Assembly: GCA_030144725.1 (NCBI GenBank)
Contig: JASKMD010000021.1
Span: 2,377,768-2,441,767 of the forward strand
DNA length: 64,000 nt
Origin: Haematococcus lacustris
Taxonomy: Eukaryota > Chlorophyta > Chlorophyceae > Chlamydomonadales > Haematococcaceae
Direction: 5' to 3'
Part shown: positions 1 through 64,000 of the stretch, one piece after another
How positions within the stretch are numbered: position 1 is the stretch's first letter
Layout: every line of letters starts with the position of its first letter
Notes under the pieces: model-generated
What the model saw: only the letters and a program-made list of their open reading frames with translations
What the model was told of the DNA's origin: nothing
The model's database searches: none
Position numbers and translations under genes: made by a program

Positions 1-1195
1 TGCTGCAGAACCCTGTGAACGTGTGTGGCAGGACCCTGTAGGCGTGCGGCAGAACCCTGTAGACATGTGTCGCACAACCCTGTAGGCGTGCGGCAGAACC
101 CTGTAGACGTGGGTAGCACAACCCTGTAGGCGTGCAGCAGAACCCTGTAGACGTGGGTCGCACAACCCTGTAGGCATGCGGCAGAACCCTGTAGGCGTGC
201 TGCAGAACCCTGTAGACATGTGTGGCAGGACCCTGTAGCCGTGCGGCAGAACCCTGTAGACATGTGTGGCAGGACCCTGTAGGCGTGCGGCAGAACCCTG
301 TAGAAGTGTGACGCAGGACCCTGTAGGCGTGCGGCAGAACCCTGTAGCCGTGTGTGGCAGAACCCTGTAGCCGTGCGGCAGAACCCTGTAGACATGTGTG
401 GCAGGACCCTGTAGCCGTGCGGCAGAACCCTGTAGCCATGTGTGGCAGAACCCTGTAGGCGTGCGGCAGAACCCTGTAGACAAATGTCGCAGGACCCTGT
501 AGCCGTGCGGCAGAACCCTGTGAGAAAGTGTGGCAGGACCCTGTAGCCGTGCGGCAAAACCCTGTGAGAACGTGTCGCAGGACCCTGTAGCCGTGCGGCA
601 GAACCCTGTGAGAAAGTGTCGCAGGACCCTGTAGGCGTGCGGCAAAACCCTGTGAGAACGTGTCGCAGGACCCTGTAGCCGTGCGGCAAAACCCTGTGAG
701 AACGTGTCGCAAAACCCTGTAGCCGTGCGGCAAAACCCTGTGAGAAAGTGTCGCAGGACCCTGTAGCCGTGCGGCAGAACCCTGTAGCCATGTGTGGCAG
801 GACCCTGTAGCCGTGCGGCAGAACCCTGTAGACAAATGTCGCAGGACCCTGTAGCCGTGCGGCAGAACCCTGTGAGAAAGTGTCGCAGGACCCTGTAGCC
901 GTGCGGCAGAACCCTGTGAGAACGTGTCGCAGGACCCTGTAGCCGTGCGGCAGAACCCTGTGAGAAAGTGTCGCAAAACCCTGTAGCCGTGCGGCAAAAC
1001 CCTGTGAGAACGTGTCGCAAAACCCTGTAGCCGTGCGGCAGGACCCTGTGAGAACGTGTCGCAAAACCCTGTAGCCGTGCGGCAGAACCCTGTGAGAAAG
1101 TGTGGCAGAACCCTGTAGCCGTGCGGCAGAACCCTGTGAGAATGTGTCGCAGGACCCTGTAGCCGTGCGGCAGAACCCTGTGGCCTAGGACCCTG
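1..1195. repeat. Minisatellite with alternating ~22-bp units
   Basis: Units of about 21-23 bases, each carrying an ACCCTGTAG or ACCCTGTGAG core, alternate between a GTGCGGCAG-type and a GTGTCGCAG/GTGTGGCAG-type spacer. The pattern repeats about every 44 bases and runs off the left edge. No open reading frame is maintained through it. The ACCCTG core resembles plant-type telomere repeats only superficially. Confidence 0.9.
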
Positions 1196-1451
1196 TAACG
1201 GGTCAGTAGGACCCGGTACAGGGTTAGGTAACTTTTCAAATAGTTATAACATCGCAGCAACTTGGAGTTTTTCAATGATTTCAACGGCGATGAGTCGGCC
1301 TTTCCTGGGGCTATCTGCAGTATGCCTCCCGGGAAGAAATGACGTAGGCGACTTCCGGCCTTAATCGGCGCGAGGGCCCTGAAGCTTCGGGGGGAGTAGT
1401 CTTTCTTTCTTTCTATCTGCCTGTTTTCCTCGTCGTAGTCGTTGCGCTTTA
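1196..1451. other. Unassigned spacer
   Basis: This 256-base stretch between the minisatellite and the first MITE begins with degenerate ACCCTGTA-like motifs and holds a short TTTC run near 1400. I see no coding region, RNA gene or further repeat. Confidence 0.5.
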
Positions 1452-1795
1452 ACTCCTACAAATTAATCCCTGCGTCCGTCCCTGCGTGTTGACCAACCTT
1501 GTCCGATCGGGCTGAAATTTTGATAGATGGTAGTTTGCAGAATATAAAACATATTTTTCAGATAAAATATTTTAGAAAAATCAAATGCGGCTGCGCTGTG
1601 GCCCTGTGGCTAGAGTGCAGGGATGAGTGCAGGGATAGGTTGCGGGCCACAGCGCAACAGCTTTTGGATTTTTCCAAATATTTTTCTTGAAAAATATGTT
1701 TTATTTTACGAAAACTGCCATCTATCAAATTTTCAGCCCAATCGGACAAGGTCGGTAGAACGCAGGGACAAACGCAGGGACTAAATTGTAGGAGT
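1452..1795. mobile_element. Foldback MITE, copy 1
   Basis: This 344-base element has long, imperfect terminal inverted repeats. It starts ACTCCTACAAATTAATCCCT and ends with the near reverse complement of that sequence. Homology between the arms continues inward for over 100 bases, through the CTTGTCCGATCGGGCTGAAA region and the GATAGATGG motif. The centre contains an imperfect palindrome around GGCCACAGCGC. It has no coding capacity. A second copy at 2491-2833 is closely similar. I could not identify a clear target-site duplication. Confidence 0.8.
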
Positions 1796-1819
1796 GTTGC
1801 CATGTAGTCCAGGTGTGCC

Positions 1820-2254
1820 GTGATGAGCGGCGCCGGTTCGAGAGTGGGGTGCCAGTGTACTCGTATGAGGTCCGAGTGCGCTGACTGGCGCATGATTGTC
1901 TTAAAGTCATTGCTGCCGAACTTGCATATAGGGCACAGCCAGTATCTTGGTTCTTGTGTCCTGACAGGTGGGCTTCATCTAGGCAGGCTGGGTGGTAGGC
2001 CCTCTTGCAGTTATGGCACGTTGGGCTGTCTCCTCTTGGTAGCCAGCACAGCTCACAAGTGCATACGTCTTTAGCCTCTTCCCTGCTGATGGTCTCTATG
2101 TGTGTGGGTGTATAGCCTTCTTCTGCACATAGTGGTAATGCCCATCTATCTATGACTGTGGGCTTCCAATGCACCTTGTAGTAGTTTTCCTTGTTGATGC
2201 CGTCCCATTGCCAGCCATCTATGCTGGTAATGGCCTCTTCACACAGGCAAATTA
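1820..2254 (-). pseudogene. PHD-finger protein fragment, frameshifted
   Basis: Read on the minus strand, this segment encodes a C-x2-C...C-x2-C-x4-H-x2-C cluster (CELC, CHNCKRAYHPACL). After a change of reading frame near 1950 it gives YWLCPIC, which supplies the final Cys pair of a C4HC3 PHD finger. Similar motifs KVHWKPT and RVHWHPT lie on either side of the finger. The upstream side runs straight into the palindromic satellite and the downstream side into a MITE, so both ends of the gene are missing. PHD fingers bind histone tails. It could be part of an algal retroelement or of a host chromatin gene; the sequence does not decide. The frameshift makes this copy non-functional. Confidence 0.55.
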
Positions 2255-2490
2255 GATGTCTACAGTACTGTGGGTGTCTACAGTACTGTAGATGTCTACA
2301 GTACTGTGGGTGTCTACAGTACTGTAGATGTCTACAGTACTGTGGGTGTCTACAGTACTGTAGATGTCTACAGTACTGTGGGTGTCTACAGTACTGTAGA
2401 TGTCTACAGTACTGTGGGTGTCTACAGTACTGTAGATGTCTACAGTACTGTAGGGGTCTACAGTACTGTAGATGTCTACAGTACTGTGGC
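2255..2490. repeat. Palindromic satellite, left block
   Basis: Tandem 18-base units each contain the perfect 14-base palindrome CTACAGTACTGTAG and a 4-base spacer (ATGT or GGGT). The array is continuous with the block at 2834-4131 except for the MITE inserted at 2491-2833. Confidence 0.95.
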
Positions 2491-2833
2491 ACTCCTACAA
2501 TTTAGTCCCTGCGTTTGTCCCTGCGTTCTACCGACCTTGTCCGATCGGGCTGAAATTTTGATAGATGGTAGTTTTCAGAAAATACAACATGTTTTTCAGA
2601 AAATATATTTTGAAAAAACCAAAGGCGGCTGCGCTGTGGCCCTGGGGCGTAGGTGCAGGGATAAGTGCAGGGATAGGTTGCGGGCCACAGCGCAACAGCT
2701 TTTGATTTTTTCCAAATATTTTTGTTGAAAAATATGTTTTATTTTCTGAAAACTGCCATCTATCAAAATTTCAGCCTGATCGGACAAGGTCGGTAGAACG
2801 CAGGGACAAACGCAGGGATTAAATTGTAGGAGT
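2491..2833. mobile_element. Foldback MITE, copy 2, inserted in the satellite
   Basis: This 343-base relative of the element at 1452-1795 has inverted termini beginning ACTCCTACAATTTAGTCCCT and sits inside the palindromic satellite. The array resumes directly on its far side, so the insertion is younger than the array. It has no coding capacity. Confidence 0.85.
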
Positions 2834-4131
2834 GGGGTGTCTACAGTACTGTAGATGTCTACAGTACTGTAGATGTCTACAGTACTGTAGGGGTCTACAG
2901 TACTGTAGGGGTCTACAGTACTGTAGGGGTCTACAGTACTGTAGGGGTCTACAGTACTGTAGGTGTCTACAGTACTGTGGGTGTCTACAGTACTGTGGGT
3001 GTCTACAGTACTGTAGATGTCTACAGTACTGTAGGGGTCTACAGTACTGTAGGTGTCTACAGTACTGTAGGTGTCTACAGTACTGTAGGGGTCTACAGTA
3101 CTGTAGGGGTCTACAGTACTGTAGGGGTCTACAGTACTGTAGGGGTCTACAGTACTGTAGGGGTCTACAGTACTGTAGGGGTCTACAGTACTGTAGGGGT
3201 CTACAGTACTGTAGGGGTCTACAGTACTGTGGGGGTCTACAGTACTGTAGGGGTCTACAGTACTGTAGGGGTCTACAGTACTGTAGGGGTCTACAGTACT
3301 GTAGGGGTCTACAGTACTGTAGGGGTCTACAGTACTGTAGGGGTCTACAGTACTGTAGGGGTCTACAGTACTGTAGGGGTCTACAGTACTGTAGGGGTCT
3401 ACAGTACTGTAGGGGTCTACAGTACTGTAGGGGTCTACAGTACTGTAGGGGTCTACAGTACTGTAGGGGTCTACAGTACTGTAGGGGTCTACAATACTGT
3501 AGGTGTCTACAGTACTGTGGGTGTCTACAGTACTGTAAATGGTCTCTCGAGGTACCTCGAGGTACCTACAGTACTGTAGATGTCTACAGTACTGTAGATG
3601 TCTACAGTACTGTAGATGTCTACAGTACTGTAGATGTCTACAGTACTGTAGGTGTCTACAGTACTGTAGAGGTCTACAGTACTGTAGACATCTACAGTAC
3701 TGTAAGTGGTCTCTCGAAGTACCTCGAGGTACCTACAGTACTGTAGATGTCTACAGTACTGTAGATGTCTACAGTACTGTAGATGTCTACAGTACTGTAA
3801 ATGGTCTCTCGAGGTACCTCGAGGTACCTACAGTACTGTAGATGTCTACAGTACTGTAGATGTCTACAGTACTGTAGATGTCTACAGTACTGTAGGTGTC
3901 TACAGTACTGTAGAGGTCTACAGTACTGTAGATGTCTACAGTACTGTAAATGGTCTCTCGAGGTACCTCGAGGTACCTACAGTACTGTAGATGTCTACAG
4001 TACTGTAGATGTCTACAGTACTGTAGATGTCTACAGTACTGTAGATGTCTACAGTACTGTAGATGTCTACAGTACTGTAAGTGGTCTCTCGCGAGGTACC
4101 CCGACAGTACTGTAGACACCTACAGTACTGT
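2834..4131. repeat. Palindromic satellite, main block
   Basis: About 70 units of 18 bases carry the palindrome CTACAGTACTGTAG. From about 3540 onward the units are interrupted every 100-170 bases by a second palindromic module, TCTCGAGGTACCTCGAGGTACC, giving a higher-order pattern. Long translations across it in several frames are repeat artefacts. Confidence 0.95.
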
Positions 4132-4388
4132 AGCATGGCCGTATCTCACCAACCGCGCAAAATCACGAATTTTAGTTTCAACCCCCGATCTTACAATGCC
4201 TTCTTTAGACTATGTACCAAGTCCGAGGCTCTGTTCGTGTACTCGCGAGGTACCCCGACAGTACTGTAGACCTCTACAGTACTGTAGCATGGCCGTATCT
4301 CACCAACCGCGCAAAATCACGAATTTTAGTTTCAACCCCCAATCTTACAATGCCTTCATTTGACTATGTACCAAGTCCGAGGCTCTGA
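4097..4388. repeat. 154-bp direct repeat at the satellite edge
   Basis: Two copies offset by 154 bases start with CCCGACAGTACTGTAGAC and continue through GGCCGTATCTCACCAACCGC and CTATGTACCAAGTCCGAGGC. The second copy overlaps the stop codon and last codons of the minus-strand reverse transcriptase. These repeats therefore look like the 3' tail of that element, joined to the satellite. Confidence 0.8.
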
Positions 4389-6024
4389 ATCTCAAAAATA
4401 CTGTTACTAATTTGCCTGAGTGTTGGTGGCCGTACATGGCCCCAAGTATGCAGCCTAGGTTCTTGGATTTACATCGGCAGGCTTTATCCACCTTCCAGCT
4501 GGAAAGTCCTGGGAGGTCAAGGCCTACTATGCGCACTATATCTTGCGGGATAGTTTGGGTCTGTCTGCCCTCATTGTTCCGTTTCGTGCCCGCCTTGGGT
4601 GGGTTGGGCTTCGTTGGGGCCGATTTTGTTGCTCGTTGCTCTCGTTTCAGCAGTCGTGAGCTCGTCCGAATGGCCTCATGGACTGCGGGTGCCGCTGCGG
4701 CCCGTTCCGCCGTTGCTGGTTGCGTTGCGTGCATGACCGCATACGCTTTCATATCCATGTAGCGAGCTCTGGTGTCAGGCACTGCGGGTGTGGGCGCAAG
4801 TTCCGTGAGGCCCGCGGCCCAGGGTGTGATTTTGCGTTGGTCGGGCGGGAGGTCGAGTGATGTGTTGCGGCTGTCTCGGATGGCACGCGTTGCGGTCGCG
4901 TCTGGGCATGAGGGTTGGGCCGCCATGGCCGCGAGTTTGTTGAGGGCGATGATGTGCTTCTGCTTGACTTTTTTCCCGTACTTCGATGTGAGCATGTTAC
5001 CCGTGATGATGTGTGTGTTGCCCTTGCAGCTGAGCTCAGAAGCATGCGTGATGCCTAGGCTTTTGAGGCAGGTGATGCTGGCACTAACGACATCGTGTGC
5101 TTGGGAGCTGCTGGCCTGTGTGATGAGGCGGCCGAGTGTTTGGCACTCTTCATGGTAGAGAGGTAACCCCTCTTCCGTGGCCGACAGCCCGGATATAGAG
5201 GCATAGACCAGCTGCCTTGCCCTAAGGGTGTGATGGAGAAGGGTGAGAATGCGGTGTCCTTGTGTGCTAGCCTGGGTACTGAGCCATGTGATTTGTTTGT
5301 GCAGCATGCTCCTCGAGATGTGGGCGTGTGCCACATCTGTGGACTGGAGGCTGTGTGTGAGGGCTGTCGTGTTGCGGGCGTGGTACTCTTGGGCAGTAGA
5401 GCTAATGCCTATGCCTAGCTTGCCAGCGTCTTCTCTGATGATGGCGTTGGGCGTTCCCAGGGGGAGTCTGAGTTTGAGCTTAACGCATTGATTGATGGAT
5501 CTGTCGTACAGCTCAAGGTCCCCTGGGGTGCAGGGCACGGCACAGAAGCTGTAGGCTAGGCTGGGTATGACGGCGGTGCGGATGATGTGTATGGCCTGTC
5601 TGGCACTGGCAAAGGAGCGTCTGAGTCTCTCGAGTTTTTGGCGGAGCTGGGTGATCATAGCGGTGTGTTGTGGTTTCCAGTCCAGCGTCATGGTGATGAG
5701 CACACCCAGGTAGGTGAATGGTGAGGTCGGGCGGTGGTAGGTGACGGGTTTCCCTTGTAGGCTGACGGTTCGGAGTTGTTGGCTGGCCCGCTTATCCGCT
5801 TCGGCCGCGTTGCTGCACATGCCTGTTTCGACCGAGTGATGGAGCGCCGCTGTAGCGAGGGTTTTACTGTGTGAGATGATGAGGTGACCCCAGTCCGAGA
5901 AGGCTGAGAGTTTGTCCGCTTGGCATCGGAGGTTGCGAAGGGTGTTGCAGAGTATAGCTATGTCATCTGCATAGTCGATGCTGCTGACGGTGGCGCGTAC
6001 CCCGCTGTCGGCCGTTGCTGATTT
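4345..6024 (-). CDS. Non-LTR retrotransposon reverse transcriptase, C-terminal part
   Basis: The minus-strand frame is open from the assembly gap to the stop at 4345-4347, about 560 codons. Near its start is the catalytic YADD box (IDYADDIAIL, around 5950-5976). It is followed by a thumb-type block, FTYLGVLITMTLDWKPQH, and a conserved IIRTAVIPSLAYSF segment, as in LINE reverse transcriptases. A Cys/His cluster (CRCKSKNLGC...GHQH) lies near the C-terminus. The fingers, palm start and any endonuclease would lie in or beyond the gap. The product would copy element RNA into DNA at nicked chromosomal sites. I cannot assign the clade. It is a different element from the LINE at 31626-41659. Confidence 0.8.
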   Translation of the reverse strand, partial: KSATADSGVRATVSSIDYADDIAILCNTLRNLRCQADKLSAFSDWGHLIISHSKTLATAALHHSVETGMCSNAAEADKRASQQLRTVSLQGKPVTYHRPTSPFTYLGVLITMTLDWKPQHTAMITQLRQKLERLRRSFASARQAIHIIRTAVIPSLAYSFCAVPCTPGDLELYDRSINQCVKLKLRLPLGTPNAIIREDAGKLGIGISSTAQEYHARNTTALTHSLQSTDVAHAHISRSMLHKQITWLSTQASTQGHRILTLLHHTLRARQLVYASISGLSATEEGLPLYHEECQTLGRLITQASSSQAHDVVSASITCLKSLGITHASELSCKGNTHIITGNMLTSKYGKKVKQKHIIALNKLAAMAAQPSCPDATATRAIRDSRNTSLDLPPDQRKITPWAAGLTELAPTPAVPDTRARYMDMKAYAVMHATQPATAERAAAAPAVHEAIRTSSRLLKREQRATKSAPTKPNPPKAGTKRNNEGRQTQTIPQDIVRIVGLDLPGLSSWKVDKACRCKSKNLGCILGAMYGHQHSGKLVTVFLRFRASDLVHSQMKAL

Positions 6025-6524
6025 NNNNNNNNNNNNNNNNNNNNNNNNNNNNNNNNNNNNNNNNNNNNNNNNNNNNNNNNNNNNNNNNNNNNNNNNNNNN
6101 NNNNNNNNNNNNNNNNNNNNNNNNNNNNNNNNNNNNNNNNNNNNNNNNNNNNNNNNNNNNNNNNNNNNNNNNNNNNNNNNNNNNNNNNNNNNNNNNNNNN
6201 NNNNNNNNNNNNNNNNNNNNNNNNNNNNNNNNNNNNNNNNNNNNNNNNNNNNNNNNNNNNNNNNNNNNNNNNNNNNNNNNNNNNNNNNNNNNNNNNNNNN
6301 NNNNNNNNNNNNNNNNNNNNNNNNNNNNNNNNNNNNNNNNNNNNNNNNNNNNNNNNNNNNNNNNNNNNNNNNNNNNNNNNNNNNNNNNNNNNNNNNNNNN
6401 NNNNNNNNNNNNNNNNNNNNNNNNNNNNNNNNNNNNNNNNNNNNNNNNNNNNNNNNNNNNNNNNNNNNNNNNNNNNNNNNNNNNNNNNNNNNNNNNNNNN
6501 NNNNNNNNNNNNNNNNNNNNNNNN
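6025..6524. other. Assembly gap (500 N)
   Basis: Exactly 500 undetermined bases, a conventional scaffold-gap size, so the true distance is unknown. It cuts the reverse transcriptase on its 5' side. Predicted frames across it have no meaning. Confidence 0.99.
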
Positions 6525-6559
6525 CAACGACAGATGACGATTCAGATGGCGCTTGGTGG

Positions 6560-6660
6560 GTCCCATTGCATCGTTAACATCTCCGACGTTGACATCTCCG
6601 CATTGACATATCTCCGCGTTTGACATCTCCGCGTTCACATTGTAGACGCGTTGACATGGG
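6560..6660. repeat. Short tandem repeat, GACATCTCCGC type
   Basis: Five degenerate units of about 17-20 bases around TTGACATCTCCGCG lie just right of the gap, so the gap may hide more of this array. Confidence 0.6.
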
Positions 6661-6684
6661 CTTACTTCTTAAACCGCGCAGACC

Positions 6685-8377
6685 ATGCAGCCCGCAATCC
6701 CGCCTTTCCCGATGGAACTGGCCATGTCAGCCCAGTCCACCAAGCCCAACCCCTCCCAGCCCAGCCTCTTCAGCTCCGTCCCCCCCCGCCAGCCAATAGC
6801 CAGCCCCACCCCAAACGATCCTATTCTCACTGACCAAGAGCCAGCACCTTCCAGCGACCGCAGAGGCCACAAGACCGCAATGACAGAGGCTAAGCAGAAG
6901 GAGTTGCCAGCAAAGTACCCATGGTGCAGGTGCAGTGGCAGATGCAACGAGAAAGGCACCCCCCCAAGCCCACTGCTCCACTTGCTTGGAGCACAAGCCC
7001 ACAAGCCCCAACTCCTCCCTATTTGCAAGGGCGAGTGGTGGTGGTGGGGCTGTGACATGTGAGGCGGAGCTGGCCCAACACGCCAAGAGCAAGGCCCATT
7101 CGGAGGCCATAGGCATGGCAAAGCGTGCTGGGGGGGGTTCCGGCTCCGTCAAAGCAGCTGTGAAGGCTGCAACAACAACAGTGATCCAAGGCACCTACCA
7201 CTGCTGCCCTCTTCATGGTATTGTGGGGCCACTCAGCCTGTCCTTTGCAGCCCACCCCCAGTTTGCCATGCACTCTGGGGCACCAGCTATGCCGCATGAG
7301 TTCAGTGCCACCCGTTACTTGAATGCCGCCCTTTACTCTATCAGCCAAGCCCTCCTCACCCAACAGCTAGCAGCTGTGCGAGCCAGCCCCTAAATCAGCT
7401 TGTTAGCTGACAGCAGCACTGACGTGGGCACTGAGGACCACCTGCTCCTCTACGTGCGTTATTTGGAGCCATCGTCCTTTACATACCACACCTCTTACCA
7501 CCTACCTACCACACCTCTTACCACCTACCACCTACCACCTACCCTCTTACCACACCTCTCAGATCACAGTTGTCATACTGCGTGTGATAAACACCCTCAG
7601 CCTAGATGTTGGCAAGCTTGTGGCATTCTGCGCTGATGGTGCCAGCACCTTCGTGGGGGCTCACAATGGGGTCATTGCCAAACTACAGCAACATGTCAGC
7701 TACATGGTTGGTGTGCACTGTGTTGCACACCGCACAGCCCTGGTGGTGGGAGATGCCTTTTGTGTGAGCCCCTTGATGCAGCAGCTTGATAGTGCCTTGA
7801 GGGGGGTACATATTTTGTTTGCCAAGTCCCCCAAGTGGCAGGGTTAGTGGGAAGCTTTTGCCAAGCCATTGGGTGTCTCACTGCTAAAGTTCCCCATCTT
7901 CAATCTTTGTGCCACGCTCCTATGTTGGCATGGTTGTTGTTGAGTTGCTTATGGCCAGCAAGAGCTGCAAGAGCCAATCGTTGTGTCCAATCGTAGTGGC
8001 CAATCGTAGTGTCACATTGCAATCAGCATGGGTGCAGCTGATGGAGCAAGGGTGATGCAGTTAGCCCAGGTCATGCTCCTTGTGCCATTGCAAACTGCGG
8101 TGGTTGAGACCGGCTCACAAACCGGTTAAAGCTGGCCACTGTTGACTCTCTCATGCGCATCAGGCTCATTGGGCCCAGCAAGCACAACTACCACAAGGAA
8201 GAGGCCTTGATTGCACATGCAGCTAGTGCTATGGATGAGATCTTAAAGCTGAAGGCAGCGGGAAAGCCCGAGGGCATCCTAGCAGCTTTATCTGAAGCAA
8301 CACTACCAGTTGAAGATGAGCAGCCTAATGTGCCATTAGACCTAGAAGGGAAAATGGAGGAGGTAGAATCTGTATAG
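6685..8377 (+). pseudogene. hAT-family transposase, degenerate
   Basis: The remains of a hAT transposase run left to right. A TTF-type zinc finger (HCSTC ... HAKSKAH) occupies about 6960-7100. The DUF4371-like start of the catalytic domain (LLADSSTDVGTEDHLLLYVR) is at about 7400, followed by FCADGASTFVGAHNGV and GVHCVAHRTALV at about 7630-7740. A decayed C-terminal hATC dimerisation segment (LLVPLQTAVVE ... VDSLMRIRLIGPS) lies at about 8070-8180. An in-frame TAA at 7391-7393 replaces an expected aromatic codon, the N-terminal frames do not join, and much of the region between 7850 and 8040 is missing. hAT enzymes cut and paste DNA with 8-bp target duplications. I did not find this element's termini. 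Confidence 0.75.
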
Positions 8378-8833
8378 GGGGAGGAGAGTGAGGAAGAGTG
8401 AGGTGGTGTCACCGAGGACACTTTCGCAGCCTCCTTGTTAGATGTTGTAAGCTAACATGCCTCTTCCAGGCCGCCGGCCGGCGAATTTTTTGGAGGGGTA
8501 TAATTAGTGCATAGGGTCCCCGTTGTTTACCCTGACATCAGTTAAGGGCGCCCTTAGATCATGTATCACCAACTGTCGAACCCTGAGTGGGACAGAGGCC
8601 CAGCAGCAGGAGAGGGGGGCCTGGCAGCGCAGGCCAGGTACATGAGACCCCGGGGGAGCATGCCCCAGCAGGTGGCGTCAAAGCCACCTGACACTTTGGG
8701 CCTGGTGGTGGTGGTGTAGCTGAAGTGTGACGCAAGTCAAGCCATGTGAGCAAGGACTTGCCAAGGGGTGCTGAGCAAGGGGAGCAGTGCGGAGGGGAGG
8801 GGAGGGGGGGCTGCAGAGGTGGCTTTGGCTTAC
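8378..8833. other. Spacer with no clear gene
   Basis: The stretch holds a GC palindrome (GCCGGCCGGC near 8472) and a TATA-like GGTATAATTAG near 8497. I see nothing else I can support. Confidence 0.4.
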
Positions 8834-10132
8834 CTTGTCTGACAGCCTGGGGTTCAGGGTATGCACCACGGCCCCCAGGCCCATGATGCCGTACCAGGCC
8901 TCCATGTGGCGTACCCCGTTCCATGCCATGGTCGCGACCATGCTGCCTTCACTGCACCCCACATGCATACATGGCATGGCATGGCACATGCATGTCCGGA
9001 TGTCAGCGTCCCATGCACACGGGCGTCAGGGTGATCATGCAGCCTGGCTGTGATCTGATCTTATGGTACAGCTTTGTCTCATGGATGGCTAATGTTTGCC
9101 CAATGGTGAGGAGAAATGTGTCCACTATATGCTCAACACGAGGGCCAGGGCCAGGGCCAGGCCAGGGCCAGGGGTCTTCAACGCATCTTCTATGACACTG
9201 ACTGCTGTGGACATGGGCCAGTGCCCGATATGAGTGAGGATGGCTGATCAGTATCCAGCACCCTCAAGCCCCAAGCGTGGCCAGCTCCCCTCCCCTGCCT
9301 CCTGGAACTCAGCATCAGCCCCTAGGCACCTCGCGGACCCCGCTGCCCTCTAGCCCTGCTGGCTTGCAACCTATGATGCACAGTATAGTTGGCACATGCA
9401 GATCAGCTGCCGCTGGCCCACAGCCCTGGCGATGTCTTTAGGATGAGAGTCACAGGCACGCGCATCTGGACCTAGGAAGAGAGACCTGGGCGGATGAGAG
9501 TGAGGTGAAAAAATGAGGTGAGAGTGAGATCCCGGCCCAAGCAGGTCAGCCTGAGGCACATGGAGCCCAGCCTCTTGGGCAGCTAATGGTTGCTAGGTGG
9601 ATGGCCTGCTGACTTTGTGCCAATCAGAGAGAGCAGAGAGGCCTGTCTACTGCTGGATAAGAGTGACATTCAGGCGCATGCAGCCCAGCCTCATGGGTAG
9701 CTAGTGGCGGCCAGGTGGATGGCCTGTCTACTGCTATGCTCAACACCCAGGCACATTCAGCCAAGCCTGAGGCATCAATGGATGGACAGTTCTTGCGGCA
9801 CCGGTGGCAAGCAAGAAGTGCACTGCACTGTACGCCACTGAATGCAAGAAACAGGTGTTGGTCAGTGGCCTCAAGAATCAGGTCTAGGGAGTGCTGTGGG
9901 AAAGGACAGGGCCATCTGTCGCAGCTCACCCCACCTCCCTCACCCCACCTCCCTCACCTCCTGGTTGCCTGATCAGGCGACAGGCTGTACTGCACAGCTG
10001 CCGCTAGCCGTCTAGGAAAACTCGCCTCATGCCCAATGCCTGTAGCGCCAGAGCGGCCAGCTGCGCCCGGTACTTGAGGTCAGCGTAGGTGGTGATGGTG
10101 GTGCTGCCCTCCACCGTCTTGGTGATGATTTC
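8834..10132 (-). pseudogene. Acyl-CoA synthetase-like gene fragment (two exons)
   Basis: On the minus strand, 10132 down to about 10022 follows a CTGCAG acceptor. It encodes EIITKTVEGSTTITTYADLK and ALALQALGMRR, matching the N-terminal adenylation-domain part of medium/long-chain acyl-CoA synthetases. The block from about 8946 to 8834 encodes MVATMAWNGVRHMEAWYGI and GAVVHTLNPRLSDK and ends at a good GTAAGC donor, matching the next stretch of the family. These enzymes activate fatty acids with ATP and CoA. The 3' border of the first exon lacks a clean GT donor in the right phase. I find neither an ATP-binding signature nor later exons in the window. It is either a truncated pseudogene or the start of a gene broken by rearrangement. 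Confidence 0.55.
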
Positions 10133-11560
10133 CTGCAGCTCAAGACAGCAGTTCCACCCATTTGCATTTTTTTTCTTTCCTGTTTATCATTTTTCTCATT
10201 TCCACCATGCCCTTTGCAGGGAGGGACAGCAATACTGCAGGCCCTGTCTAGAGCCCCGCCCCATGCCCACACCGGCAGCAGGGCAGTGAGGTCGGCGGGG
10301 GGCGGGCGGGCTGGCAGCAGCGGGTTTTTCAGTTCCACCCTAATCCATGATCTATAGCTCAAAGTGACATGGCATAGTTTAATCTCCTAAAGTGTATAGC
10401 TCGACGTCTCTCAAGTGAACAATGTATCGAAAAATACACCAAAATACGCAACAGCACAGACGACCCCTGAAAGATGGCATTCTATAGAACTGCATGAAAT
10501 ATGGCGTTTCATTCCGAAAAAAAACACTGGCGGGCAGGACAGCAGGCACCAGGGGGGTAACCCAGACCTACTAAGCTGGCAGGGGCTGTTGGCAGGATAA
10601 CTGGCACTCCTCTTTGCTGGGCCTATTTCTTTGCTTGCGGGGTCTTGCGAGTGAATGGGATTCGCACCAGCCAGGGCAACTCAGTTATGTGGTGTGCAGT
10701 AGCCAGCCCATGCTCCTCTCTGCTTGATGTTGCACGCCTGATAAAAAGGTGGTGGCTAGTGTCTTTCTTTGTTTCGTTGGGGCTGTGGGGCCTAAGGGGA
10801 GCAGGCCAAGCGTTGAGAGCTGTCGGGAGCAGCTGGTGTGGACTGCATGACAACCAGCCGTTCAAGTCTAGCTTGACCTCTTGGGAAGCTGCCAGCTTTT
10901 CTGCTGCCACAACTCACTAGCCTAACCTTGCCGATTGCACTCCCTGCAGCTGAGGTGGTGCAGCTGGTGTGCGAGTATACATCAAGAGCATCACACATGC
11001 AAATGGTGCTAACAGCCCCAGCCCTATGCCCATTGCCGCACGCCTTCCGAACCTGCTCAGGGTGCCATGCCGCAGCGTAATCCAAAATCTTGTGCACGAG
11101 CAAGGGCCAGTGTTGCATGTTGCCTGGACGCACCGGCGCCATCGCGAACCCTAGCCTTGCTTCAAGAGGCTGTATAAAAGCGTGCGATAGCTGTATTGCG
11201 TAAGTACAAATGCCAATGTTGGGGCTAAATTTTGGTACGCTTCGCTTGCATGATTTTGGTTACTAACGGACTGGTCACTACTGCCCAGCCCTACTGCGTG
11301 ACGACAAATGACAATGTTGGGGCTAAATTTCGTTAGGCCTCGTTTGCATGATCGCTTGCATGATCTGGATGACTGACGCACGTGCAACCAGAGCAAAGAC
11401 AGGCACACTTGCAAGCCACCAGCTGCCAGCTAGGATAGCAATGCTTACGACACTGTTCTCAAAGTAGGCCTGTTGGCCCAGGTGAACGGTGCGAGAGAAA
11501 GGTGCAACAGCAATCTCCGCAACCACTGCCCCCATAACAGCTATCCTGACACCATGGCTG
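10133..11560. other. Gene-poor stretch with small repeats
   Basis: No convincing coding region. Two direct repeats of about 48 bases sit at roughly 11206-11254 and 11307-11355; they share CAATGTTGGGGCTAAATTT and CTTGCATGAT-like parts. A TGGTGTGCAG(T/C)A(A/G)CCAGCCCATGC motif near 10688 recurs near 13815. Short frames here show no family resemblance. Confidence 0.4.
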
Positions 11561-11760
11561 CCTACCTGGCAGCCATACCTAGCATGAGAACAAGGTCAGC
11601 AAGCGGGTGCTGTGTGCTCACTACGGCAAGGGCACCACCTAGAAGCAGTCATGCCTGTATGGTCGTGTTAACAGCCTAGGTTCACAACCGGGGGCGGGGC
11701 GAGCCCCACCAGGAAAGCTGTCATAAGTTATGACTCATAACACCTTGTTCAAATCACACT
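11561..11760 (+). repeat. Dispersed repeat shared with 56243-56427
   Basis: About 190 bases match the segment at 56243-56427, including CTACCTGGCAGCC, GCATGAGAAC, AAGCGGGTGCTG, AAGCAGTCATGCCTGTATGG and GCCCCACCAGGAAAGCTGTC. Divergence is only a few percent apart from a 12-base insertion (AAGTTATGACTC) here. The Fanzor fragment that follows was inserted right at the end of this repeat. Confidence 0.8.
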
Positions 11761-11775
11761 GACTGACCGACTGTC

Positions 11776-12868
11776 GGCACCTCCCTGGAGGCCCACCTGA
11801 AGCACATCACCGTCACCCTGGCCACCTGGGATGTGGTGTGGGAGGTGTACCTGGACCCCAAGTGGGCACGGCAGCGGCTGAGGCTGTACGGAGCCCAGGA
11901 CCGGGCGCTGGAGCAGTTCTTCAACAAGGTGAGGGTGGGTGGGTGGGTAGGTGGGAGGGAGGGAGGGTAAGGGACTGAGAGGTGGTGGGCATGAAGTGAA
12001 AGAGTACTTGATTGTGCCATGCCTAACCTGGTGCCACCATGTCAGCCACCATGTGTGTGCCTTGTGTGCATGGCTGCAGTTGGAGGAGGACATGGCTGAA
12101 TTGTCCATGAAGCGACATGGGCATGCCAAGCAGCTGGTGGTGTTCTTTGGTGCAGCTACCATTGGCACTGGGGGTGGTTGGGGTGCTGATGCGGTGTTGC
12201 GGGCCTGCCGCAAGGTGGTGTGCAGGCCCAGGGGCAAAGACCAGGATGGGGGCAGGGTAGTGCTTGTCGATGAGCACCGCACCTGCCGGGTCAGCTCAGC
12301 AGTGAATGGCAAGCAGCCCTGTGAGGTGGAGCTGAACACACTCAGTGCCACAAGACCTGCAGGTTGGAAGCCCCCAGCAGGGCAGGTGGAAGAGCGCCTG
12401 GTGCGCCCAGCCTGGAGCCAGGAGCGTGGCCAGCCAGTGCGGGGCCTGGTGTGGTGCCCTGTAGTGGCCCCCCCCAGGCCCCCACAGGCCCCACGCAGCG
12501 GCCAGGCAGCCACACAGCCAGCAGCCTCAGAGCCAGGGCCCAGCACACCCCAGCCAGCCAAGCGCAGCAAGCGCACCAAGGCTGAGCCAGGGGCAGCTGA
12601 GCCCACCAAGGGCAAGGACAAGGGCAAGGCTGCCAAAGCCAAGCCAGCCCCACAGCCAGGCAGGTGGCTGGACAGGGACTGCAATGCAGCATTGAACATG
12701 CAGCGCATTGGGGAGAGCAGGTGGCGGCCGCTGGAGCTGTGCTACTGGCCAGACCAGGGAGCCCTGCCAGCCAAGGGCAAGGAGTACCCTGGCCTGGGCT
12801 ACAAGCGGCTGCGAGACAAGCCCCCCAAGGCCCAGGAGCAGCAGCAGCAGCCTGCTGAGGCACAGTAA
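11776..12868 (+). pseudogene. Fanzor nuclease, C-terminal fragment
   Basis: The fragment comprises the tail of the penultimate exon (11776-11928), a GT-AG intron (11929-12079) and the last exon (12080-12868). It retains the second RuvC acidic motif (VDEHRT) and the third (LDRDCNAALN). It has lost the first RuvC aspartate and the whole N-terminal RNA-binding half. Against the full copy at 51034 it differs at scattered codons (for example HRTC for HRTS and CNAALN for CNVALN). It cannot encode an active nuclease alone, but its 3' region could still be transcribed. Confidence 0.85.
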
Positions 12869-13134
12869 TGTGTGCCCCCCCCACTTTGAGCTGTCATCAG
12901 CTTACAATTAGTGCATGTTTTGTCATGCCAACTCTACATCATAGCCCTCGGGTCAGGCAATAGTGTAGGTGGTAGGCGGGCTCATGTGCCATGTGCACTG
13001 GGTTTACTCCACACAGCCCAATAACACTGTTTGAGCCGGATCTAGTTAGTGGCTACTAGTGGTTGCTAGTGGCTGCTAGTAGGTACTTCTGGTCCGGCTC
13101 AAATGGAGGCCCTAGTGAGGGACAAGGGGGCTGA
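12869..13134 (+). ncRNA. Fanzor 3' conserved segment, putative omega RNA, copy A
   Basis: This non-coding segment directly follows the stop codon and recurs with each Fanzor copy. Near its end GAGCCGGATC (from 13035) pairs with GGTCCGGCTC (to 13109), 9 of 10 positions, followed by AAATGGAGGCCCTAGTGAGG and the element terminus. Known Fanzor and TnpB guide RNAs come from this position. That this one is made is inference. Confidence 0.45.
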
Positions 13135-13255
13135 CCGACTGTCCCTCAAGTCAAGTCAAAGAGTCAAAGACTTGTGGTATGCATAGTGGACGGCAGCAGG
13201 TCTGGGAGGTGGTGTACTGCAGTGAACATGGTCATGGCCCACTCTACGCTGCTCT

Positions 13256-13455
13256 AGGTCATGCCAACTCTAGGCTGTAGCCCTGTGACAGGGGTCAGGT
13301 AGTAGTGTAGGTGGTAGGCGCCGTGCCATGTGCATATGCCATGTGCATGGGAACATAACTCCACACAGCCCCATAACATTATCCTGAGTGGTCCCACTAG
13401 TGGTCCCCAGTGGTCCCTAGCGATACGGCTCGAATGGAGGCCCTGGTGAGCATAC
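13256..13455 (+). repeat. Diverged second Fanzor 3' segment
   Basis: An older, clearly related copy of the preceding segment begins CATGCCAACTCTA and ends CTCGAATGGAGGCCCTGGTG, with several indels. It has no coding part next to it. It shows that the family's 3' end has been inserting here over a long time. Confidence 0.7.
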
Positions 13456-14638
13456 AAGGGAGATTGGCTCAGTGCCCAGCATTGCTTTCTGGCCACATCC
13501 CTGAAGCGTGAGCCTTGTGTGCCTCGCATGGTGAAGGTACCAATGGTGCAGGGTGTCAAGGCCCTGTTTGAGCAGCCCTGCAAGTTTACCGTGCATCAGA
13601 GCCAAGTCTGGCACGTATAGGGCTGGGTTGGCTGGTGGGATGCCTTGGGATGCCTGGCTGGACTGAGCAGCTGTGGCAGGGGCTGTGGCAGGGGCAGGGG
13701 CTGTGGCAGGGACAGGGGCAGGTGAGCAGGGGGAGTGAGCATGGTGGTGCTGCATGCCGGCTGTAATCTGGCAACTCAGATGATCCGCATTAGCTACGGC
13801 AACTCAGATGAGTGGTGTGCAGCAACCAGCCCATGCCTGAAGAAGTGTGACCGCTGTCATGGGGAAGAAAGGCGGCCAAGGAAACACGCGGAAGGAGGGC
13901 GTGATGCCATGAGGTTGCTCAATCAACAACCTTGCCAGCTTGCAACCAGCCAGCTTGGCAGTTTTACTTCCCTCTGGCGCAAGCTTGCCATCAGCTCAAC
14001 CAGCCTCCTTCGTGCCAATGGGTCCTGCCCAAACTCCTCTATTACGCCACCCGCTGCTGCCACTGCCGTCTCCCTAGAGGCCACAGCTGTGAGCTGTGGC
14101 AGCTGCAGCTGCAGGGCGGCAGCAGCCAGTGCCTCGTTGAGGATGGCTTCGGCGCATGTGCCGGCAGCAACTCCCTGTGCTGATACGCACAAGTGCTAAA
14201 CAAGCCTGAAACCCTGCTGGGTACCCATTTTGAGGCCCATCCAGCAGATGCAACACTGCCTTGCACGCGCAGTTGGAGGGGGCTCTATCCAAGGCAACAC
14301 AACGCCTCCTCTTTCCTTTGCGTGCGAGTGAGGCAGGGCACGTGGGTAGGTCTTTGTGAGCGCGCCTTTTACCCTCGAGCCGTCATTATCCACCTCACCC
14401 CTACCCTGGGCTACATGTCAGAGGCTTGTGGCTATCGCAGAGGTTAGGTCGTAGACAAAGATACATCTTCAAATAACCACCGGGGTTTCAGCCTACCGCC
14501 TGCGTACAGCGTAGTGTATGTACACAACAAGAAAGATGCAAGCTGGGTGCCTTCGTAAAAGGTAAAGGAATAACGAGTGGCCACAAAAAGGTCGTGAGCG
14601 ATACATTGGGCCGCACTTCCTGTGCCACTACATACAAA
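13456..14638. other. Spacer upstream of typA; one possible minus-strand exon
   Basis: Most of this holds nothing I can name. A minus-strand frame at 13923-14192 reads as a plausible alpha-helical segment (AILNEALAAAALQL, RRRLVELMASLRQRE). It follows an AG acceptor-like site and could be an isolated exon of an unrecognised gene. Low support. The typA promoter should lie at the right end. Confidence 0.3.
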
Positions 14639-16850
14639 ATGCTCAACAAGACTGGAACCCTTCCGGCCCGCGCTGTGGACAGCCGTCAATTGTGCGGGCC
14701 TAAAGTTGCAGGTATGCCAGAGTCGAGGCAGAGCTCCGCGGATGTCAAAGATTGACAGGGTACCCTGGCAATTGCAGGGCGCCAGTATGGAGTGCACCGC
14801 ACTTTTCTTGCTGGCCCGGCGACTTGCTCGCCCATTGTTCCCTGTGTGGCCGCCGCTCCCACCGTGCCACGAGTTGTCAGGGCTGCAGCCGCCGCTGTCG
14901 AAGGTGGGTTCCTGCAATTTTCTTCCAGCAATTCCTGGGGCTGATAATCACTTAGCTGACGAGAAACGCTCGAGTCTCCCGCAGCACCCCCTACGCCAGT
15001 GGTGAATGGAGAAGACGTGCGCAGTGACCTGCGCAACATTGCAATCATCGCCCACGTCGACCACGGGAAGACCACCCTGGTGGATTCCCTGCTGAAGCAG
15101 TCCAAAGTGTTCCGTGACAACCAGGTACGCTACTGCACCTCAATGTTGTACAGGGCTATGCTGTGTGCAAACTAAGCCATGGTTTGTGATAGACTGAACT
15201 GTACTTGAAAAGCTGGGCTGCTTGGTATGTGTACCTGGCTTGTGGTTTACTAGCAGGGGCACAGCAAGGTGCCATTGAATTGATGCATCTGCACCTAGTG
15301 AGGGGTACCAGTAGTGAAGCTCAATCCATGCAAATTGGCTTTGTGCAGGCCACCACTGAGCGTGTGATGGACAGCAATGACTTGGAGCGCGAGCGTGGCA
15401 TCACCATTCTGGCCAAGAACACTGCAGTGAGGTACAAGGGCATCAAGATCAACATCATCGACACCCCAGGTCACGCAGACTTTGGCGGAGAGGTGGAGCG
15501 CGTGCTTAACATGTGTGATGGTAGGTTGCGGCTTGTTTCAAGAAACAATGCACACGTAAAGTACACACCCGTGCCCATTGCAGCAGCAGCAGGTGTTAAT
15601 GGGGATGCCTGTCTTGTTTTGTCTGTTCCTGCCTGCATATCTTGCATCCCTGCTGACTTCCTACCTGTTTTGCCCTGCGCTTACCTCAATCCCTACAGGC
15701 TACCCTCATACATACTCCTGCATCCCGGCTGCTTTCCACCCAGTTCCCCCAGTGGCCAGTGTAGTATGTCACCCATGGTGCATGGCTTGTTGCCACCAGG
15801 TGTGCTGCTGTTGGTGGACAGCGTGGAGGGGCCCATGCCTCAGACCCGGTTTGTGCTCAAGAAGGCGTTGGCCCTGAACAAGAAGGTGGTGGTGGTCATC
15901 AACAAGATTGACAGGTTGGGCCACTGCAGCTGCTGATACAGCAACACCTGCTGCTGACACTGCTGCCACCAACAAGCTGGCCTTGCCCCCTTGATCATGC
16001 TGCTGCCCCTGTTGCCACTGCGATGTGCTGACTGTTGTGATCATGGGCCGTCCTAGCTAAATGTGCTGCGTACTTGCTGACCTGCTGTCTTGCTCTCTCT
16101 ATCCACCTCCTGCTTCCAGACTGGTGCTGGCCTGCCTACTTGACACACGTGGCCTGCTGACCTGTGGTCATCTCCCTTGACTGACCTGCTGCCTTGTCGT
16201 CTGGGTGTGTCCATGGTGATGCTGGCCTGGCTGCGTGATGCAGGGAGTCAGCCCGGCCTGAGTGGGTCATTGACAGCACCTTCGAGCTGTTCATGGACCT
16301 GGGGGCCAACGATGAGCAGGCAAGCCACCACCACCCTCTAGGGGGGTTTGGATTAGGGGGTTCGGGTTGAAAGTGACACTTCCTCTGACTTGGAAAGCTG
16401 ATGGGAAGCGAGCAAGTCACCACCACCCTACTGGCATTGCTAGGCAGCATGACAGTGTGCTTGAGGGGGCTGGAGGGGTGCAGGCTTGGCAGGCCTAGCA
16501 GGCGGAGATTGAGCCCTGTCAATCGTGGTGTGGTGGTGTGGTGGTGGGCATGGTATGGGAAGGCAGGGTATGGGTGCAGGCTGACCCCACCGTGCTCTGC
16601 TTCCATGTGCTTTCATGTGCTGTGCTTTGTCGTCCCGCGCAGTGTGACTTCCCTGTCATCTATGCCTCAGGCTTCCAGGGCATCGCCGGCTACAGCGTGG
16701 ACAAAATGGCTACGGACTTGGAGCCCCTGTTCCAGGTGATGCAATGCCCGCCTGCCCACCTGCCTGCCTGCCCGTCGCCCCGCCTGCCCGCCTGCCTGCC
16801 CGCCTGCCTGCCCGCCTGCCTGCCCGCCTGCCTGCCCGCCTGCCTGCCCG

Positions 16851-16894
<44 letters not shown>

Positions 16895-19800
16895 CTCACC
16901 ATCGTGACCCTGCCTGCCTCGTTGCAGACCATTGTAAAGGAAGTGGCTCCTCCCAAGGCGGCCCCCGCTGCACCCCTCCAGCTGCTGGTGGCCAACATCG
17001 ACTATGATGTGCACATGGGTCGCATTGCTGTTGGCCGCGTATACAACGGCACCATTAAAAAGGGACAGCAGGTCAGTGACTGGGGCAGGCAGAGGCAGGT
17101 CAGCAGCACTGCTTGAACAGGGTTGAGGAGGGCGTGGTGCTTGCTGCAGGCTGCCAGCCTAACCTCACAGTATGCCACAGGGCAGGTATAGCCCAGCCTC
17201 ACAGCCTGTGGAGGTGTGGTCGTGTGTGCAGGTGGTGATTTGCTCATCCCTGGAGCCCGGGGTCACTCGCACTGCCAAGGTGAGACTGGCTGTGGCTGTT
17301 ATGGTTGCGCTGGCTTGCTCGCCTGCTACAAAACTGTGTTAAAGCTAGCCAGCTGCCTTGTTACCCACTTCAGTCTGCTACTCCCCATTCTGCCCCTCAA
17401 TCCTACTCGTTGCTTTTGGTGAGACTGGCTTCGATGGCTGTGGTGTGTGCCTCCTGTGCTTCAACACCAGCTGGCTTGTTTGCGCTGGCTTGCTCGCCTG
17501 CTCTAGTACTAGGTGCTAGCTAGTTGCCTGCCGCCTGCCATGCCGCCCACTCTCCATTCTCCCATTTTGTCCCTTGGATGCCACCTACCATGGCACCCAT
17601 GTACCCACTTTCCATTGCCCCTCAACTCAACCTGTTGCTTCTGTTTCTTCTTGTCCTTGTACTTCTTTTACCAGGCAACGGAACTGTTTGTGTATGACAA
17701 CTTCATCCGGGTGCCTGTGGACGAGGTATCCGCTGGGGACATCTGCGCCATGTGCGGCGTGTCGGTAAGTGCCTGCAAGAGGGTGACTCAGGGACTCTTG
17801 CTGATGCTGTCTTTGTCTGCTGGCGATGCATGTCTTCAGCTGTTGTCATGGCAGAGGTGATCGTTAGAGGTGATGTAGCTGGTGGCGTCCATCAGGCCAA
17901 ATAGTGCCTGTGTTTGCTGCCCCATTGGCCTGGTAAGGCCATCAAAGCCCTGTAGTAGCCTGTACCAAGGCTGATAACCCTATGTAGCTGCTCACTGCCT
18001 GTGCAAAGTTGCTAATAGCCCAAAGCACAGTGCTGCTTATCGCATCTGTAGGCAAAAGAGGTTGTAGGCAGCAGTTCATATCATCTTCCATCTGTTGGGA
18101 GGAGTACGTGTAGGCACATGTAGTCACATGCTGATGCTGTCTTTGTTTGTTGGCGATGCATGTTTTCAGCTGTTGTCACTGCACATGGGAGGGTGTTTGG
18201 GCTTCCATTGGGCTTCCCATTGCTTGCATGCCATTGGCATAAGCATCATTGCATGCAATGCATGCGATGCCTTGAGTAGAAGTAAAGAAACAATCCCACC
18301 AATGCTCGCATCACATGTCAGTATCAGGGGTGTAGCAGAAGCCAGGTGTCAGTAACAGGCTGGTCAACACGTTAGTCCAAGTGTGCAACTTTTCCTGTTG
18401 TGTCTTGGGGCTGGGGAGGCTATCCGAAGTCATCCAGCCATCAGGCAGCGCACGTGGTCTAGTGGTAGAATACCACCCTGCCAACAGGCAGCATAGTTCG
18501 GTGGAGACCCGAGTTCGATTCTCGGCGTGCGCATTTTGTCGCGGGACTTCAGTGCTAGTGGCAATCCCACGCGATGTCTCACTTTCGTGTATGGGAGTTC
18601 AAAATACTTTGTGCATTCCAGTGTGGTGCCGCACCCGCAAATAAGTTAGTAGGAAGACATTATCCGCAATTGCTGGTTTGTAGGCACTTGTCATTGAACA
18701 GGGGGCAAGTTTGGGCGTCAAGGAGTTCGTAGGCATTGGTTCATACATGTTATGTTTGTCGTCACCGCAAGTGTGGCCTGCCCCCACCTTGTGTGCAGGA
18801 TATCAAGATCGGTGACACCATCTGTGCGCGTGACTCCCCTGTGGCGCTGCCCACCATCAAGGTGGAAGACCCCACAGTGAACATGACCTTCAAGGTCAAC
18901 ACCTCGCCCTTTGCTGGCAAGGAGGGCAAGTTTGTGACGTCTCGCAACCTCAAGGTGCAGCCAGGGTGGATTTAGGGGCAGAGGCAGGGTTAGGTGTGTC
19001 TTTAAATATGGGAGGATGGTCGCAATGGTGGGACAGGGCTAGGTGACCTTGGTTACGAATTGGGCAGGCAGGTATCAACTGTTGTAGGCTCCAGAAGTGG
19101 CAACACTAAGGGATGAGTCAAGTTGCTTCATGCGGGGGGAGGGAAGAGGGTTGGGGTAATGGTAGCCTAACCATGACTTTGTGCCCTGGGGTAGTTGTAG
19201 CACTGGGCACTGGGGTGTCTACAATGTAGAGTATGGCAGCAGACATAGTTGTTATGCAGCGGCTTGCAGTTGTTCCGCGGGGTGTGGTGCGAGACTGCCT
19301 ACCCTGCCCTGCTGCTTAGCTGCTCTGCTGCCTTGTTCTGCTGCTCAGGAGCGACTTGACAGGGAGTTGGAGCGCAACCTTGCCCTCAGGGTGGAGCCCG
19401 GCGAGACAGCAGACGCCTTTGTGGTCAGCGGGCGCGGTACTCTGCACCTGGGCATCCTGATTGAGAACATGCGGAGAGAGGGGTTCGAATTCGAGATTGG
19501 GCCCCCTAAGGTGGGTGCGAGGGCCTGGTGTGTTGGTGACATCAGTTCAGGGTCAAAGGGGTGCAATAAATGGAGTGCACAGCGAAAAGAGTAGGGTGGG
19601 CCTGGGAGCCTGGTGCTAGGCCCCAGGGGGGTCTTTTGGTGCCATCCGTTCAGTGTGCAGGGATTGGGGCAAATGGCAGGTATTGATGGGAAATGTAGTC
19701 TAGCTGGATTGTGACATGGAGTGTGACGTGATGGTAGGATGGCGTTGGCTGTTTGAGAGGGACACTGAGCCCAGGTCATGGGGCCATGGAGCTAGTTGGT

Positions 19801-22228
19801 GGCAAACCAAGCTGGGTCTTGGAGGCTCATGCCACTGCCAGGTATCAATGGGGTACCAGGTGCTGGTCCAGGGTGCTGTCACTCCTTGGTGACGCTGATC
19901 GGCAGTGGAGGCTGAGGCTGTTGTGGGTGGCCAGCGGCCAGGAGACTGGTGAGAGGGCGGTGGGACCATGCTGATGCATCAGACTGCTGCTGCTCTGATG
20001 AGCTGCAGGTCATCACACGGCAAGTGGATGGAAAGACCCTGGAGCCATATGAGGATGCCATTGTGGAGGTGGCTGAGAACTACGTGGGCAGTGTGGTGGA
20101 GCTGTTTGCACAGCGCAAGGGGGAGATGACGGACCTGCAGCCCTCACTTGGGGTGAGAGAGAGGGGTGCGGGGCAGCACACAGCCACCTCACCATGTGCA
20201 GCAGCAGCACAACATTATCACATGGCAACCTCCTATCACAGACTAAGCTGCATGAACCAAAGAGCAGGTTGGGTATGTTAGTAGGGCACCAGCTGCGTGT
20301 TTTGTGGTGCCCCTCACTTGGTGCTGGGTGTGGGTGTGAATGTGTGCATGCTTGCAGAGCAGCAGTCGCCTGACCTTCCGCATCGCCACCCGTGGACTGC
20401 TGGGCCTGAAGAATGCGCTGCTGACTGCAACACGCGGCACAGGCGTCATGAACACAGTGAGTAGGCAGGGCAGGGCAGGGCAGGGCAGGGGCGCCAAAGC
20501 ATGACTAGGGTGGGGCTAGGCAACTTGATGGGAGGCGTGACCCGCACCGCAAGGGACTAAAACCATGGGGACAGCTGCACAGGAGCATCAGCATAATAAA
20601 ATATGGATTGACTTAGCAAGATAGTGATGAGCGAGCCCATGTTAACTCGACCAAACTGAGTAACGAGGCTATCCTATGTGTGTTGCGCTGTGTTGCCTTG
20701 AAAAGAATGTTGTATGTGTTGCTGCGTTGTTTGGTCCAGTCCTGCTGCTGCCCTCACGCCTTGCCCTGCTGTACACTCTGCTGCCAGATCTTTCGGGAGT
20801 ATGCGCCCTTAGCTGGCGAGATCCTGATGCGCGACGCTGGCTCCCTGATTGCTTTTGAGACTGGTACTGCCACAGCATACGCCATGGAGACTGCACAGGT
20901 GCGTGGGCTGGGCTGGGCTGAGCGCTGGGCTGGGCTGGGCTGGGCTGAGCGCTGGGCTGGTTACAGGAGCCATGCAGGACCTCTACCACGTTGGTGGATG
21001 TGGGGTGGGAGGGTTGAGATGGGGTGGGAGGGGTAGGGTGGGGTGGGGTGGGGCGTGGTAGGGTGGAGGTGCAGGTGGACCGGTGGGGTCAATGAACAAG
21101 CACAGCCTCTGGGTTGTTCTTCATCTCTGCGTCTCATTGTATTGCCTGCTCTTGTCCATTGTCCCCATTCCCTTCCTGGTAACTCACTGGTGGGCTGGCA
21201 GGCTAGCTGGCTGTCTGTCTGTGATGGTGGTGATTGCCTGAAGCAGCCTGTGTGCTTCTGGTCGGGGCCTATGTATTGCTGGATGTCAACCCCCAGCTGC
21301 TGCTGCTTTACTTGGCAGCGTCTTCCCGCATGATGTGGTCAGCCCGCAAGCTTTGTCTGTCTCATCAATTGCCCCCACTTGTTCCAGCCTTGGTGCTGCT
21401 GCTGCTGCTGCCTGGCCTGCAGGACCGTGGCCAGCTGCTCACTTGTTTCAGCCCTGGTGTTGCTGCTGCTGCTGCCTGGCCTGCAGGACCGTGGCCAGCT
21501 GTTCATGCGGCCAGGAGACAATGTGTATGAGGGGCAGTGTGTGGGCCAGCACTCCAAGGCTGGTGACCTCAAGATCAACATCTGCAAAGCCAAGGCCCTG
21601 ACAAACATGCGTGCAGCTGGCAAGGACCACAAGGTGAGCAGGATTGGTGCAGGGCAAGGGGCAAGGGCTGGTTGTGTGGTGTGGATGGGCAGTAAGGGGT
21701 GGACACAGGATGCGTGAATGTGTGTCTCAGTACAGTAGTGCAGCTGGCAAGGAAATCAAGGTAAAGGGTGTATGGAGGGCAGGCGTAGGTTGTTGGGTGT
21801 GGCTAGGGAGTGAGGTGTGAACACAGGGTGTTTGGAAGTGCATGGCTGAGTGGATTCGAGCGGAAGACTGGTTACAGGTGATGTGACTGTGGCTGAATAT
21901 GTTTTGAGGGTTAGGAAAGGCAATGCAATGTAAGGTGCATTTTTACAGATGGGGTGTTGGCTATGAGACATCATAAAGAACCATCATCTTCCCTTCACAT
22001 TATGGGCAGCTCAGCTCATTCTTACTTGTGTCAGCTCTATCAGCCCTATCTAAAACTAGCCCCATCTGCCCTGCCCAGGACTAGCCCTATCCTAGCAATG
22101 CAGCTAGTAACTGCATCAGCAGTAGCAGCAGCATCTGTGTGAGTTGCATGCAGGTGGGGCTTGATGGTGGGGCTTGAGGTATTCATCGCACGAAATGTGG
22201 TGTGCACAATTTGTGGTGTTGGTGCATC

Positions 22229-22269
<41 letters not shown>

Positions 22270-22624
22270 GCATGCAGGTGGGGCTTGATGAGCCGCGCAT
22301 CATGTCCCTGGACGATGCCCTGGAGTATATCAATGATGACGAGCTTGTGGAGGTGAGCAGGGGCTGGTGGGCAGGCAGGAAGCGTGAGGGAGGCAGACAA
22401 GATCAGAGGTGCTGAGGTAGCATGCGGCAAGGAATGCAGGCTACCAATTGCGGCCTCATCCACTGTGGGGTGGGGTGGGTGTTGTGCGTAGCAGAGCTGA
22501 GCTGGTTGAATAAGAGCAGCAGGGCATCATGGCATTGTGGCGGCTGCTGTGGTTGCAGGTCACACCAAAGAGCGTGCGCATCCGCAAGGATCCCTCCAAG
22601 GCCGGCCGCGGCCGCCGGCAATGA
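14639..22624 (+). CDS. typA: Chloroplast translational GTPase TypA/BipA, 18 exons
   Basis: Exons: 14639-14711, 14778-14903, 14985-15124, 15349-15520, 15800-15914, 16244-16319, 16643-16735, 16928-17071, 17232-17279, 17675-17764, 18799-18954, 19349-19510, 20009-20152, 20358-20456, 20788-20898, 21487-21633, 22278-22352 and 22559-22624. All phases agree and give 678 aa, the usual plastid TypA length. About 70 Ala/Arg/Val-rich residues look like a transit peptide. G1 AHVDHGKTT is at 89-97, G3 DTPGH at 151-155 and NKID at 205-208, followed by EF-Tu domain 2, the EF-G-like domains and the TypA C-terminal domain ending in IRIRK-type residues. TypA binds ribosomes in a GTP-dependent way and supports plastid ribosome assembly and stress tolerance (Arabidopsis SVR3 is the plant relative). 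The intron after 16319 has a GC donor. The first two exons are the least certain because they rest on phase and splice consensus alone. Confidence 0.95.
16744..16906. repeat. CCTGCCTGCCCG minisatellite in a typA intron
   Basis: CCTGCCTGCCCG-type units give way to CCTG repeats. The array fills most of the intron between 16735 and 16928. Confidence 0.9.
18448..18533 (+). tRNA. trnG-GCC: tRNA-Gly(GCC) with a 15-base intron, inside a typA intron
   Basis: The acceptor stem GCGCACG (18448-18454) pairs with CGTGCGC (18526-18532), with discriminator A at 18533 and no encoded CCA. The A box TGGTCTAGTGG is a perfect match. The anticodon stem CCACC/GGTGG encloses a loop with anticodon GCC. A 15-base intron follows the base after the anticodon, the canonical position for nuclear tRNA introns. 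The T arm is CCGAG-TTCGATT-CTCGG and supplies the B box. Removing the intron leaves 71 bases, the standard tRNA-Gly length. A TTTT run right after it would terminate RNA polymerase III. It lies in the 1034-base intron 17765-18798 of typA, on the same strand. Confidence 0.93.
21376..21501 (+). repeat. Tandem duplication of a typA splice acceptor
   Basis: A 64-base unit, made of intron end, CTGCAG acceptor and the first bases of exon 16 (GACCGTGGCCAGCTG), occurs twice. The coding exon must use the second acceptor (exon start 21487). The first (21423) would add 64 bases and shift the frame. Confidence 0.85.
22229..22268. repeat. (TG)n microsatellite in a typA intron
   Basis: About 19 TG repeats lie just before the acceptor of exon 17. 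Confidence 0.95.
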
Positions 22625-24128
22625 GCAACTCCCCAGCCACACTGCCATCCCCCTGCTCTCGCAGCCGTCGACGCTCTTGCCCCCCTGCCCCCCTGCCATG
22701 CATGTGCCTGGCGAATAGCAGCTGACACATGCTGGGGGTGGCCTAGTCAAGCAAGTGGTTGGTGGGGTGTGTGAGTGTGGCTTGGCCCTAGCAGCTGCTG
22801 CTGCTGTGCATGCATGCACCTCATCCTGTCAGCATGTTGTCAGTGTTGAGGGTTAAGGCTGGTGCACGTTGCATGGCGGGGGAGGTTTCTGTGGTCGCGC
22901 TGTTTCTTTGTGTTCACTCCTTGACCCTGGCATACAGAGGACATGGTCGCATCAGCTAACCTGCCCCTTGTGGTCACGCTGTGGTCCTCCTCAGTTCATG
23001 CTGCGCTTGTTTGCCAGGTCAGTTGGTGCAGCGAGAAGTGAGAGAGGCCCGAGCGTGGCTGCAAGTGGGGCTTTTCCCCCTGAGGATGTGTATGACCTGC
23101 CTGGGGTGTGCCCCAGCTGGCCAGGCATTGTGTAGTATATGACTGCGGTGGTGACTATCAGGCGTTTTGCCATAACACGGGATTTCGGCTGTGTGTGCAT
23201 GGCAGTCCGAACATACGTGCATGTATGGCAATTGACAGCCCTAGGTGTGGAGTTTGCGTTCAACTGAAAAGTTGATATGGTGAGTCTATTTCCGACCTGT
23301 TCACTGCTATCGGTTTTCATATTTTGCTGTCAGCATGGGTAAGGTCGGCAATATGGTATGAGCTGTGGTAATTGTAGCTTGTGCAAGCCCGATAGATCTC
23401 CCATGTCATACTGCGTTCATTCGCCCATGTTGGACAAAGTCATGCAGTGATGTTCGTGTAAAGTGACTCAACGACATCCGTGGGCATTTGAATGTGTAGA
23501 AGCTAAAGGAACCACGTCGTATGCCATCGATGACCTGTATTGATCTCAGGTGAATCAGTATGCTTAGGAAATGAGCTCCAGCCCTAGCCAGAGCACAAGA
23601 GGTAGGGGGTGGACGAGTGTAGCCCCCAATCTGTGAGGCCCCCTGGTTGCACTTGCCCCGCCCCGCCCCGCCACTGTTACATGCTACTGGGCCAGGTCTG
23701 ACGCGCCGGTCGGTCGCGGCGAAGCCCGCATGAGCAATGCACGCATGAACTTTGAGCTGGCAGAGTTGTCTGTCCGGGCCATATAACCACGTAGCTGAGA
23801 CGCGGCGTCGCTTTTATTACCGGGGTAGGCTTCTGTAAGGTGGGGACACCTGAGTGTCAGCTCCCATCTCTTTTCCTACTTCGTTTGGCTGGGTCGTCGA
23901 AGTCGGCTCGTTCCTATCAAGCAGCGTAGAAGGTCGGAGCAAGGGCAGCTAACTAAGTTCGACGCATGGTGGGCAGTTGCCTGCATCGTTACCAACATTC
24001 GCCCTTGGCCCCCACCCCGCCCAGCCCATCCTATGCTGTCTGCTTATTGGCAGGTGGCAGCCATGTTTAACTGTTCACTAGAGGCGCTGCTACAACACGA
24101 CTCTGTGCGTTCTGTAAACGGGGCAAGT
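22625..24128 (+). other. typA 3' untranslated region and spacer
   Basis: There is no coding signal after the typA stop. The first TGTAA, the chlorophyte polyadenylation signal, is at 23457-23461, implying a 3' UTR of roughly 850 bases, long but usual for such algae. A CCCCG run lies near 23657. Nothing else stands out before the Fanzor fragment at 24129. Confidence 0.45.
23457..23461 (+). terminator. Candidate typA polyadenylation signal TGTAA
   Basis: This is the first TGTAA pentamer downstream of the typA stop. Green algae of this group use TGTAA in place of AATAAA. Position alone supports it. Confidence 0.35.
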
Positions 24129-24330
24129 AGGAACCAACAGGAGCGACGGGTTATCTCACAGCGCGTAACTCACGTCTAGGGCTCACGTCACGGCTGGGGA
24201 CACGAACCTTTATGTTTCTTGTCGCTACCCTTCCGCTTCTTCTTAGCCATCACGCGATGCGCAGTGCGACGGGCGGTGGCCTTTTCTAGCAATTTGGGTT
24301 TCCCGTGAAAAATACACGATTGTGTGAAAG
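24129..24330 (-). pseudogene. Fanzor 5' fragment (exon 1 and part of intron 1)
   Basis: The minus strand contains the Fanzor leader, the complete 43-base first exon (24208-24250, MAKKKRKGSDKKHK, a lysine-rich nuclear-localisation-like start) and about 80 bases of intron 1. Nothing of the later exons follows. The same piece recurs, cut short by the LINE, at 41660-41831 and with its continuation at 50960-51154. Confidence 0.8.
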
Positions 24331-24660
24331 CTCCTGACCCTGCCATGCACCCAATCTGGTCAGATGCCTCCTCCCCAACTGCCACCATACTCTTAGCACA
24401 GATGCAGCCCAATGGCGCTGCAGCTTTCTGTGGTGCATACTGGAATAAGGTCAAACAGTGCTGGCTGGTGGGTGATGTTGAAGCCACCACGCCCTCCTCT
24501 TGCTCCACACATGGCAAGCCTGCTTCCTTGTGGCTACTAGAGCCAGCCTCATGTACCTGGCTCAAGTAACACACAATGGTCGCACATTTCACCTCGGTTG
24601 CTTCCAGCGTGAAGAGCATGCTGCCAAGGTGGTTGCATTCATGGTCACACTATTGCACAC
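24331..24660 (+). pseudogene. AP2-like half-domain fragment
   Basis: The segment encodes DPAMHPIWSDASSPTA, then FCGAYWNKVKQCWLVG. After a frame break it gives HLGCFQREEHAAKVVA, which resembles the YLGxFxxEEEAAxAYD core of AP2/ERF DNA-binding domains. Related pieces lie at 49440-49740 and 50393-50842. The frame is interrupted, so this is a decayed exon or mobile-gene fragment. Confidence 0.5.
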
Positions 24661-24670
24661 AGCACTATGA

Positions 24671-24937
24671 CAGCCCCCTTGTCCCTCAATAGGGCCTCCA
24701 TTTGAGCTGGATCAGTAGTACCCACTAGCAGCCACTAGCGGGATTATACTAGTGGGCAATAGTGACCCGACTCAAATAGTGTTATTGGGCTGTGTGGAGT
24801 ATACCCAGTGCACATGGCACATGAGCCGCCTACCACCTACATTACTGCCTGACCCGTTAGGGCTATTGTGTAGAGTTGGCATGACAAACATGCACTAAGT
24901 GTAAGCTGATGACAGCTCAAAGTGGGGGGGGCACACT
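24671..24937 (-). repeat. Fanzor 3' segment, minus-strand copy E
   Basis: The reverse complement matches the 3' non-coding segment of the full Fanzor element, from just after the stop codon to the GACAAGGGGGCTG terminus. No coding sequence is attached. The terminal hairpin arms read GAGTCGGGTCA and TGATCCAGCTC. The LTR element inserted 28 bases away. Confidence 0.8.
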
Positions 24938-24979
24938 CAGGCGTTCCCAACATGGGGTTGGTAATTGTTACGTGATGAT

Positions 24980-25746
24980 GGGCCTATCCGCGAACTGACG
25001 AGAAAAGTTTTCAAATTTTTCGCCTCAACCGCTACGCTTTTTGGCCGCCCGCACGACTGGCTGCAGCTCTCACTGGTCTGACCCCGAAGTATTCTGTTGT
25101 GCTGTAGCAGCAGCCCGGGGAATGGTTCAGCGCTGCAAATGGTCGAAGTTTAGGGGCCTCACTCGGCAGAGATAACTTTCAAATTTTCTCCTTTTTCTCG
25201 GCCTGGTTTCCCCCGCCGAGAAAAAGGAGTAAATTGAAAATAATCTCTTTCACACACACGGTCACGTGGCCGACCTTTGCGCGCCGTAATAGCCCAGGAG
25301 GGCCTGCTGGGGGAGACAAATGCCCTGGCAGTGGCACCCCTCATAGCTAGAGGGATACAGCCCACGTAGCTGCCGCCGGAGGAAATGCGCCTCCTCAAAT
25401 GGCGGTGCCCGCAAACTCGTGCTGCAGCATGTTGTTGAGGAGCAGCTCAGGCCTCATAGCCCTCATAGCGAATGGTCACCGCGATGTGTGCATGCCCCGC
25501 AGCGCCTCAAATATGAATATGACCATTATGCTTCGGCCCTAATCGCGGTCGCACTTTTTGGCCGCCCGCCTCACTGACTGGAGTTTTCGGGCTTGTGAGC
25601 GCGCATCGCTATTGCGTAGTAACTCGTTTGCCCTTCGCGCTGCTACAGAGCGAGGAAGGACGCCACTCCGAGGCGGTTGGCGCAACCACTACCGAACTAG
25701 AAAATCAAAGAAAATTTGAATTACGAGCCCGTTCGCGGATAGGCCC
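24980..25746. mobile_element. 767-bp DNA transposon in the copy 1 LTR
   Basis: It has perfect 16-bp terminal inverted repeats, GGGCCTATCCGCGAAC at the left and its reverse complement at the right. GAT flanks both sides (24977-24979, 25747-25749), and the empty site is visible in copy 2. It has no transposase frame. It contains a 15-bp perfect hairpin (25188-25202 with 25215-25229) and two copies of CTTTTTGGCCGCCCGC-like sequence. It is non-autonomous and its superfamily is not clear. Confidence 0.9.
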
Positions 25747-26240
25747 GATGTAATGCTGAGGCAATATTCGTAACGCCCCTATGAGAAGTGTGACGTGGTG
25801 CGGTGATCTGAGGCCGGGTTCGATTCCCGGGCAGACTTCCTGACAACGCCCAGTCTGTCATGGAGAACTCTGTCACCGTCACCGGACGTCTCGCAACAGT
25901 TGGTTTCCGACCCATGTTCTGAGTCCGACTGGATCTATTTGCCACGTATCTGCCTGAGGATGAGCGGCAGAGGACGTTCTGGTTGGCGTGTAAGACGCGC
26001 TTGAGTCGGAGCTGGCTGTAGTGCGCCAGTTGTGGAATTGTCGCGAAGCGACGGCTGTGTGTGGGCTCTGAGATGAGCGAAGAGGCTAGAGAGCCTGGAA
26101 ACCAATGGCTAGTGAGCCTTTGTGCGGTACAACCAGTCGGCGGAGGTTGATTCTGCGAGAGCGGTGATGGAGGTGACAGTAGTCGTGATGGCCCAATCGG
26201 CTGCGAAGAAGTTGCGTGACCCAGGAGCGCGAGAGGCCTA

Positions 26241-29200
26241 GTGGTGTTACAATTGTCGTTTGCGCCGACTTGGCTTGGGAGAAGCGATTCTGTGCCTATG
26301 TTTGAAGCCAGATTGGCTATGGCTATGGGTGCACCACTGCACGCTGCTGAGGTACAGCCTGGAAGGCTGCAGCTGCCTTTTCTGTTTGAGGGCCGGCTAG
26401 GTAACAAGCCGTGCAGAGCCATGCTTGACACAGGTGCCATTTGCACCATAATCAGCAAGGAGTGGTTGGAAAGACATGAACGCAATGTTAACCCTGCTGC
26501 ACTGCAAAGGAAGATCATGATGGAACCCCTGAGAGTGCTGACCGCAACCAATCAGCCTGTGGTAATCACTGAACGTCGTTGTGGGCTGCTGGAGGTGCAA
26601 AAAAGCAAGACGACTTGCAATGCAGTGGTCATGCCAGGAATGCTCAAAGGTGTCGACCTGATCCTAGGTGTCGATTGGATGCACGAGCACGATGCAGTGC
26701 TGAAGGTTAAGCACGGGGTGTGCACGCTGTTTGAGGCACTCGGAGAGTCGGGGAAGCCTGTCAACTTGTTCGCACTGCAACCAAAGCACCTGCCTGGGTT
26801 TGCGGCTGTGGCTGCTATGAAAGAGCAATGGGAAAGCGCCGAAATTAAGCTGCTCAGTCCGGGCCAGGTCGTGCGACAACTGCGGAAAGGTTGCAGCAGC
26901 TGGCTGATGCTAGTGAAGCCTGGCGATGCTGGCGACCGGCAGGGCTGGCACCAGGGCAGCTTGGCAGCTGTAGTGGCTGGATGCAGTGAGCAGAACACGA
27001 AGGCTGAGCAGGACCCCGAGCTGGTGCCACAAGGTGTGCTAGATGGGTTGCTATCTGTCAGGTCCCACAAGGTCAGGTAAAATGGCTCGATAAAATGTAC
27101 CGTCACTTTTTGTCGCGTATACTGAACTCCAAGAGGTCAAACCGCGACGCCCCGCTGCGGCGTGCAGCTCCGCAGCTTGGCCTGCGAGGGACGGGCTAAA
27201 GTCAACTTTGCCCCCTCCGCGGTATCCTGGCACCAGTGACTCCTTGCACCCTGACGGTAGTGCACGTGCATACAATAACGCCGCAGCAACGAGCGAGGTA
27301 GAGCGGCCACTAGTCGGTCGGTCGGCGTACCGGGATGGGGTGTCGTCATGCAAATCTGCAGTGCTATTTTTGAGATCGATTTGCTGCTTGTTGCTGCTAC
27401 GTAACCGTCTGGTTTCTGCGCCATAACTTTGAAGTATGCTCATAGCTCCCATTAGAAGCTACTGCAGTGTATAACATCTGCGCTGCGCAGCTTGGGAAGC
27501 TCCTGGAATTACGGTGCGTAGAAGTCTTATTTCTAGGCAGGTTGTGCATCAAACGCCGTGCTGACCTCCTGTAGAGATGCAATCTGTGTGCCCCGAGATT
27601 CTCTTACACTTTTGGTAGCGTTATTCTTAGGATTAGCATCCATAGATCACCCAGACATACCTCCCATGCTCATGTCTAAATTACCCCATCATCTCGCGCT
27701 TACCAGGCTGCGAAAGTGTAAGAGATTGTTCTGGTTCCTCCAAGCTACCACCAGCGTCCATCAGCGGCGCAAATGATGCAGACTGGCGGCCATTGATAGC
27801 GATGGCACCCCGCACTAAGCGTAGTAAGAATAGGAAGGATCGGAAAGCATAGGACAGCAAAGGGAAGCATAGGGAAGCATAAGAAAGCATAGGAAGCTCT
27901 CGTCGTTCATCAGCCCTCTCAATAATGTCGTCGAAGGAGAGACCAGAAAAAAACAATTCCTTCGGACATGCTGCCTGCAGCTCGTAGTATATGCTTTGAT
28001 GTGGTGGAGGAGTAGGGCAATTGCAACGCTTAGGCATGTTGCGAGTGAGCTGCGGCAGCCCGATGCGAGATGCGAGCCACCTGGTCAACCGACATAACCG
28101 CCGGCCCTCGCGCTAGCTCTGTTGTGTACCGTACCTACCAGCACCCGCTTAAAAAAGAACGCCGCATCCATCTACAGTAACCTTGCCAGCTGGACACTTG
28201 GCAAGGGTTGGTGGGCGTCCAGGCCGTGCAGGCCCTTTGATGCAGTAGGCATATCGGGAAGGCTCGCTGATCAAGGCTGTGTAAGCGCGGCATCAAATGG
28301 CTCACGGTACATTTTGCCAAAGAGACCTTGTGGGACCTGACTATCTGAGTATGCTGATGTGTTTGGGGACATGCCACCGGGGTTGCCCCCTGACAGGCCA
28401 GTGGGGCACACAATCAGGACACCACCCGGGGCTGAAGCTCCCTACAAACGTATGTACAAGCTAAGCCCCAGAGAGGAGGCTGAAGTGAAGAAGCAGGTGG
28501 CTGAGCTGCTGGCCAAAGGGTTGATTGAGCCAAGCAGCAGCCCATACGGGGCACCAATCCTGTTTGTGCAAAAGAAAGATGGGAGCCTGAGAATGTGTAT
28601 TGATTACCGCGCCCTCAACAAGCTAACAGTGAGGGACAGGTACCCCCTGCCCAGGATTGATGACCTATTTGACAAGCTGGCTGGCAAAAGGGTGTTTAGC
28701 TCCCTAGACCTGCAGTCTGGGTACCACCAGATCAGGATTACAGAGGAGGATGTGCCTAAGACTGCCTTCTTGACGCCAATGGGCCAGTTCCAGTTCAAGG
28801 TGCTCTGTTTTGGGCTGACCAACGCCCCTGCTACGTTCCAACGGATGATGAATAACGTGTTCAAGCCTTTGATCAATGAGTGTGTGCTGGTGTACATTGA
28901 TGACATTCTGGTGATGAGCAATACCCCTGAAGAGCATGTGCAGCACCTGAGGCAAGTCCTGCAGCTCATGCGAGAAAACAAATTCTACGCCAAACTGGCA
29001 AAGTGCGAGTTCAACAAGACGCAGCTGGCGTTCTTAGGCCACATCGTGGCAGCAAAGGGATTGCTGTCGACCCTGCGAAAGTGCAAGTCGTGAAAGAATG
29101 GCCGACGCCGCGCAACTTAAAAGACCTGCAGGCCTTCCTGGGGCTGGCAAACTACTTCAGGCGGTTCATACCCAACTTCAGCTCTCTGGCTGCGCCGTTG

Positions 29201-31621
29201 ACGAATCTGACCAGCAAGCAAGTGGCTGCTGTGTATGACTGGGAACACTTTGGGGGTAGCGAGCTAGAAGCATTCGATGGCCTTAAAGAGGCGCTATGCT
29301 CTGCTCCTGTGCTGGCTCTGCCTGACTTCAGCAAGCCTTTTGTAGTGTGCACCGATGCGTCGCTAGTAGGCACCGGTGGGGTGCTGATGCAAGATGGCAG
29401 GCCAATTGCTTACACAAGTAAAAAGATGTCCCCAGCTGAGACGCGCTATGCCACTGGAGAGCAGGAGCTGCTGGGTATAATCAGAGCAGTCAGAGAGTGG
29501 AGGTGCTATTTGGATGGAGCGGTTGATGTTACAATCCTGACTGATCACAATCCCCTCATCTACCTGCAAACACAGCCCAATCTGTCGAGGCGGCAGGTCA
29601 GATGGATGGAAGAGTTATCACGCTACAAGTATGAGATCAAATACATACCCGGTGCAACTAATGTGGCTGACCCTATCAGCCGTAATCCCGCTCTGGCCAA
29701 TGAGGTGGCGCTTACATGCTCATCATCACCACACAATGTTGACTCTGAAGACGCCATGACTGTGATCATGACGCTAAGCTCCCGGGCTGAAGGGCTGATC
29801 TACGCCATCACTACACGCCGCACTGCTGCCCGGCTGCGAGAGAGTGCTGAGCTGGGGCAGGTGGCTGCCCGGGAGGCTGCCCAAAGAGCAGGCCAATTGG
29901 CCCCACCTGATGATTTGGCTGCTGCCCATACGCCTGGCCAGGCAAGAATGACAAGTGCACATCAAAAGGGGGCGCAGCCAGGTGGGGGGGAAGCCCTGCG
30001 GCAGCAACAACAAACAACAGAGTCACAAAACAAATCAAACAAACAAGGTGGTGACGAGCAGTCCACAACTGAGTCGGGTCCCTTAACCCTAATGCAGGCA
30101 ATCAAACAAGCCTATGCGGCTGACACACGCTTTGCTGATGAGGCCTTCACATCGCAGCTGTACCAGCATGAGGGGCTGTGGCTGACTGAGTGGGGCAGAG
30201 TGGTGGTTCCTGATGACGCTGCGCTGCGGAAGAAAGTGATATACACCATGCATGACACCAGGTCTGCTGGTCACCTGGGTATGACGAAGACCCTAGAGCA
30301 GGTGACGCGCTGGTTTACATGGCCCGGTGTTTCAGAGAATGTGAAGAGCTACGTGCGCAGCTGCCACTCGTGCCAAGTGAACAAGTCAAGTGCCAAGAAG
30401 CCTGCTGGCCTGCTGCAGCCGCTGCCCATACCTGAGAGACCGTGGGACAGCGTATCAATGGACCTCATAGTGAAGCTACCTGCAAGTGGGCCCAACAAGT
30501 ATGACTCAATACTAGTGTTTGTGGACAGACTAACAAAGATGGTACACCTGGTGAAGACTTGGGAGAGCATGACTGCCACACAGTATGCAAAGCTGTTCCT
30601 TGAGCATGTGTTCCGGCTGCATGGGATGCCGAGGAGTGTGGTCAGTGACAGAGGACCCCAGTTCCACAACAAGTTCTGGGCTGAGGTGACCAAGCTGCTC
30701 CAGGTCCAGGTGAACCTATCCAGCGCCTACCACCCTGAAACAGATGGCCAAACAGAGCGTGTTAACCGGGTAATCGAAGAAATGCTAAGGCACTTCATCA
30801 GGCCTGACCAGCGGGACTGGGCGGAGTACTTACCTCTGGTGGAGTTCGCCATCAACAATGCCTGGCAGGAGTCGGTCCGCAGTACGCCCTTCTACCTGAA
30901 TTATGGCTATCATCCGCGGCTGGCTGAGCTGCTCGACCTGCCACAGAAGGTGCCGCAGGCGCATGGTTTTGTGAAGGGCATGAAGACAGCGGTTGAGCAG
31001 GCGAGGCAGTGCCTAGCGCGGGCGCAGAAGCGCATGAAGTCATATCAGGATAACAAACGGCGTGAAGTACTTTACCTGCCTGGTGACATGGTGCTGCTGA
31101 GCACACAGAACATGAGGGGTAAGGCTAACCAGCCTGGAGTCCGTAAGCTGAAGCCTCGCTATGTTGGTCCATTCAGTGTGCAGTACATGGTGGGCAAGGC
31201 AGCGGTGAAGCTGTGGCTGCCAGATGAGTGGTCTCGACTCCACAACGTGTTTCATGTGTCCTTGGTGAAGCCCTATCGCACAGATGCTTCAGAGGCAGTG
31301 CCTGGGCTGGCTGGACCACCTCCTGTGCAGTGGCTAGATGGAGAGCCCCAATACACAGTGGAGAAGGTGGTGGGCCACAGGCTGGAGCCCAGCAAAGGCA
31401 AGCGCAAGGGCAAGAGTAAGAAGAGACGGCTTGAGTTCCTGGTCAAGTGGCAAGGACACGGTGACGAGCATGACACATGGGAGTTGAGCACACAGCTGGT
31501 GGGCTGCCAAGAGCTGATGGCCAGGTACATGGCAGAGCACAACCTGGGTGCCGAGGCTGAGGAGGCGGCTGATGGCGAGGCTGAAGCTCAGGATGATGTT
31601 GAGGCTGAGGCCCAGGCCTGA
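26241..31621 (+). pseudogene. Pol polyprotein of LTR element copy 1, interrupted
   Basis: The protease part (26241-27056, with active-site DTGA) runs into the 1285-bp insert and stops. Reverse transcriptase resumes at 28347 with the YIDD box. The -1 frame junction (AAAGGGA, 29054-29060) precedes RNase H, integrase and chromodomain, ending with TGA at 31618-31620. I found a single coding difference from copy 2, in VPQGVL versus VPQAVL. The insert prevents a continuous product. Confidence 0.85.
27057..28341. mobile_element. 1285-bp DNA transposon in copy 1 pol
   Basis: It has perfect 18-bp terminal inverted repeats, GTCAGGTCCCACAAGGTC and its reverse complement, with imperfect homology continuing inward (AAAATGTACCGT). 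TATCT is duplicated at 27052-27056 and 28342-28346, and the empty site is present in copy 2. No transposase-like frame is visible, so it is non-autonomous. A 5-bp duplication with these ends does not match a superfamily I can name with confidence. Confidence 0.9.
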
Positions 31622-34600
31622 TGGTGTCACAGCAGCAGCAGCACCAGCAAGCACACCCTCTTCCCCCTGGCTCTACAGTTGTCGCTACCCCCACCCAGCA
31701 CGCCCCAGTAGGGGGTAGCACTGCTGTGGTACTTGAGGGTATGCAGCCACAGGGTGGCCTGCTGTTGCCGACTGAGACCGGTGAGGGCATGGCGGCTCCC
31801 GTGCCAGCCACACCTGCAGCCCCTCCCACTCACCTCACCCCTGCAGTGGGTGGCACTGCAGTGTGTGTTGCAGGCATCCAGCAGGAGCTTACCCAGCTGC
31901 TGCAGCCCCCGCACGACAAGGGCGTCATGGCCCCCGTGCCAGCCACACCTGCTGCCCCTCCCACCCACCTCACCCCAGCAGTGGGTGGCACTGCAGTGTG
32001 TGTTGCAGGCATCCAGCAGGAGCTTACCCAGCTGCTGCAGCCCCCGCACGACAAGGGCGTCATGGCCCCCGTGCGAGCCACACCTGCTGCCCCTCCCACC
32101 CACCTCACCCCAGCAGTGGGTGGCACTGCAGTGTGTGTTGCAGGCATCCAGCAAGAGCTTACCCAGCTGCTGCAGCCCCCGCCCGACAAGGGCGTCATGG
32201 CCCCCGTGCCAGCCACACCTGCTGCCCCTCCCACCCACCTCACCCCAGCAGTGGGTGGCACTGCAGTGTGTGTTGCAGGCATCCAGCAGGAGCTTACCCA
32301 GCTGCTGCAGCCCCCGCACGACAAGGGCGTCATGGCCCCCGTGCGAGCCACACCTGCTGCCCCTCCCACCCACCTCACCCCAGCAGTGGGTGGCACTGCA
32401 GTGTGTGTTGCAGGCATCCAGCAAGAGCTTACCCAGCTGCTGCAGCCCCCGCCCGACAAGGGCGTCATGGCCCCCGTGCCAGCCACACCTGCTGCCCCTC
32501 CCACCCACCTCACCCCTACAGCTGACCCGCCGACAGTTTCACTACGCCCTCGGTATGCCCGCCTTGCCAAGGGTGGTACCACGGTGCTTCACCTAGCCAA
32601 GCCTCAGCAGCTCCAAGCCCCGGCTTCAGGCCCTAGCTCCAAGCCCTCTCGCTTTGACTCTTCGTGGGGTCCGTCCCGCTCGTTGACCATGCAACGGACA
32701 CCCAACACCGACCTCTGCACTGACATTCCGCCAGTGAGTAGGAGGGCGGAGGGGCCTTTTCTCGCAGTGTCCAGTCTGTCTCCGCAGGGCCCCCCCGCCC
32801 AGCCGTTCATACCCACCCCCAACCAGCACGCCCCAGCAGGGAGTGGCATGGCGGGGTACGAGGGGGGGAGGGGGGGTCAGGGTAGCCAGGCTCGGGAGCA
32901 GCTGGTTGGCCAGGCAGGCCAGGGCTCCCCCTCAGCGCCGGTCACGGCCACCCCCAACCAGCACGCCCCAGCAGGGGGTGGCATGGCGGGGTACGAGGGG
33001 GGGAGGGGGGGTCAGGGTAGCCAGGCTCGGGAGCAGATTGTTGGCCAGGCAGGCCAGGGCTCCCCCTCAGCGCCGGTCACGGCCACCCCCAACCAGCACG
33101 CCCCAGCAGGGGGTGGCATGGCGGGGTACGAGGGGGGGAGGGGGGGTCAGGGTAGCCAGGCTCGGGAGCAGCTGGTTGGCCAGGCAGGCCAGGGCTCCCC
33201 CTCAGCGCCGGTCACGGCCACCCCCAACCAGCACGCCCCAGCAGGGGGTGGCATGGCGGGGTACGAGGGGGGGAGGGGGGGTCAGGGTAGCCAGGCTCGG
33301 GAGCAGATTGTTGGCCAGGCAGGCCAGGGCTCCCCCTCAGCGCCGGTCACGGCCACCCCCAACCAGCACGCCCCAGCAGGGGGTGGCATGGCGGGGTACG
33401 AGGGGGGGAGGGGGGGTCAGGGTAGCCAGGCTCGGGAGCAGTTTGTTGGCCAGGCAGGCCAGGGCTCCCCCTCAGCGCCGGTCACGGCCACCCCCAACCA
33501 GCACGCCCCAGCAGGGGGTGGCATGTCGGGGTACGAGGGGGGGAGGGGGGGTCAGGGTAGGCAGGCTCGGGAGCAGCTGATTGGCCAGGCAGGCCAGGGC
33601 TCCCCCTCAGCGCCGGTCACGGCCACCCCCAACCAGCACGCCCCAGCAGGGGGTGGCATGGCGGGGTACGAGGGGGGGAGGGGGGGTCAGGGTAGCCAGG
33701 CTCGGGAGCAGATTGTTGGCCAGGCAGGCCAGGGCTCCCCCTCAGCGCCGGTCACGGCCACCCCCAACCAGCACGCCCCAGCAGGGGGTGGCATGGCGGG
33801 GTACGAGGGGGGGAGGGGGGGTCAGGGTAGCCAGGCTCGGGAGCAGATTGTTGGCCAGGCAGGCCAGGGCTCCCCCTCAGCGCCGGTCACGGCCACCCCC
33901 AACCAGCACGCCACAGCAGGGGGTGGCATGGCGGGGTACGAGGGGGGGAAGGGGGGTCAGGGTAGCCAGGCTCGGGAGCAGCTGGTTGGCCAGGCAGGCC
34001 AGGGCTCCGCCTCAGCGCCGGTCACGGCCACCCCCAACCAGCACGCCCCAGCAGGGGGTGGCATGGCGGGGTACGAGGGGGGGAGGGGGGGTCAGGGTAG
34101 CCAGGCTCGGGAGCAGCTGTTTGGCCAGGCAGGCCAGGGCTCCCCCTCAGCGCCGGTCACGGCCACCCCCGACCAGCACGCCCCAGCAGGGGGTGGCATG
34201 GCGGGGTACGAGTCGGGGAAGGAGTTCAAGGGTGCCCTTGCGCAGCTGCAACAGCGGACCATCCTTCTTGGGCACCCAAGAGTTCATGCCCCGTTGGCCT
34301 TCGTTCCTAGGACAGTTGGCAAGGAGACCAGCGCTTTTGCTAGGATGGGCAGGAGGGCTAGTCAGTGGGTAGAGGGAAGGAATGGAGCAGCCTCGAGCAC
34401 AGCCATGCGGGTGTTGGCGGGGACAGGGCAGCTGGCGGAGGTTCCTGCAGTTGGGTTCTCTGAGATTGCGGGCACTGATACCCCCGTTGACATGGATGTG
34501 GCACATCTCCCTCCCTCACCTTCCACCGTGCTCGGCTCCCCCACCCTGCGACCCTCTTTGGGAGGGCCCCCCCCTCAACGGCCCATCGTCAAGGGCACAG

Positions 34601-35532
34601 CCGTCCTGCGGGTGGAGAGGTTTGTCCGGGGTGCGGCAAGGACGCTCCAGGACCTGGTTGACCGGGCTCGCCGTCCCAGGGTTTCGTGTCAGCCAGCCCA
34701 CGGAGCTGTTACAACGCAGCCCACCCCAGCTCCGCTACCTGCCCATCTTTGCCATCCCCCTGTTGCCATCAGTCCACCCACGGAGGCTCCTCAAATGGTC
34801 AGGTACGGGGTCATGGACTGTGACAGCTCAGAGGTCAGCGACCATCCAACCTCCCCTCCCCGCGTCCGCTATGGGGTGCTCTCAGATTTGGAGTCCGAGG
34901 ATGGTAGCATGGGGCATGAGCAGCACGCAGGGCAGGCCGGGCAGCGCCGTTGTCCCTCCCCTCTCCTGCCAGGGGCGCGCTCATCCGCAGGCCAGGGGAC
35001 AGCTGGGTACAGTGAGAGGAAGAGGTATCGGCCAGCACGTCATAGGACTAGGGTACCAGAGGTTTTAGCGGGGGATGGTCAGGGGGGAGGTCAAGGGGTC
35101 CAGCAGGGAGGCCTGCAGGGGGACCAGCAGGGGGACCAGCTTGGGAGTAGGGAAGGGGGTGATCAGGGGGGTCAACAGGGGTGGCCGGGGTTGGGAGCAG
35201 GGTGGGTGGTGGGTCCAGGAGTGGGTCGGAGGGTTAGGGAGGCTCGGTCGGTCGGAGGTACGCGAGCAGGGCCAGTGGCGGTGACAGCAGTAGGCTTGGG
35301 CCAAGAGGCCGGCGTGGGGCACGAGTTAGGGCGGGAGCGGAGGTTGGTCCTTTACCTTCCCCTACCACCTCGCCCGCCTTTAGCTCTCCCGGGCATAGCC
35401 CGTCACGCCGTCCCCTCTCCCTGCCGTAAGAAAGCGGTTTGCGTCGAGACGCCGCTCCCACCCCCTCCTCCTCTTGGCTCGCTCTCTCGGTACAGTTCAC
35501 GCGTAGCCCGCGCGGGGGCCCACCAAGTCTAG
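31621..35532 (+). CDS. LINE ORF1, repeat-rich Gag-like protein (5' end incomplete)
   Basis: The frame runs about 1300 codons, but its first ATG and next codon (31621-31625) lie in the neighbouring LTR-element sequence, so the LINE is probably 5'-truncated and the true start is missing. The protein has two arrays of 45-residue repeats and a basic, Gly/Gln/Arg-rich C-terminal half. I see no CCHC knuckle or RRM. By position it is ORF1, which in L1-type elements coats the RNA. It ends with TAG two bases before the ORF2 ATG, suggesting termination-reinitiation. Confidence 0.75.
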   Translation: MVSQQQQHQQAHPLPPGSTVVATPTQHAPVGGSTAVVLEGMQPQGGLLLPTETGEGMAAPVPATPAAPPTHLTPAVGGTAVCVAGIQQELTQLLQPPHDKGVMAPVPATPAAPPTHLTPAVGGTAVCVAGIQQELTQLLQPPHDKGVMAPVRATPAAPPTHLTPAVGGTAVCVAGIQQELTQLLQPPPDKGVMAPVPATPAAPPTHLTPAVGGTAVCVAGIQQELTQLLQPPHDKGVMAPVRATPAAPPTHLTPAVGGTAVCVAGIQQELTQLLQPPPDKGVMAPVPATPAAPPTHLTPTADPPTVSLRPRYARLAKGGTTVLHLAKPQQLQAPASGPSSKPSRFDSSWGPSRSLTMQRTPNTDLCTDIPPVSRRAEGPFLAVSSLSPQGPPAQPFIPTPNQHAPAGSGMAGYEGGRGGQGSQAREQLVGQAGQGSPSAPVTATPNQHAPAGGGMAGYEGGRGGQGSQAREQIVGQAGQGSPSAPVTATPNQHAPAGGGMAGYEGGRGGQGSQAREQLVGQAGQGSPSAPVTATPNQHAPAGGGMAGYEGGRGGQGSQAREQIVGQAGQGSPSAPVTATPNQHAPAGGGMAGYEGGRGGQGSQAREQFVGQAGQGSPSAPVTATPNQHAPAGGGMSGYEGGRGGQGRQAREQLIGQAGQGSPSAPVTATPNQHAPAGGGMAGYEGGRGGQGSQAREQIVGQAGQGSPSAPVTATPNQHAPAGGGMAGYEGGRGGQGSQAREQIVGQAGQGSPSAPVTATPNQHATAGGGMAGYEGGKGGQGSQAREQLVGQAGQGSASAPVTATPNQHAPAGGGMAGYEGGRGGQGSQAREQLFGQAGQGSPSAPVTATPDQHAPAGGGMAGYESGKEFKGALAQLQQRTILLGHPRVHAPLAFVPRTVGKETSAFARMGRRASQWVEGRNGAASSTAMRVLAGTGQLAEVPAVGFSEIAGTDTPVDMDVAHLPPSPSTVLGSPTLRPSLGGPPPQRPIVKGTAVLRVERFVRGAARTLQDLVDRARRPRVSCQPAHGAVTTQPTPAPLPAHLCHPPVAISPPTEAPQMVRYGVMDCDSSEVSDHPTSPPRVRYGVLSDLESEDGSMGHEQHAGQAGQRRCPSPLLPGARSSAGQGTAGYSERKRYRPARHRTRVPEVLAGDGQGGGQGVQQGGLQGDQQGDQLGSREGGDQGGQQGWPGLGAGWVVGPGVGRRVREARSVGGTRAGPVAVTAVGLGQEAGVGHELGRERRLVLYLPLPPRPPLALPGIARHAVPSPCRKKAVCVETPLPPPPPLGSLSRYSSRVARAGAHQV
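31786..32520 (+). repeat. 135-bp tandem array 1 in LINE ORF1
   Basis: Five full units and a partial sixth, each 135 bases (45 codons), encode variants containing AVCVAGIQQELTQLLQPP. Differences are few, for example VPATP/VRATP and PPHDK/PPPDK, and alternate between units. Confidence 0.95.
32851..34215 (+). repeat. 135-bp tandem array 2 in LINE ORF1
   Basis: Ten units and a partial eleventh, also 135 bases each, encode variants containing VTATPNQHAPAGGGMAGYE and GRGGQGSQAREQ. The units are nearly identical. The DNA is strongly G-rich (GGGGGGGAGGGGGGG). Confidence 0.95.
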
Positions 35533-35534
35533 CC

Positions 35535-38500
35535 ATGCAGCGTCCGGGTGTGGCTGCCAGTTTCCAGGCAGTCACCCTCAACGTCAGGGGCCTTGCCCAG
35601 CCTCACAAGCTCCAGGCCCTGCTGGATTGGGCTGCCAGTAGCACCGCACAAGTTTTCTTCCTTCAAGAGTGCCACCAGGCGGAGTGCCTTTGGCAGTGGG
35701 CGGAGGCATCCACAGGGGCCAAGCCGGGGTGGCGGGGCCAATGGTTCTACAGCCCAGGCACCGGCCACTCCAAGGGCTGCCTGGTCCTAGTCAAGCCCTC
35801 CACCATTTTGCTCAACTGCACACAGGTGCAGTTGCAGGTAGACGGGGCACAGGGGAGGGTGGTGAGGGTAGATGCAGAGTTAGCGGGCAAGCCAGCCTCG
35901 CTAGTGTGTGTGTACGCCCCAGCCCAGCCAGCACAGCGGGCTGCTTTCTTCGGGGCCTGCCTGCCAGCTTGCCTCCCTCACGCCACAGAGCGCCGCATGC
36001 TCATCATGGGTGGGGATTTCAACTGCATCCTCTCCCCGGACGACAAGGTGGGCACACCCGTGGGGGCGACCAGTCAGCACGCGGAGGACTGGGTGGGTAG
36101 CAGGGGTGTAGGGGCGGAGCAGCTGGAGCGGTTGGTGGAGGAGAGGGGCTTGGTGGATGCCTGGCGCCGTATGCGCCCCACCTCCCGCGACCTCACGCAC
36201 CTCAGCAACCGCTGGCAGACAGGGGCCCGCCTTGACCGCTGGTATGTCTCAGCCTCTGCGGCGGAGTGGCAGTTGGACAGCTCCATTCAGGGCCTCAAGC
36301 CGGTCTCCACCGATCACTTCCCAGTGTCCGTGGTCATGTACCCTCCAGATCTGCCCCTCACAGCCCGCGCCCCGTGGCAGCTGCACCCCGCCCACCTTGA
36401 TAACCCAGCCCTGCTCGACGGCCTGACGGGCTTCCTGAGTCTGGAAGCCACTCACCACGCAGCCCAGCTTGCCAGCTCCCAGGGGCCGCAGCGGCGTGAC
36501 GTCGATCGGGCTAGGTGGGCGCTCGTGAAGCAAGGCCTCGCTCTCCATGCCCAGCGCTTCCTCAGAGCGCAAAGCAGGGAGCAGCGGGATCTACAACACC
36601 GCAGGGAGAAGGCAGCCACCGCAGCGAGGGCTCATGTGGTGTCACAGCTACGCCGTGCGGGTCAGCCCGGTGACGCAGACCTGCGTGCGGCGGTGCAGCT
36701 GGGGGAGGTAGCAGCTCTGGCGGGGGTGCAGGACAGGGAGCAGGGGGCGACGCGCTCCATGCAAGCCAGTGCAGTCCTGGACCAGTGCTATGGAGATCGC
36801 TCCTCTTTCTACTTCTACCACCGCGACCAGCCGGCGCACACCCCTACTCTCATCTCCTCCCTGCAGCTCCCCACCCAGCCGGGCCAGGTAGCAGACCTCT
36901 CCAGCCCTGCAGGTGTCCTGGCAGCCTGCCGTGTCTTCGAGCAGCACTTCTCGGCTTCCTCTCCCACAGGGGTGTACGCCGCCAAACCGGTTGACCCAGC
37001 AGCTCGGGCCACCCTACTCGCCAGCCTCACCTCTCGCCTCACCCCCGCCCAAGCGAACAGCTGCGAGGGCCCCGGCACAGACCCCATGCTGTCAGCGGAG
37101 GAGTTGGGCCATGCGTTGCAGGGGTGCGCCCACAGCAAGGCCCCTGGCAAGGACGGCCTCCCTATGGAGGTGTACGACCGGCTGTGGCCCCAGCTGGTGG
37201 GCCCGATGCGGGCCATGTTGAGGGAGGCTCTGGCAGATACCACCGACCCCGCCCCTCTGGCAGAGTTCCTCACCGGCGTCATCACGCTAGTGCCCAAGTC
37301 TGGCAAGCCGAGGGACCAGGTGGCCGGGTACCGCCCCATCACGCTTCTCAACTGCGATGTGCGGTTGGTGGCCAGGGCGCTGGAGGACCGGCTGCAACAG
37401 CCATTGGACCTGCTAGTGCCCCTCTCCCAGTCGGCCTTCATCCTTGGGAGGGACATCAGCGACAACGTGCAGTTCCACCTCAGCCTCCTAGAGTACCTGC
37501 AGCAGCGTGGGAGCCCAGCCTGGCTCTTGCTCCTGGACCTGGCAGGGGCCTACGACAACGTGTCTTGGGGATTGCTCCAGGACACCATGGAGGCCATGGG
37601 GTTCCGCCAGGACGGGCATGTGCGGTGGGCCCAGCTGTTGCACCGGGGGGCCAGCAGTCAGGTGCTGGTTAACGGTCGTCTCACTGACAGCTTCCCCCTA
37701 GCCTCAGGGCTGCTCCAGGGCAGTGGGGCTTCCCCGCTGTACTGGTGCATCGCGCTCCAGCCCCTAGTCAGCTACCTCAGCTCCCTGCAGTTGGCAGGCC
37801 GCATCAACACGCCCACCATCCCCCACAGCCCTCTTTCCATGTGCCAGCCCACCCTCCTGCCAGTCCTCCCCTCCAAGGAGTTTGCAGACGACCTCACCAT
37901 CACTGTGCTGGACAGGGTCAGGGACGGGGCGGTGGTGTTGGAGGCTCTGGGCCTGTTCCGGGCCGCGGGGGGGCCAGCCCTCAGCGTAGCCAAGAGCTCA
38001 GCGCTCCCTTGTGGTCAGCCGGCAGAGGTCTCGGCAGCGGGGCAGGAGGGGTGCAGAGCAAGGGCGGGCAGCCAAGGGGGGGAGAGCGCGGGGGAGGGCA
38101 ACGCTGGGGCGGCCAGCTCAGGGGAGGGCAGGGTCGCTAGTTGGGTGGGGGGCAGGGGGGAGGGTGGGACGGGGGGAGGCAGGGCTCAGAGGAACAAGAG
38201 TGGGACGGTGAGCTTAGAGAGGGGCAGAGGCACAGGAGCGGGGCATGGCAGAGGGGCTGGCAGCAGCAAGGACGGAGGAGGAGAGAGGCTGGGCGAGGGA
38301 GGTCAGCAGCACAGGTCGCTCAGGCAGGTGCCCCCTTCCTCAACAGTTGCTGCCACCCCTACCCAGCTTGCCCCAGCAGAGGGGGGCAGGACCGAGGTGG
38401 AGGGGGGAGGTGGCGGGGCAGGGGGAGAGGGGGTGGCTAGGAGCACAGGGCAGGGCCGGGGCGAGGGCGGGGCGGAGCGGGGGGGCCAGGGCTGGGAGGG

Positions 38501-41234
38501 CCAGGGGGCGGGTGAGGGAGAGGGTGGTGCAGGGCCAGGGACCGGGGCTGGAGCCGTGACCATCCCCCCTGCGCCACAGGGCGTTCCCGTCCGACACCTG
38601 GGGGTGCCTCTCGGGGCAGCTAGCTACTCCGCCATGAGCGAGGCTGCCTTTGGAGGGGCAGCAGCAGCCATGGTGGCCGCCTCCCTTCCCTGGCGACCGC
38701 AAGGTCTTAACCTGCTGGGTCGGGTGCAAGTGGCGCAGCAATGCCTGGCTTCCAAGGCCATTTACCAGATGGCGTTCGTGCAACCCCTGGCTGCAGCCGG
38801 AGTGGCGATGGGCAAGGCGGTCAAGCGCTTTGTGGCAGCCTCGGACCTGCCCCAGGAGCGTAGCCCCAACATGGCCTGCCTCTACCCCAACGACGCAGCT
38901 TGTGTGATGCCCCGACGGGAGGGTGGACTGGGGCTGCCAGACCTGGAGATCACCAGCACCGCCATGCTAGCCAAAACTGTGGCCCAGCTCTTCTCGCCGA
39001 GAGTCCGGGAGTGGCAGCCCCTGTTGCACAGCCTGCTCGCCGACCCCCAGCACAGCCTCAGCACCTGGGTAGTCACGGACCCCACAGCCTCCCCTGTGCC
39101 CAACCTCAGCCCCCGCCTACAGGCCCACGTCACAGCCATTGCACAGCTCAAGCTCCACCGCGTAGTGGCCCCGGCCGCCCAATCTCACTTCTCGGTGCTG
39201 GCGGAGCCGCTGCGCTTCAACGCGCTGGTCAGACTGCGGGGCAGGCCTTACAGTGACCCCCTAGCAGTTGAGGCCCTGCGCTGGACCCACGTACGGCACG
39301 TGCGCGAGGCCCTCCATCGACCCCGCTCCGCCTTCGTCTCAGATGAGCAGCAGGCAGCCGTGAGGTGGGAGGCTGACATGGTGCGGGCTACCCTGCCGGA
39401 GCCGTGGCAACAGGTGGTGGATGGTCGGCAGCTCCCAGCACCGGAGTGGGAGTGTGCATGGGGCGGGATGGGCTTCCTGGTGCGGCGCGTTCCCTCTCAG
39501 CGGCCGACCCACTGGGTATCACCTAGCGGTAGGCTGGTGGCTCTGGACGCTCAAGGGCAGGGTCCCTTGGGGGCTCTAGGGGTTCATCCCGGGGTGGAGT
39601 GGCAGGCTGCAGCAGTGGTGCTCCTGGACAAGCCCAGCTATCGGCTGTCCCTTGAGGAGCGTGCGGCCCACATGCGGCCGCTCCCGGAGCAGCGGGGGGG
39701 GGCAGCTGCCCTTGTAGCGATGGAGCCTAGGGGGGGGCAGGTGGGGGACGAGGGTATGGGTAGGGACAACGGGCAGTCAACAGGGGGGGGGAGGGCACAG
39801 GGTTTTGGGCGCAGTAGGGGTAGGGGTCGGGGCAGGGGTCGTGGGAGGGCTGGGAATCGCAGCGGGGAACGGGGGGAAGGCTCAGCGGGCAGGGAGGCTC
39901 CCCCCTCCTGGCCTAGGGAGGAGTGGCTGCTCGGCCCTTGGTCCCAAGTGCAGCTGGACCCTCAGGTTTGGGGCATGGGCAACACCTCCCTCCTGGTGCT
40001 CACCGTCAAGGCAGCGCGGTTGCGCCTCACGCAGCTACAGCGGGCCCGCTTCGACCCCACCTATCCTGCTAGTGGGGGCCTATGGCCAGCCCTTTGGGGA
40101 CCGCGCCCGCTGCCGGGGGCTGAGCCAGCTCAAGTGCTAGCCGCCGCTGGAGCTGGCCTTCGGACCCTGGAGCAGCGCTGGCTAGATAGCGCCACCCTCC
40201 TAGCAGCGCAGCGGGCAGCGGGGGAGCGGGAGCAGCAGGGCAGGGATGTAGAGGAGCTGCTCCCGGAGGAAGTGCAGGGCAGCCAGACACCGCGTTGGCG
40301 TGCCACCAACGCTAGACCTCCTCCGCGGCCCACCCCGGAGCTTAGGGCGGTGCAGCGGGCACAGCGGCAGCTAGACGCTCAGCTCCAACGGGGAAGGGGG
40401 GGCAGGCACGGCGGCAACAGGCGGGTAGGCGCGCTGCCAGCTGCCGGGCATGGAGCTCTGGATGGCATGGTTGATGAACTAGCCCGCTCAGCCCAAGCCG
40501 GCCAGCCTTGCCTAGAGGTGTGGCAGGAGCTGCTGGACCCCACCCTCCGCCGGGAGCATGTCATTGTGGCGTGGCGGGTGCTGCACGGGAGCCTCATGGT
40601 GGGGGCCATGTGGGGCCACATCCTGAAAGAAGCTGCGGCCCCTGCTTCTTCAGCCTGTCGCCTCTGCCAGTTGGGACCCCTAGAGACACTCACCCATGCC
40701 TTTCTTACCTGTCCCTCCGTGGCTCCCGCTTGGGAGTGGGTGCTGGACGTGTACGGCCGCCTCACAGGCACCCGCCCTCCCTCAAGCGACGCTCTCTTGC
40801 TCCTCAGCGGGCGCCCTACGCTCAGCGAGGCTGGCCCCTTTCAGCCCCCCGATGCCCACCTGTGGCTGCGCCTACGCGTGGCCTACTTGGGGTCGGTGTG
40901 GCGCATCCGGAGCTTGGGCCCAGCCGCAGCGCTACAGCCACAGTCGCTCGCCCATCGGGTGGCGCAGGGAGTCATCTTCACCCTATCGTCGGCGGTGCAG
41001 CGGGACTGGTACCGGGTGGGTAGGGACATCCGGGTGGGGCTGGGCGGCGCCGTCCCGTCCACGTGGTTCAAGGGGAGAGACCCGCGGCTAGATGAGAGGA
41101 AATTCGCGAGCCTGTGGCCTGCAGCGTCGGGAGGGTGGTTTCAGCGGCAGCAGGGGGAGCTGGTTGTGCGCCTGTCGTTGCAGTGGCCTGTGCCCGCCCC
41201 CCCCATCCTAGGCGCCGCAGCGGAGCCCGGCTAG
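35535..41234 (+). CDS. LINE ORF2: APE endonuclease-reverse transcriptase
   Basis: I chose the ATG at 35535, two bases after the ORF1 stop; the frame is also open upstream to 35439. The order is as follows. An apurinic endonuclease domain has TLNVRG, a QE site, GGDFN near 36010, LDRWYVS and STDHFPVSV. The reverse transcriptase runs from about 37090 with KAPGKDGLP, YRPITLL, LLLDLAGAYDNVSW and the catalytic FADD at 37881-37892. A Gly-rich insert of roughly 185 residues precedes the thumb motif RHLGVPLG (about 38590). An RGG-rich stretch lies near 39750-39850, and a C-x2-C-x9-H-x4-C zinc-binding motif at about 40656-40712. The protein is about 1899 aa, long for L1, because of the low-complexity inserts. 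It nicks target DNA and primes reverse transcription there. I see no stop or frameshift in it. Confidence 0.92.
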   Translation: MQRPGVAASFQAVTLNVRGLAQPHKLQALLDWAASSTAQVFFLQECHQAECLWQWAEASTGAKPGWRGQWFYSPGTGHSKGCLVLVKPSTILLNCTQVQLQVDGAQGRVVRVDAELAGKPASLVCVYAPAQPAQRAAFFGACLPACLPHATERRMLIMGGDFNCILSPDDKVGTPVGATSQHAEDWVGSRGVGAEQLERLVEERGLVDAWRRMRPTSRDLTHLSNRWQTGARLDRWYVSASAAEWQLDSSIQGLKPVSTDHFPVSVVMYPPDLPLTARAPWQLHPAHLDNPALLDGLTGFLSLEATHHAAQLASSQGPQRRDVDRARWALVKQGLALHAQRFLRAQSREQRDLQHRREKAATAARAHVVSQLRRAGQPGDADLRAAVQLGEVAALAGVQDREQGATRSMQASAVLDQCYGDRSSFYFYHRDQPAHTPTLISSLQLPTQPGQVADLSSPAGVLAACRVFEQHFSASSPTGVYAAKPVDPAARATLLASLTSRLTPAQANSCEGPGTDPMLSAEELGHALQGCAHSKAPGKDGLPMEVYDRLWPQLVGPMRAMLREALADTTDPAPLAEFLTGVITLVPKSGKPRDQVAGYRPITLLNCDVRLVARALEDRLQQPLDLLVPLSQSAFILGRDISDNVQFHLSLLEYLQQRGSPAWLLLLDLAGAYDNVSWGLLQDTMEAMGFRQDGHVRWAQLLHRGASSQVLVNGRLTDSFPLASGLLQGSGASPLYWCIALQPLVSYLSSLQLAGRINTPTIPHSPLSMCQPTLLPVLPSKEFADDLTITVLDRVRDGAVVLEALGLFRAAGGPALSVAKSSALPCGQPAEVSAAGQEGCRARAGSQGGESAGEGNAGAASSGEGRVASWVGGRGEGGTGGGRAQRNKSGTVSLERGRGTGAGHGRGAGSSKDGGGERLGEGGQQHRSLRQVPPSSTVAATPTQLAPAEGGRTEVEGGGGGAGGEGVARSTGQGRGEGGAERGGQGWEGQGAGEGEGGAGPGTGAGAVTIPPAPQGVPVRHLGVPLGAASYSAMSEAAFGGAAAAMVAASLPWRPQGLNLLGRVQVAQQCLASKAIYQMAFVQPLAAAGVAMGKAVKRFVAASDLPQERSPNMACLYPNDAACVMPRREGGLGLPDLEITSTAMLAKTVAQLFSPRVREWQPLLHSLLADPQHSLSTWVVTDPTASPVPNLSPRLQAHVTAIAQLKLHRVVAPAAQSHFSVLAEPLRFNALVRLRGRPYSDPLAVEALRWTHVRHVREALHRPRSAFVSDEQQAAVRWEADMVRATLPEPWQQVVDGRQLPAPEWECAWGGMGFLVRRVPSQRPTHWVSPSGRLVALDAQGQGPLGALGVHPGVEWQAAAVVLLDKPSYRLSLEERAAHMRPLPEQRGGAAALVAMEPRGGQVGDEGMGRDNGQSTGGGRAQGFGRSRGRGRGRGRGRAGNRSGERGEGSAGREAPPSWPREEWLLGPWSQVQLDPQVWGMGNTSLLVLTVKAARLRLTQLQRARFDPTYPASGGLWPALWGPRPLPGAEPAQVLAAAGAGLRTLEQRWLDSATLLAAQRAAGEREQQGRDVEELLPEEVQGSQTPRWRATNARPPPRPTPELRAVQRAQRQLDAQLQRGRGGRHGGNRRVGALPAAGHGALDGMVDELARSAQAGQPCLEVWQELLDPTLRREHVIVAWRVLHGSLMVGAMWGHILKEAAAPASSACRLCQLGPLETLTHAFLTCPSVAPAWEWVLDVYGRLTGTRPPSSDALLLLSGRPTLSEAGPFQPPDAHLWLRLRVAYLGSVWRIRSLGPAAALQPQSLAHRVAQGVIFTLSSAVQRDWYRVGRDIRVGLGGAVPSTWFKGRDPRLDERKFASLWPAASGGWFQRQQGELVVRLSLQWPVPAPPILGAAAEPG

Positions 41235-41643
41235 GGGCTGTTGCCCGTACGGGGGGATAGGGTATGGGAGTGGGAGTAGTGCCTGTTTCTTGTTTAGGCT
41301 AGGTAGTTTAGAGCGCTGGGGTGGTTGGGATGGGGATGGGAGGGAAAGGGAAGAGGGGCGCTGTCTTTTTGCCCCTTGGGTAGCTAGGGGGAGCTCTCGC
41401 GGGTGGGGGTTGCCCTCGCGGGTGGGGTTTCTTCGGGGGCTGGATCGGGTGGATGGGTCGTTTTCTCGTTAGCGTGTAGTAGGAGGGCTGGTGTCTTTTG
41501 GGGGCCTTCAAGTCTTCGACTCCTGTCTTGTGTGGTCTTGTCGCTTGGTTTTGCCTGCATTTCTCTCCTCTGACGGATTCCTCTCCTAAACTCTCACCTA
41601 GTGCGGTATTGGTTCCTTATCTTCCTCTGTAACTCTCCCCCTT
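41235..41643 (+). other. LINE 3' untranslated region
   Basis: About 400 bases between the ORF2 stop and the A tail, with no coding signal. It contains runs such as TAGGGGGAG and CTCGCGGGTGGGG (twice). Confidence 0.8.
41628..41632 (+). terminator. LINE polyadenylation signal TGTAA
   Basis: TGTAA ends 11 bases before the 16-base A tail, the usual spacing for the green-algal signal. It supports a chlorophyte host and RNA-mediated copying of this element. Confidence 0.85.
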
Positions 41644-41659
41644 AAAAAAAAAAAAAAAA

Positions 41660-41831
41660 CAGCGCGTAACTCACGTCTAGGGCTCACGTCACGGCTGGGG
41701 ACACGAACCTTTATGTTTCTTGTCGCTACCCTTCCGCTTCTTCTTAGCCATCACGCGATGCGCAGTGCGACGGGCGGTGGCCTTTTCTAGCAATTTGGGT
41801 TTCCCGTGAAAAATACACGATTGTGTGAAAG
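41660..41831 (-). pseudogene. Fanzor 5' fragment, duplicated copy
   Basis: Same as 24159-24330: exon 1 at 41709-41751 on the minus strand and part of intron 1, cut at the LINE poly(A) junction. Confidence 0.8.
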
Positions 41832-42161
41832 CTCCTGACCCTGCCATGCACCCAATCTGGTCAGATGCCTCCTCCCCAACTGCCACCATACTCTTAGCAC
41901 AGATGCAGCCCAATGGCGCTGCAGCTTTCTGTGGTGCATACTGGAATAAGGTCAAACAGTGCTGGCTGGTGGGTGATGTTGAAGCCACCACGCCCTCCTC
42001 TTGCTCCACACATGGCAAGCCTGCTTCCTTGTGGCTACTAGAGCCAGCCTCATGTACCTGGCTCAAGTAACACACAATGGTCGCACATTTCACCTCGGTT
42101 GCTTCCAGCGTGAAGAGCATGCTGCCAAGGTGGTTGCATTCATGGTCACACTATTGCACAC
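41832..42161 (+). pseudogene. AP2-like half-domain fragment, duplicated copy
   Basis: Identical in content to 24331-24660, including CGAYWNKVKQCWLVG and the shifted HLGCFQREEHAAKVVA. Confidence 0.5.
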
Positions 42162-42171
42162 AGCACTATGA

Positions 42172-42438
42172 CAGCCCCCTTGTCCCTCAATAGGGCCTCC
42201 ATTTGAGCTGGATCAGTAGTACCCACTAGCAGCCACTAGCGGGATTATACTAGTGGGCAATAGTGACCCGACTCAAATAGTGTTATTGGGCTGTGTGGAG
42301 TATACCCAGTGCACATGGCACATGAGCCGCCTACCACCTACATTACTGCCTGACCCGTTAGGGCTATTGTGTAGAGTTGGCATGACAAACATGCACTAAG
42401 TGTAAGCTGATGACAGCTCAAAGTGGGGGGGGCACACT
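42172..42438 (-). repeat. Fanzor 3' segment, duplicated copy
   Basis: Same as 24671-24937: reverse-oriented 3' non-coding end of a Fanzor element without coding sequence. Confidence 0.8.
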
Positions 42439-42466
42439 CAGGCGTTCCCAACATGGGGTTGGTAAT

Positions 42467-42629
42467 TGTTACGTGATGATGTAATGCTGAGGCAATATTC
42501 GTAACGCCCCTATGAGAAGTGTGACGTGGTGCGGTGATCTGAGGCCGGGTTCGATTCCCGGGCAGACTTCCTGACAACGCCCAGTCTGTCATGGAGAACT
42601 CTGTCACCGTCACCGGACGTCTCGCAACA
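42467..42629 (+). repeat. 5' LTR of copy 2
   Basis: This 163-base LTR contains a perfect RNA polymerase III B-box-like element, GGTTCGATTCC (42548-42558), inside a T-arm-like hairpin (CCGGG TTCGATT CCCGG). GAAGT (42516-42520) and ACTTC (42566-42570) are complementary and enclose it. Confidence 0.95.
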
Positions 42630-42971
42630 GTTGGTTTCCGACCCATGTTCTGAGTCCGACTGGATCTATTTGCCACGTATCTGCCTGAGGATGAGCGGCA
42701 GAGGACGTTCTGGTTGGCGTGTAAGACGCGCTTGAGTCGGAGCTGGCTGTAGTGCGCCAGTTGTGGAATTGTCGCGAAGCGACGGCTGTGTGTGGGCTCT
42801 GAGATGAGCGAAGAGGCTAGAGAGCCTGGAAACCAATGGCTAGTGAGCCTTTGTGCGGTACAACCAGTCGGCGGAGGTTGATTCTGCGAGAGCGGTGATG
42901 GAGGTGACAGTAGTCGTGATGGCCCAATCGGCTGCGAAGAAGTTGCGTGACCCAGGAGCGCGAGAGGCCTA

Positions 42972-45900
42972 GTGGTGTTACAATTGTCGTTTGCGCCGAC
43001 TTGGCTTGGGAGAAGCGATTCTGTGCCTATGTTTGAAGCCAGATTGGCTATGGCTATGGGTGCACCACTGCACGCTGCTGAGGTACAGCCTGGAAGGCTG
43101 CAGCTGCCTTTTCTGTTTGAGGGCCGGCTAGGTAACAAGCCGTGCAGAGCCATGCTTGACACAGGTGCCATTTGCACCATAATCAGCAAGGAGTGGTTGG
43201 AAAGACATGAACGCAATGTTAACCCTGCTGCACTGCAAAGGAAGATCATGATGGAACCCCTGAGAGTGCTGACCGCAACCAATCAGCCTGTGGTAATCAC
43301 TGAACGTCGTTGTGGGCTGCTGGAGGTGCAAAAAAGCAAGACGACTTGCAATGCAGTGGTCATGCCAGGAATGCTCAAAGGTGTCGACCTGATCCTAGGT
43401 GTCGATTGGATGCACGAGCACGATGCAGTGCTGAAGGTTAAGCACGGGGTGTGCACGCTGTTTGAGGCACTCGGAGAGTCGGGGAAGCCTGTCAACTTGT
43501 TCGCACTGCAACCAAAGCACCTGCCTGGGTTTGCGGCTGTGGCTGCTATGAAAGAGCAATGGGAAAGCGCCGAAATTAAGCTGCTCAGTCCGGGCCAGGT
43601 CGTGCGACAACTGCGGAAAGGTTGCAGCAGCTGGCTGATGCTAGTGAAGCCTGGCGATGCTGGCGACCGGCAGGGCTGGCACCAGGGCAGCTTGGCAGCT
43701 GTAGTGGCTGGATGCAGTGAGCAGAACACGAAGGCTGAGCAGGACCCCGAGCTGGTGCCACAAGCTGTGCTAGATGGGTTGCTATCTGAGTATGCTGATG
43801 TGTTTGGGGACATGCCACCGGGGTTGCCCCCTGACAGGCCAGTGGGGCACACAATCAGGACACCACCCGGGGCTGAAGCTCCCTACAAACGTATGTACAA
43901 GCTAAGCCCCAGAGAGGAGGCTGAAGTGAAGAAGCAGGTGGCTGAGCTGCTGGCCAAAGGGTTGATTGAGCCAAGCAGCAGCCCATACGGGGCACCAATC
44001 CTGTTTGTGCAAAAGAAAGATGGGAGCCTGAGAATGTGTATTGATTACCGCGCCCTCAACAAGCTAACAGTGAGGGACAGGTACCCCCTGCCCAGGATTG
44101 ATGACCTATTTGACAAGCTGGCTGGCAAAAGGGTGTTTAGCTCCCTAGACCTGCAGTCTGGGTACCACCAGATCAGGATTACAGAGGAGGATGTGCCTAA
44201 GACTGCCTTCTTGACGCCAATGGGCCAGTTCCAGTTCAAGGTGCTCTGTTTTGGGCTGACCAACGCCCCTGCTACGTTCCAACGGATGATGAATAACGTG
44301 TTCAAGCCTTTGATCAATGAGTGTGTGCTGGTGTACATTGATGACATTCTGGTGATGAGCAATACCCCTGAAGAGCATGTGCAGCACCTGAGGCAAGTCC
44401 TGCAGCTCATGCGAGAAAACAAATTCTACGCCAAACTGGCAAAGTGCGAGTTCAACAAGACGCAGCTGGCGTTCTTAGGCCACATCGTGGCAGCAAAGGG
44501 ATTGCTGTCGACCCTGCGAAAGTGCAAGTCGTGAAAGAATGGCCGACGCCGCGCAACTTAAAAGACCTGCAGGCCTTCCTGGGGCTGGCAAACTACTTCA
44601 GGCGGTTCATACCCAACTTCAGCTCTCTGGCTGCGCCGTTGACGAATCTGACCAGCAAGCAAGTGGCTGCTGTGTATGACTGGGAACACTTTGGGGGTAG
44701 CGAGCTAGAAGCATTCGATGGCCTTAAAGAGGCGCTATGCTCTGCTCCTGTGCTGGCTCTGCCTGACTTCAGCAAGCCTTTTGTAGTGTGCACCGATGCG
44801 TCGCTAGTAGGCACCGGTGGGGTGCTGATGCAAGATGGCAGGCCAATTGCTTACACAAGTAAAAAGATGTCCCCAGCTGAGACGCGCTATGCCACTGGAG
44901 AGCAGGAGCTGCTGGGTATAATCAGAGCAGTCAGAGAGTGGAGGTGCTATTTGGATGGAGCGGTTGATGTTACAATCCTGACTGATCACAATCCCCTCAT
45001 CTACCTGCAAACACAGCCCAATCTGTCGAGGCGGCAGGTCAGATGGATGGAAGAGTTATCACGCTACAAGTATGAGATCAAATACATACCCGGTGCAACT
45101 AATGTGGCTGACCCTATCAGCCGTAATCCCGCTCTGGCCAATGAGGTGGCGCTTACATGCTCATCATCACCACACAATGTTGACTCTGAAGACGCCATGA
45201 CTGTGATCATGACGCTAAGCTCCCGGGCTGAAGGGCTGATCTACGCCATCACTACACGCCGCACTGCTGCCCGGCTGCGAGAGAGTGCTGAGCTGGGGCA
45301 GGTGGCTGCCCGGGAGGCTGCCCAAAGAGCAGGCCAATTGGCCCCACCTGATGATTTGGCTGCTGCCCATACGCCTGGCCAGGCAAGAATGACAAGTGCA
45401 CATCAAAAGGGGGCGCAGCCAGGTGGGGGGGAAGCCCTGCGGCAGCAACAACAAACAACAGAGTCACAAAACAAATCAAACAAACAAGGTGGTGACGAGC
45501 AGTCCACAACTGAGTCGGGTCCCTTAACCCTAATGCAGGCAATCAAACAAGCCTATGCGGCTGACACACGCTTTGCTGATGAGGCCTTCACATCGCAGCT
45601 GTACCAGCATGAGGGGCTGTGGCTGACTGAGTGGGGCAGAGTGGTGGTTCCTGATGACGCTGCGCTGCGGAAGAAAGTGATATACACCATGCATGACACC
45701 AGGTCTGCTGGTCACCTGGGTATGACGAAGACCCTAGAGCAGGTGACGCGCTGGTTTACATGGCCCGGTGTTTCAGAGAATGTGAAGAGCTACGTGCGCA
45801 GCTGCCACTCGTGCCAAGTGAACAAGTCAAGTGCCAAGAAGCCTGCTGGCCTGCTGCAGCCGCTGCCCATACCTGAGAGACCGTGGGACAGCGTATCAAT

Positions 45901-47062
45901 GGACCTCATAGTGAAGCTACCTGCAAGTGGGCCCAACAAGTATGACTCAATACTAGTGTTTGTGGACAGACTAACAAAGATGGTACACCTGGTGAAGACT
46001 TGGGAGAGCATGACTGCCACACAGTATGCAAAGCTGTTCCTTGAGCATGTGTTCCGGCTGCATGGGATGCCGAGGAGTGTGGTCAGTGACAGAGGACCCC
46101 AGTTCCACAACAAGTTCTGGGCTGAGGTGACCAAGCTGCTCCAGGTCCAGGTGAACCTATCCAGCGCCTACCACCCTGAAACAGATGGCCAAACAGAGCG
46201 TGTTAACCGGGTAATCGAAGAAATGCTAAGGCACTTCATCAGGCCTGACCAGCGGGACTGGGCGGAGTACTTACCTCTGGTGGAGTTCGCCATCAACAAT
46301 GCCTGGCAGGAGTCGGTCCGCAGTACGCCCTTCTACCTGAATTATGGCTATCATCCGCGGCTGGCTGAGCTGCTCGACCTGCCACAGAAGGTGCCGCAGG
46401 CGCATGGTTTTGTGAAGGGCATGAAGACAGCGGTTGAGCAGGCGAGGCAGTGCCTAGCGCGGGCGCAGAAGCGCATGAAGTCATATCAGGATAACAAACG
46501 GCGTGAAGTACTTTACCTGCCTGGTGACATGGTGCTGCTGAGCACACAGAACATGAGGGGTAAGGCTAACCAGCCTGGAGTCCGTAAGCTGAAGCCTCGC
46601 TATGTTGGTCCATTCAGTGTGCAGTACATGGTGGGCAAGGCAGCGGTGAAGCTGTGGCTGCCAGATGAGTGGTCTCGACTCCACAACGTGTTTCATGTGT
46701 CCTTGGTGAAGCCCTATCGCACAGATGCTTCAGAGGCAGTGCCTGGGCTGGCTGGACCACCTCCTGTGCAGTGGCTAGATGGAGAGCCCCAATACACAGT
46801 GGAGAAGGTGGTGGGCCACAGGCTGGAGCCCAGCAAAGGCAAGCGCAAGGGCAAGAGTAAGAAGAGACGGCTTGAGTTCCTGGTCAAGTGGCAAGGACAC
46901 GGTGACGAGCATGACACATGGGAGTTGAGCACACAGCTGGTGGGCTGCCAAGAGCTGATGGCCAGGTACATGGCAGAGCACAACCTGGGTGCCGAGGCTG
47001 AGGAGGCGGCTGATGGCGAGGCTGAAGCTCAGGATGATGTTGAGGCTGAGGCCCAGGCCTGA
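42972..47062 (+). CDS. Pol polyprotein: protease, RT, RNase H, integrase, chromodomain, with a -1 frameshift
   Basis: The zero frame 42972-44534 carries the aspartic protease (AMLDTGAICTI) and reverse transcriptase (CIDYRALN, SLDLQSGYHQI, and YIDDILV near 44334), then stops. At AAAGGGA (44495-44501) a -1 shift continues precisely through the conserved LGHIVAAKG-IAVDPAKV junction. The second frame then reads to TGA at 47060. It gives RNase H (FVVCTDAS, ELLGI, LTDHNPL) and integrase with an H2C2 finger (HLGM to CHSC). The DD35E triad is SMDLI near 45900, SDRG near 46085 and the E of DGQTERVNR near 46195. A C-terminal chromodomain (PQYTVEKVVGHR, FLVKWQGHGDEHDTWE) targets integration. The fused product would be about 1363 aa; its true N-terminus is unclear because gag is missing. 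Confidence 0.9.
44495..44501 (+). promoter_or_regulatory. Candidate -1 ribosomal frameshift heptamer AAAGGGA
   Basis: In the zero frame it reads A AAG GGA, a canonical X XXY YYZ slippery site. Slipping back one base joins the two conserved halves with no residue lost or gained. The same heptamer is in copy 1 (29054-29060). The alternative is an inherited one-base deletion. Confidence 0.5.
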
Positions 47063-47173
47063 TGGTAGTGACATGGACGGAACTCAGACACCAAGCGCTA
47101 GTGTGGGCGCGAGTGATGGCACAATGTGCCTGAGCGGGGCAACACCACGGTGGTCAGCTGAGGACAGCTGAGC

Positions 47174-47187
47174 CAGGTGGGGGGGAA
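47174..47187 (+). promoter_or_regulatory. Polypurine tract
   Basis: The purine-rich run AGGTGGGGGGGAA lies directly before the 3' LTR and would prime plus-strand DNA synthesis. Confidence 0.75.
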
Positions 47188-47350
47188 TGTTACGTGATGA
47201 TGTAATGCTGAGGCAATATTCGTAACGCCCCTATGAGAAGTGTGACGTGGTGCGGTGATCTGAGGCCGGGTTCGATTCCCGGGCAGACTTCCTGACAACG
47301 CCCAGTCTGTCATGGAGAACTCTGTCACCGTCACCGGACGTCTCGCAACA
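47188..47350 (+). repeat. 3' LTR of copy 2
   Basis: Identical by eye to the 5' LTR over all 163 bases, which implies very recent insertion or gene conversion. Confidence 0.95.
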
Positions 47351-47355
47351 GTAAT

Positions 47356-47691
47356 CTTCATGCAACTGCGGCCCATCTACTCCATCATTTGATGTAACGT
47401 TTGCTGCGTCTGCTGCATTGCGATAATGCGCGTTTAATGTAAGACTGGAATTGCCATCGGAGTCATTCGATGCGGGCAGCCACATGTGACCCCGGATGTG
47501 TCCCAATCGCAGACCGTGGTTAGCTACACTGGTAAGCCACGCCCTTGGCTATCCGTTAGCGATGCACGACATGTCGGTGGCGCACACCACCGAAGTCCGG
47601 CAAACATGGCTGGGCGAGCTTCCTGATGGCTGTATCACTGTATCGCTGTAATGGTGGGCGGCACAGTAGGGACTAGACACCCCCTCCAGCT
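47356..47691. other. Spacer
   Basis: There is no convincing coding or RNA gene here. This is the sequence into which the LTR element inserted, continuing the flank interrupted at 42466. Confidence 0.4.
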
Positions 47692-48081
47692 ATGACCCGC
47701 TATATGTTTTCAACCATTGAACAACAGCCTGGCCTCACACGAATCTTTTTTAGCATACTCATCAACGCGTCCATGGCACCATGCAACTCAATCATTGGGT
47801 TTGTATGTGACAAGATGGACCGCTTACAAGGTACACACTGCTATAGCCACGGCATACACAATACCCTGCTGACTGGGCTAGCTGCATTGGGTGGTGACAT
47901 CCGCCCAGCCATTGAATCCATTGCCAGCTTGCTGGCCCAGTATTGGGTGCCGCTCGGCATGGGAGCATGGGGCGCCAAACCCCAAGTGCCGTGTGACACC
48001 CGCTGGGCCAGCTACATCAGCTCAACGGGGAGCTCGTCTGGGGACCTGGGACACATTGCCCCTTCTGGCAGGTCTGCATAG
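47692..48081 (+). pseudogene. Transposase-like fragment (hAT/DUF659-type core)
   Basis: The frame contains GFVCDKMDRLQGTHCYSHGI followed by HNTLL and, 60 residues on, VPCDTRWASYI. Spacing and residues resemble the CxxHxxN...TRWxS segment of hAT/DUF659 transposases. The frame ends soon after; a neighbouring frame continues with helical sequence (REQQKQQLATYLQEHCG). No catalytic triad can be traced. I call it a decayed transposase with moderate doubt. Confidence 0.45.
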
Positions 48082-48239
48082 CCAACTGCCAGCAGATAAG
48101 CGCGAGCAGCAGAAGCAGCAGCTTGCAACCTATTTGCAAGAGCACTGTGGTGCTATGTGGACTTACTACCAGCATCATGTGCAGGCTCAAATGGCCTCTC
48201 TCGGCAGCTCAGACCAAGCTACGCGCATGGAAGTGGCGA

Positions 48240-48750
48240 TTGATGTGGTGTATCATGCCGAGCTACGGCTGCCTGGCAGAAGGTCGGGAGAGTTGTGTTT
48301 AATGTGGGTGACCATGCGTGCCAAGAGAGGCTTGCAGCGGCCCATGCCCTTGCCTTTGGAGGGCGTGATTTTGGCCACACAACTGCCGAGGAGGCAATGC
48401 AGATGACAGTAAAGCAGCTTCAGTCATACCTCCAGTTTCACAAGCAGGAGGTACACACGAGCTGGAGGGTACCCAAGCTACAGAGCCACGTGTGCAACCA
48501 CATCCGTGGGAAGCTTGCCGCAGCTGCGCCCCCTCAGCAGCAGCTGACACCTGCAGGCACCACCCCTGAGCTGGCTGTGCCTGCTGGTGCACCCCCTCAG
48601 CAGCAGCAACAGCTGGCAGCGGCAAGCACGTCGCGTAAGCGTGCGGCACCTGCAGCTAACAAGTCGAGGGTAGCAAAGCAAGGTGAGACAACACCACGTA
48701 CTGCACCTAGCACCTTGTTAAGCGTAGTTGTTAAGCGTAGTTGTTAAGCG
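48240..48750 (+). CDS. Unrecognised ORF with a SAP-like helix pair
   Basis: From about 48280 the frame reads VVFNVGDHACQERLAAAHAL, then MTVKQLQSYLQFHKQEVHTS and WRVPKLQSHVCNHIRGKL, followed by a Gln/Ala/Pro linker and a basic end (SRKRAAPAANKSRVAK). The middle part has the spacing of a SAP-type DNA-binding helix-turn-helix, but I cannot confirm the family. It is probably one exon of a mobile or DNA-binding gene that also used the AP2-like exons downstream. Confidence 0.4.
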
Positions 48751-48820
48751 TAGTAAGCAACTTGGGTTTCCCGTGAAAATACACGGTTGTGTGACGCTAC
48801 ATTCGTCGGCTTGTGACGCT

Positions 48821-49363
48821 ACATCTCAGGGCCCTGGTCGGACAACCCATGACAGCCCATGCAGACAAAGGGTGTGGTGCGGCATGTGAGATGCAGGTCC
48901 ATGCCCTGATGGCCATCAAATGCCGTGGCATGCGCACTCCCTTAAACTTTGTGCCTGAGACCTACAATGGCATGTACAAGCTGCTGGCACAAGTGGACCA
49001 GGTAAGCTGTTTCATGACCCCAGTGCTGTTCTGTCTGGCAACTGGCTGATTTGTGGGTCATGTCATGTTGGATATGCTGTGTAGGTTACACATAACAGCA
49101 CTGTGAGGCATTGCTTACTCTGTTCATGCTGTTTGTTGCAGGCGCTGTTGATTGAGCTGCTGAAGGCCTTCAGCCGCATCAGGAACAAACTCCGGGCTGA
49201 GTCAAGCAGGCAGAGGATGACTTGGAAGGCAACCCTTGGAGCATCTGACCTACCCATGCGCGCAGACTGTGAAGATGCCGCTTCCACTGCCACTGCACGC
49301 CCAGACCAGCCAAGTCATCCACTGACACCCCACTCAGATGCTGATTGTGGCATGGCCGGTTAG
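48821..49363 (+). pseudogene. AP2-like gene fragment, two exons
   Basis: Exon 48821-49001 encodes HADKGCGAACEMQVHALMAI, KCRGMRTPLNFVPETYNGMY and LLAQVDQ, resembling the end of an AP2 domain (AIKLRG...LNFP...Y), and ends at a GTAAGC donor. An exon from 49142, after TTGCAG, continues LLIELLKAFSRIRNKLRAES. The paralogous exon pair at 50393-50842 has the same structure. Confidence 0.5.
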
Positions 49364-49439
49364 ATGAAGTGGCCGCACGGTTTTATTCCGCACTGGAGGC
49401 AGTGCTGCGTCACGCATCTGTGCGTGTGCCCTCATTCCT

Positions 49440-49770
49440 GAACAGCCAGAAGGCAGGAGTGATACAACACAATGATGCTGGAGGTCTTTGCGGGGCAGCC
49501 TGGAGCAAGGTCCGACAGTGTTGGCAGGTGGGTGGTGTTGAAGCCACCACGCCTCCTCTTGCTCTCACCCTCCAAGTCTGCTTCCTTGCAGCTGCCAGAG
49601 CTAGTCTAATGTAACAGCATGTCACTGCTCTTGCCATGCAGGCTTACATATGTATCCATGGTCGCAATAGTTACCTCGGTAGCTTCCAGCATGAAGAGCA
49701 TGCTGCCAAGGTGATTGCAGTGTTTGTCACACTATCCCATACCATCCCAGTCCTCTATCCCGACTATGCC
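49440..49770 (+). pseudogene. AP2-like N-half fragment
   Basis: The sequence encodes GLCGAAWSKVRQCWQVGGVE and, after an apparent intron or frame break near 49615, YICIHGRNSYLGSFQHEEHA, AKVIAVF, the first half of an AP2-type domain. Its continuation was separated from 50393 by the Fanzor insertion at 49786-50377. Confidence 0.5.
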
Positions 49771-50392
49771 GTCCTGTGCCAGCCCCCTTGTCCCTCACTA
49801 GGGCCTCCATTTGAGCCGGATCAGTAGTACCCACTAGCAGCCACTAGCGGGATTATACTAGTGGGCAATAGTGACCCGACTCAAACAGTGTTATTGGGCT
49901 GTGTTGAGTACACCCAGTGCACATGGCACATGAGCCGCCTACCACCTACATTACTGCCTGACCCGCTAGGGATATTGTGTAGAGTTGGCATGACAAACAT
50001 GCACTAAGTGTAAGCTGATGACAGCTCAAGATAGGGGGCACACATTACTGTGCCTCAGCAGGCTGCTGCTCCTGGGCCTTGGGTGGCTTGTCTCGCAGAC
50101 GCTTGTACCCGAGGCCAGGGTACTCCTTGCCCTTGGCTGGCAGAGCTCCCTGCTCTGGCCAGAAGCACAGCTCCAGTGGGCACCACCTGCTCTCCCCAGT
50201 GCACTGCATGTTCAATGCTGCATTGCAGTCCCTGTCCAGCCATCTGCCTGGCTGTGGTGCTGGCTTGGCTTTGGCAGCCTTGCCCTTGGCCTTGCTGCGC
50301 TTGGCTGGCGGGGGAGTGCTGGGCCCAGGCTCTGAGGCTGCTGCCGGTGTGGCTTCCTGGCTGCTGCGTCCTGCTGCGTCCTGTGCCAGCCC
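49771..50392 (-). mobile_element. Fanzor element copy D, 5'-truncated, 15-bp target duplication
   Basis: A minus-strand insert contains the 3' non-coding segment (from the AGCCCCCTTGTCCC terminus at 49781) and the tail of the last Fanzor exon up to about 50377. The perfect repeat GTCCTGTGCCAGCCC flanks it at 49771-49785 and 50378-50392. It splits an AP2-like gene. Its 5' end is inside the last exon. Confidence 0.85.
50045..50377 (-). pseudogene. Fanzor C-terminal fragment, copy D
   Basis: About 110 codons retain the third RuvC motif (LDRDCNAALNMQ) and the conserved tail (GKEYPGLGYKRLRDKPPKAQ). The linker is shorter than in copies A and B. Confidence 0.85.
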
Positions 50393-50842
50393 ATGCAGAC
50401 AAAGGGTGTGGTGGAGCATGTGAGACGCAGGTTTATGACCTGGTGGCCATTAAGCTTCGTGGCATGCACACTCCCTTGAACTTTGTGCCGGAGACTTACA
50501 ATGACATACAGAAGCTGTCAGCACAAGTTGACCAGGTGAGGTGCTGCAGGCCTGCAGGTGCACTGCAATGCATCGTGGTGCAATGCCTGTTGAGCGTGCT
50601 GCCGCCTGCAGGCAATGCTGATTCAGTTTATACGGGCCTGCGCCCGCAACAACAAGAAGGTGCTGGCTGAGGCAGGCAGGCAGCAAGGGAGTGCCATCCA
50701 GGAGGCAGTCCTGGCAGCTCCTGACCCTGCCATGCACCCAGTCTGGTCAGATGCCTCCTCCCCAACCGCCGCCTTACTCCTACGCCAGGCAGGTCAGTCA
50801 CGGGCACCGCCCTCTGCTTGCGAGTCCTCCATTGAGGCTCTT
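50393..50842 (+). pseudogene. AP2-like gene fragment between two Fanzor insertions
   Basis: Exon to 50535 encodes HADKGCGGACETQVYDLVAI, KLRGMHTPLNFVPETYND and KLSAQVDQ, then a GTGAGG donor. The exon from 50612 (after CTGCAG) encodes MLIQFIRACARNNKKVLAEA and DPAMHPVWSDASSPTAALLL. Fanzor copy D lies on its left and full-length element B on its right, so this host or mobile gene was hit twice. Confidence 0.5.
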
Positions 50843-51033
50843 GGCTGGCCGTGTGATGCCCTCTGGACCACTGCCTCAATGCCTAGCCAAGGCCTAGCTG
50901 ACATTCGCTGTGGGTGTTGCGCACAACCAAGGCTGTAACAGAGCACTTGTGTATTTTCACACAATCGTGTATTTTTCACGGGAAACCCAAATTGCTAGAA
51001 AAGGCCACCGCCCGTCGCACTGCGCATCGCGTG

Positions 51034-54000
51034 ATGGCTAAGAAGAAGCGGAAGGGTAGCGACAAGAAACATAAAGGTTCGTGTCCCCAACCGTGACGTG
51101 AGCCCTAGACGTGAGTTACGCGCTGTGAGATAACCCGTCGCTCCTGTTGGTTCCATCGCAGTGTCTCGTTCCGCCCAAGGCAAGCAACGACAGGATCGTC
51201 GAGATGGCTGGACCACCCGTCGACGTCAGGTGTGGGTCCGCCTTATGTGTCCCCGCACTGTTTGTGTTGACCCCGCCTTGTGTCTTGGCCTGTCAAAATG
51301 GCAACCTCGGTTGGCTGCAGGTCATCAAGGTCCCCGAGGGCGCAGTGCTGCGCGGCTGCAAGAAGACGAGGCGCAAGCTGAGGGAGCACCTCCGGCTGCG
51401 GGCTGAAATCCACTCCCAGCTCCGCTTCATCGCTTCCTTGCTTGTATTGCGCATCTTTCTCACCTACCTGGTGGGCTACCCTACCCAGGGCTTCCCCAGC
51501 GCCCCTCAGCCTCCAGCCGTGCAGCCCCCCCAACCCCCTGATGCTCCCCCCCTACCCCCACTCCCCCCACGGGCCCCTGCCCAGCCTGCCCAGCCTGCCA
51601 GCATGGAGTGTGACACCGACTCTGACTCCGAGTCAGACTGTGGCTCAGAGCCAGAGCCACAGTCTGACTCGGAGTCAGAGTCAGAGTCAGAACCTGAGCC
51701 AGTCGCGCAACCCCCCCAAAGGCGCTGCAGCGCCCGCCTGGCAGCCCTTGCACCCGCAGCACCCACTGGCCCTCCCTTGCCCCTTGACTGCGAGGACCCT
51801 GTCATGTTGAGGCAGCTCAAGGACTTCTGCAAGTTCTTCGCCAACCCCAACTACAAGACATGCTACAACCAGCTGCAGCGGCACCATGTGCGCAACCGCC
51901 ACCCCATGCTCATGCCAGCCTTTGAGGACCCCAGCAACCAGGCGCTGCTGGCCAAGCTGCAGGAGCTGGGCAGCATCTACCTGGCGGGTGACGCCAACAC
52001 CATCGACGCACACTCCATGCAGCTGGCGGTGGCCATGCAGCAGCACTACTCCAACCCAGGCAAGTAATGGTGGTGACTAGACCCTAGACTTGGACCTGAC
52101 CTTATACCTGACCTGACCTGACCTGACCTGACCTGACCTGACCTGACCTGACCTGACCTGACCTGACCTGACCTGACCTGACCTGACCTGACCTGACCTG
52201 ACCTGACCTGACCTGACCTGACCTGACCTGACCTGACCTGACCTGACCTGACCTGACCTGACCTGACCTGACCTGACCTGACCTGACCTGACCTGACCTG
52301 ACCTGACCTGACCTGACCTGACCTGACCTGACCTGACCTGACCTGACCTGACCTGACCTGACCTGACCTGACCTGACCTGACCTGACCTGACCTGACCTG
52401 ACCTGACCTGACCTGACCTGACCTGACCTGACCTGACCTGACCTGACCTGACCTGACCTGACCTGACCTGACCTGACCTGACCTGACCTGACCTGACCTG
52501 ACCTGACCTGACCTGACCTGACCTGACCTGACCTGACCTGACCTGACCTGACCTGACCTGACCTGACCTGACCTGACCTGACCTGACCTGACCTGACCTG
52601 ACCTGACCTGACCTGACCTGACCTGACCTGACCTGACCTGACCTGACCTGACCTGACCTGACCTGACCTGACCTGACCTGACCTGACCTGACCTGACCTG
52701 ACCTGACCTGACCTGACCTGACCTGACCTGACCTGACCTGACCTGACCTGACCTGACCTGACCTGACCTGACCTGACCTGACCTGACCTGACCTGACCTG
52801 ACCTGACCTGACCTGACCTGACCTGGCCTGGCCTGACCTGACCTGACCTGACCTGACCTGCAGAGCGCATTGTCAAGCTGTACGCCAAGGCAGCTTGGGC
52901 CCAGCTAGGCTGGAGCGGGGAGGAGGCGCAGCTGTTCATCAGGATGGCGTGTGGGTATGGCATCAACGCCCACAGCTCGGAGCTGAAGGCCGCCACCCTG
53001 GACAAGGGCCATGTGGCGGACCTGATAGAGGAGGCCAACAAGTACCGCCGCCTACTGGGCATGAAGAAGGAAGGCTCCCTGCAGGACACCCTGCCCCTGC
53101 CCTGCCGCATGCGCCATGCAGTGCATGTGTGCCGGTGGCTGGAGCGGTGGCAGCAACCCCACACCCCCCCTGTGCCAGGGCAGCCAAAGCGCGGCAAGAG
53201 GCGTGGGGTTGGTCCCCGGACCCTGACCTGCCCACCCCCCTTCACCCTCACCCCCATGGCCAGGGTGGGGGTGCACTTCATCAAGGTGGACAGCAGGGTG
53301 CTGCATGGGGTGTGCAGGCAGCTGGGCCTGACCATGGAAACCCGGGAAGCTTTCACCTCAGAGCCAGCACTGAGCCATCACTGGGCCAGGTGGTTCAACA
53401 CCAACAAGCTTCGCAACAAGGAGTTTCGTTTCGAGAGGTTGGTGGACACTGATGGTGTCAGCGTGTGCGTGCACTACACGCGCCCCCTTCCCCCTCCTCC
53501 AGCCCCACCTCCAGCTGCCAGCAGCACCAGCAGCACCAGCAGCCGCCCAAGTGCAGCAGCAGCAGCGGCCCATGCGGTGGGGCTCCCCCACATAGGCAGG
53601 GGCATAGCTGAGATGCGTGAGTTTGTGTTTGACCCAGACACACAGATTGGGGTGGGCATCGACCCCGGCGTCACCCAGGCAGTCAGCGCAGCCTCTGGGG
53701 TGTGGGATCCAGCAACAGGCCAGCTCAAGGCAGACCAGCTGCGCCGGTGGAAGCTGACCAAGGGCGAAGTGAAGCATGCCAGCGGCCTGAACAATGCCCG
53801 CCGTGATACAGAGCGGTGGCTAGCACCGATAAAGCCCCACCTCCAGCACCTGGCAGCAGCAAGCTCAGCCGGCACCTCCCTGGAGGCCAACCTGAAGCAC
53901 ATTACCGTCACCCTGGCCACCTGGGATGCGGTGTGGGAGGTGTACCTGGACCCCAAGTGGGCACGGCAGCAGCTGAGGCTGTACGGAGCCCAGGACCGGG

Positions 54001-54974
54001 CGTTGGAGCAGTTCTTCAACAAGGTGAGGGTGGGTGGGTGGGTGGGTGGGTGGGTAGGTGGGAGGGAGGGAGGGTAAGGGACTGAGAGGTGGTGGGTTGG
54101 GCACGAAACGAAAGAGTACTTGACTGTGCCATGCCTAACATGGTGCCACCATGTCAGCCACCATGTGTGTGCCTTGTGTGCATGGCTGCAGTTGGAGGAG
54201 GGCATGGCGGAGTTGTCCATGAAGCGACATGGGCATGCCAAGCAGCTGGTGGTGTTCTTTGGTGCAGCTACCATTGGCACTGGGGGTGGGTGGGGTGCTG
54301 ATGCGGTGTTGCGGGCCTGCCGCAAGGTGGTGTGCAGGCCCAGGGGCAAAGACCAGGATGGGGGCAGGGTGGTGCTTGTCGATGAGCACCGCACCAGCCG
54401 GGTCAGCTCAGCAGTGAATGGCAAGAAGCCCTGTGAGGTGGAGCTGAACACACTCAGTGCCACAAGACCCGCAGGCTGGAAGCCACCAGCAGGGCAGGTG
54501 GAAGAGCGCCTGGTGCGCCCAGCCTGGAGCCAGGAGCGTGGACAGCCAGTGCGGGGCCTGGTGTGGTGCCCGGTAGTGGCCCCCCGCAGGCCCCGACAGG
54601 CCCCACGCAGCGGCCAGGCAGCCACACAGCCAGCAGCCTCAGAGCCAGGGCCCAGCACACCCCAGCCAGCCAAGCGCAGCAAGCGCACCAAGGCTGAGCC
54701 AGGGGCAGCTGAGCCCACCAAGGGCAAGGCCAAGGGCAAGGCTGCCAAAGCCAAGCCAGCCCCACAGCCAGGCAGGTGGCTGGACAGGGACTGCAATGTA
54801 GCATTGAACATGCAGCGCATTGGGGAGAGCAGGTGGCGCCCACTGGAGCTGTGCTTCTGGCCAGAGCAGGGAGCTCTGCCAGCCAAGGGCAAGGAGTACC
54901 CTGGCCTGGGCTACAAGCGGCTGCGAGACAAGCCCCCCAAGGCCCAGGAGCAGCAGCCTGCTGAGGCACAGTAA
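51034..54974 (+). CDS. Fanzor RNA-guided nuclease (TnpB-like), five exons
   Basis: Exons 51034-51076, 51162-51229, 51321-52059, 52864-54023 and 54192-54974 join in phase to 930 aa. It starts with a Lys-rich nuclear-localisation-like leader (MAKKKRKGSDKKHK), then a basic helix and a Pro-rich/acidic Ser-Asp-Glu linker. The RuvC motifs are D550 in VGIDPGVTQAV, E735 in VLVDEHRTS and D870 in LDRDCNVALN. Family blocks lie between them: LTKGEVKHASG, VYLDPKWARQQLRLYGAQDR and LVVFFGAATIG. Fanzors are eukaryotic relatives of TnpB that cut DNA guided by an RNA encoded at their own 3' end. The usual Cys pair after the second motif is replaced (RVSSAVNGKKPC), so the zinc finger looks altered. Intron 3 has a GC donor. 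I see no stop or frameshift, so it may be active. Confidence 0.88.
52106..52860. repeat. (ACCTG)151 pentanucleotide array filling Fanzor intron 3
   Basis: Some 755 bases of ACCTG repeats, with two adjacent GCCTG variants near 52825, make up almost the whole 804-base intron (52060-52863). The array ends directly at the CAG acceptor. Each unit boundary gives CTGAC, a match to the branch-point consensus. Confidence 0.97.
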
Positions 54975-55236
54975 TGTGTGCCCCCCCCACTTTGAGCTGT
55001 CATCAGCTTACAATTAGTGCATGTTTTGTCATGCCAACTCTACATCATAGCCCTCGGGTCAGGCAATAGTGTAGGTGGTAGGCGGGCTCATGTGCCATGT
55101 GCACTGGGTTTACTCCACACAGCCCAATAACACTGTTTGAGCCGGATCTAGTTAGTGGCTGCTAGTGGTTGCTAGTGGCTGCTAGTAGGTACTTCACTAG
55201 GGGCTCAAATGGAGGCCCTAGTGAGGGACAAGGGGG
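54975..55236 (+). ncRNA. Putative Fanzor omega RNA region, copy B
   Basis: The 262 bases between the Fanzor stop and the element terminus recur in all family copies. GAGCC near 55139 pairs with GGCTC near 55202 to close a terminal hairpin, shortened here by a change in the 3' arm. AAATGGAGGCCCTAGTGAGG and GACAAGGGGG then reach the end, and the target-site sequence follows where a guide would lie. Function is inferred from position in known Fanzor/TnpB loci. Confidence 0.45.
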
Positions 55237-55251
55237 CTGGCCGTGTGATGC

Positions 55252-56242
55252 AGGACCATTGTGTGTTACCATTGTGCGGTGTGGGTGAGGGGTGTCATGA
55301 GGGTGTGCGGTGTGAGGGGTGTCATGAGTGTGCATGGGTTGCGCTGTCTTCAGCTCTGTATACAAGAGGCTGTGGACTGTCTGAGGCAGCAGCCTCTCTG
55401 CCTCCAGGCAAACGCCCCAGACTATCCGCCATGGCCTTGATTGGCAGTGCCCCTCTCGGCAGCAGTGTGCAAGGGACGTCCACTGGGCGCTGCCCCTCAG
55501 CTGTAGCTGCCTGTGCTGACATTACAGCTAGCAACACCAATGCACTAGGGTTGACACTGCCAGCAGCACCTCAGCTGGTGGGCGCGCCTGGTGTCAGCCT
55601 TGGCGTGGACAAGGGCAGGGCCAGACCAGCAGGCAGTGCTTGGGCGGAGGCAGATGAGCTCTGGGAGCAGGTTGAGCAGGTCCATGAGGGAGGAGGTGGC
55701 GAGGGTGAGGCCATGCTGCCCAGCAGCAGCCACGATGCTCCTGAGCAAGACAGTGACGCCCAGGAGAACAACCAGGGTAGCAGGTTGCTCCCGGATGCTG
55801 GCAGCAATGCCTGGTGCGCTGACAGCAGTGCATGGGGACCAAAACGGGTCGAAGCAGACGAGGCTGGGCATGCACCGGGCGGTCAATACACAAGAGCAGT
55901 AGAGGAGGGAGGGGAGGAGGAGGCAGGGGAGGGGTAGGCGGCTATGAAGCCTGCAAGCTGGTCGCCATCAAGCCAGGCTACCAGGCAGCTGGCCGCGTCC
56001 AGCTTCAGGCAGAGGCTCCAGCTATTGCTGTCTCAACAGCGCAGCCCTGCACCGTCTGTGTGTGATGCCTCTGCTGCAGCCAGCCAGTGTTCAGTGCATT
56101 GACACTGACAAGGGTATGGCACAGCAGTCAGTGAGGGTGAAGCACAGGTGGTGGCTGGCGAGACCAGCTGGCCCTGTGCAGCCTGGCCCTCAGGGGTGCC
56201 TGTGGAGGGCTGGCAGCCTGCTGGAGCTGCAGGGGCTGGACC
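55252..56242 (+). other. Possible coding flank of the AP2-like locus
   Basis: A plus-strand frame from about 55330 to 55937 reads as low-complexity but plausibly coding (CGLSEAAASLPPGKRPRLSA, SAWAEADELWEQVEQVHEGG, ending in an acidic Glu/Gly run). It may be the continuation of the gene interrupted by element B. Near 55950 YEACKLVAIKPGYQAAG faintly resembles the AP2 C-half seen nearby. I cannot name a product. Confidence 0.3.
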
Positions 56243-56427
56243 CTACCTGGCAGCCGTACCTAGCATGAGAACGAGGTCAGCAAGCGGGTGCTGCGTGCTC
56301 ACTGCGGCAAGGGCACCACCTAGAAGCAGTCATGCCTGTATGGTCGTGTTCACAGCTTAGGTCCACTCCCGGGGGCGGGGCGGGCCCCACCAGGAAAGCT
56401 GTCATAACACCTTGTTCAAATCACACT
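56243..56427 (+). repeat. Dispersed repeat shared with 11561-11760
   Basis: Homologous to the sequence left of Fanzor copy A. Here it is preceded by GTGCCTGTGGAGGGCTGGCA, which also begins Fanzor copy C (57086), so these segments have been shuffled together. Confidence 0.75.
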
Positions 56428-57067
56428 GTCCGTCTCAAATTTTTTCCTGTCCATTTTTTTTATTTTACTGTTGTACCTTGTTCTTATTTCACTCAGTCCC
56501 ACCATTCCTTTCAGCGTCCCAGCGTCCCAGCGTCCCAGCGTCCCCTAACCCTGTCTGGAGCCCCGGCAGTGGGGCAGGCGGGCGGTTGGGCAGGCGGGCG
56601 GGCGGGCGGGCGGGCGGGACAGCAGGCACTAGGGGTGCATGTTCAGAGCTGGGGAGCCTGCCTGGGGTGCACCAACCCCCTGATGCTCCCCCCCTACCCC
56701 CGCTCCCCCCACGGGCCCCTGCCCAGCCAGCACCTGCCCAGCCTGCCAGCATGGAGTCCTGCCTGGGGAGCCTGCCTGGGGTGCAGGGGTGCCCCCCTAA
56801 TATCCAAGTATGTATAAGGGTAATGTATCTACATGTACATAGTCTCTCACCTCCTTACCGCCACCCAGTTGCTGCCTTTCGTTACCCTTGGTAGGCTGTT
56901 ACAGAGGCCAGTTGGGCAGCAGCTGACACCAGGCTTGCCTAGGCCAGCTAGGTGGCCACGATGTATTCTAGCCGTGGTCTATTTTTGCCCTCAACTAAGG
57001 ACTCAAAATATAGTGCATATAACCCTATTTGTCCTGGCATGCAAACCAATGCAAATGATTGACAATA
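56428..57067. other. Spacer with GGGC repeats and a Fanzor exon 3-like piece
   Basis: It holds four GCGTCCCA repeats (about 56514-56545) and a GGCGGGCGG run (about 56578-56620). About 90 bases near 56668-56755 match the Pro-rich linker of Fanzor exon 3 (CCCCTGATGCTCCCCCCCTA, read PDAPPLPPLPPRAPAQP). No intact gene. Confidence 0.5.
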
Positions 57068-57270
57068 GGGCTGTAAGGTCTTGGGGTGCCTGTGGAGGGC
57101 TGGCAGCCTGCTGGAGCTGCAGGGGCTGGACCACTGCCTCGGCGCCGTGGGTGTTGCGTACGACCAAGGCTGTAACAGAGCACTAGTGTATTTTCACACA
57201 ATCGTGTATTTTTCACGGGAAACCCAAATTGCTAGAAAAGGCCACCGCCCGTCGCACTGCGCATCGCGTG

Positions 57271-57583
57271 ATGGCTAAGAAGAAGCGGAAGGGTAGCGAC
57301 AAGAAACATAAAGGTTCGTGTCCCCAGCCGTGACGTGAGCCCTAGACGTGAGTTACGCGCTGTGAGATAGCCAGGCAGGTGGCTGGACAGGGACTGCAAT
57401 GCAGCATTGAACATGCAGCGCATTGGGGAGAGCAGGTGGCGCCCACTGGAGCTGTGCTACTGGCCAGACCAGGGAGCTCTGCCAGCCAAGGGCAAGGAGT
57501 ACCCTGGCCTGGGCTACAAGCGGCTGCGAGACAAGCCCCCCAAGGCCCAGGAGCAGCAGCAGCAGCCTGCTGTGGCACAGTAA
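57271..57583 (+). pseudogene. Fanzor gene remnant in copy C
   Basis: Exon 1 (MAKKKRKGSDKKHK) and the tail of the last exon (GRWLDRDCNAALNMQ to the stop at 57581-57583) are joined by an internal deletion. D550, E735 and the zinc-finger region are missing. No active nuclease can be made, but the terminal RNA region is intact. Confidence 0.85.
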
Positions 57584-57848
57584 TGTGGTGCCCCCCCCCT
57601 TTTGAGCTGTCATCAGCTTACACTTAGTGCATGTTTTGTCATGCCAATTCTACATCATAGCCCTCGGGTCAGGCAATAGTGTAGGTGGTGGGCGGGCTCA
57701 TGTGCCATGTGCACTGGGTTTACTCCACACAGCCCAATAACACTGTTTGAGCCGGATCTAGTTAGTGGGTGCTAGTGGCTGATAGTGGCTGCTAGTAGGT
57801 ACTTCTGATCCGGCTCAAATGGAAGCCCTAGTGAGGGACAAGGGGGCT
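57584..57848 (+). ncRNA. Putative Fanzor omega RNA region, copy C
   Basis: Same segment as in copies A and B. Here the terminal hairpin arms GAGCCGGATC and GATCCGGCTC are perfectly complementary over ten bases. Confidence 0.45.
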
Positions 57849-57861
57849 GTAAGGTCTTGGG

Positions 57862-59092
57862 AGGTCTCCTGATTGAGGGCGCCTGACTCCAGGGGTTCTC
57901 ACCTGTAGGTCTGAGGTTTAAACCAATGCTAATGATTGATACTAGGGCTGTAAGGTCCTAGGCGAAACTTTTGACACAGGAACAGAGCGAGAATTCACGG
58001 TATATATATCAACATTGGCCCACCCTTCCACCCACCCCATGCCCCTCAGGATCATAGCCAGCGGGTGGGCACCTGCACTGACTGTGAGGAGCACCCAGGC
58101 ATCTACCACCCTAGCACCCAACTGGCGGAGGAGGCCGGCCATCGTCTGGCCATGCGCAGCCGCCGACCTCCCTTTCCTCTTAACTTCCCTCGGACGGCGA
58201 ATGCTTGGCCGCACTCCGGTTCGATGGTAACTTGTTGCAAACCCCAGAACGGCACTCCGCTATGTTAGGAATGCTGAGTCCCTGGGATGTCCCCGAAAAG
58301 ACGCGCCCCGTCTCGCGCCCCGTCTCCTCCGCACCACACATAACCGAGTGGAGGAATGCCGAGTGGAGTCATCATCACAATTACGCAACTTCCGTTGCCG
58401 AGCGTCTCCGTTTAGCTCCCATATCTCCATCCGTTAACTTCGGCGAGCATGCGTTGCCACGCTTGGTCCGCTTGCCATGCGCGCTTGCTGAGGAAGTTGC
58501 GGACAGCGCAGCAAGCGAACGGGGGCTCTTACTGCGGCGCTTCGCAATAGAAACGGCAGCAGCACCAGCCGCCAGGGATCGCGAGACGTCCATAGCGGTC
58601 TGAGGACCAGGACCGGGGGTGTGCAGGGGGTTTGCGTCGCAGCTGGCATGCGTGGCGGGCTCTGGCGACCACTGTGGGGAGGTAGGCATGCTCCTGCCGC
58701 CATCAGATGGGGAGGCCAGGCCAGACTCTGCGGTGGCAGTGAGCAGTGGAAAATCACAAGGTCAGGCAAGCCTGTTGCATGACAGCTCAAAATGGTGACA
58801 TGCTCCTAGACATCCCCCATGCGTTGCAGAGGGTGACAGAGGTGCACCTTGCCTACCCTGCGGGATGAGGGTAGCGGTGCGAGCATTGGGGCAAGGAGGG
58901 TTGAGGTCTGGAGGACTATCAGAGGTCTAGGTTGCCTTGAGTGAAGGCAGTAGGAGCAGCTTCGAGTGCTTGCTCTTGGTGAGGCCTTGACTGCGTTGCT
59001 CCGGGTGGGTGCCCCCCCTGGGACGAGGGCTGTGCTGTCACTTAGCCGGCTACAACATGCACAGCTGTAGGGAAGGCTGTGCATGCTACGGG
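57862..59092. other. Spacer with one unassigned ORF
   Basis: A plus-strand frame at 58205-58603 (132 codons, LLRRFAIETAAAPAARDRE near its end) matches no family I know. A repeat of 57045-57093 (ACCAATGC(A/T)AATGATTGA) occurs at 57921-57962. The 3' UTR of the minus-strand gene should lie at the right end. Confidence 0.35.
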
Positions 59093-63928
<4,836 letters not shown>

Positions 63929-64000
63929 CTGGGGGGGTGGAGCAGGGGACGTGGCGAAGGGAAGGGTGTGGGTGGCAGGGGGGGGACGAGTAGGGGCAGG

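Follow-up and report, generated by a model that had tools for sequence, protein, structure and literature searches.

How did copies of an element with a probable Fanzor gene, which have a common 3' terminus but unequal 5' extents and often lie between direct repeats, come to be inserted? The combination of fixed 3' end, 5' truncation and flanking repeats was already published in 2013 for the CRe elements of Chlamydomonas, and in the account of Bao and Jurka (2013, PMC3627910), as far as it concerns one-fixed-end Fanzor elements, the target duplications are left unexplained. For the 64-kb stretch of DNA analysed here (the window), which from its general style and its likeness to CRe is probably green-algal, the initial annotation proposed target-primed reverse transcription, and the copies, their junctions and their gene were re-examined.

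Copies of the element and the gene in copy B

The four copies first reported (A to D) are real, but E and F, G and two separate 5' pieces (24130-24329 and 41659-41830) had been missed (Table 1). A single 3' terminus common to A, B, C and D, with differing 5' extents, was confirmed, as were the starts of A in the penultimate exon and of D in the last, and the internal deletion of C, in which approximately 230 bp of the 5' part is joined to the last 480 bp (B coordinates). Copy C also includes, near its 5' end, 50 bp (57083-57132) identical to 56193-56242. Copies A and B are 97.5 % identical, and E and F represent one event that was duplicated afterwards. The description of B as full length stands in that all five exons are present, but B and C overrun the likeliest 5' terminus by 95 and 106 bp, respectively, and B is therefore not simply full length. 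Copies D and E occupy almost the same position, next to host sequences that are related. The two are 95.4 % identical in the element and their flanks 81.4 % (p about 5e-7, Fisher test), which argues for separate insertions or conversion and against one old insertion. The repeated host unit looked by eye like an AP2-like gene, which Pfam did not support.

Table 1. Positions in the window of the element copies, of isolated pieces and of the parts of copy B
Feature	Position	Strand	Remarks
Copy A	11763-13143	+	truncated 5' in exon 4, intron 4 present; 13-bp repeats 11763-11775, 13131-13143
Copy B	50843-55251	+	all five exons; 17-bp repeats 50843-50859, 55235-55251
B exon 1	51034-51076	+	starts MAKKKRKG, nuclear-localisation-like by eye
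B exon 2	51162-51229	+	
B exon 3	51321-52059	+	followed by GC-AG intron
B exon 4	52864-54023	+	TDG and DPG (RuvC-I) signatures
B exon 5	54192-54974	+	shifted glutamate, degenerate zinc knuckles, RD, stop
B 3' terminal region	54975-55236	+	common to A-F; candidate transposition end and putative guide-RNA scaffold
Copy C	57068-57861	+	internally deleted; 18-bp repeats 57068-57085, 57844-57861
Copy D	49770-50392	-	truncated 5' in exon 5; 16-bp repeats 49770-49785, 50377-50392
Copy E	24671-24936	-	3' terminal region only; flanking repeat not found
Copy F	42172-42437	-	duplicate of E, within duplicated block
Copy G	about 13255-13466	+	old 3' end, truncated 5'; 80-83 % identity to other copies
E'	24130-24329	-	first 200 bp of element alone; 99.5 % to B
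F'	41659-41830	-	duplicate of E', cut off at LINE junction
Third 5'-end-related piece, ~40 bp	48756-48794	-	92.5 %; start also at TCACACAA

Under our own splicing, the gene of copy B has five exons and 930 codons and is apparently intact. The GC-AG intron after exon 3, which is filled by a 10-bp repeat array (about 52100-52860), was selected as the one that preserves the reading frame; 11 stops resulted with either of two alternative donors. Judging from its sequence, the product is probably a Fanzor1, of a group related to CRISPR nucleases, as most of the signatures are present. Fanzor1 proteins are described as having DPG at RuvC-I and TDG in the WED domain (PMC10711439), and in the 930-aa protein these are found at residues 550 and 479. 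The shifted glutamate (E735) lies six residues ahead of the first zinc-knuckle position, and the [TS][TS] pair, expected 125-275 residues after the D, is TS at 738-739, with 187 residues between D550 and T738; both are thus as in Fanzor1, and copy A has TC in place of this TS. A C4 zinc finger was not found in B, where the first knuckle residue is S and the cysteines (751, 796, 871 and 891) make no two CxxC; RD, expected 5-50 residues after the zinc finger, is at 869-870, approximately 70 residues past C796 and separated from it by a low-complexity stretch. The degenerate zinc knuckles weaken the claim to a canonical Fanzor1. When similarity to known Fanzor or TnpB proteins was looked for, PDB, Pfam and PHROGs gave no match at all and NCBIfam only three weak ones, all to an acidic low-complexity stretch, and the single-sequence structure model of exon 4 was unusable (pLDDT 36.9). 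No relative of exon 4 or exon 5 was found in viral contigs, nor was any relative found in a near search of plasmids.

Flanking repeats and the ends of the element

The exact repeats reported to flank each copy were recovered at 13, 17 and 18 bp for A, B and C, while that of D is 16 bp and not 15, an extra base matching. CTG had been noted at every 3' junction and does come after the common 3' end in A to F, though not in the old copy G, and it is in register in all four flanking repeats of A-D. Measured from CTG, the repeats are 13 (A), 15 (B), 15 (C) and 13 bp (D), so that the supposed variability of the duplication length is reduced to 13-15 bp. Within the 64 kb, the part of each repeat that follows CTG (10, 12, 12 and 10 bp for A, B, C and D, respectively) is seen twice and no more, once at either junction of the copy concerned. 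Among 10,000 position pairs with copy-like spacing, drawn only from 7-24 kb and 35.5-47 kb, a match of at least 10 bp was seen in four and of at least 12 bp in none; among 4,000 pairs of 40-bp stretches, drawn from nearly the whole repeat-rich window, matches of at least 11, 15 and 17 bp were seen in four, three and two pairs. No flanking repeat was found for E/F or G, and repeats are thus present at four of six independent 3' ends. At copy F, which a Gypsy element adjoins, there was no repeat of at least 8 bp and one of 7 bp within 1.5 kb when the Gypsy element was left out. Empty sites were sought with the two flanks of each of the copies A-D fused, and no paralogue extending across any junction was found. 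The match of the 5' flank of A to 56242-56428 ends at the junction and hence proves nothing, and that of the 5' flank of D to 48850-49023 starts only inside the repeat; neither was accepted as an empty site.

A subterminal 3' hairpin is predicted in A and C (z -6.2 in each) and, less strongly, in B (-3.3), D (-2.9) and E (-2.0), with a rearranged fold in B; in the old copy G it has been lost (z +1.0). Only one of its 23 pairs is changed on both sides, a value reached by 372 of 500 shuffles, and Rfam gave no match within the element at gathering scores. The 3' end may also encode a Fanzor guide RNA. At the other end, a segment comprising the first 200 bp is also found on its own; its start, at TTTCACAC, is sharp and is also where the piece of approximately 40 bp starts, as would be expected if families shared a 5' end module. 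E' begins within one base of TTTCACACAATCG, and a host paralogue (50716-50782) matches up to that junction; past the other end of E' no similarity was found. The folding of the 5' end is no better than that of shuffles (z -0.17), with short stems only by eye. The reported absence of terminal inverted repeats was upheld. Asymmetric ones (8-15 bp) were also not found when two candidate 5' ends (three sequences) were compared with the 3' ends of A and C for exact runs, the longest complementary run being 4-6 bp, which 248-500 of 500 shuffles match.

Routes of insertion

Target-primed reverse transcription is typically recognised by flanking repeats, 5' truncation and a constant 3' end, all three of which are present here. 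A LINE enzyme with affinity for the 3' hairpin could have copied an unspliced transcript, with this hairpin at its end, into a nick in the target; the 3' microhomology with the target (G run plus CTG) would fit, and the 50 bp of C that recur approximately 840 bp upstream may be a product of template switching. However, every copy that spans an intron retains intron sequence: B all four, A intron 4 (151 bp by coordinates), as originally noted, and C and E' intron 1 in part, while copies D, E and G do not extend to an intron and say nothing about splicing. The element has no poly(A), A-rich or repeat tail at its 3' end, and the only LINE detected in this DNA (31626-41658), to which the comparison of 3' ends was confined, ends in poly(A) and, contrary to the suggestion of a shared 3' tail, has no similarity there (local score 19.0, reached by 94 of 200 shuffles). 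With introns kept, no tail and no LINE match, the inference of reverse transcription is not supported, and we consider this route unlikely.

The CRe-like anatomy, the 3' hairpin, the separate 5' pieces with a common start, the kept introns and the lack of a tail or of LINE similarity were instead counted in favour of one-ended movement as DNA. We put at about 0.6 the probability that the family consists of Fanzor1-bearing, non-autonomous elements of the CRe kind, most likely moving as DNA, one-ended from the hairpin-bearing 3' end. An externally supplied enzyme, for which a Helitron2-type RepHel is the leading candidate, would attach this end at a target CTG, and one strand would be copied or transferred toward the 5' end. 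With an early stop the copy would be truncated 5', and with a late one it would take in DNA beyond the element, like B and C; joining of the free end to a second nick approximately 13-15 bp away, followed by fill-in, would then generate the direct repeats. The enzyme, the strand transfer and the origin of the staggered break are what we infer. This one-ended DNA or Helitron reading is weakened by the failure to find asymmetric inverted repeats, the folding of the 5' end at no more than shuffle level, the T-rich tetranucleotide ahead of the repeats in only one of four copies (B, TCTT) and the absence of a RepHel from the Pfam results for 28 of the 92 listed frames and one further piece, as well as by the absence of duplications at Helitrons, the loss of the hairpin in G and the lack of repeats at E/F and G.

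Capture of element DNA fragments, for example extrachromosomal ones, at staggered breaks by end joining would need no dedicated enzyme and would accommodate the repeatless E/F and G, the differing 5' ends and what may be filler DNA in C, the 3' end being over-represented for some other reason. With a random process, neither the one precise 3' terminus of A to E nor the constant register of CTG across all four repeats would arise, and such capture is quite improbable. Fanzors are described as RNA-guided nucleases with the guide RNA at the right end of the element (PMC10432273, PMC10711439), and the Fanzor itself, directed by RNA from the 3' end, might make or select the target break, with the element copied in by repair. 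The 3' approximately 260 bp present in A-F can fold, and CTG adjoins the element end as a target-adjacent motif might. Here, though, the guide RNA is itself putative, truncated copies that lack the gene would depend on an outside source of the protein, guided cleavage alone explains neither truncation nor duplications, and the knuckle residues are degenerate, making this a very improbable route. Flanking repeats are the norm for cut-and-paste (DDE) transposons, of which this could be one with degenerate inverted repeats, but there is no constant 5' end, inverted repeats were not found and the repeats exceed the length usual for such transposons, so that this reading is scarcely credible. It is also doubtful, though conceivable, that the family and by extension the CRe elements are no Helitrons at all but are primed from the 3' end, a structured 3' end, which may double as the Fanzor guide RNA, being joined to a CTG target. 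Either unspliced RNA would be reverse-transcribed at CTG or an RNA-guided Fanzor would make the staggered break. If true, such insertion would be a new way of Fanzor spread.

Comparison with known systems

SINEs and processed pseudogenes typically combine 5' truncation with target duplications of similar size, and in both respects the family resembles these LINE-mobilised retroposons; it differs in keeping introns, in lacking a tail and in having no LINE partner seen. Compared with Helraiser-type Helitron1 (PMC4778049), a hairpin near the 3' terminus is shared, whereas Helitrons are described as inserting without target duplications, and for the bat Helitron it is at the 3' side that the formation of new ends is documented (PMC4778049, PMC5148889). 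IS91 one-ended transposition likewise has one end fixed and the other variable (PMC3627910, PMC4778049), but is reported to produce no target duplications (PMC3627910).

The closest likeness, drawn from published descriptions and not from direct sequence alignment, is to CRe-1, CRe-2 and CRe-3 of Chlamydomonas reinhardtii, Fanzor1 elements that Bao and Jurka (2013, PMC3627910) assigned to Helitron2 and its 'one-ended transposition' (section 8). According to that description, their 3' ends are intact, 5' truncation and internal deletion are frequent and the repeats measure about 7-19 bp, a range that includes those found here. Also in common are a Fanzor1 gene, with five exons in CRe-1, additional sequence that is occasionally present ahead of the 5' terminus, and an initial segment of approximately 200 bp that is also found elsewhere. 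CRe repeats are reported to lie after TTTT or a T-rich tetranucleotide, whereas those of the present family carry CTG near their start; in contrast to Helitron2 and CRe as described, the family has no detected asymmetric inverted repeats and no Helitron partner known here. Membership of Helitron2 is not proven, since the search yielded neither asymmetric inverted repeats nor a T-rich target beyond copy B nor, in the frames scanned, a RepHel partner, and since flanking repeats are not a normal product of Helitrons. To the published set this one adds compact, recent copies with a candidate target motif (CTG), kept introns and an apparently intact gene, with which a single genome could suffice to distinguish movement as DNA from movement as RNA. 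If the host is another species, this would suggest that such behaviour is not confined to C. reinhardtii, and the family looks like a new relative of the known CRe-type Fanzor elements.

Copies of the element and their surroundings

Self-comparison of the window revealed that the copies of the probable Fanzor element have a 3' part in common and vary in 5' extent. When the six 3' ends of A to F were aligned, all reached a single terminus, GACAAGGGGG, followed by CTG, and diverged past it, bearing out the initial annotation's description of one 3' terminus with differing 5' ends. As F is an exact copy of E within a duplicated block, these ends represent five events; G is a sixth, older 3' end (80-83 % identity to the others).

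Features of the window (positions in window coordinates)
Feature	Position (strand)	5' start in B coordinates (self-comparison)	Remarks
A	11763..13143 (+)	~53870	
B	50843..55251 (+)		all five exons
C	57068..57861 (+)		junction of ~50906-51135 with 54766 onward (B coordinates, self-comparison)
D	49770..50392 (-)	~54605	
E	24671..24936 (-)	~54976	
F	42172..42437 (-)		
G	13255..13466 (+)		directly downstream of A
E'	24130..24329 (-)		isolated 5' piece
5'-end relative	48756-48794		~40 bp
Duplicated block	24158-31625 and 41659-47066		two copies, flanking the LINE
LINE	31626-41658		matches endonuclease, reverse transcriptase and zf-RVT (the last below curated cut-off)
766-bp insertion	24981-25746		inverted ends GGCCTATCCGCGAAC
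1283-bp insertion	27058-28340		17-bp inverted ends TCAGGTCCCACAAGGTC; ~7-bp flanking repeat CTATCTG
Gypsy-type retrotransposon	42467-47350		163-bp LTRs, identical; 5-bp flanking repeat GTAAT
tRNA-like gene	18448-18533		Rfam, 53.9 bits
TypA/BipA GTPase gene	~15193-21033		

E and D occupy almost the same position next to host sequences that are related to each other (24401-24669 and 49461-49770, respectively); their element parts are 95 % alike and their flanks 81 %, possibly reflecting a preferred site or conversion. Near the 5' end of C, 50 bp (57083-57132) are identical to 56193-56242, ~840 bp upstream, and may be template-switch filler.

The pieces of the duplicated block (823, 1311 and 3285 bp) are 99.9-100 % identical, and the arrangement reflects either a duplication of >5 kb where the LINE inserted or an artefact of the assembly. 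The 766-bp and 1283-bp insertions are each present in one block copy, with an empty site in the other. The Gypsy-type retrotransposon probably inserted recently. The tRNA-like gene, for which ARAGORN reported none, looks by eye like an intron-bearing tRNA-Gly (GCC) and lies within an apparent intron of the TypA/BipA gene.

The probable Fanzor gene in copy B

Spliced as five exons, B yields 930 codons with no internal stops. The third intron, filled with a 10-bp repeat array, was taken as GC-AG because the frame is kept that way. Profile-library and PDB searches did not recognise the protein, and NCBIfam gave three weak low-complexity matches. The protein carries TDG, DPG, a shifted glutamate and RD, the Fanzor signatures being taken from portions of PMC10711439 and from section 6 of PMC3627910, and its zinc knuckles are degenerate. 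A loose composite of the signatures occurred in 2 of 20,000 residue shuffles, though it was devised after viewing the protein and is a description rather than an independent test. The gene is probably a Fanzor1.

Flanking repeats and element ends

Exact direct repeats of 13, 17, 18 and 16 bp are found at the junctions of A, B, C and D, respectively; the lengths first annotated were exact for A, B and C, whereas D had been given 15 bp. They thus span 13-18 bp overall and flank four of the six independent 3' ends, no flanking repeat being detectable at E/F or G. The element's own terminal G run can supply repeat bases 5' of CTG; when counting starts at CTG, the repeats measure 13, 15, 15 and 13 bp. 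The portions after CTG occur in the 64 kb at the two junctions only. Among 10,000 pairs of positions sampled within two parts of the window, four matched over at least 10 bp and none over at least 12 bp; a cruder control sampled almost all of the window without excluding tandem repeats, and there 3 of 4,000 pairs matched over at least 15 bp. In all four copies the 5' repeat also carries CTG in register, which would be unneeded if it were only the element end, and hence the likeliest reading of CTG is that the target requires it or that it serves as a pairing point.

Folding energies compared with shuffles indicate that a long hairpin can form shortly before the 3' terminus (z of -6.2 for A and C, -3.3 for B, where the fold is rearranged, -2.9 for D, -2.0 for E and +1.0 for G). 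By pair count, 90 % of cells are paired versus 27-44 % when slid; as to covariation, both sides have changed in only one of 23 pairs, a level reached by 372 of 500 shuffles.

E' shares 99.5 % identity with B over 200 bp and starts within one base of TTTCACACAATCG, where the match of a host paralogue stops; no similarity was found past its other end. E' and the ~40-bp relative start at the same point, and TTTCACACAATCG was taken, from these comparisons, as the putative 5' terminus. Past it, B extends 95 bp and C 106 bp, partly in common; alternatively, B and C may mark the real 5' end, near CTGGACC, and the other pieces would be truncated. With either candidate 5' end no asymmetric inverted repeats were found in a comparison of exact matches.

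Route of mobilisation and published relatives

Target-primed reverse transcription, perhaps with a LINE enzyme, had been proposed. Intron sequence is kept in the copies that span any: B retains all four and A intron 4 (151 bp by coordinates versus 168 bp in B), and the first part of intron 1 is present in C and E'; D, E and G extend to no intron. The aligned 3' ends of A to F have no tail. A search for a resident LINE sharing the element's 3' tail had been suggested as a check; the LINE in the window ends in poly(A), and the similarity of its 3' region to that of the element does not exceed the level given by shuffles. Together, the kept introns, absent tails and dissimilar LINE argue against LINE mobilisation of mRNA; an unspliced RNA intermediate is possible. 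The proposal, though reasonable, draws no support from introns, tails or a LINE partner. Nor was reverse transcription proposed for Fanzor elements in the titles and abstract openings of the literature matches listed (Fanzor with Chlamydomonas, Helitron, retrotransposon or target site duplication; Fanzor1 with RuvC or TnpB; for Helitrons, Helitron2 target site duplication, one-ended transposition/IS91, and Chlamydomonas with Volvox).

In the portions of PMC3627910 consulted, Bao and Jurka describe the Chlamydomonas reinhardtii elements CRe-1/2/3, which have Fanzor1 genes, internal deletion, 5' truncation, intact 3' ends, repeats of ~7-19 bp (~70 % of CRe-1, ~57 % of CRe-2 and ~10 % of CRe-3) and extra sequence upstream; the word intron is absent from the main text of the paper. 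Their 200-bp 5' ends are shared with Helitrons, and they were placed in Helitron2 via one-ended transposition, a process that in IS91 is not associated with duplications (PMC3627910, same portions). This mechanism also leaves gaps for the window family, since the copies were found without asymmetric repeats, the target differs from that of CRe-1/2/3 and the duplications are unexplained. The finding is real, and the window family is probably a member of the published kind that CRe-1/2/3 represent.
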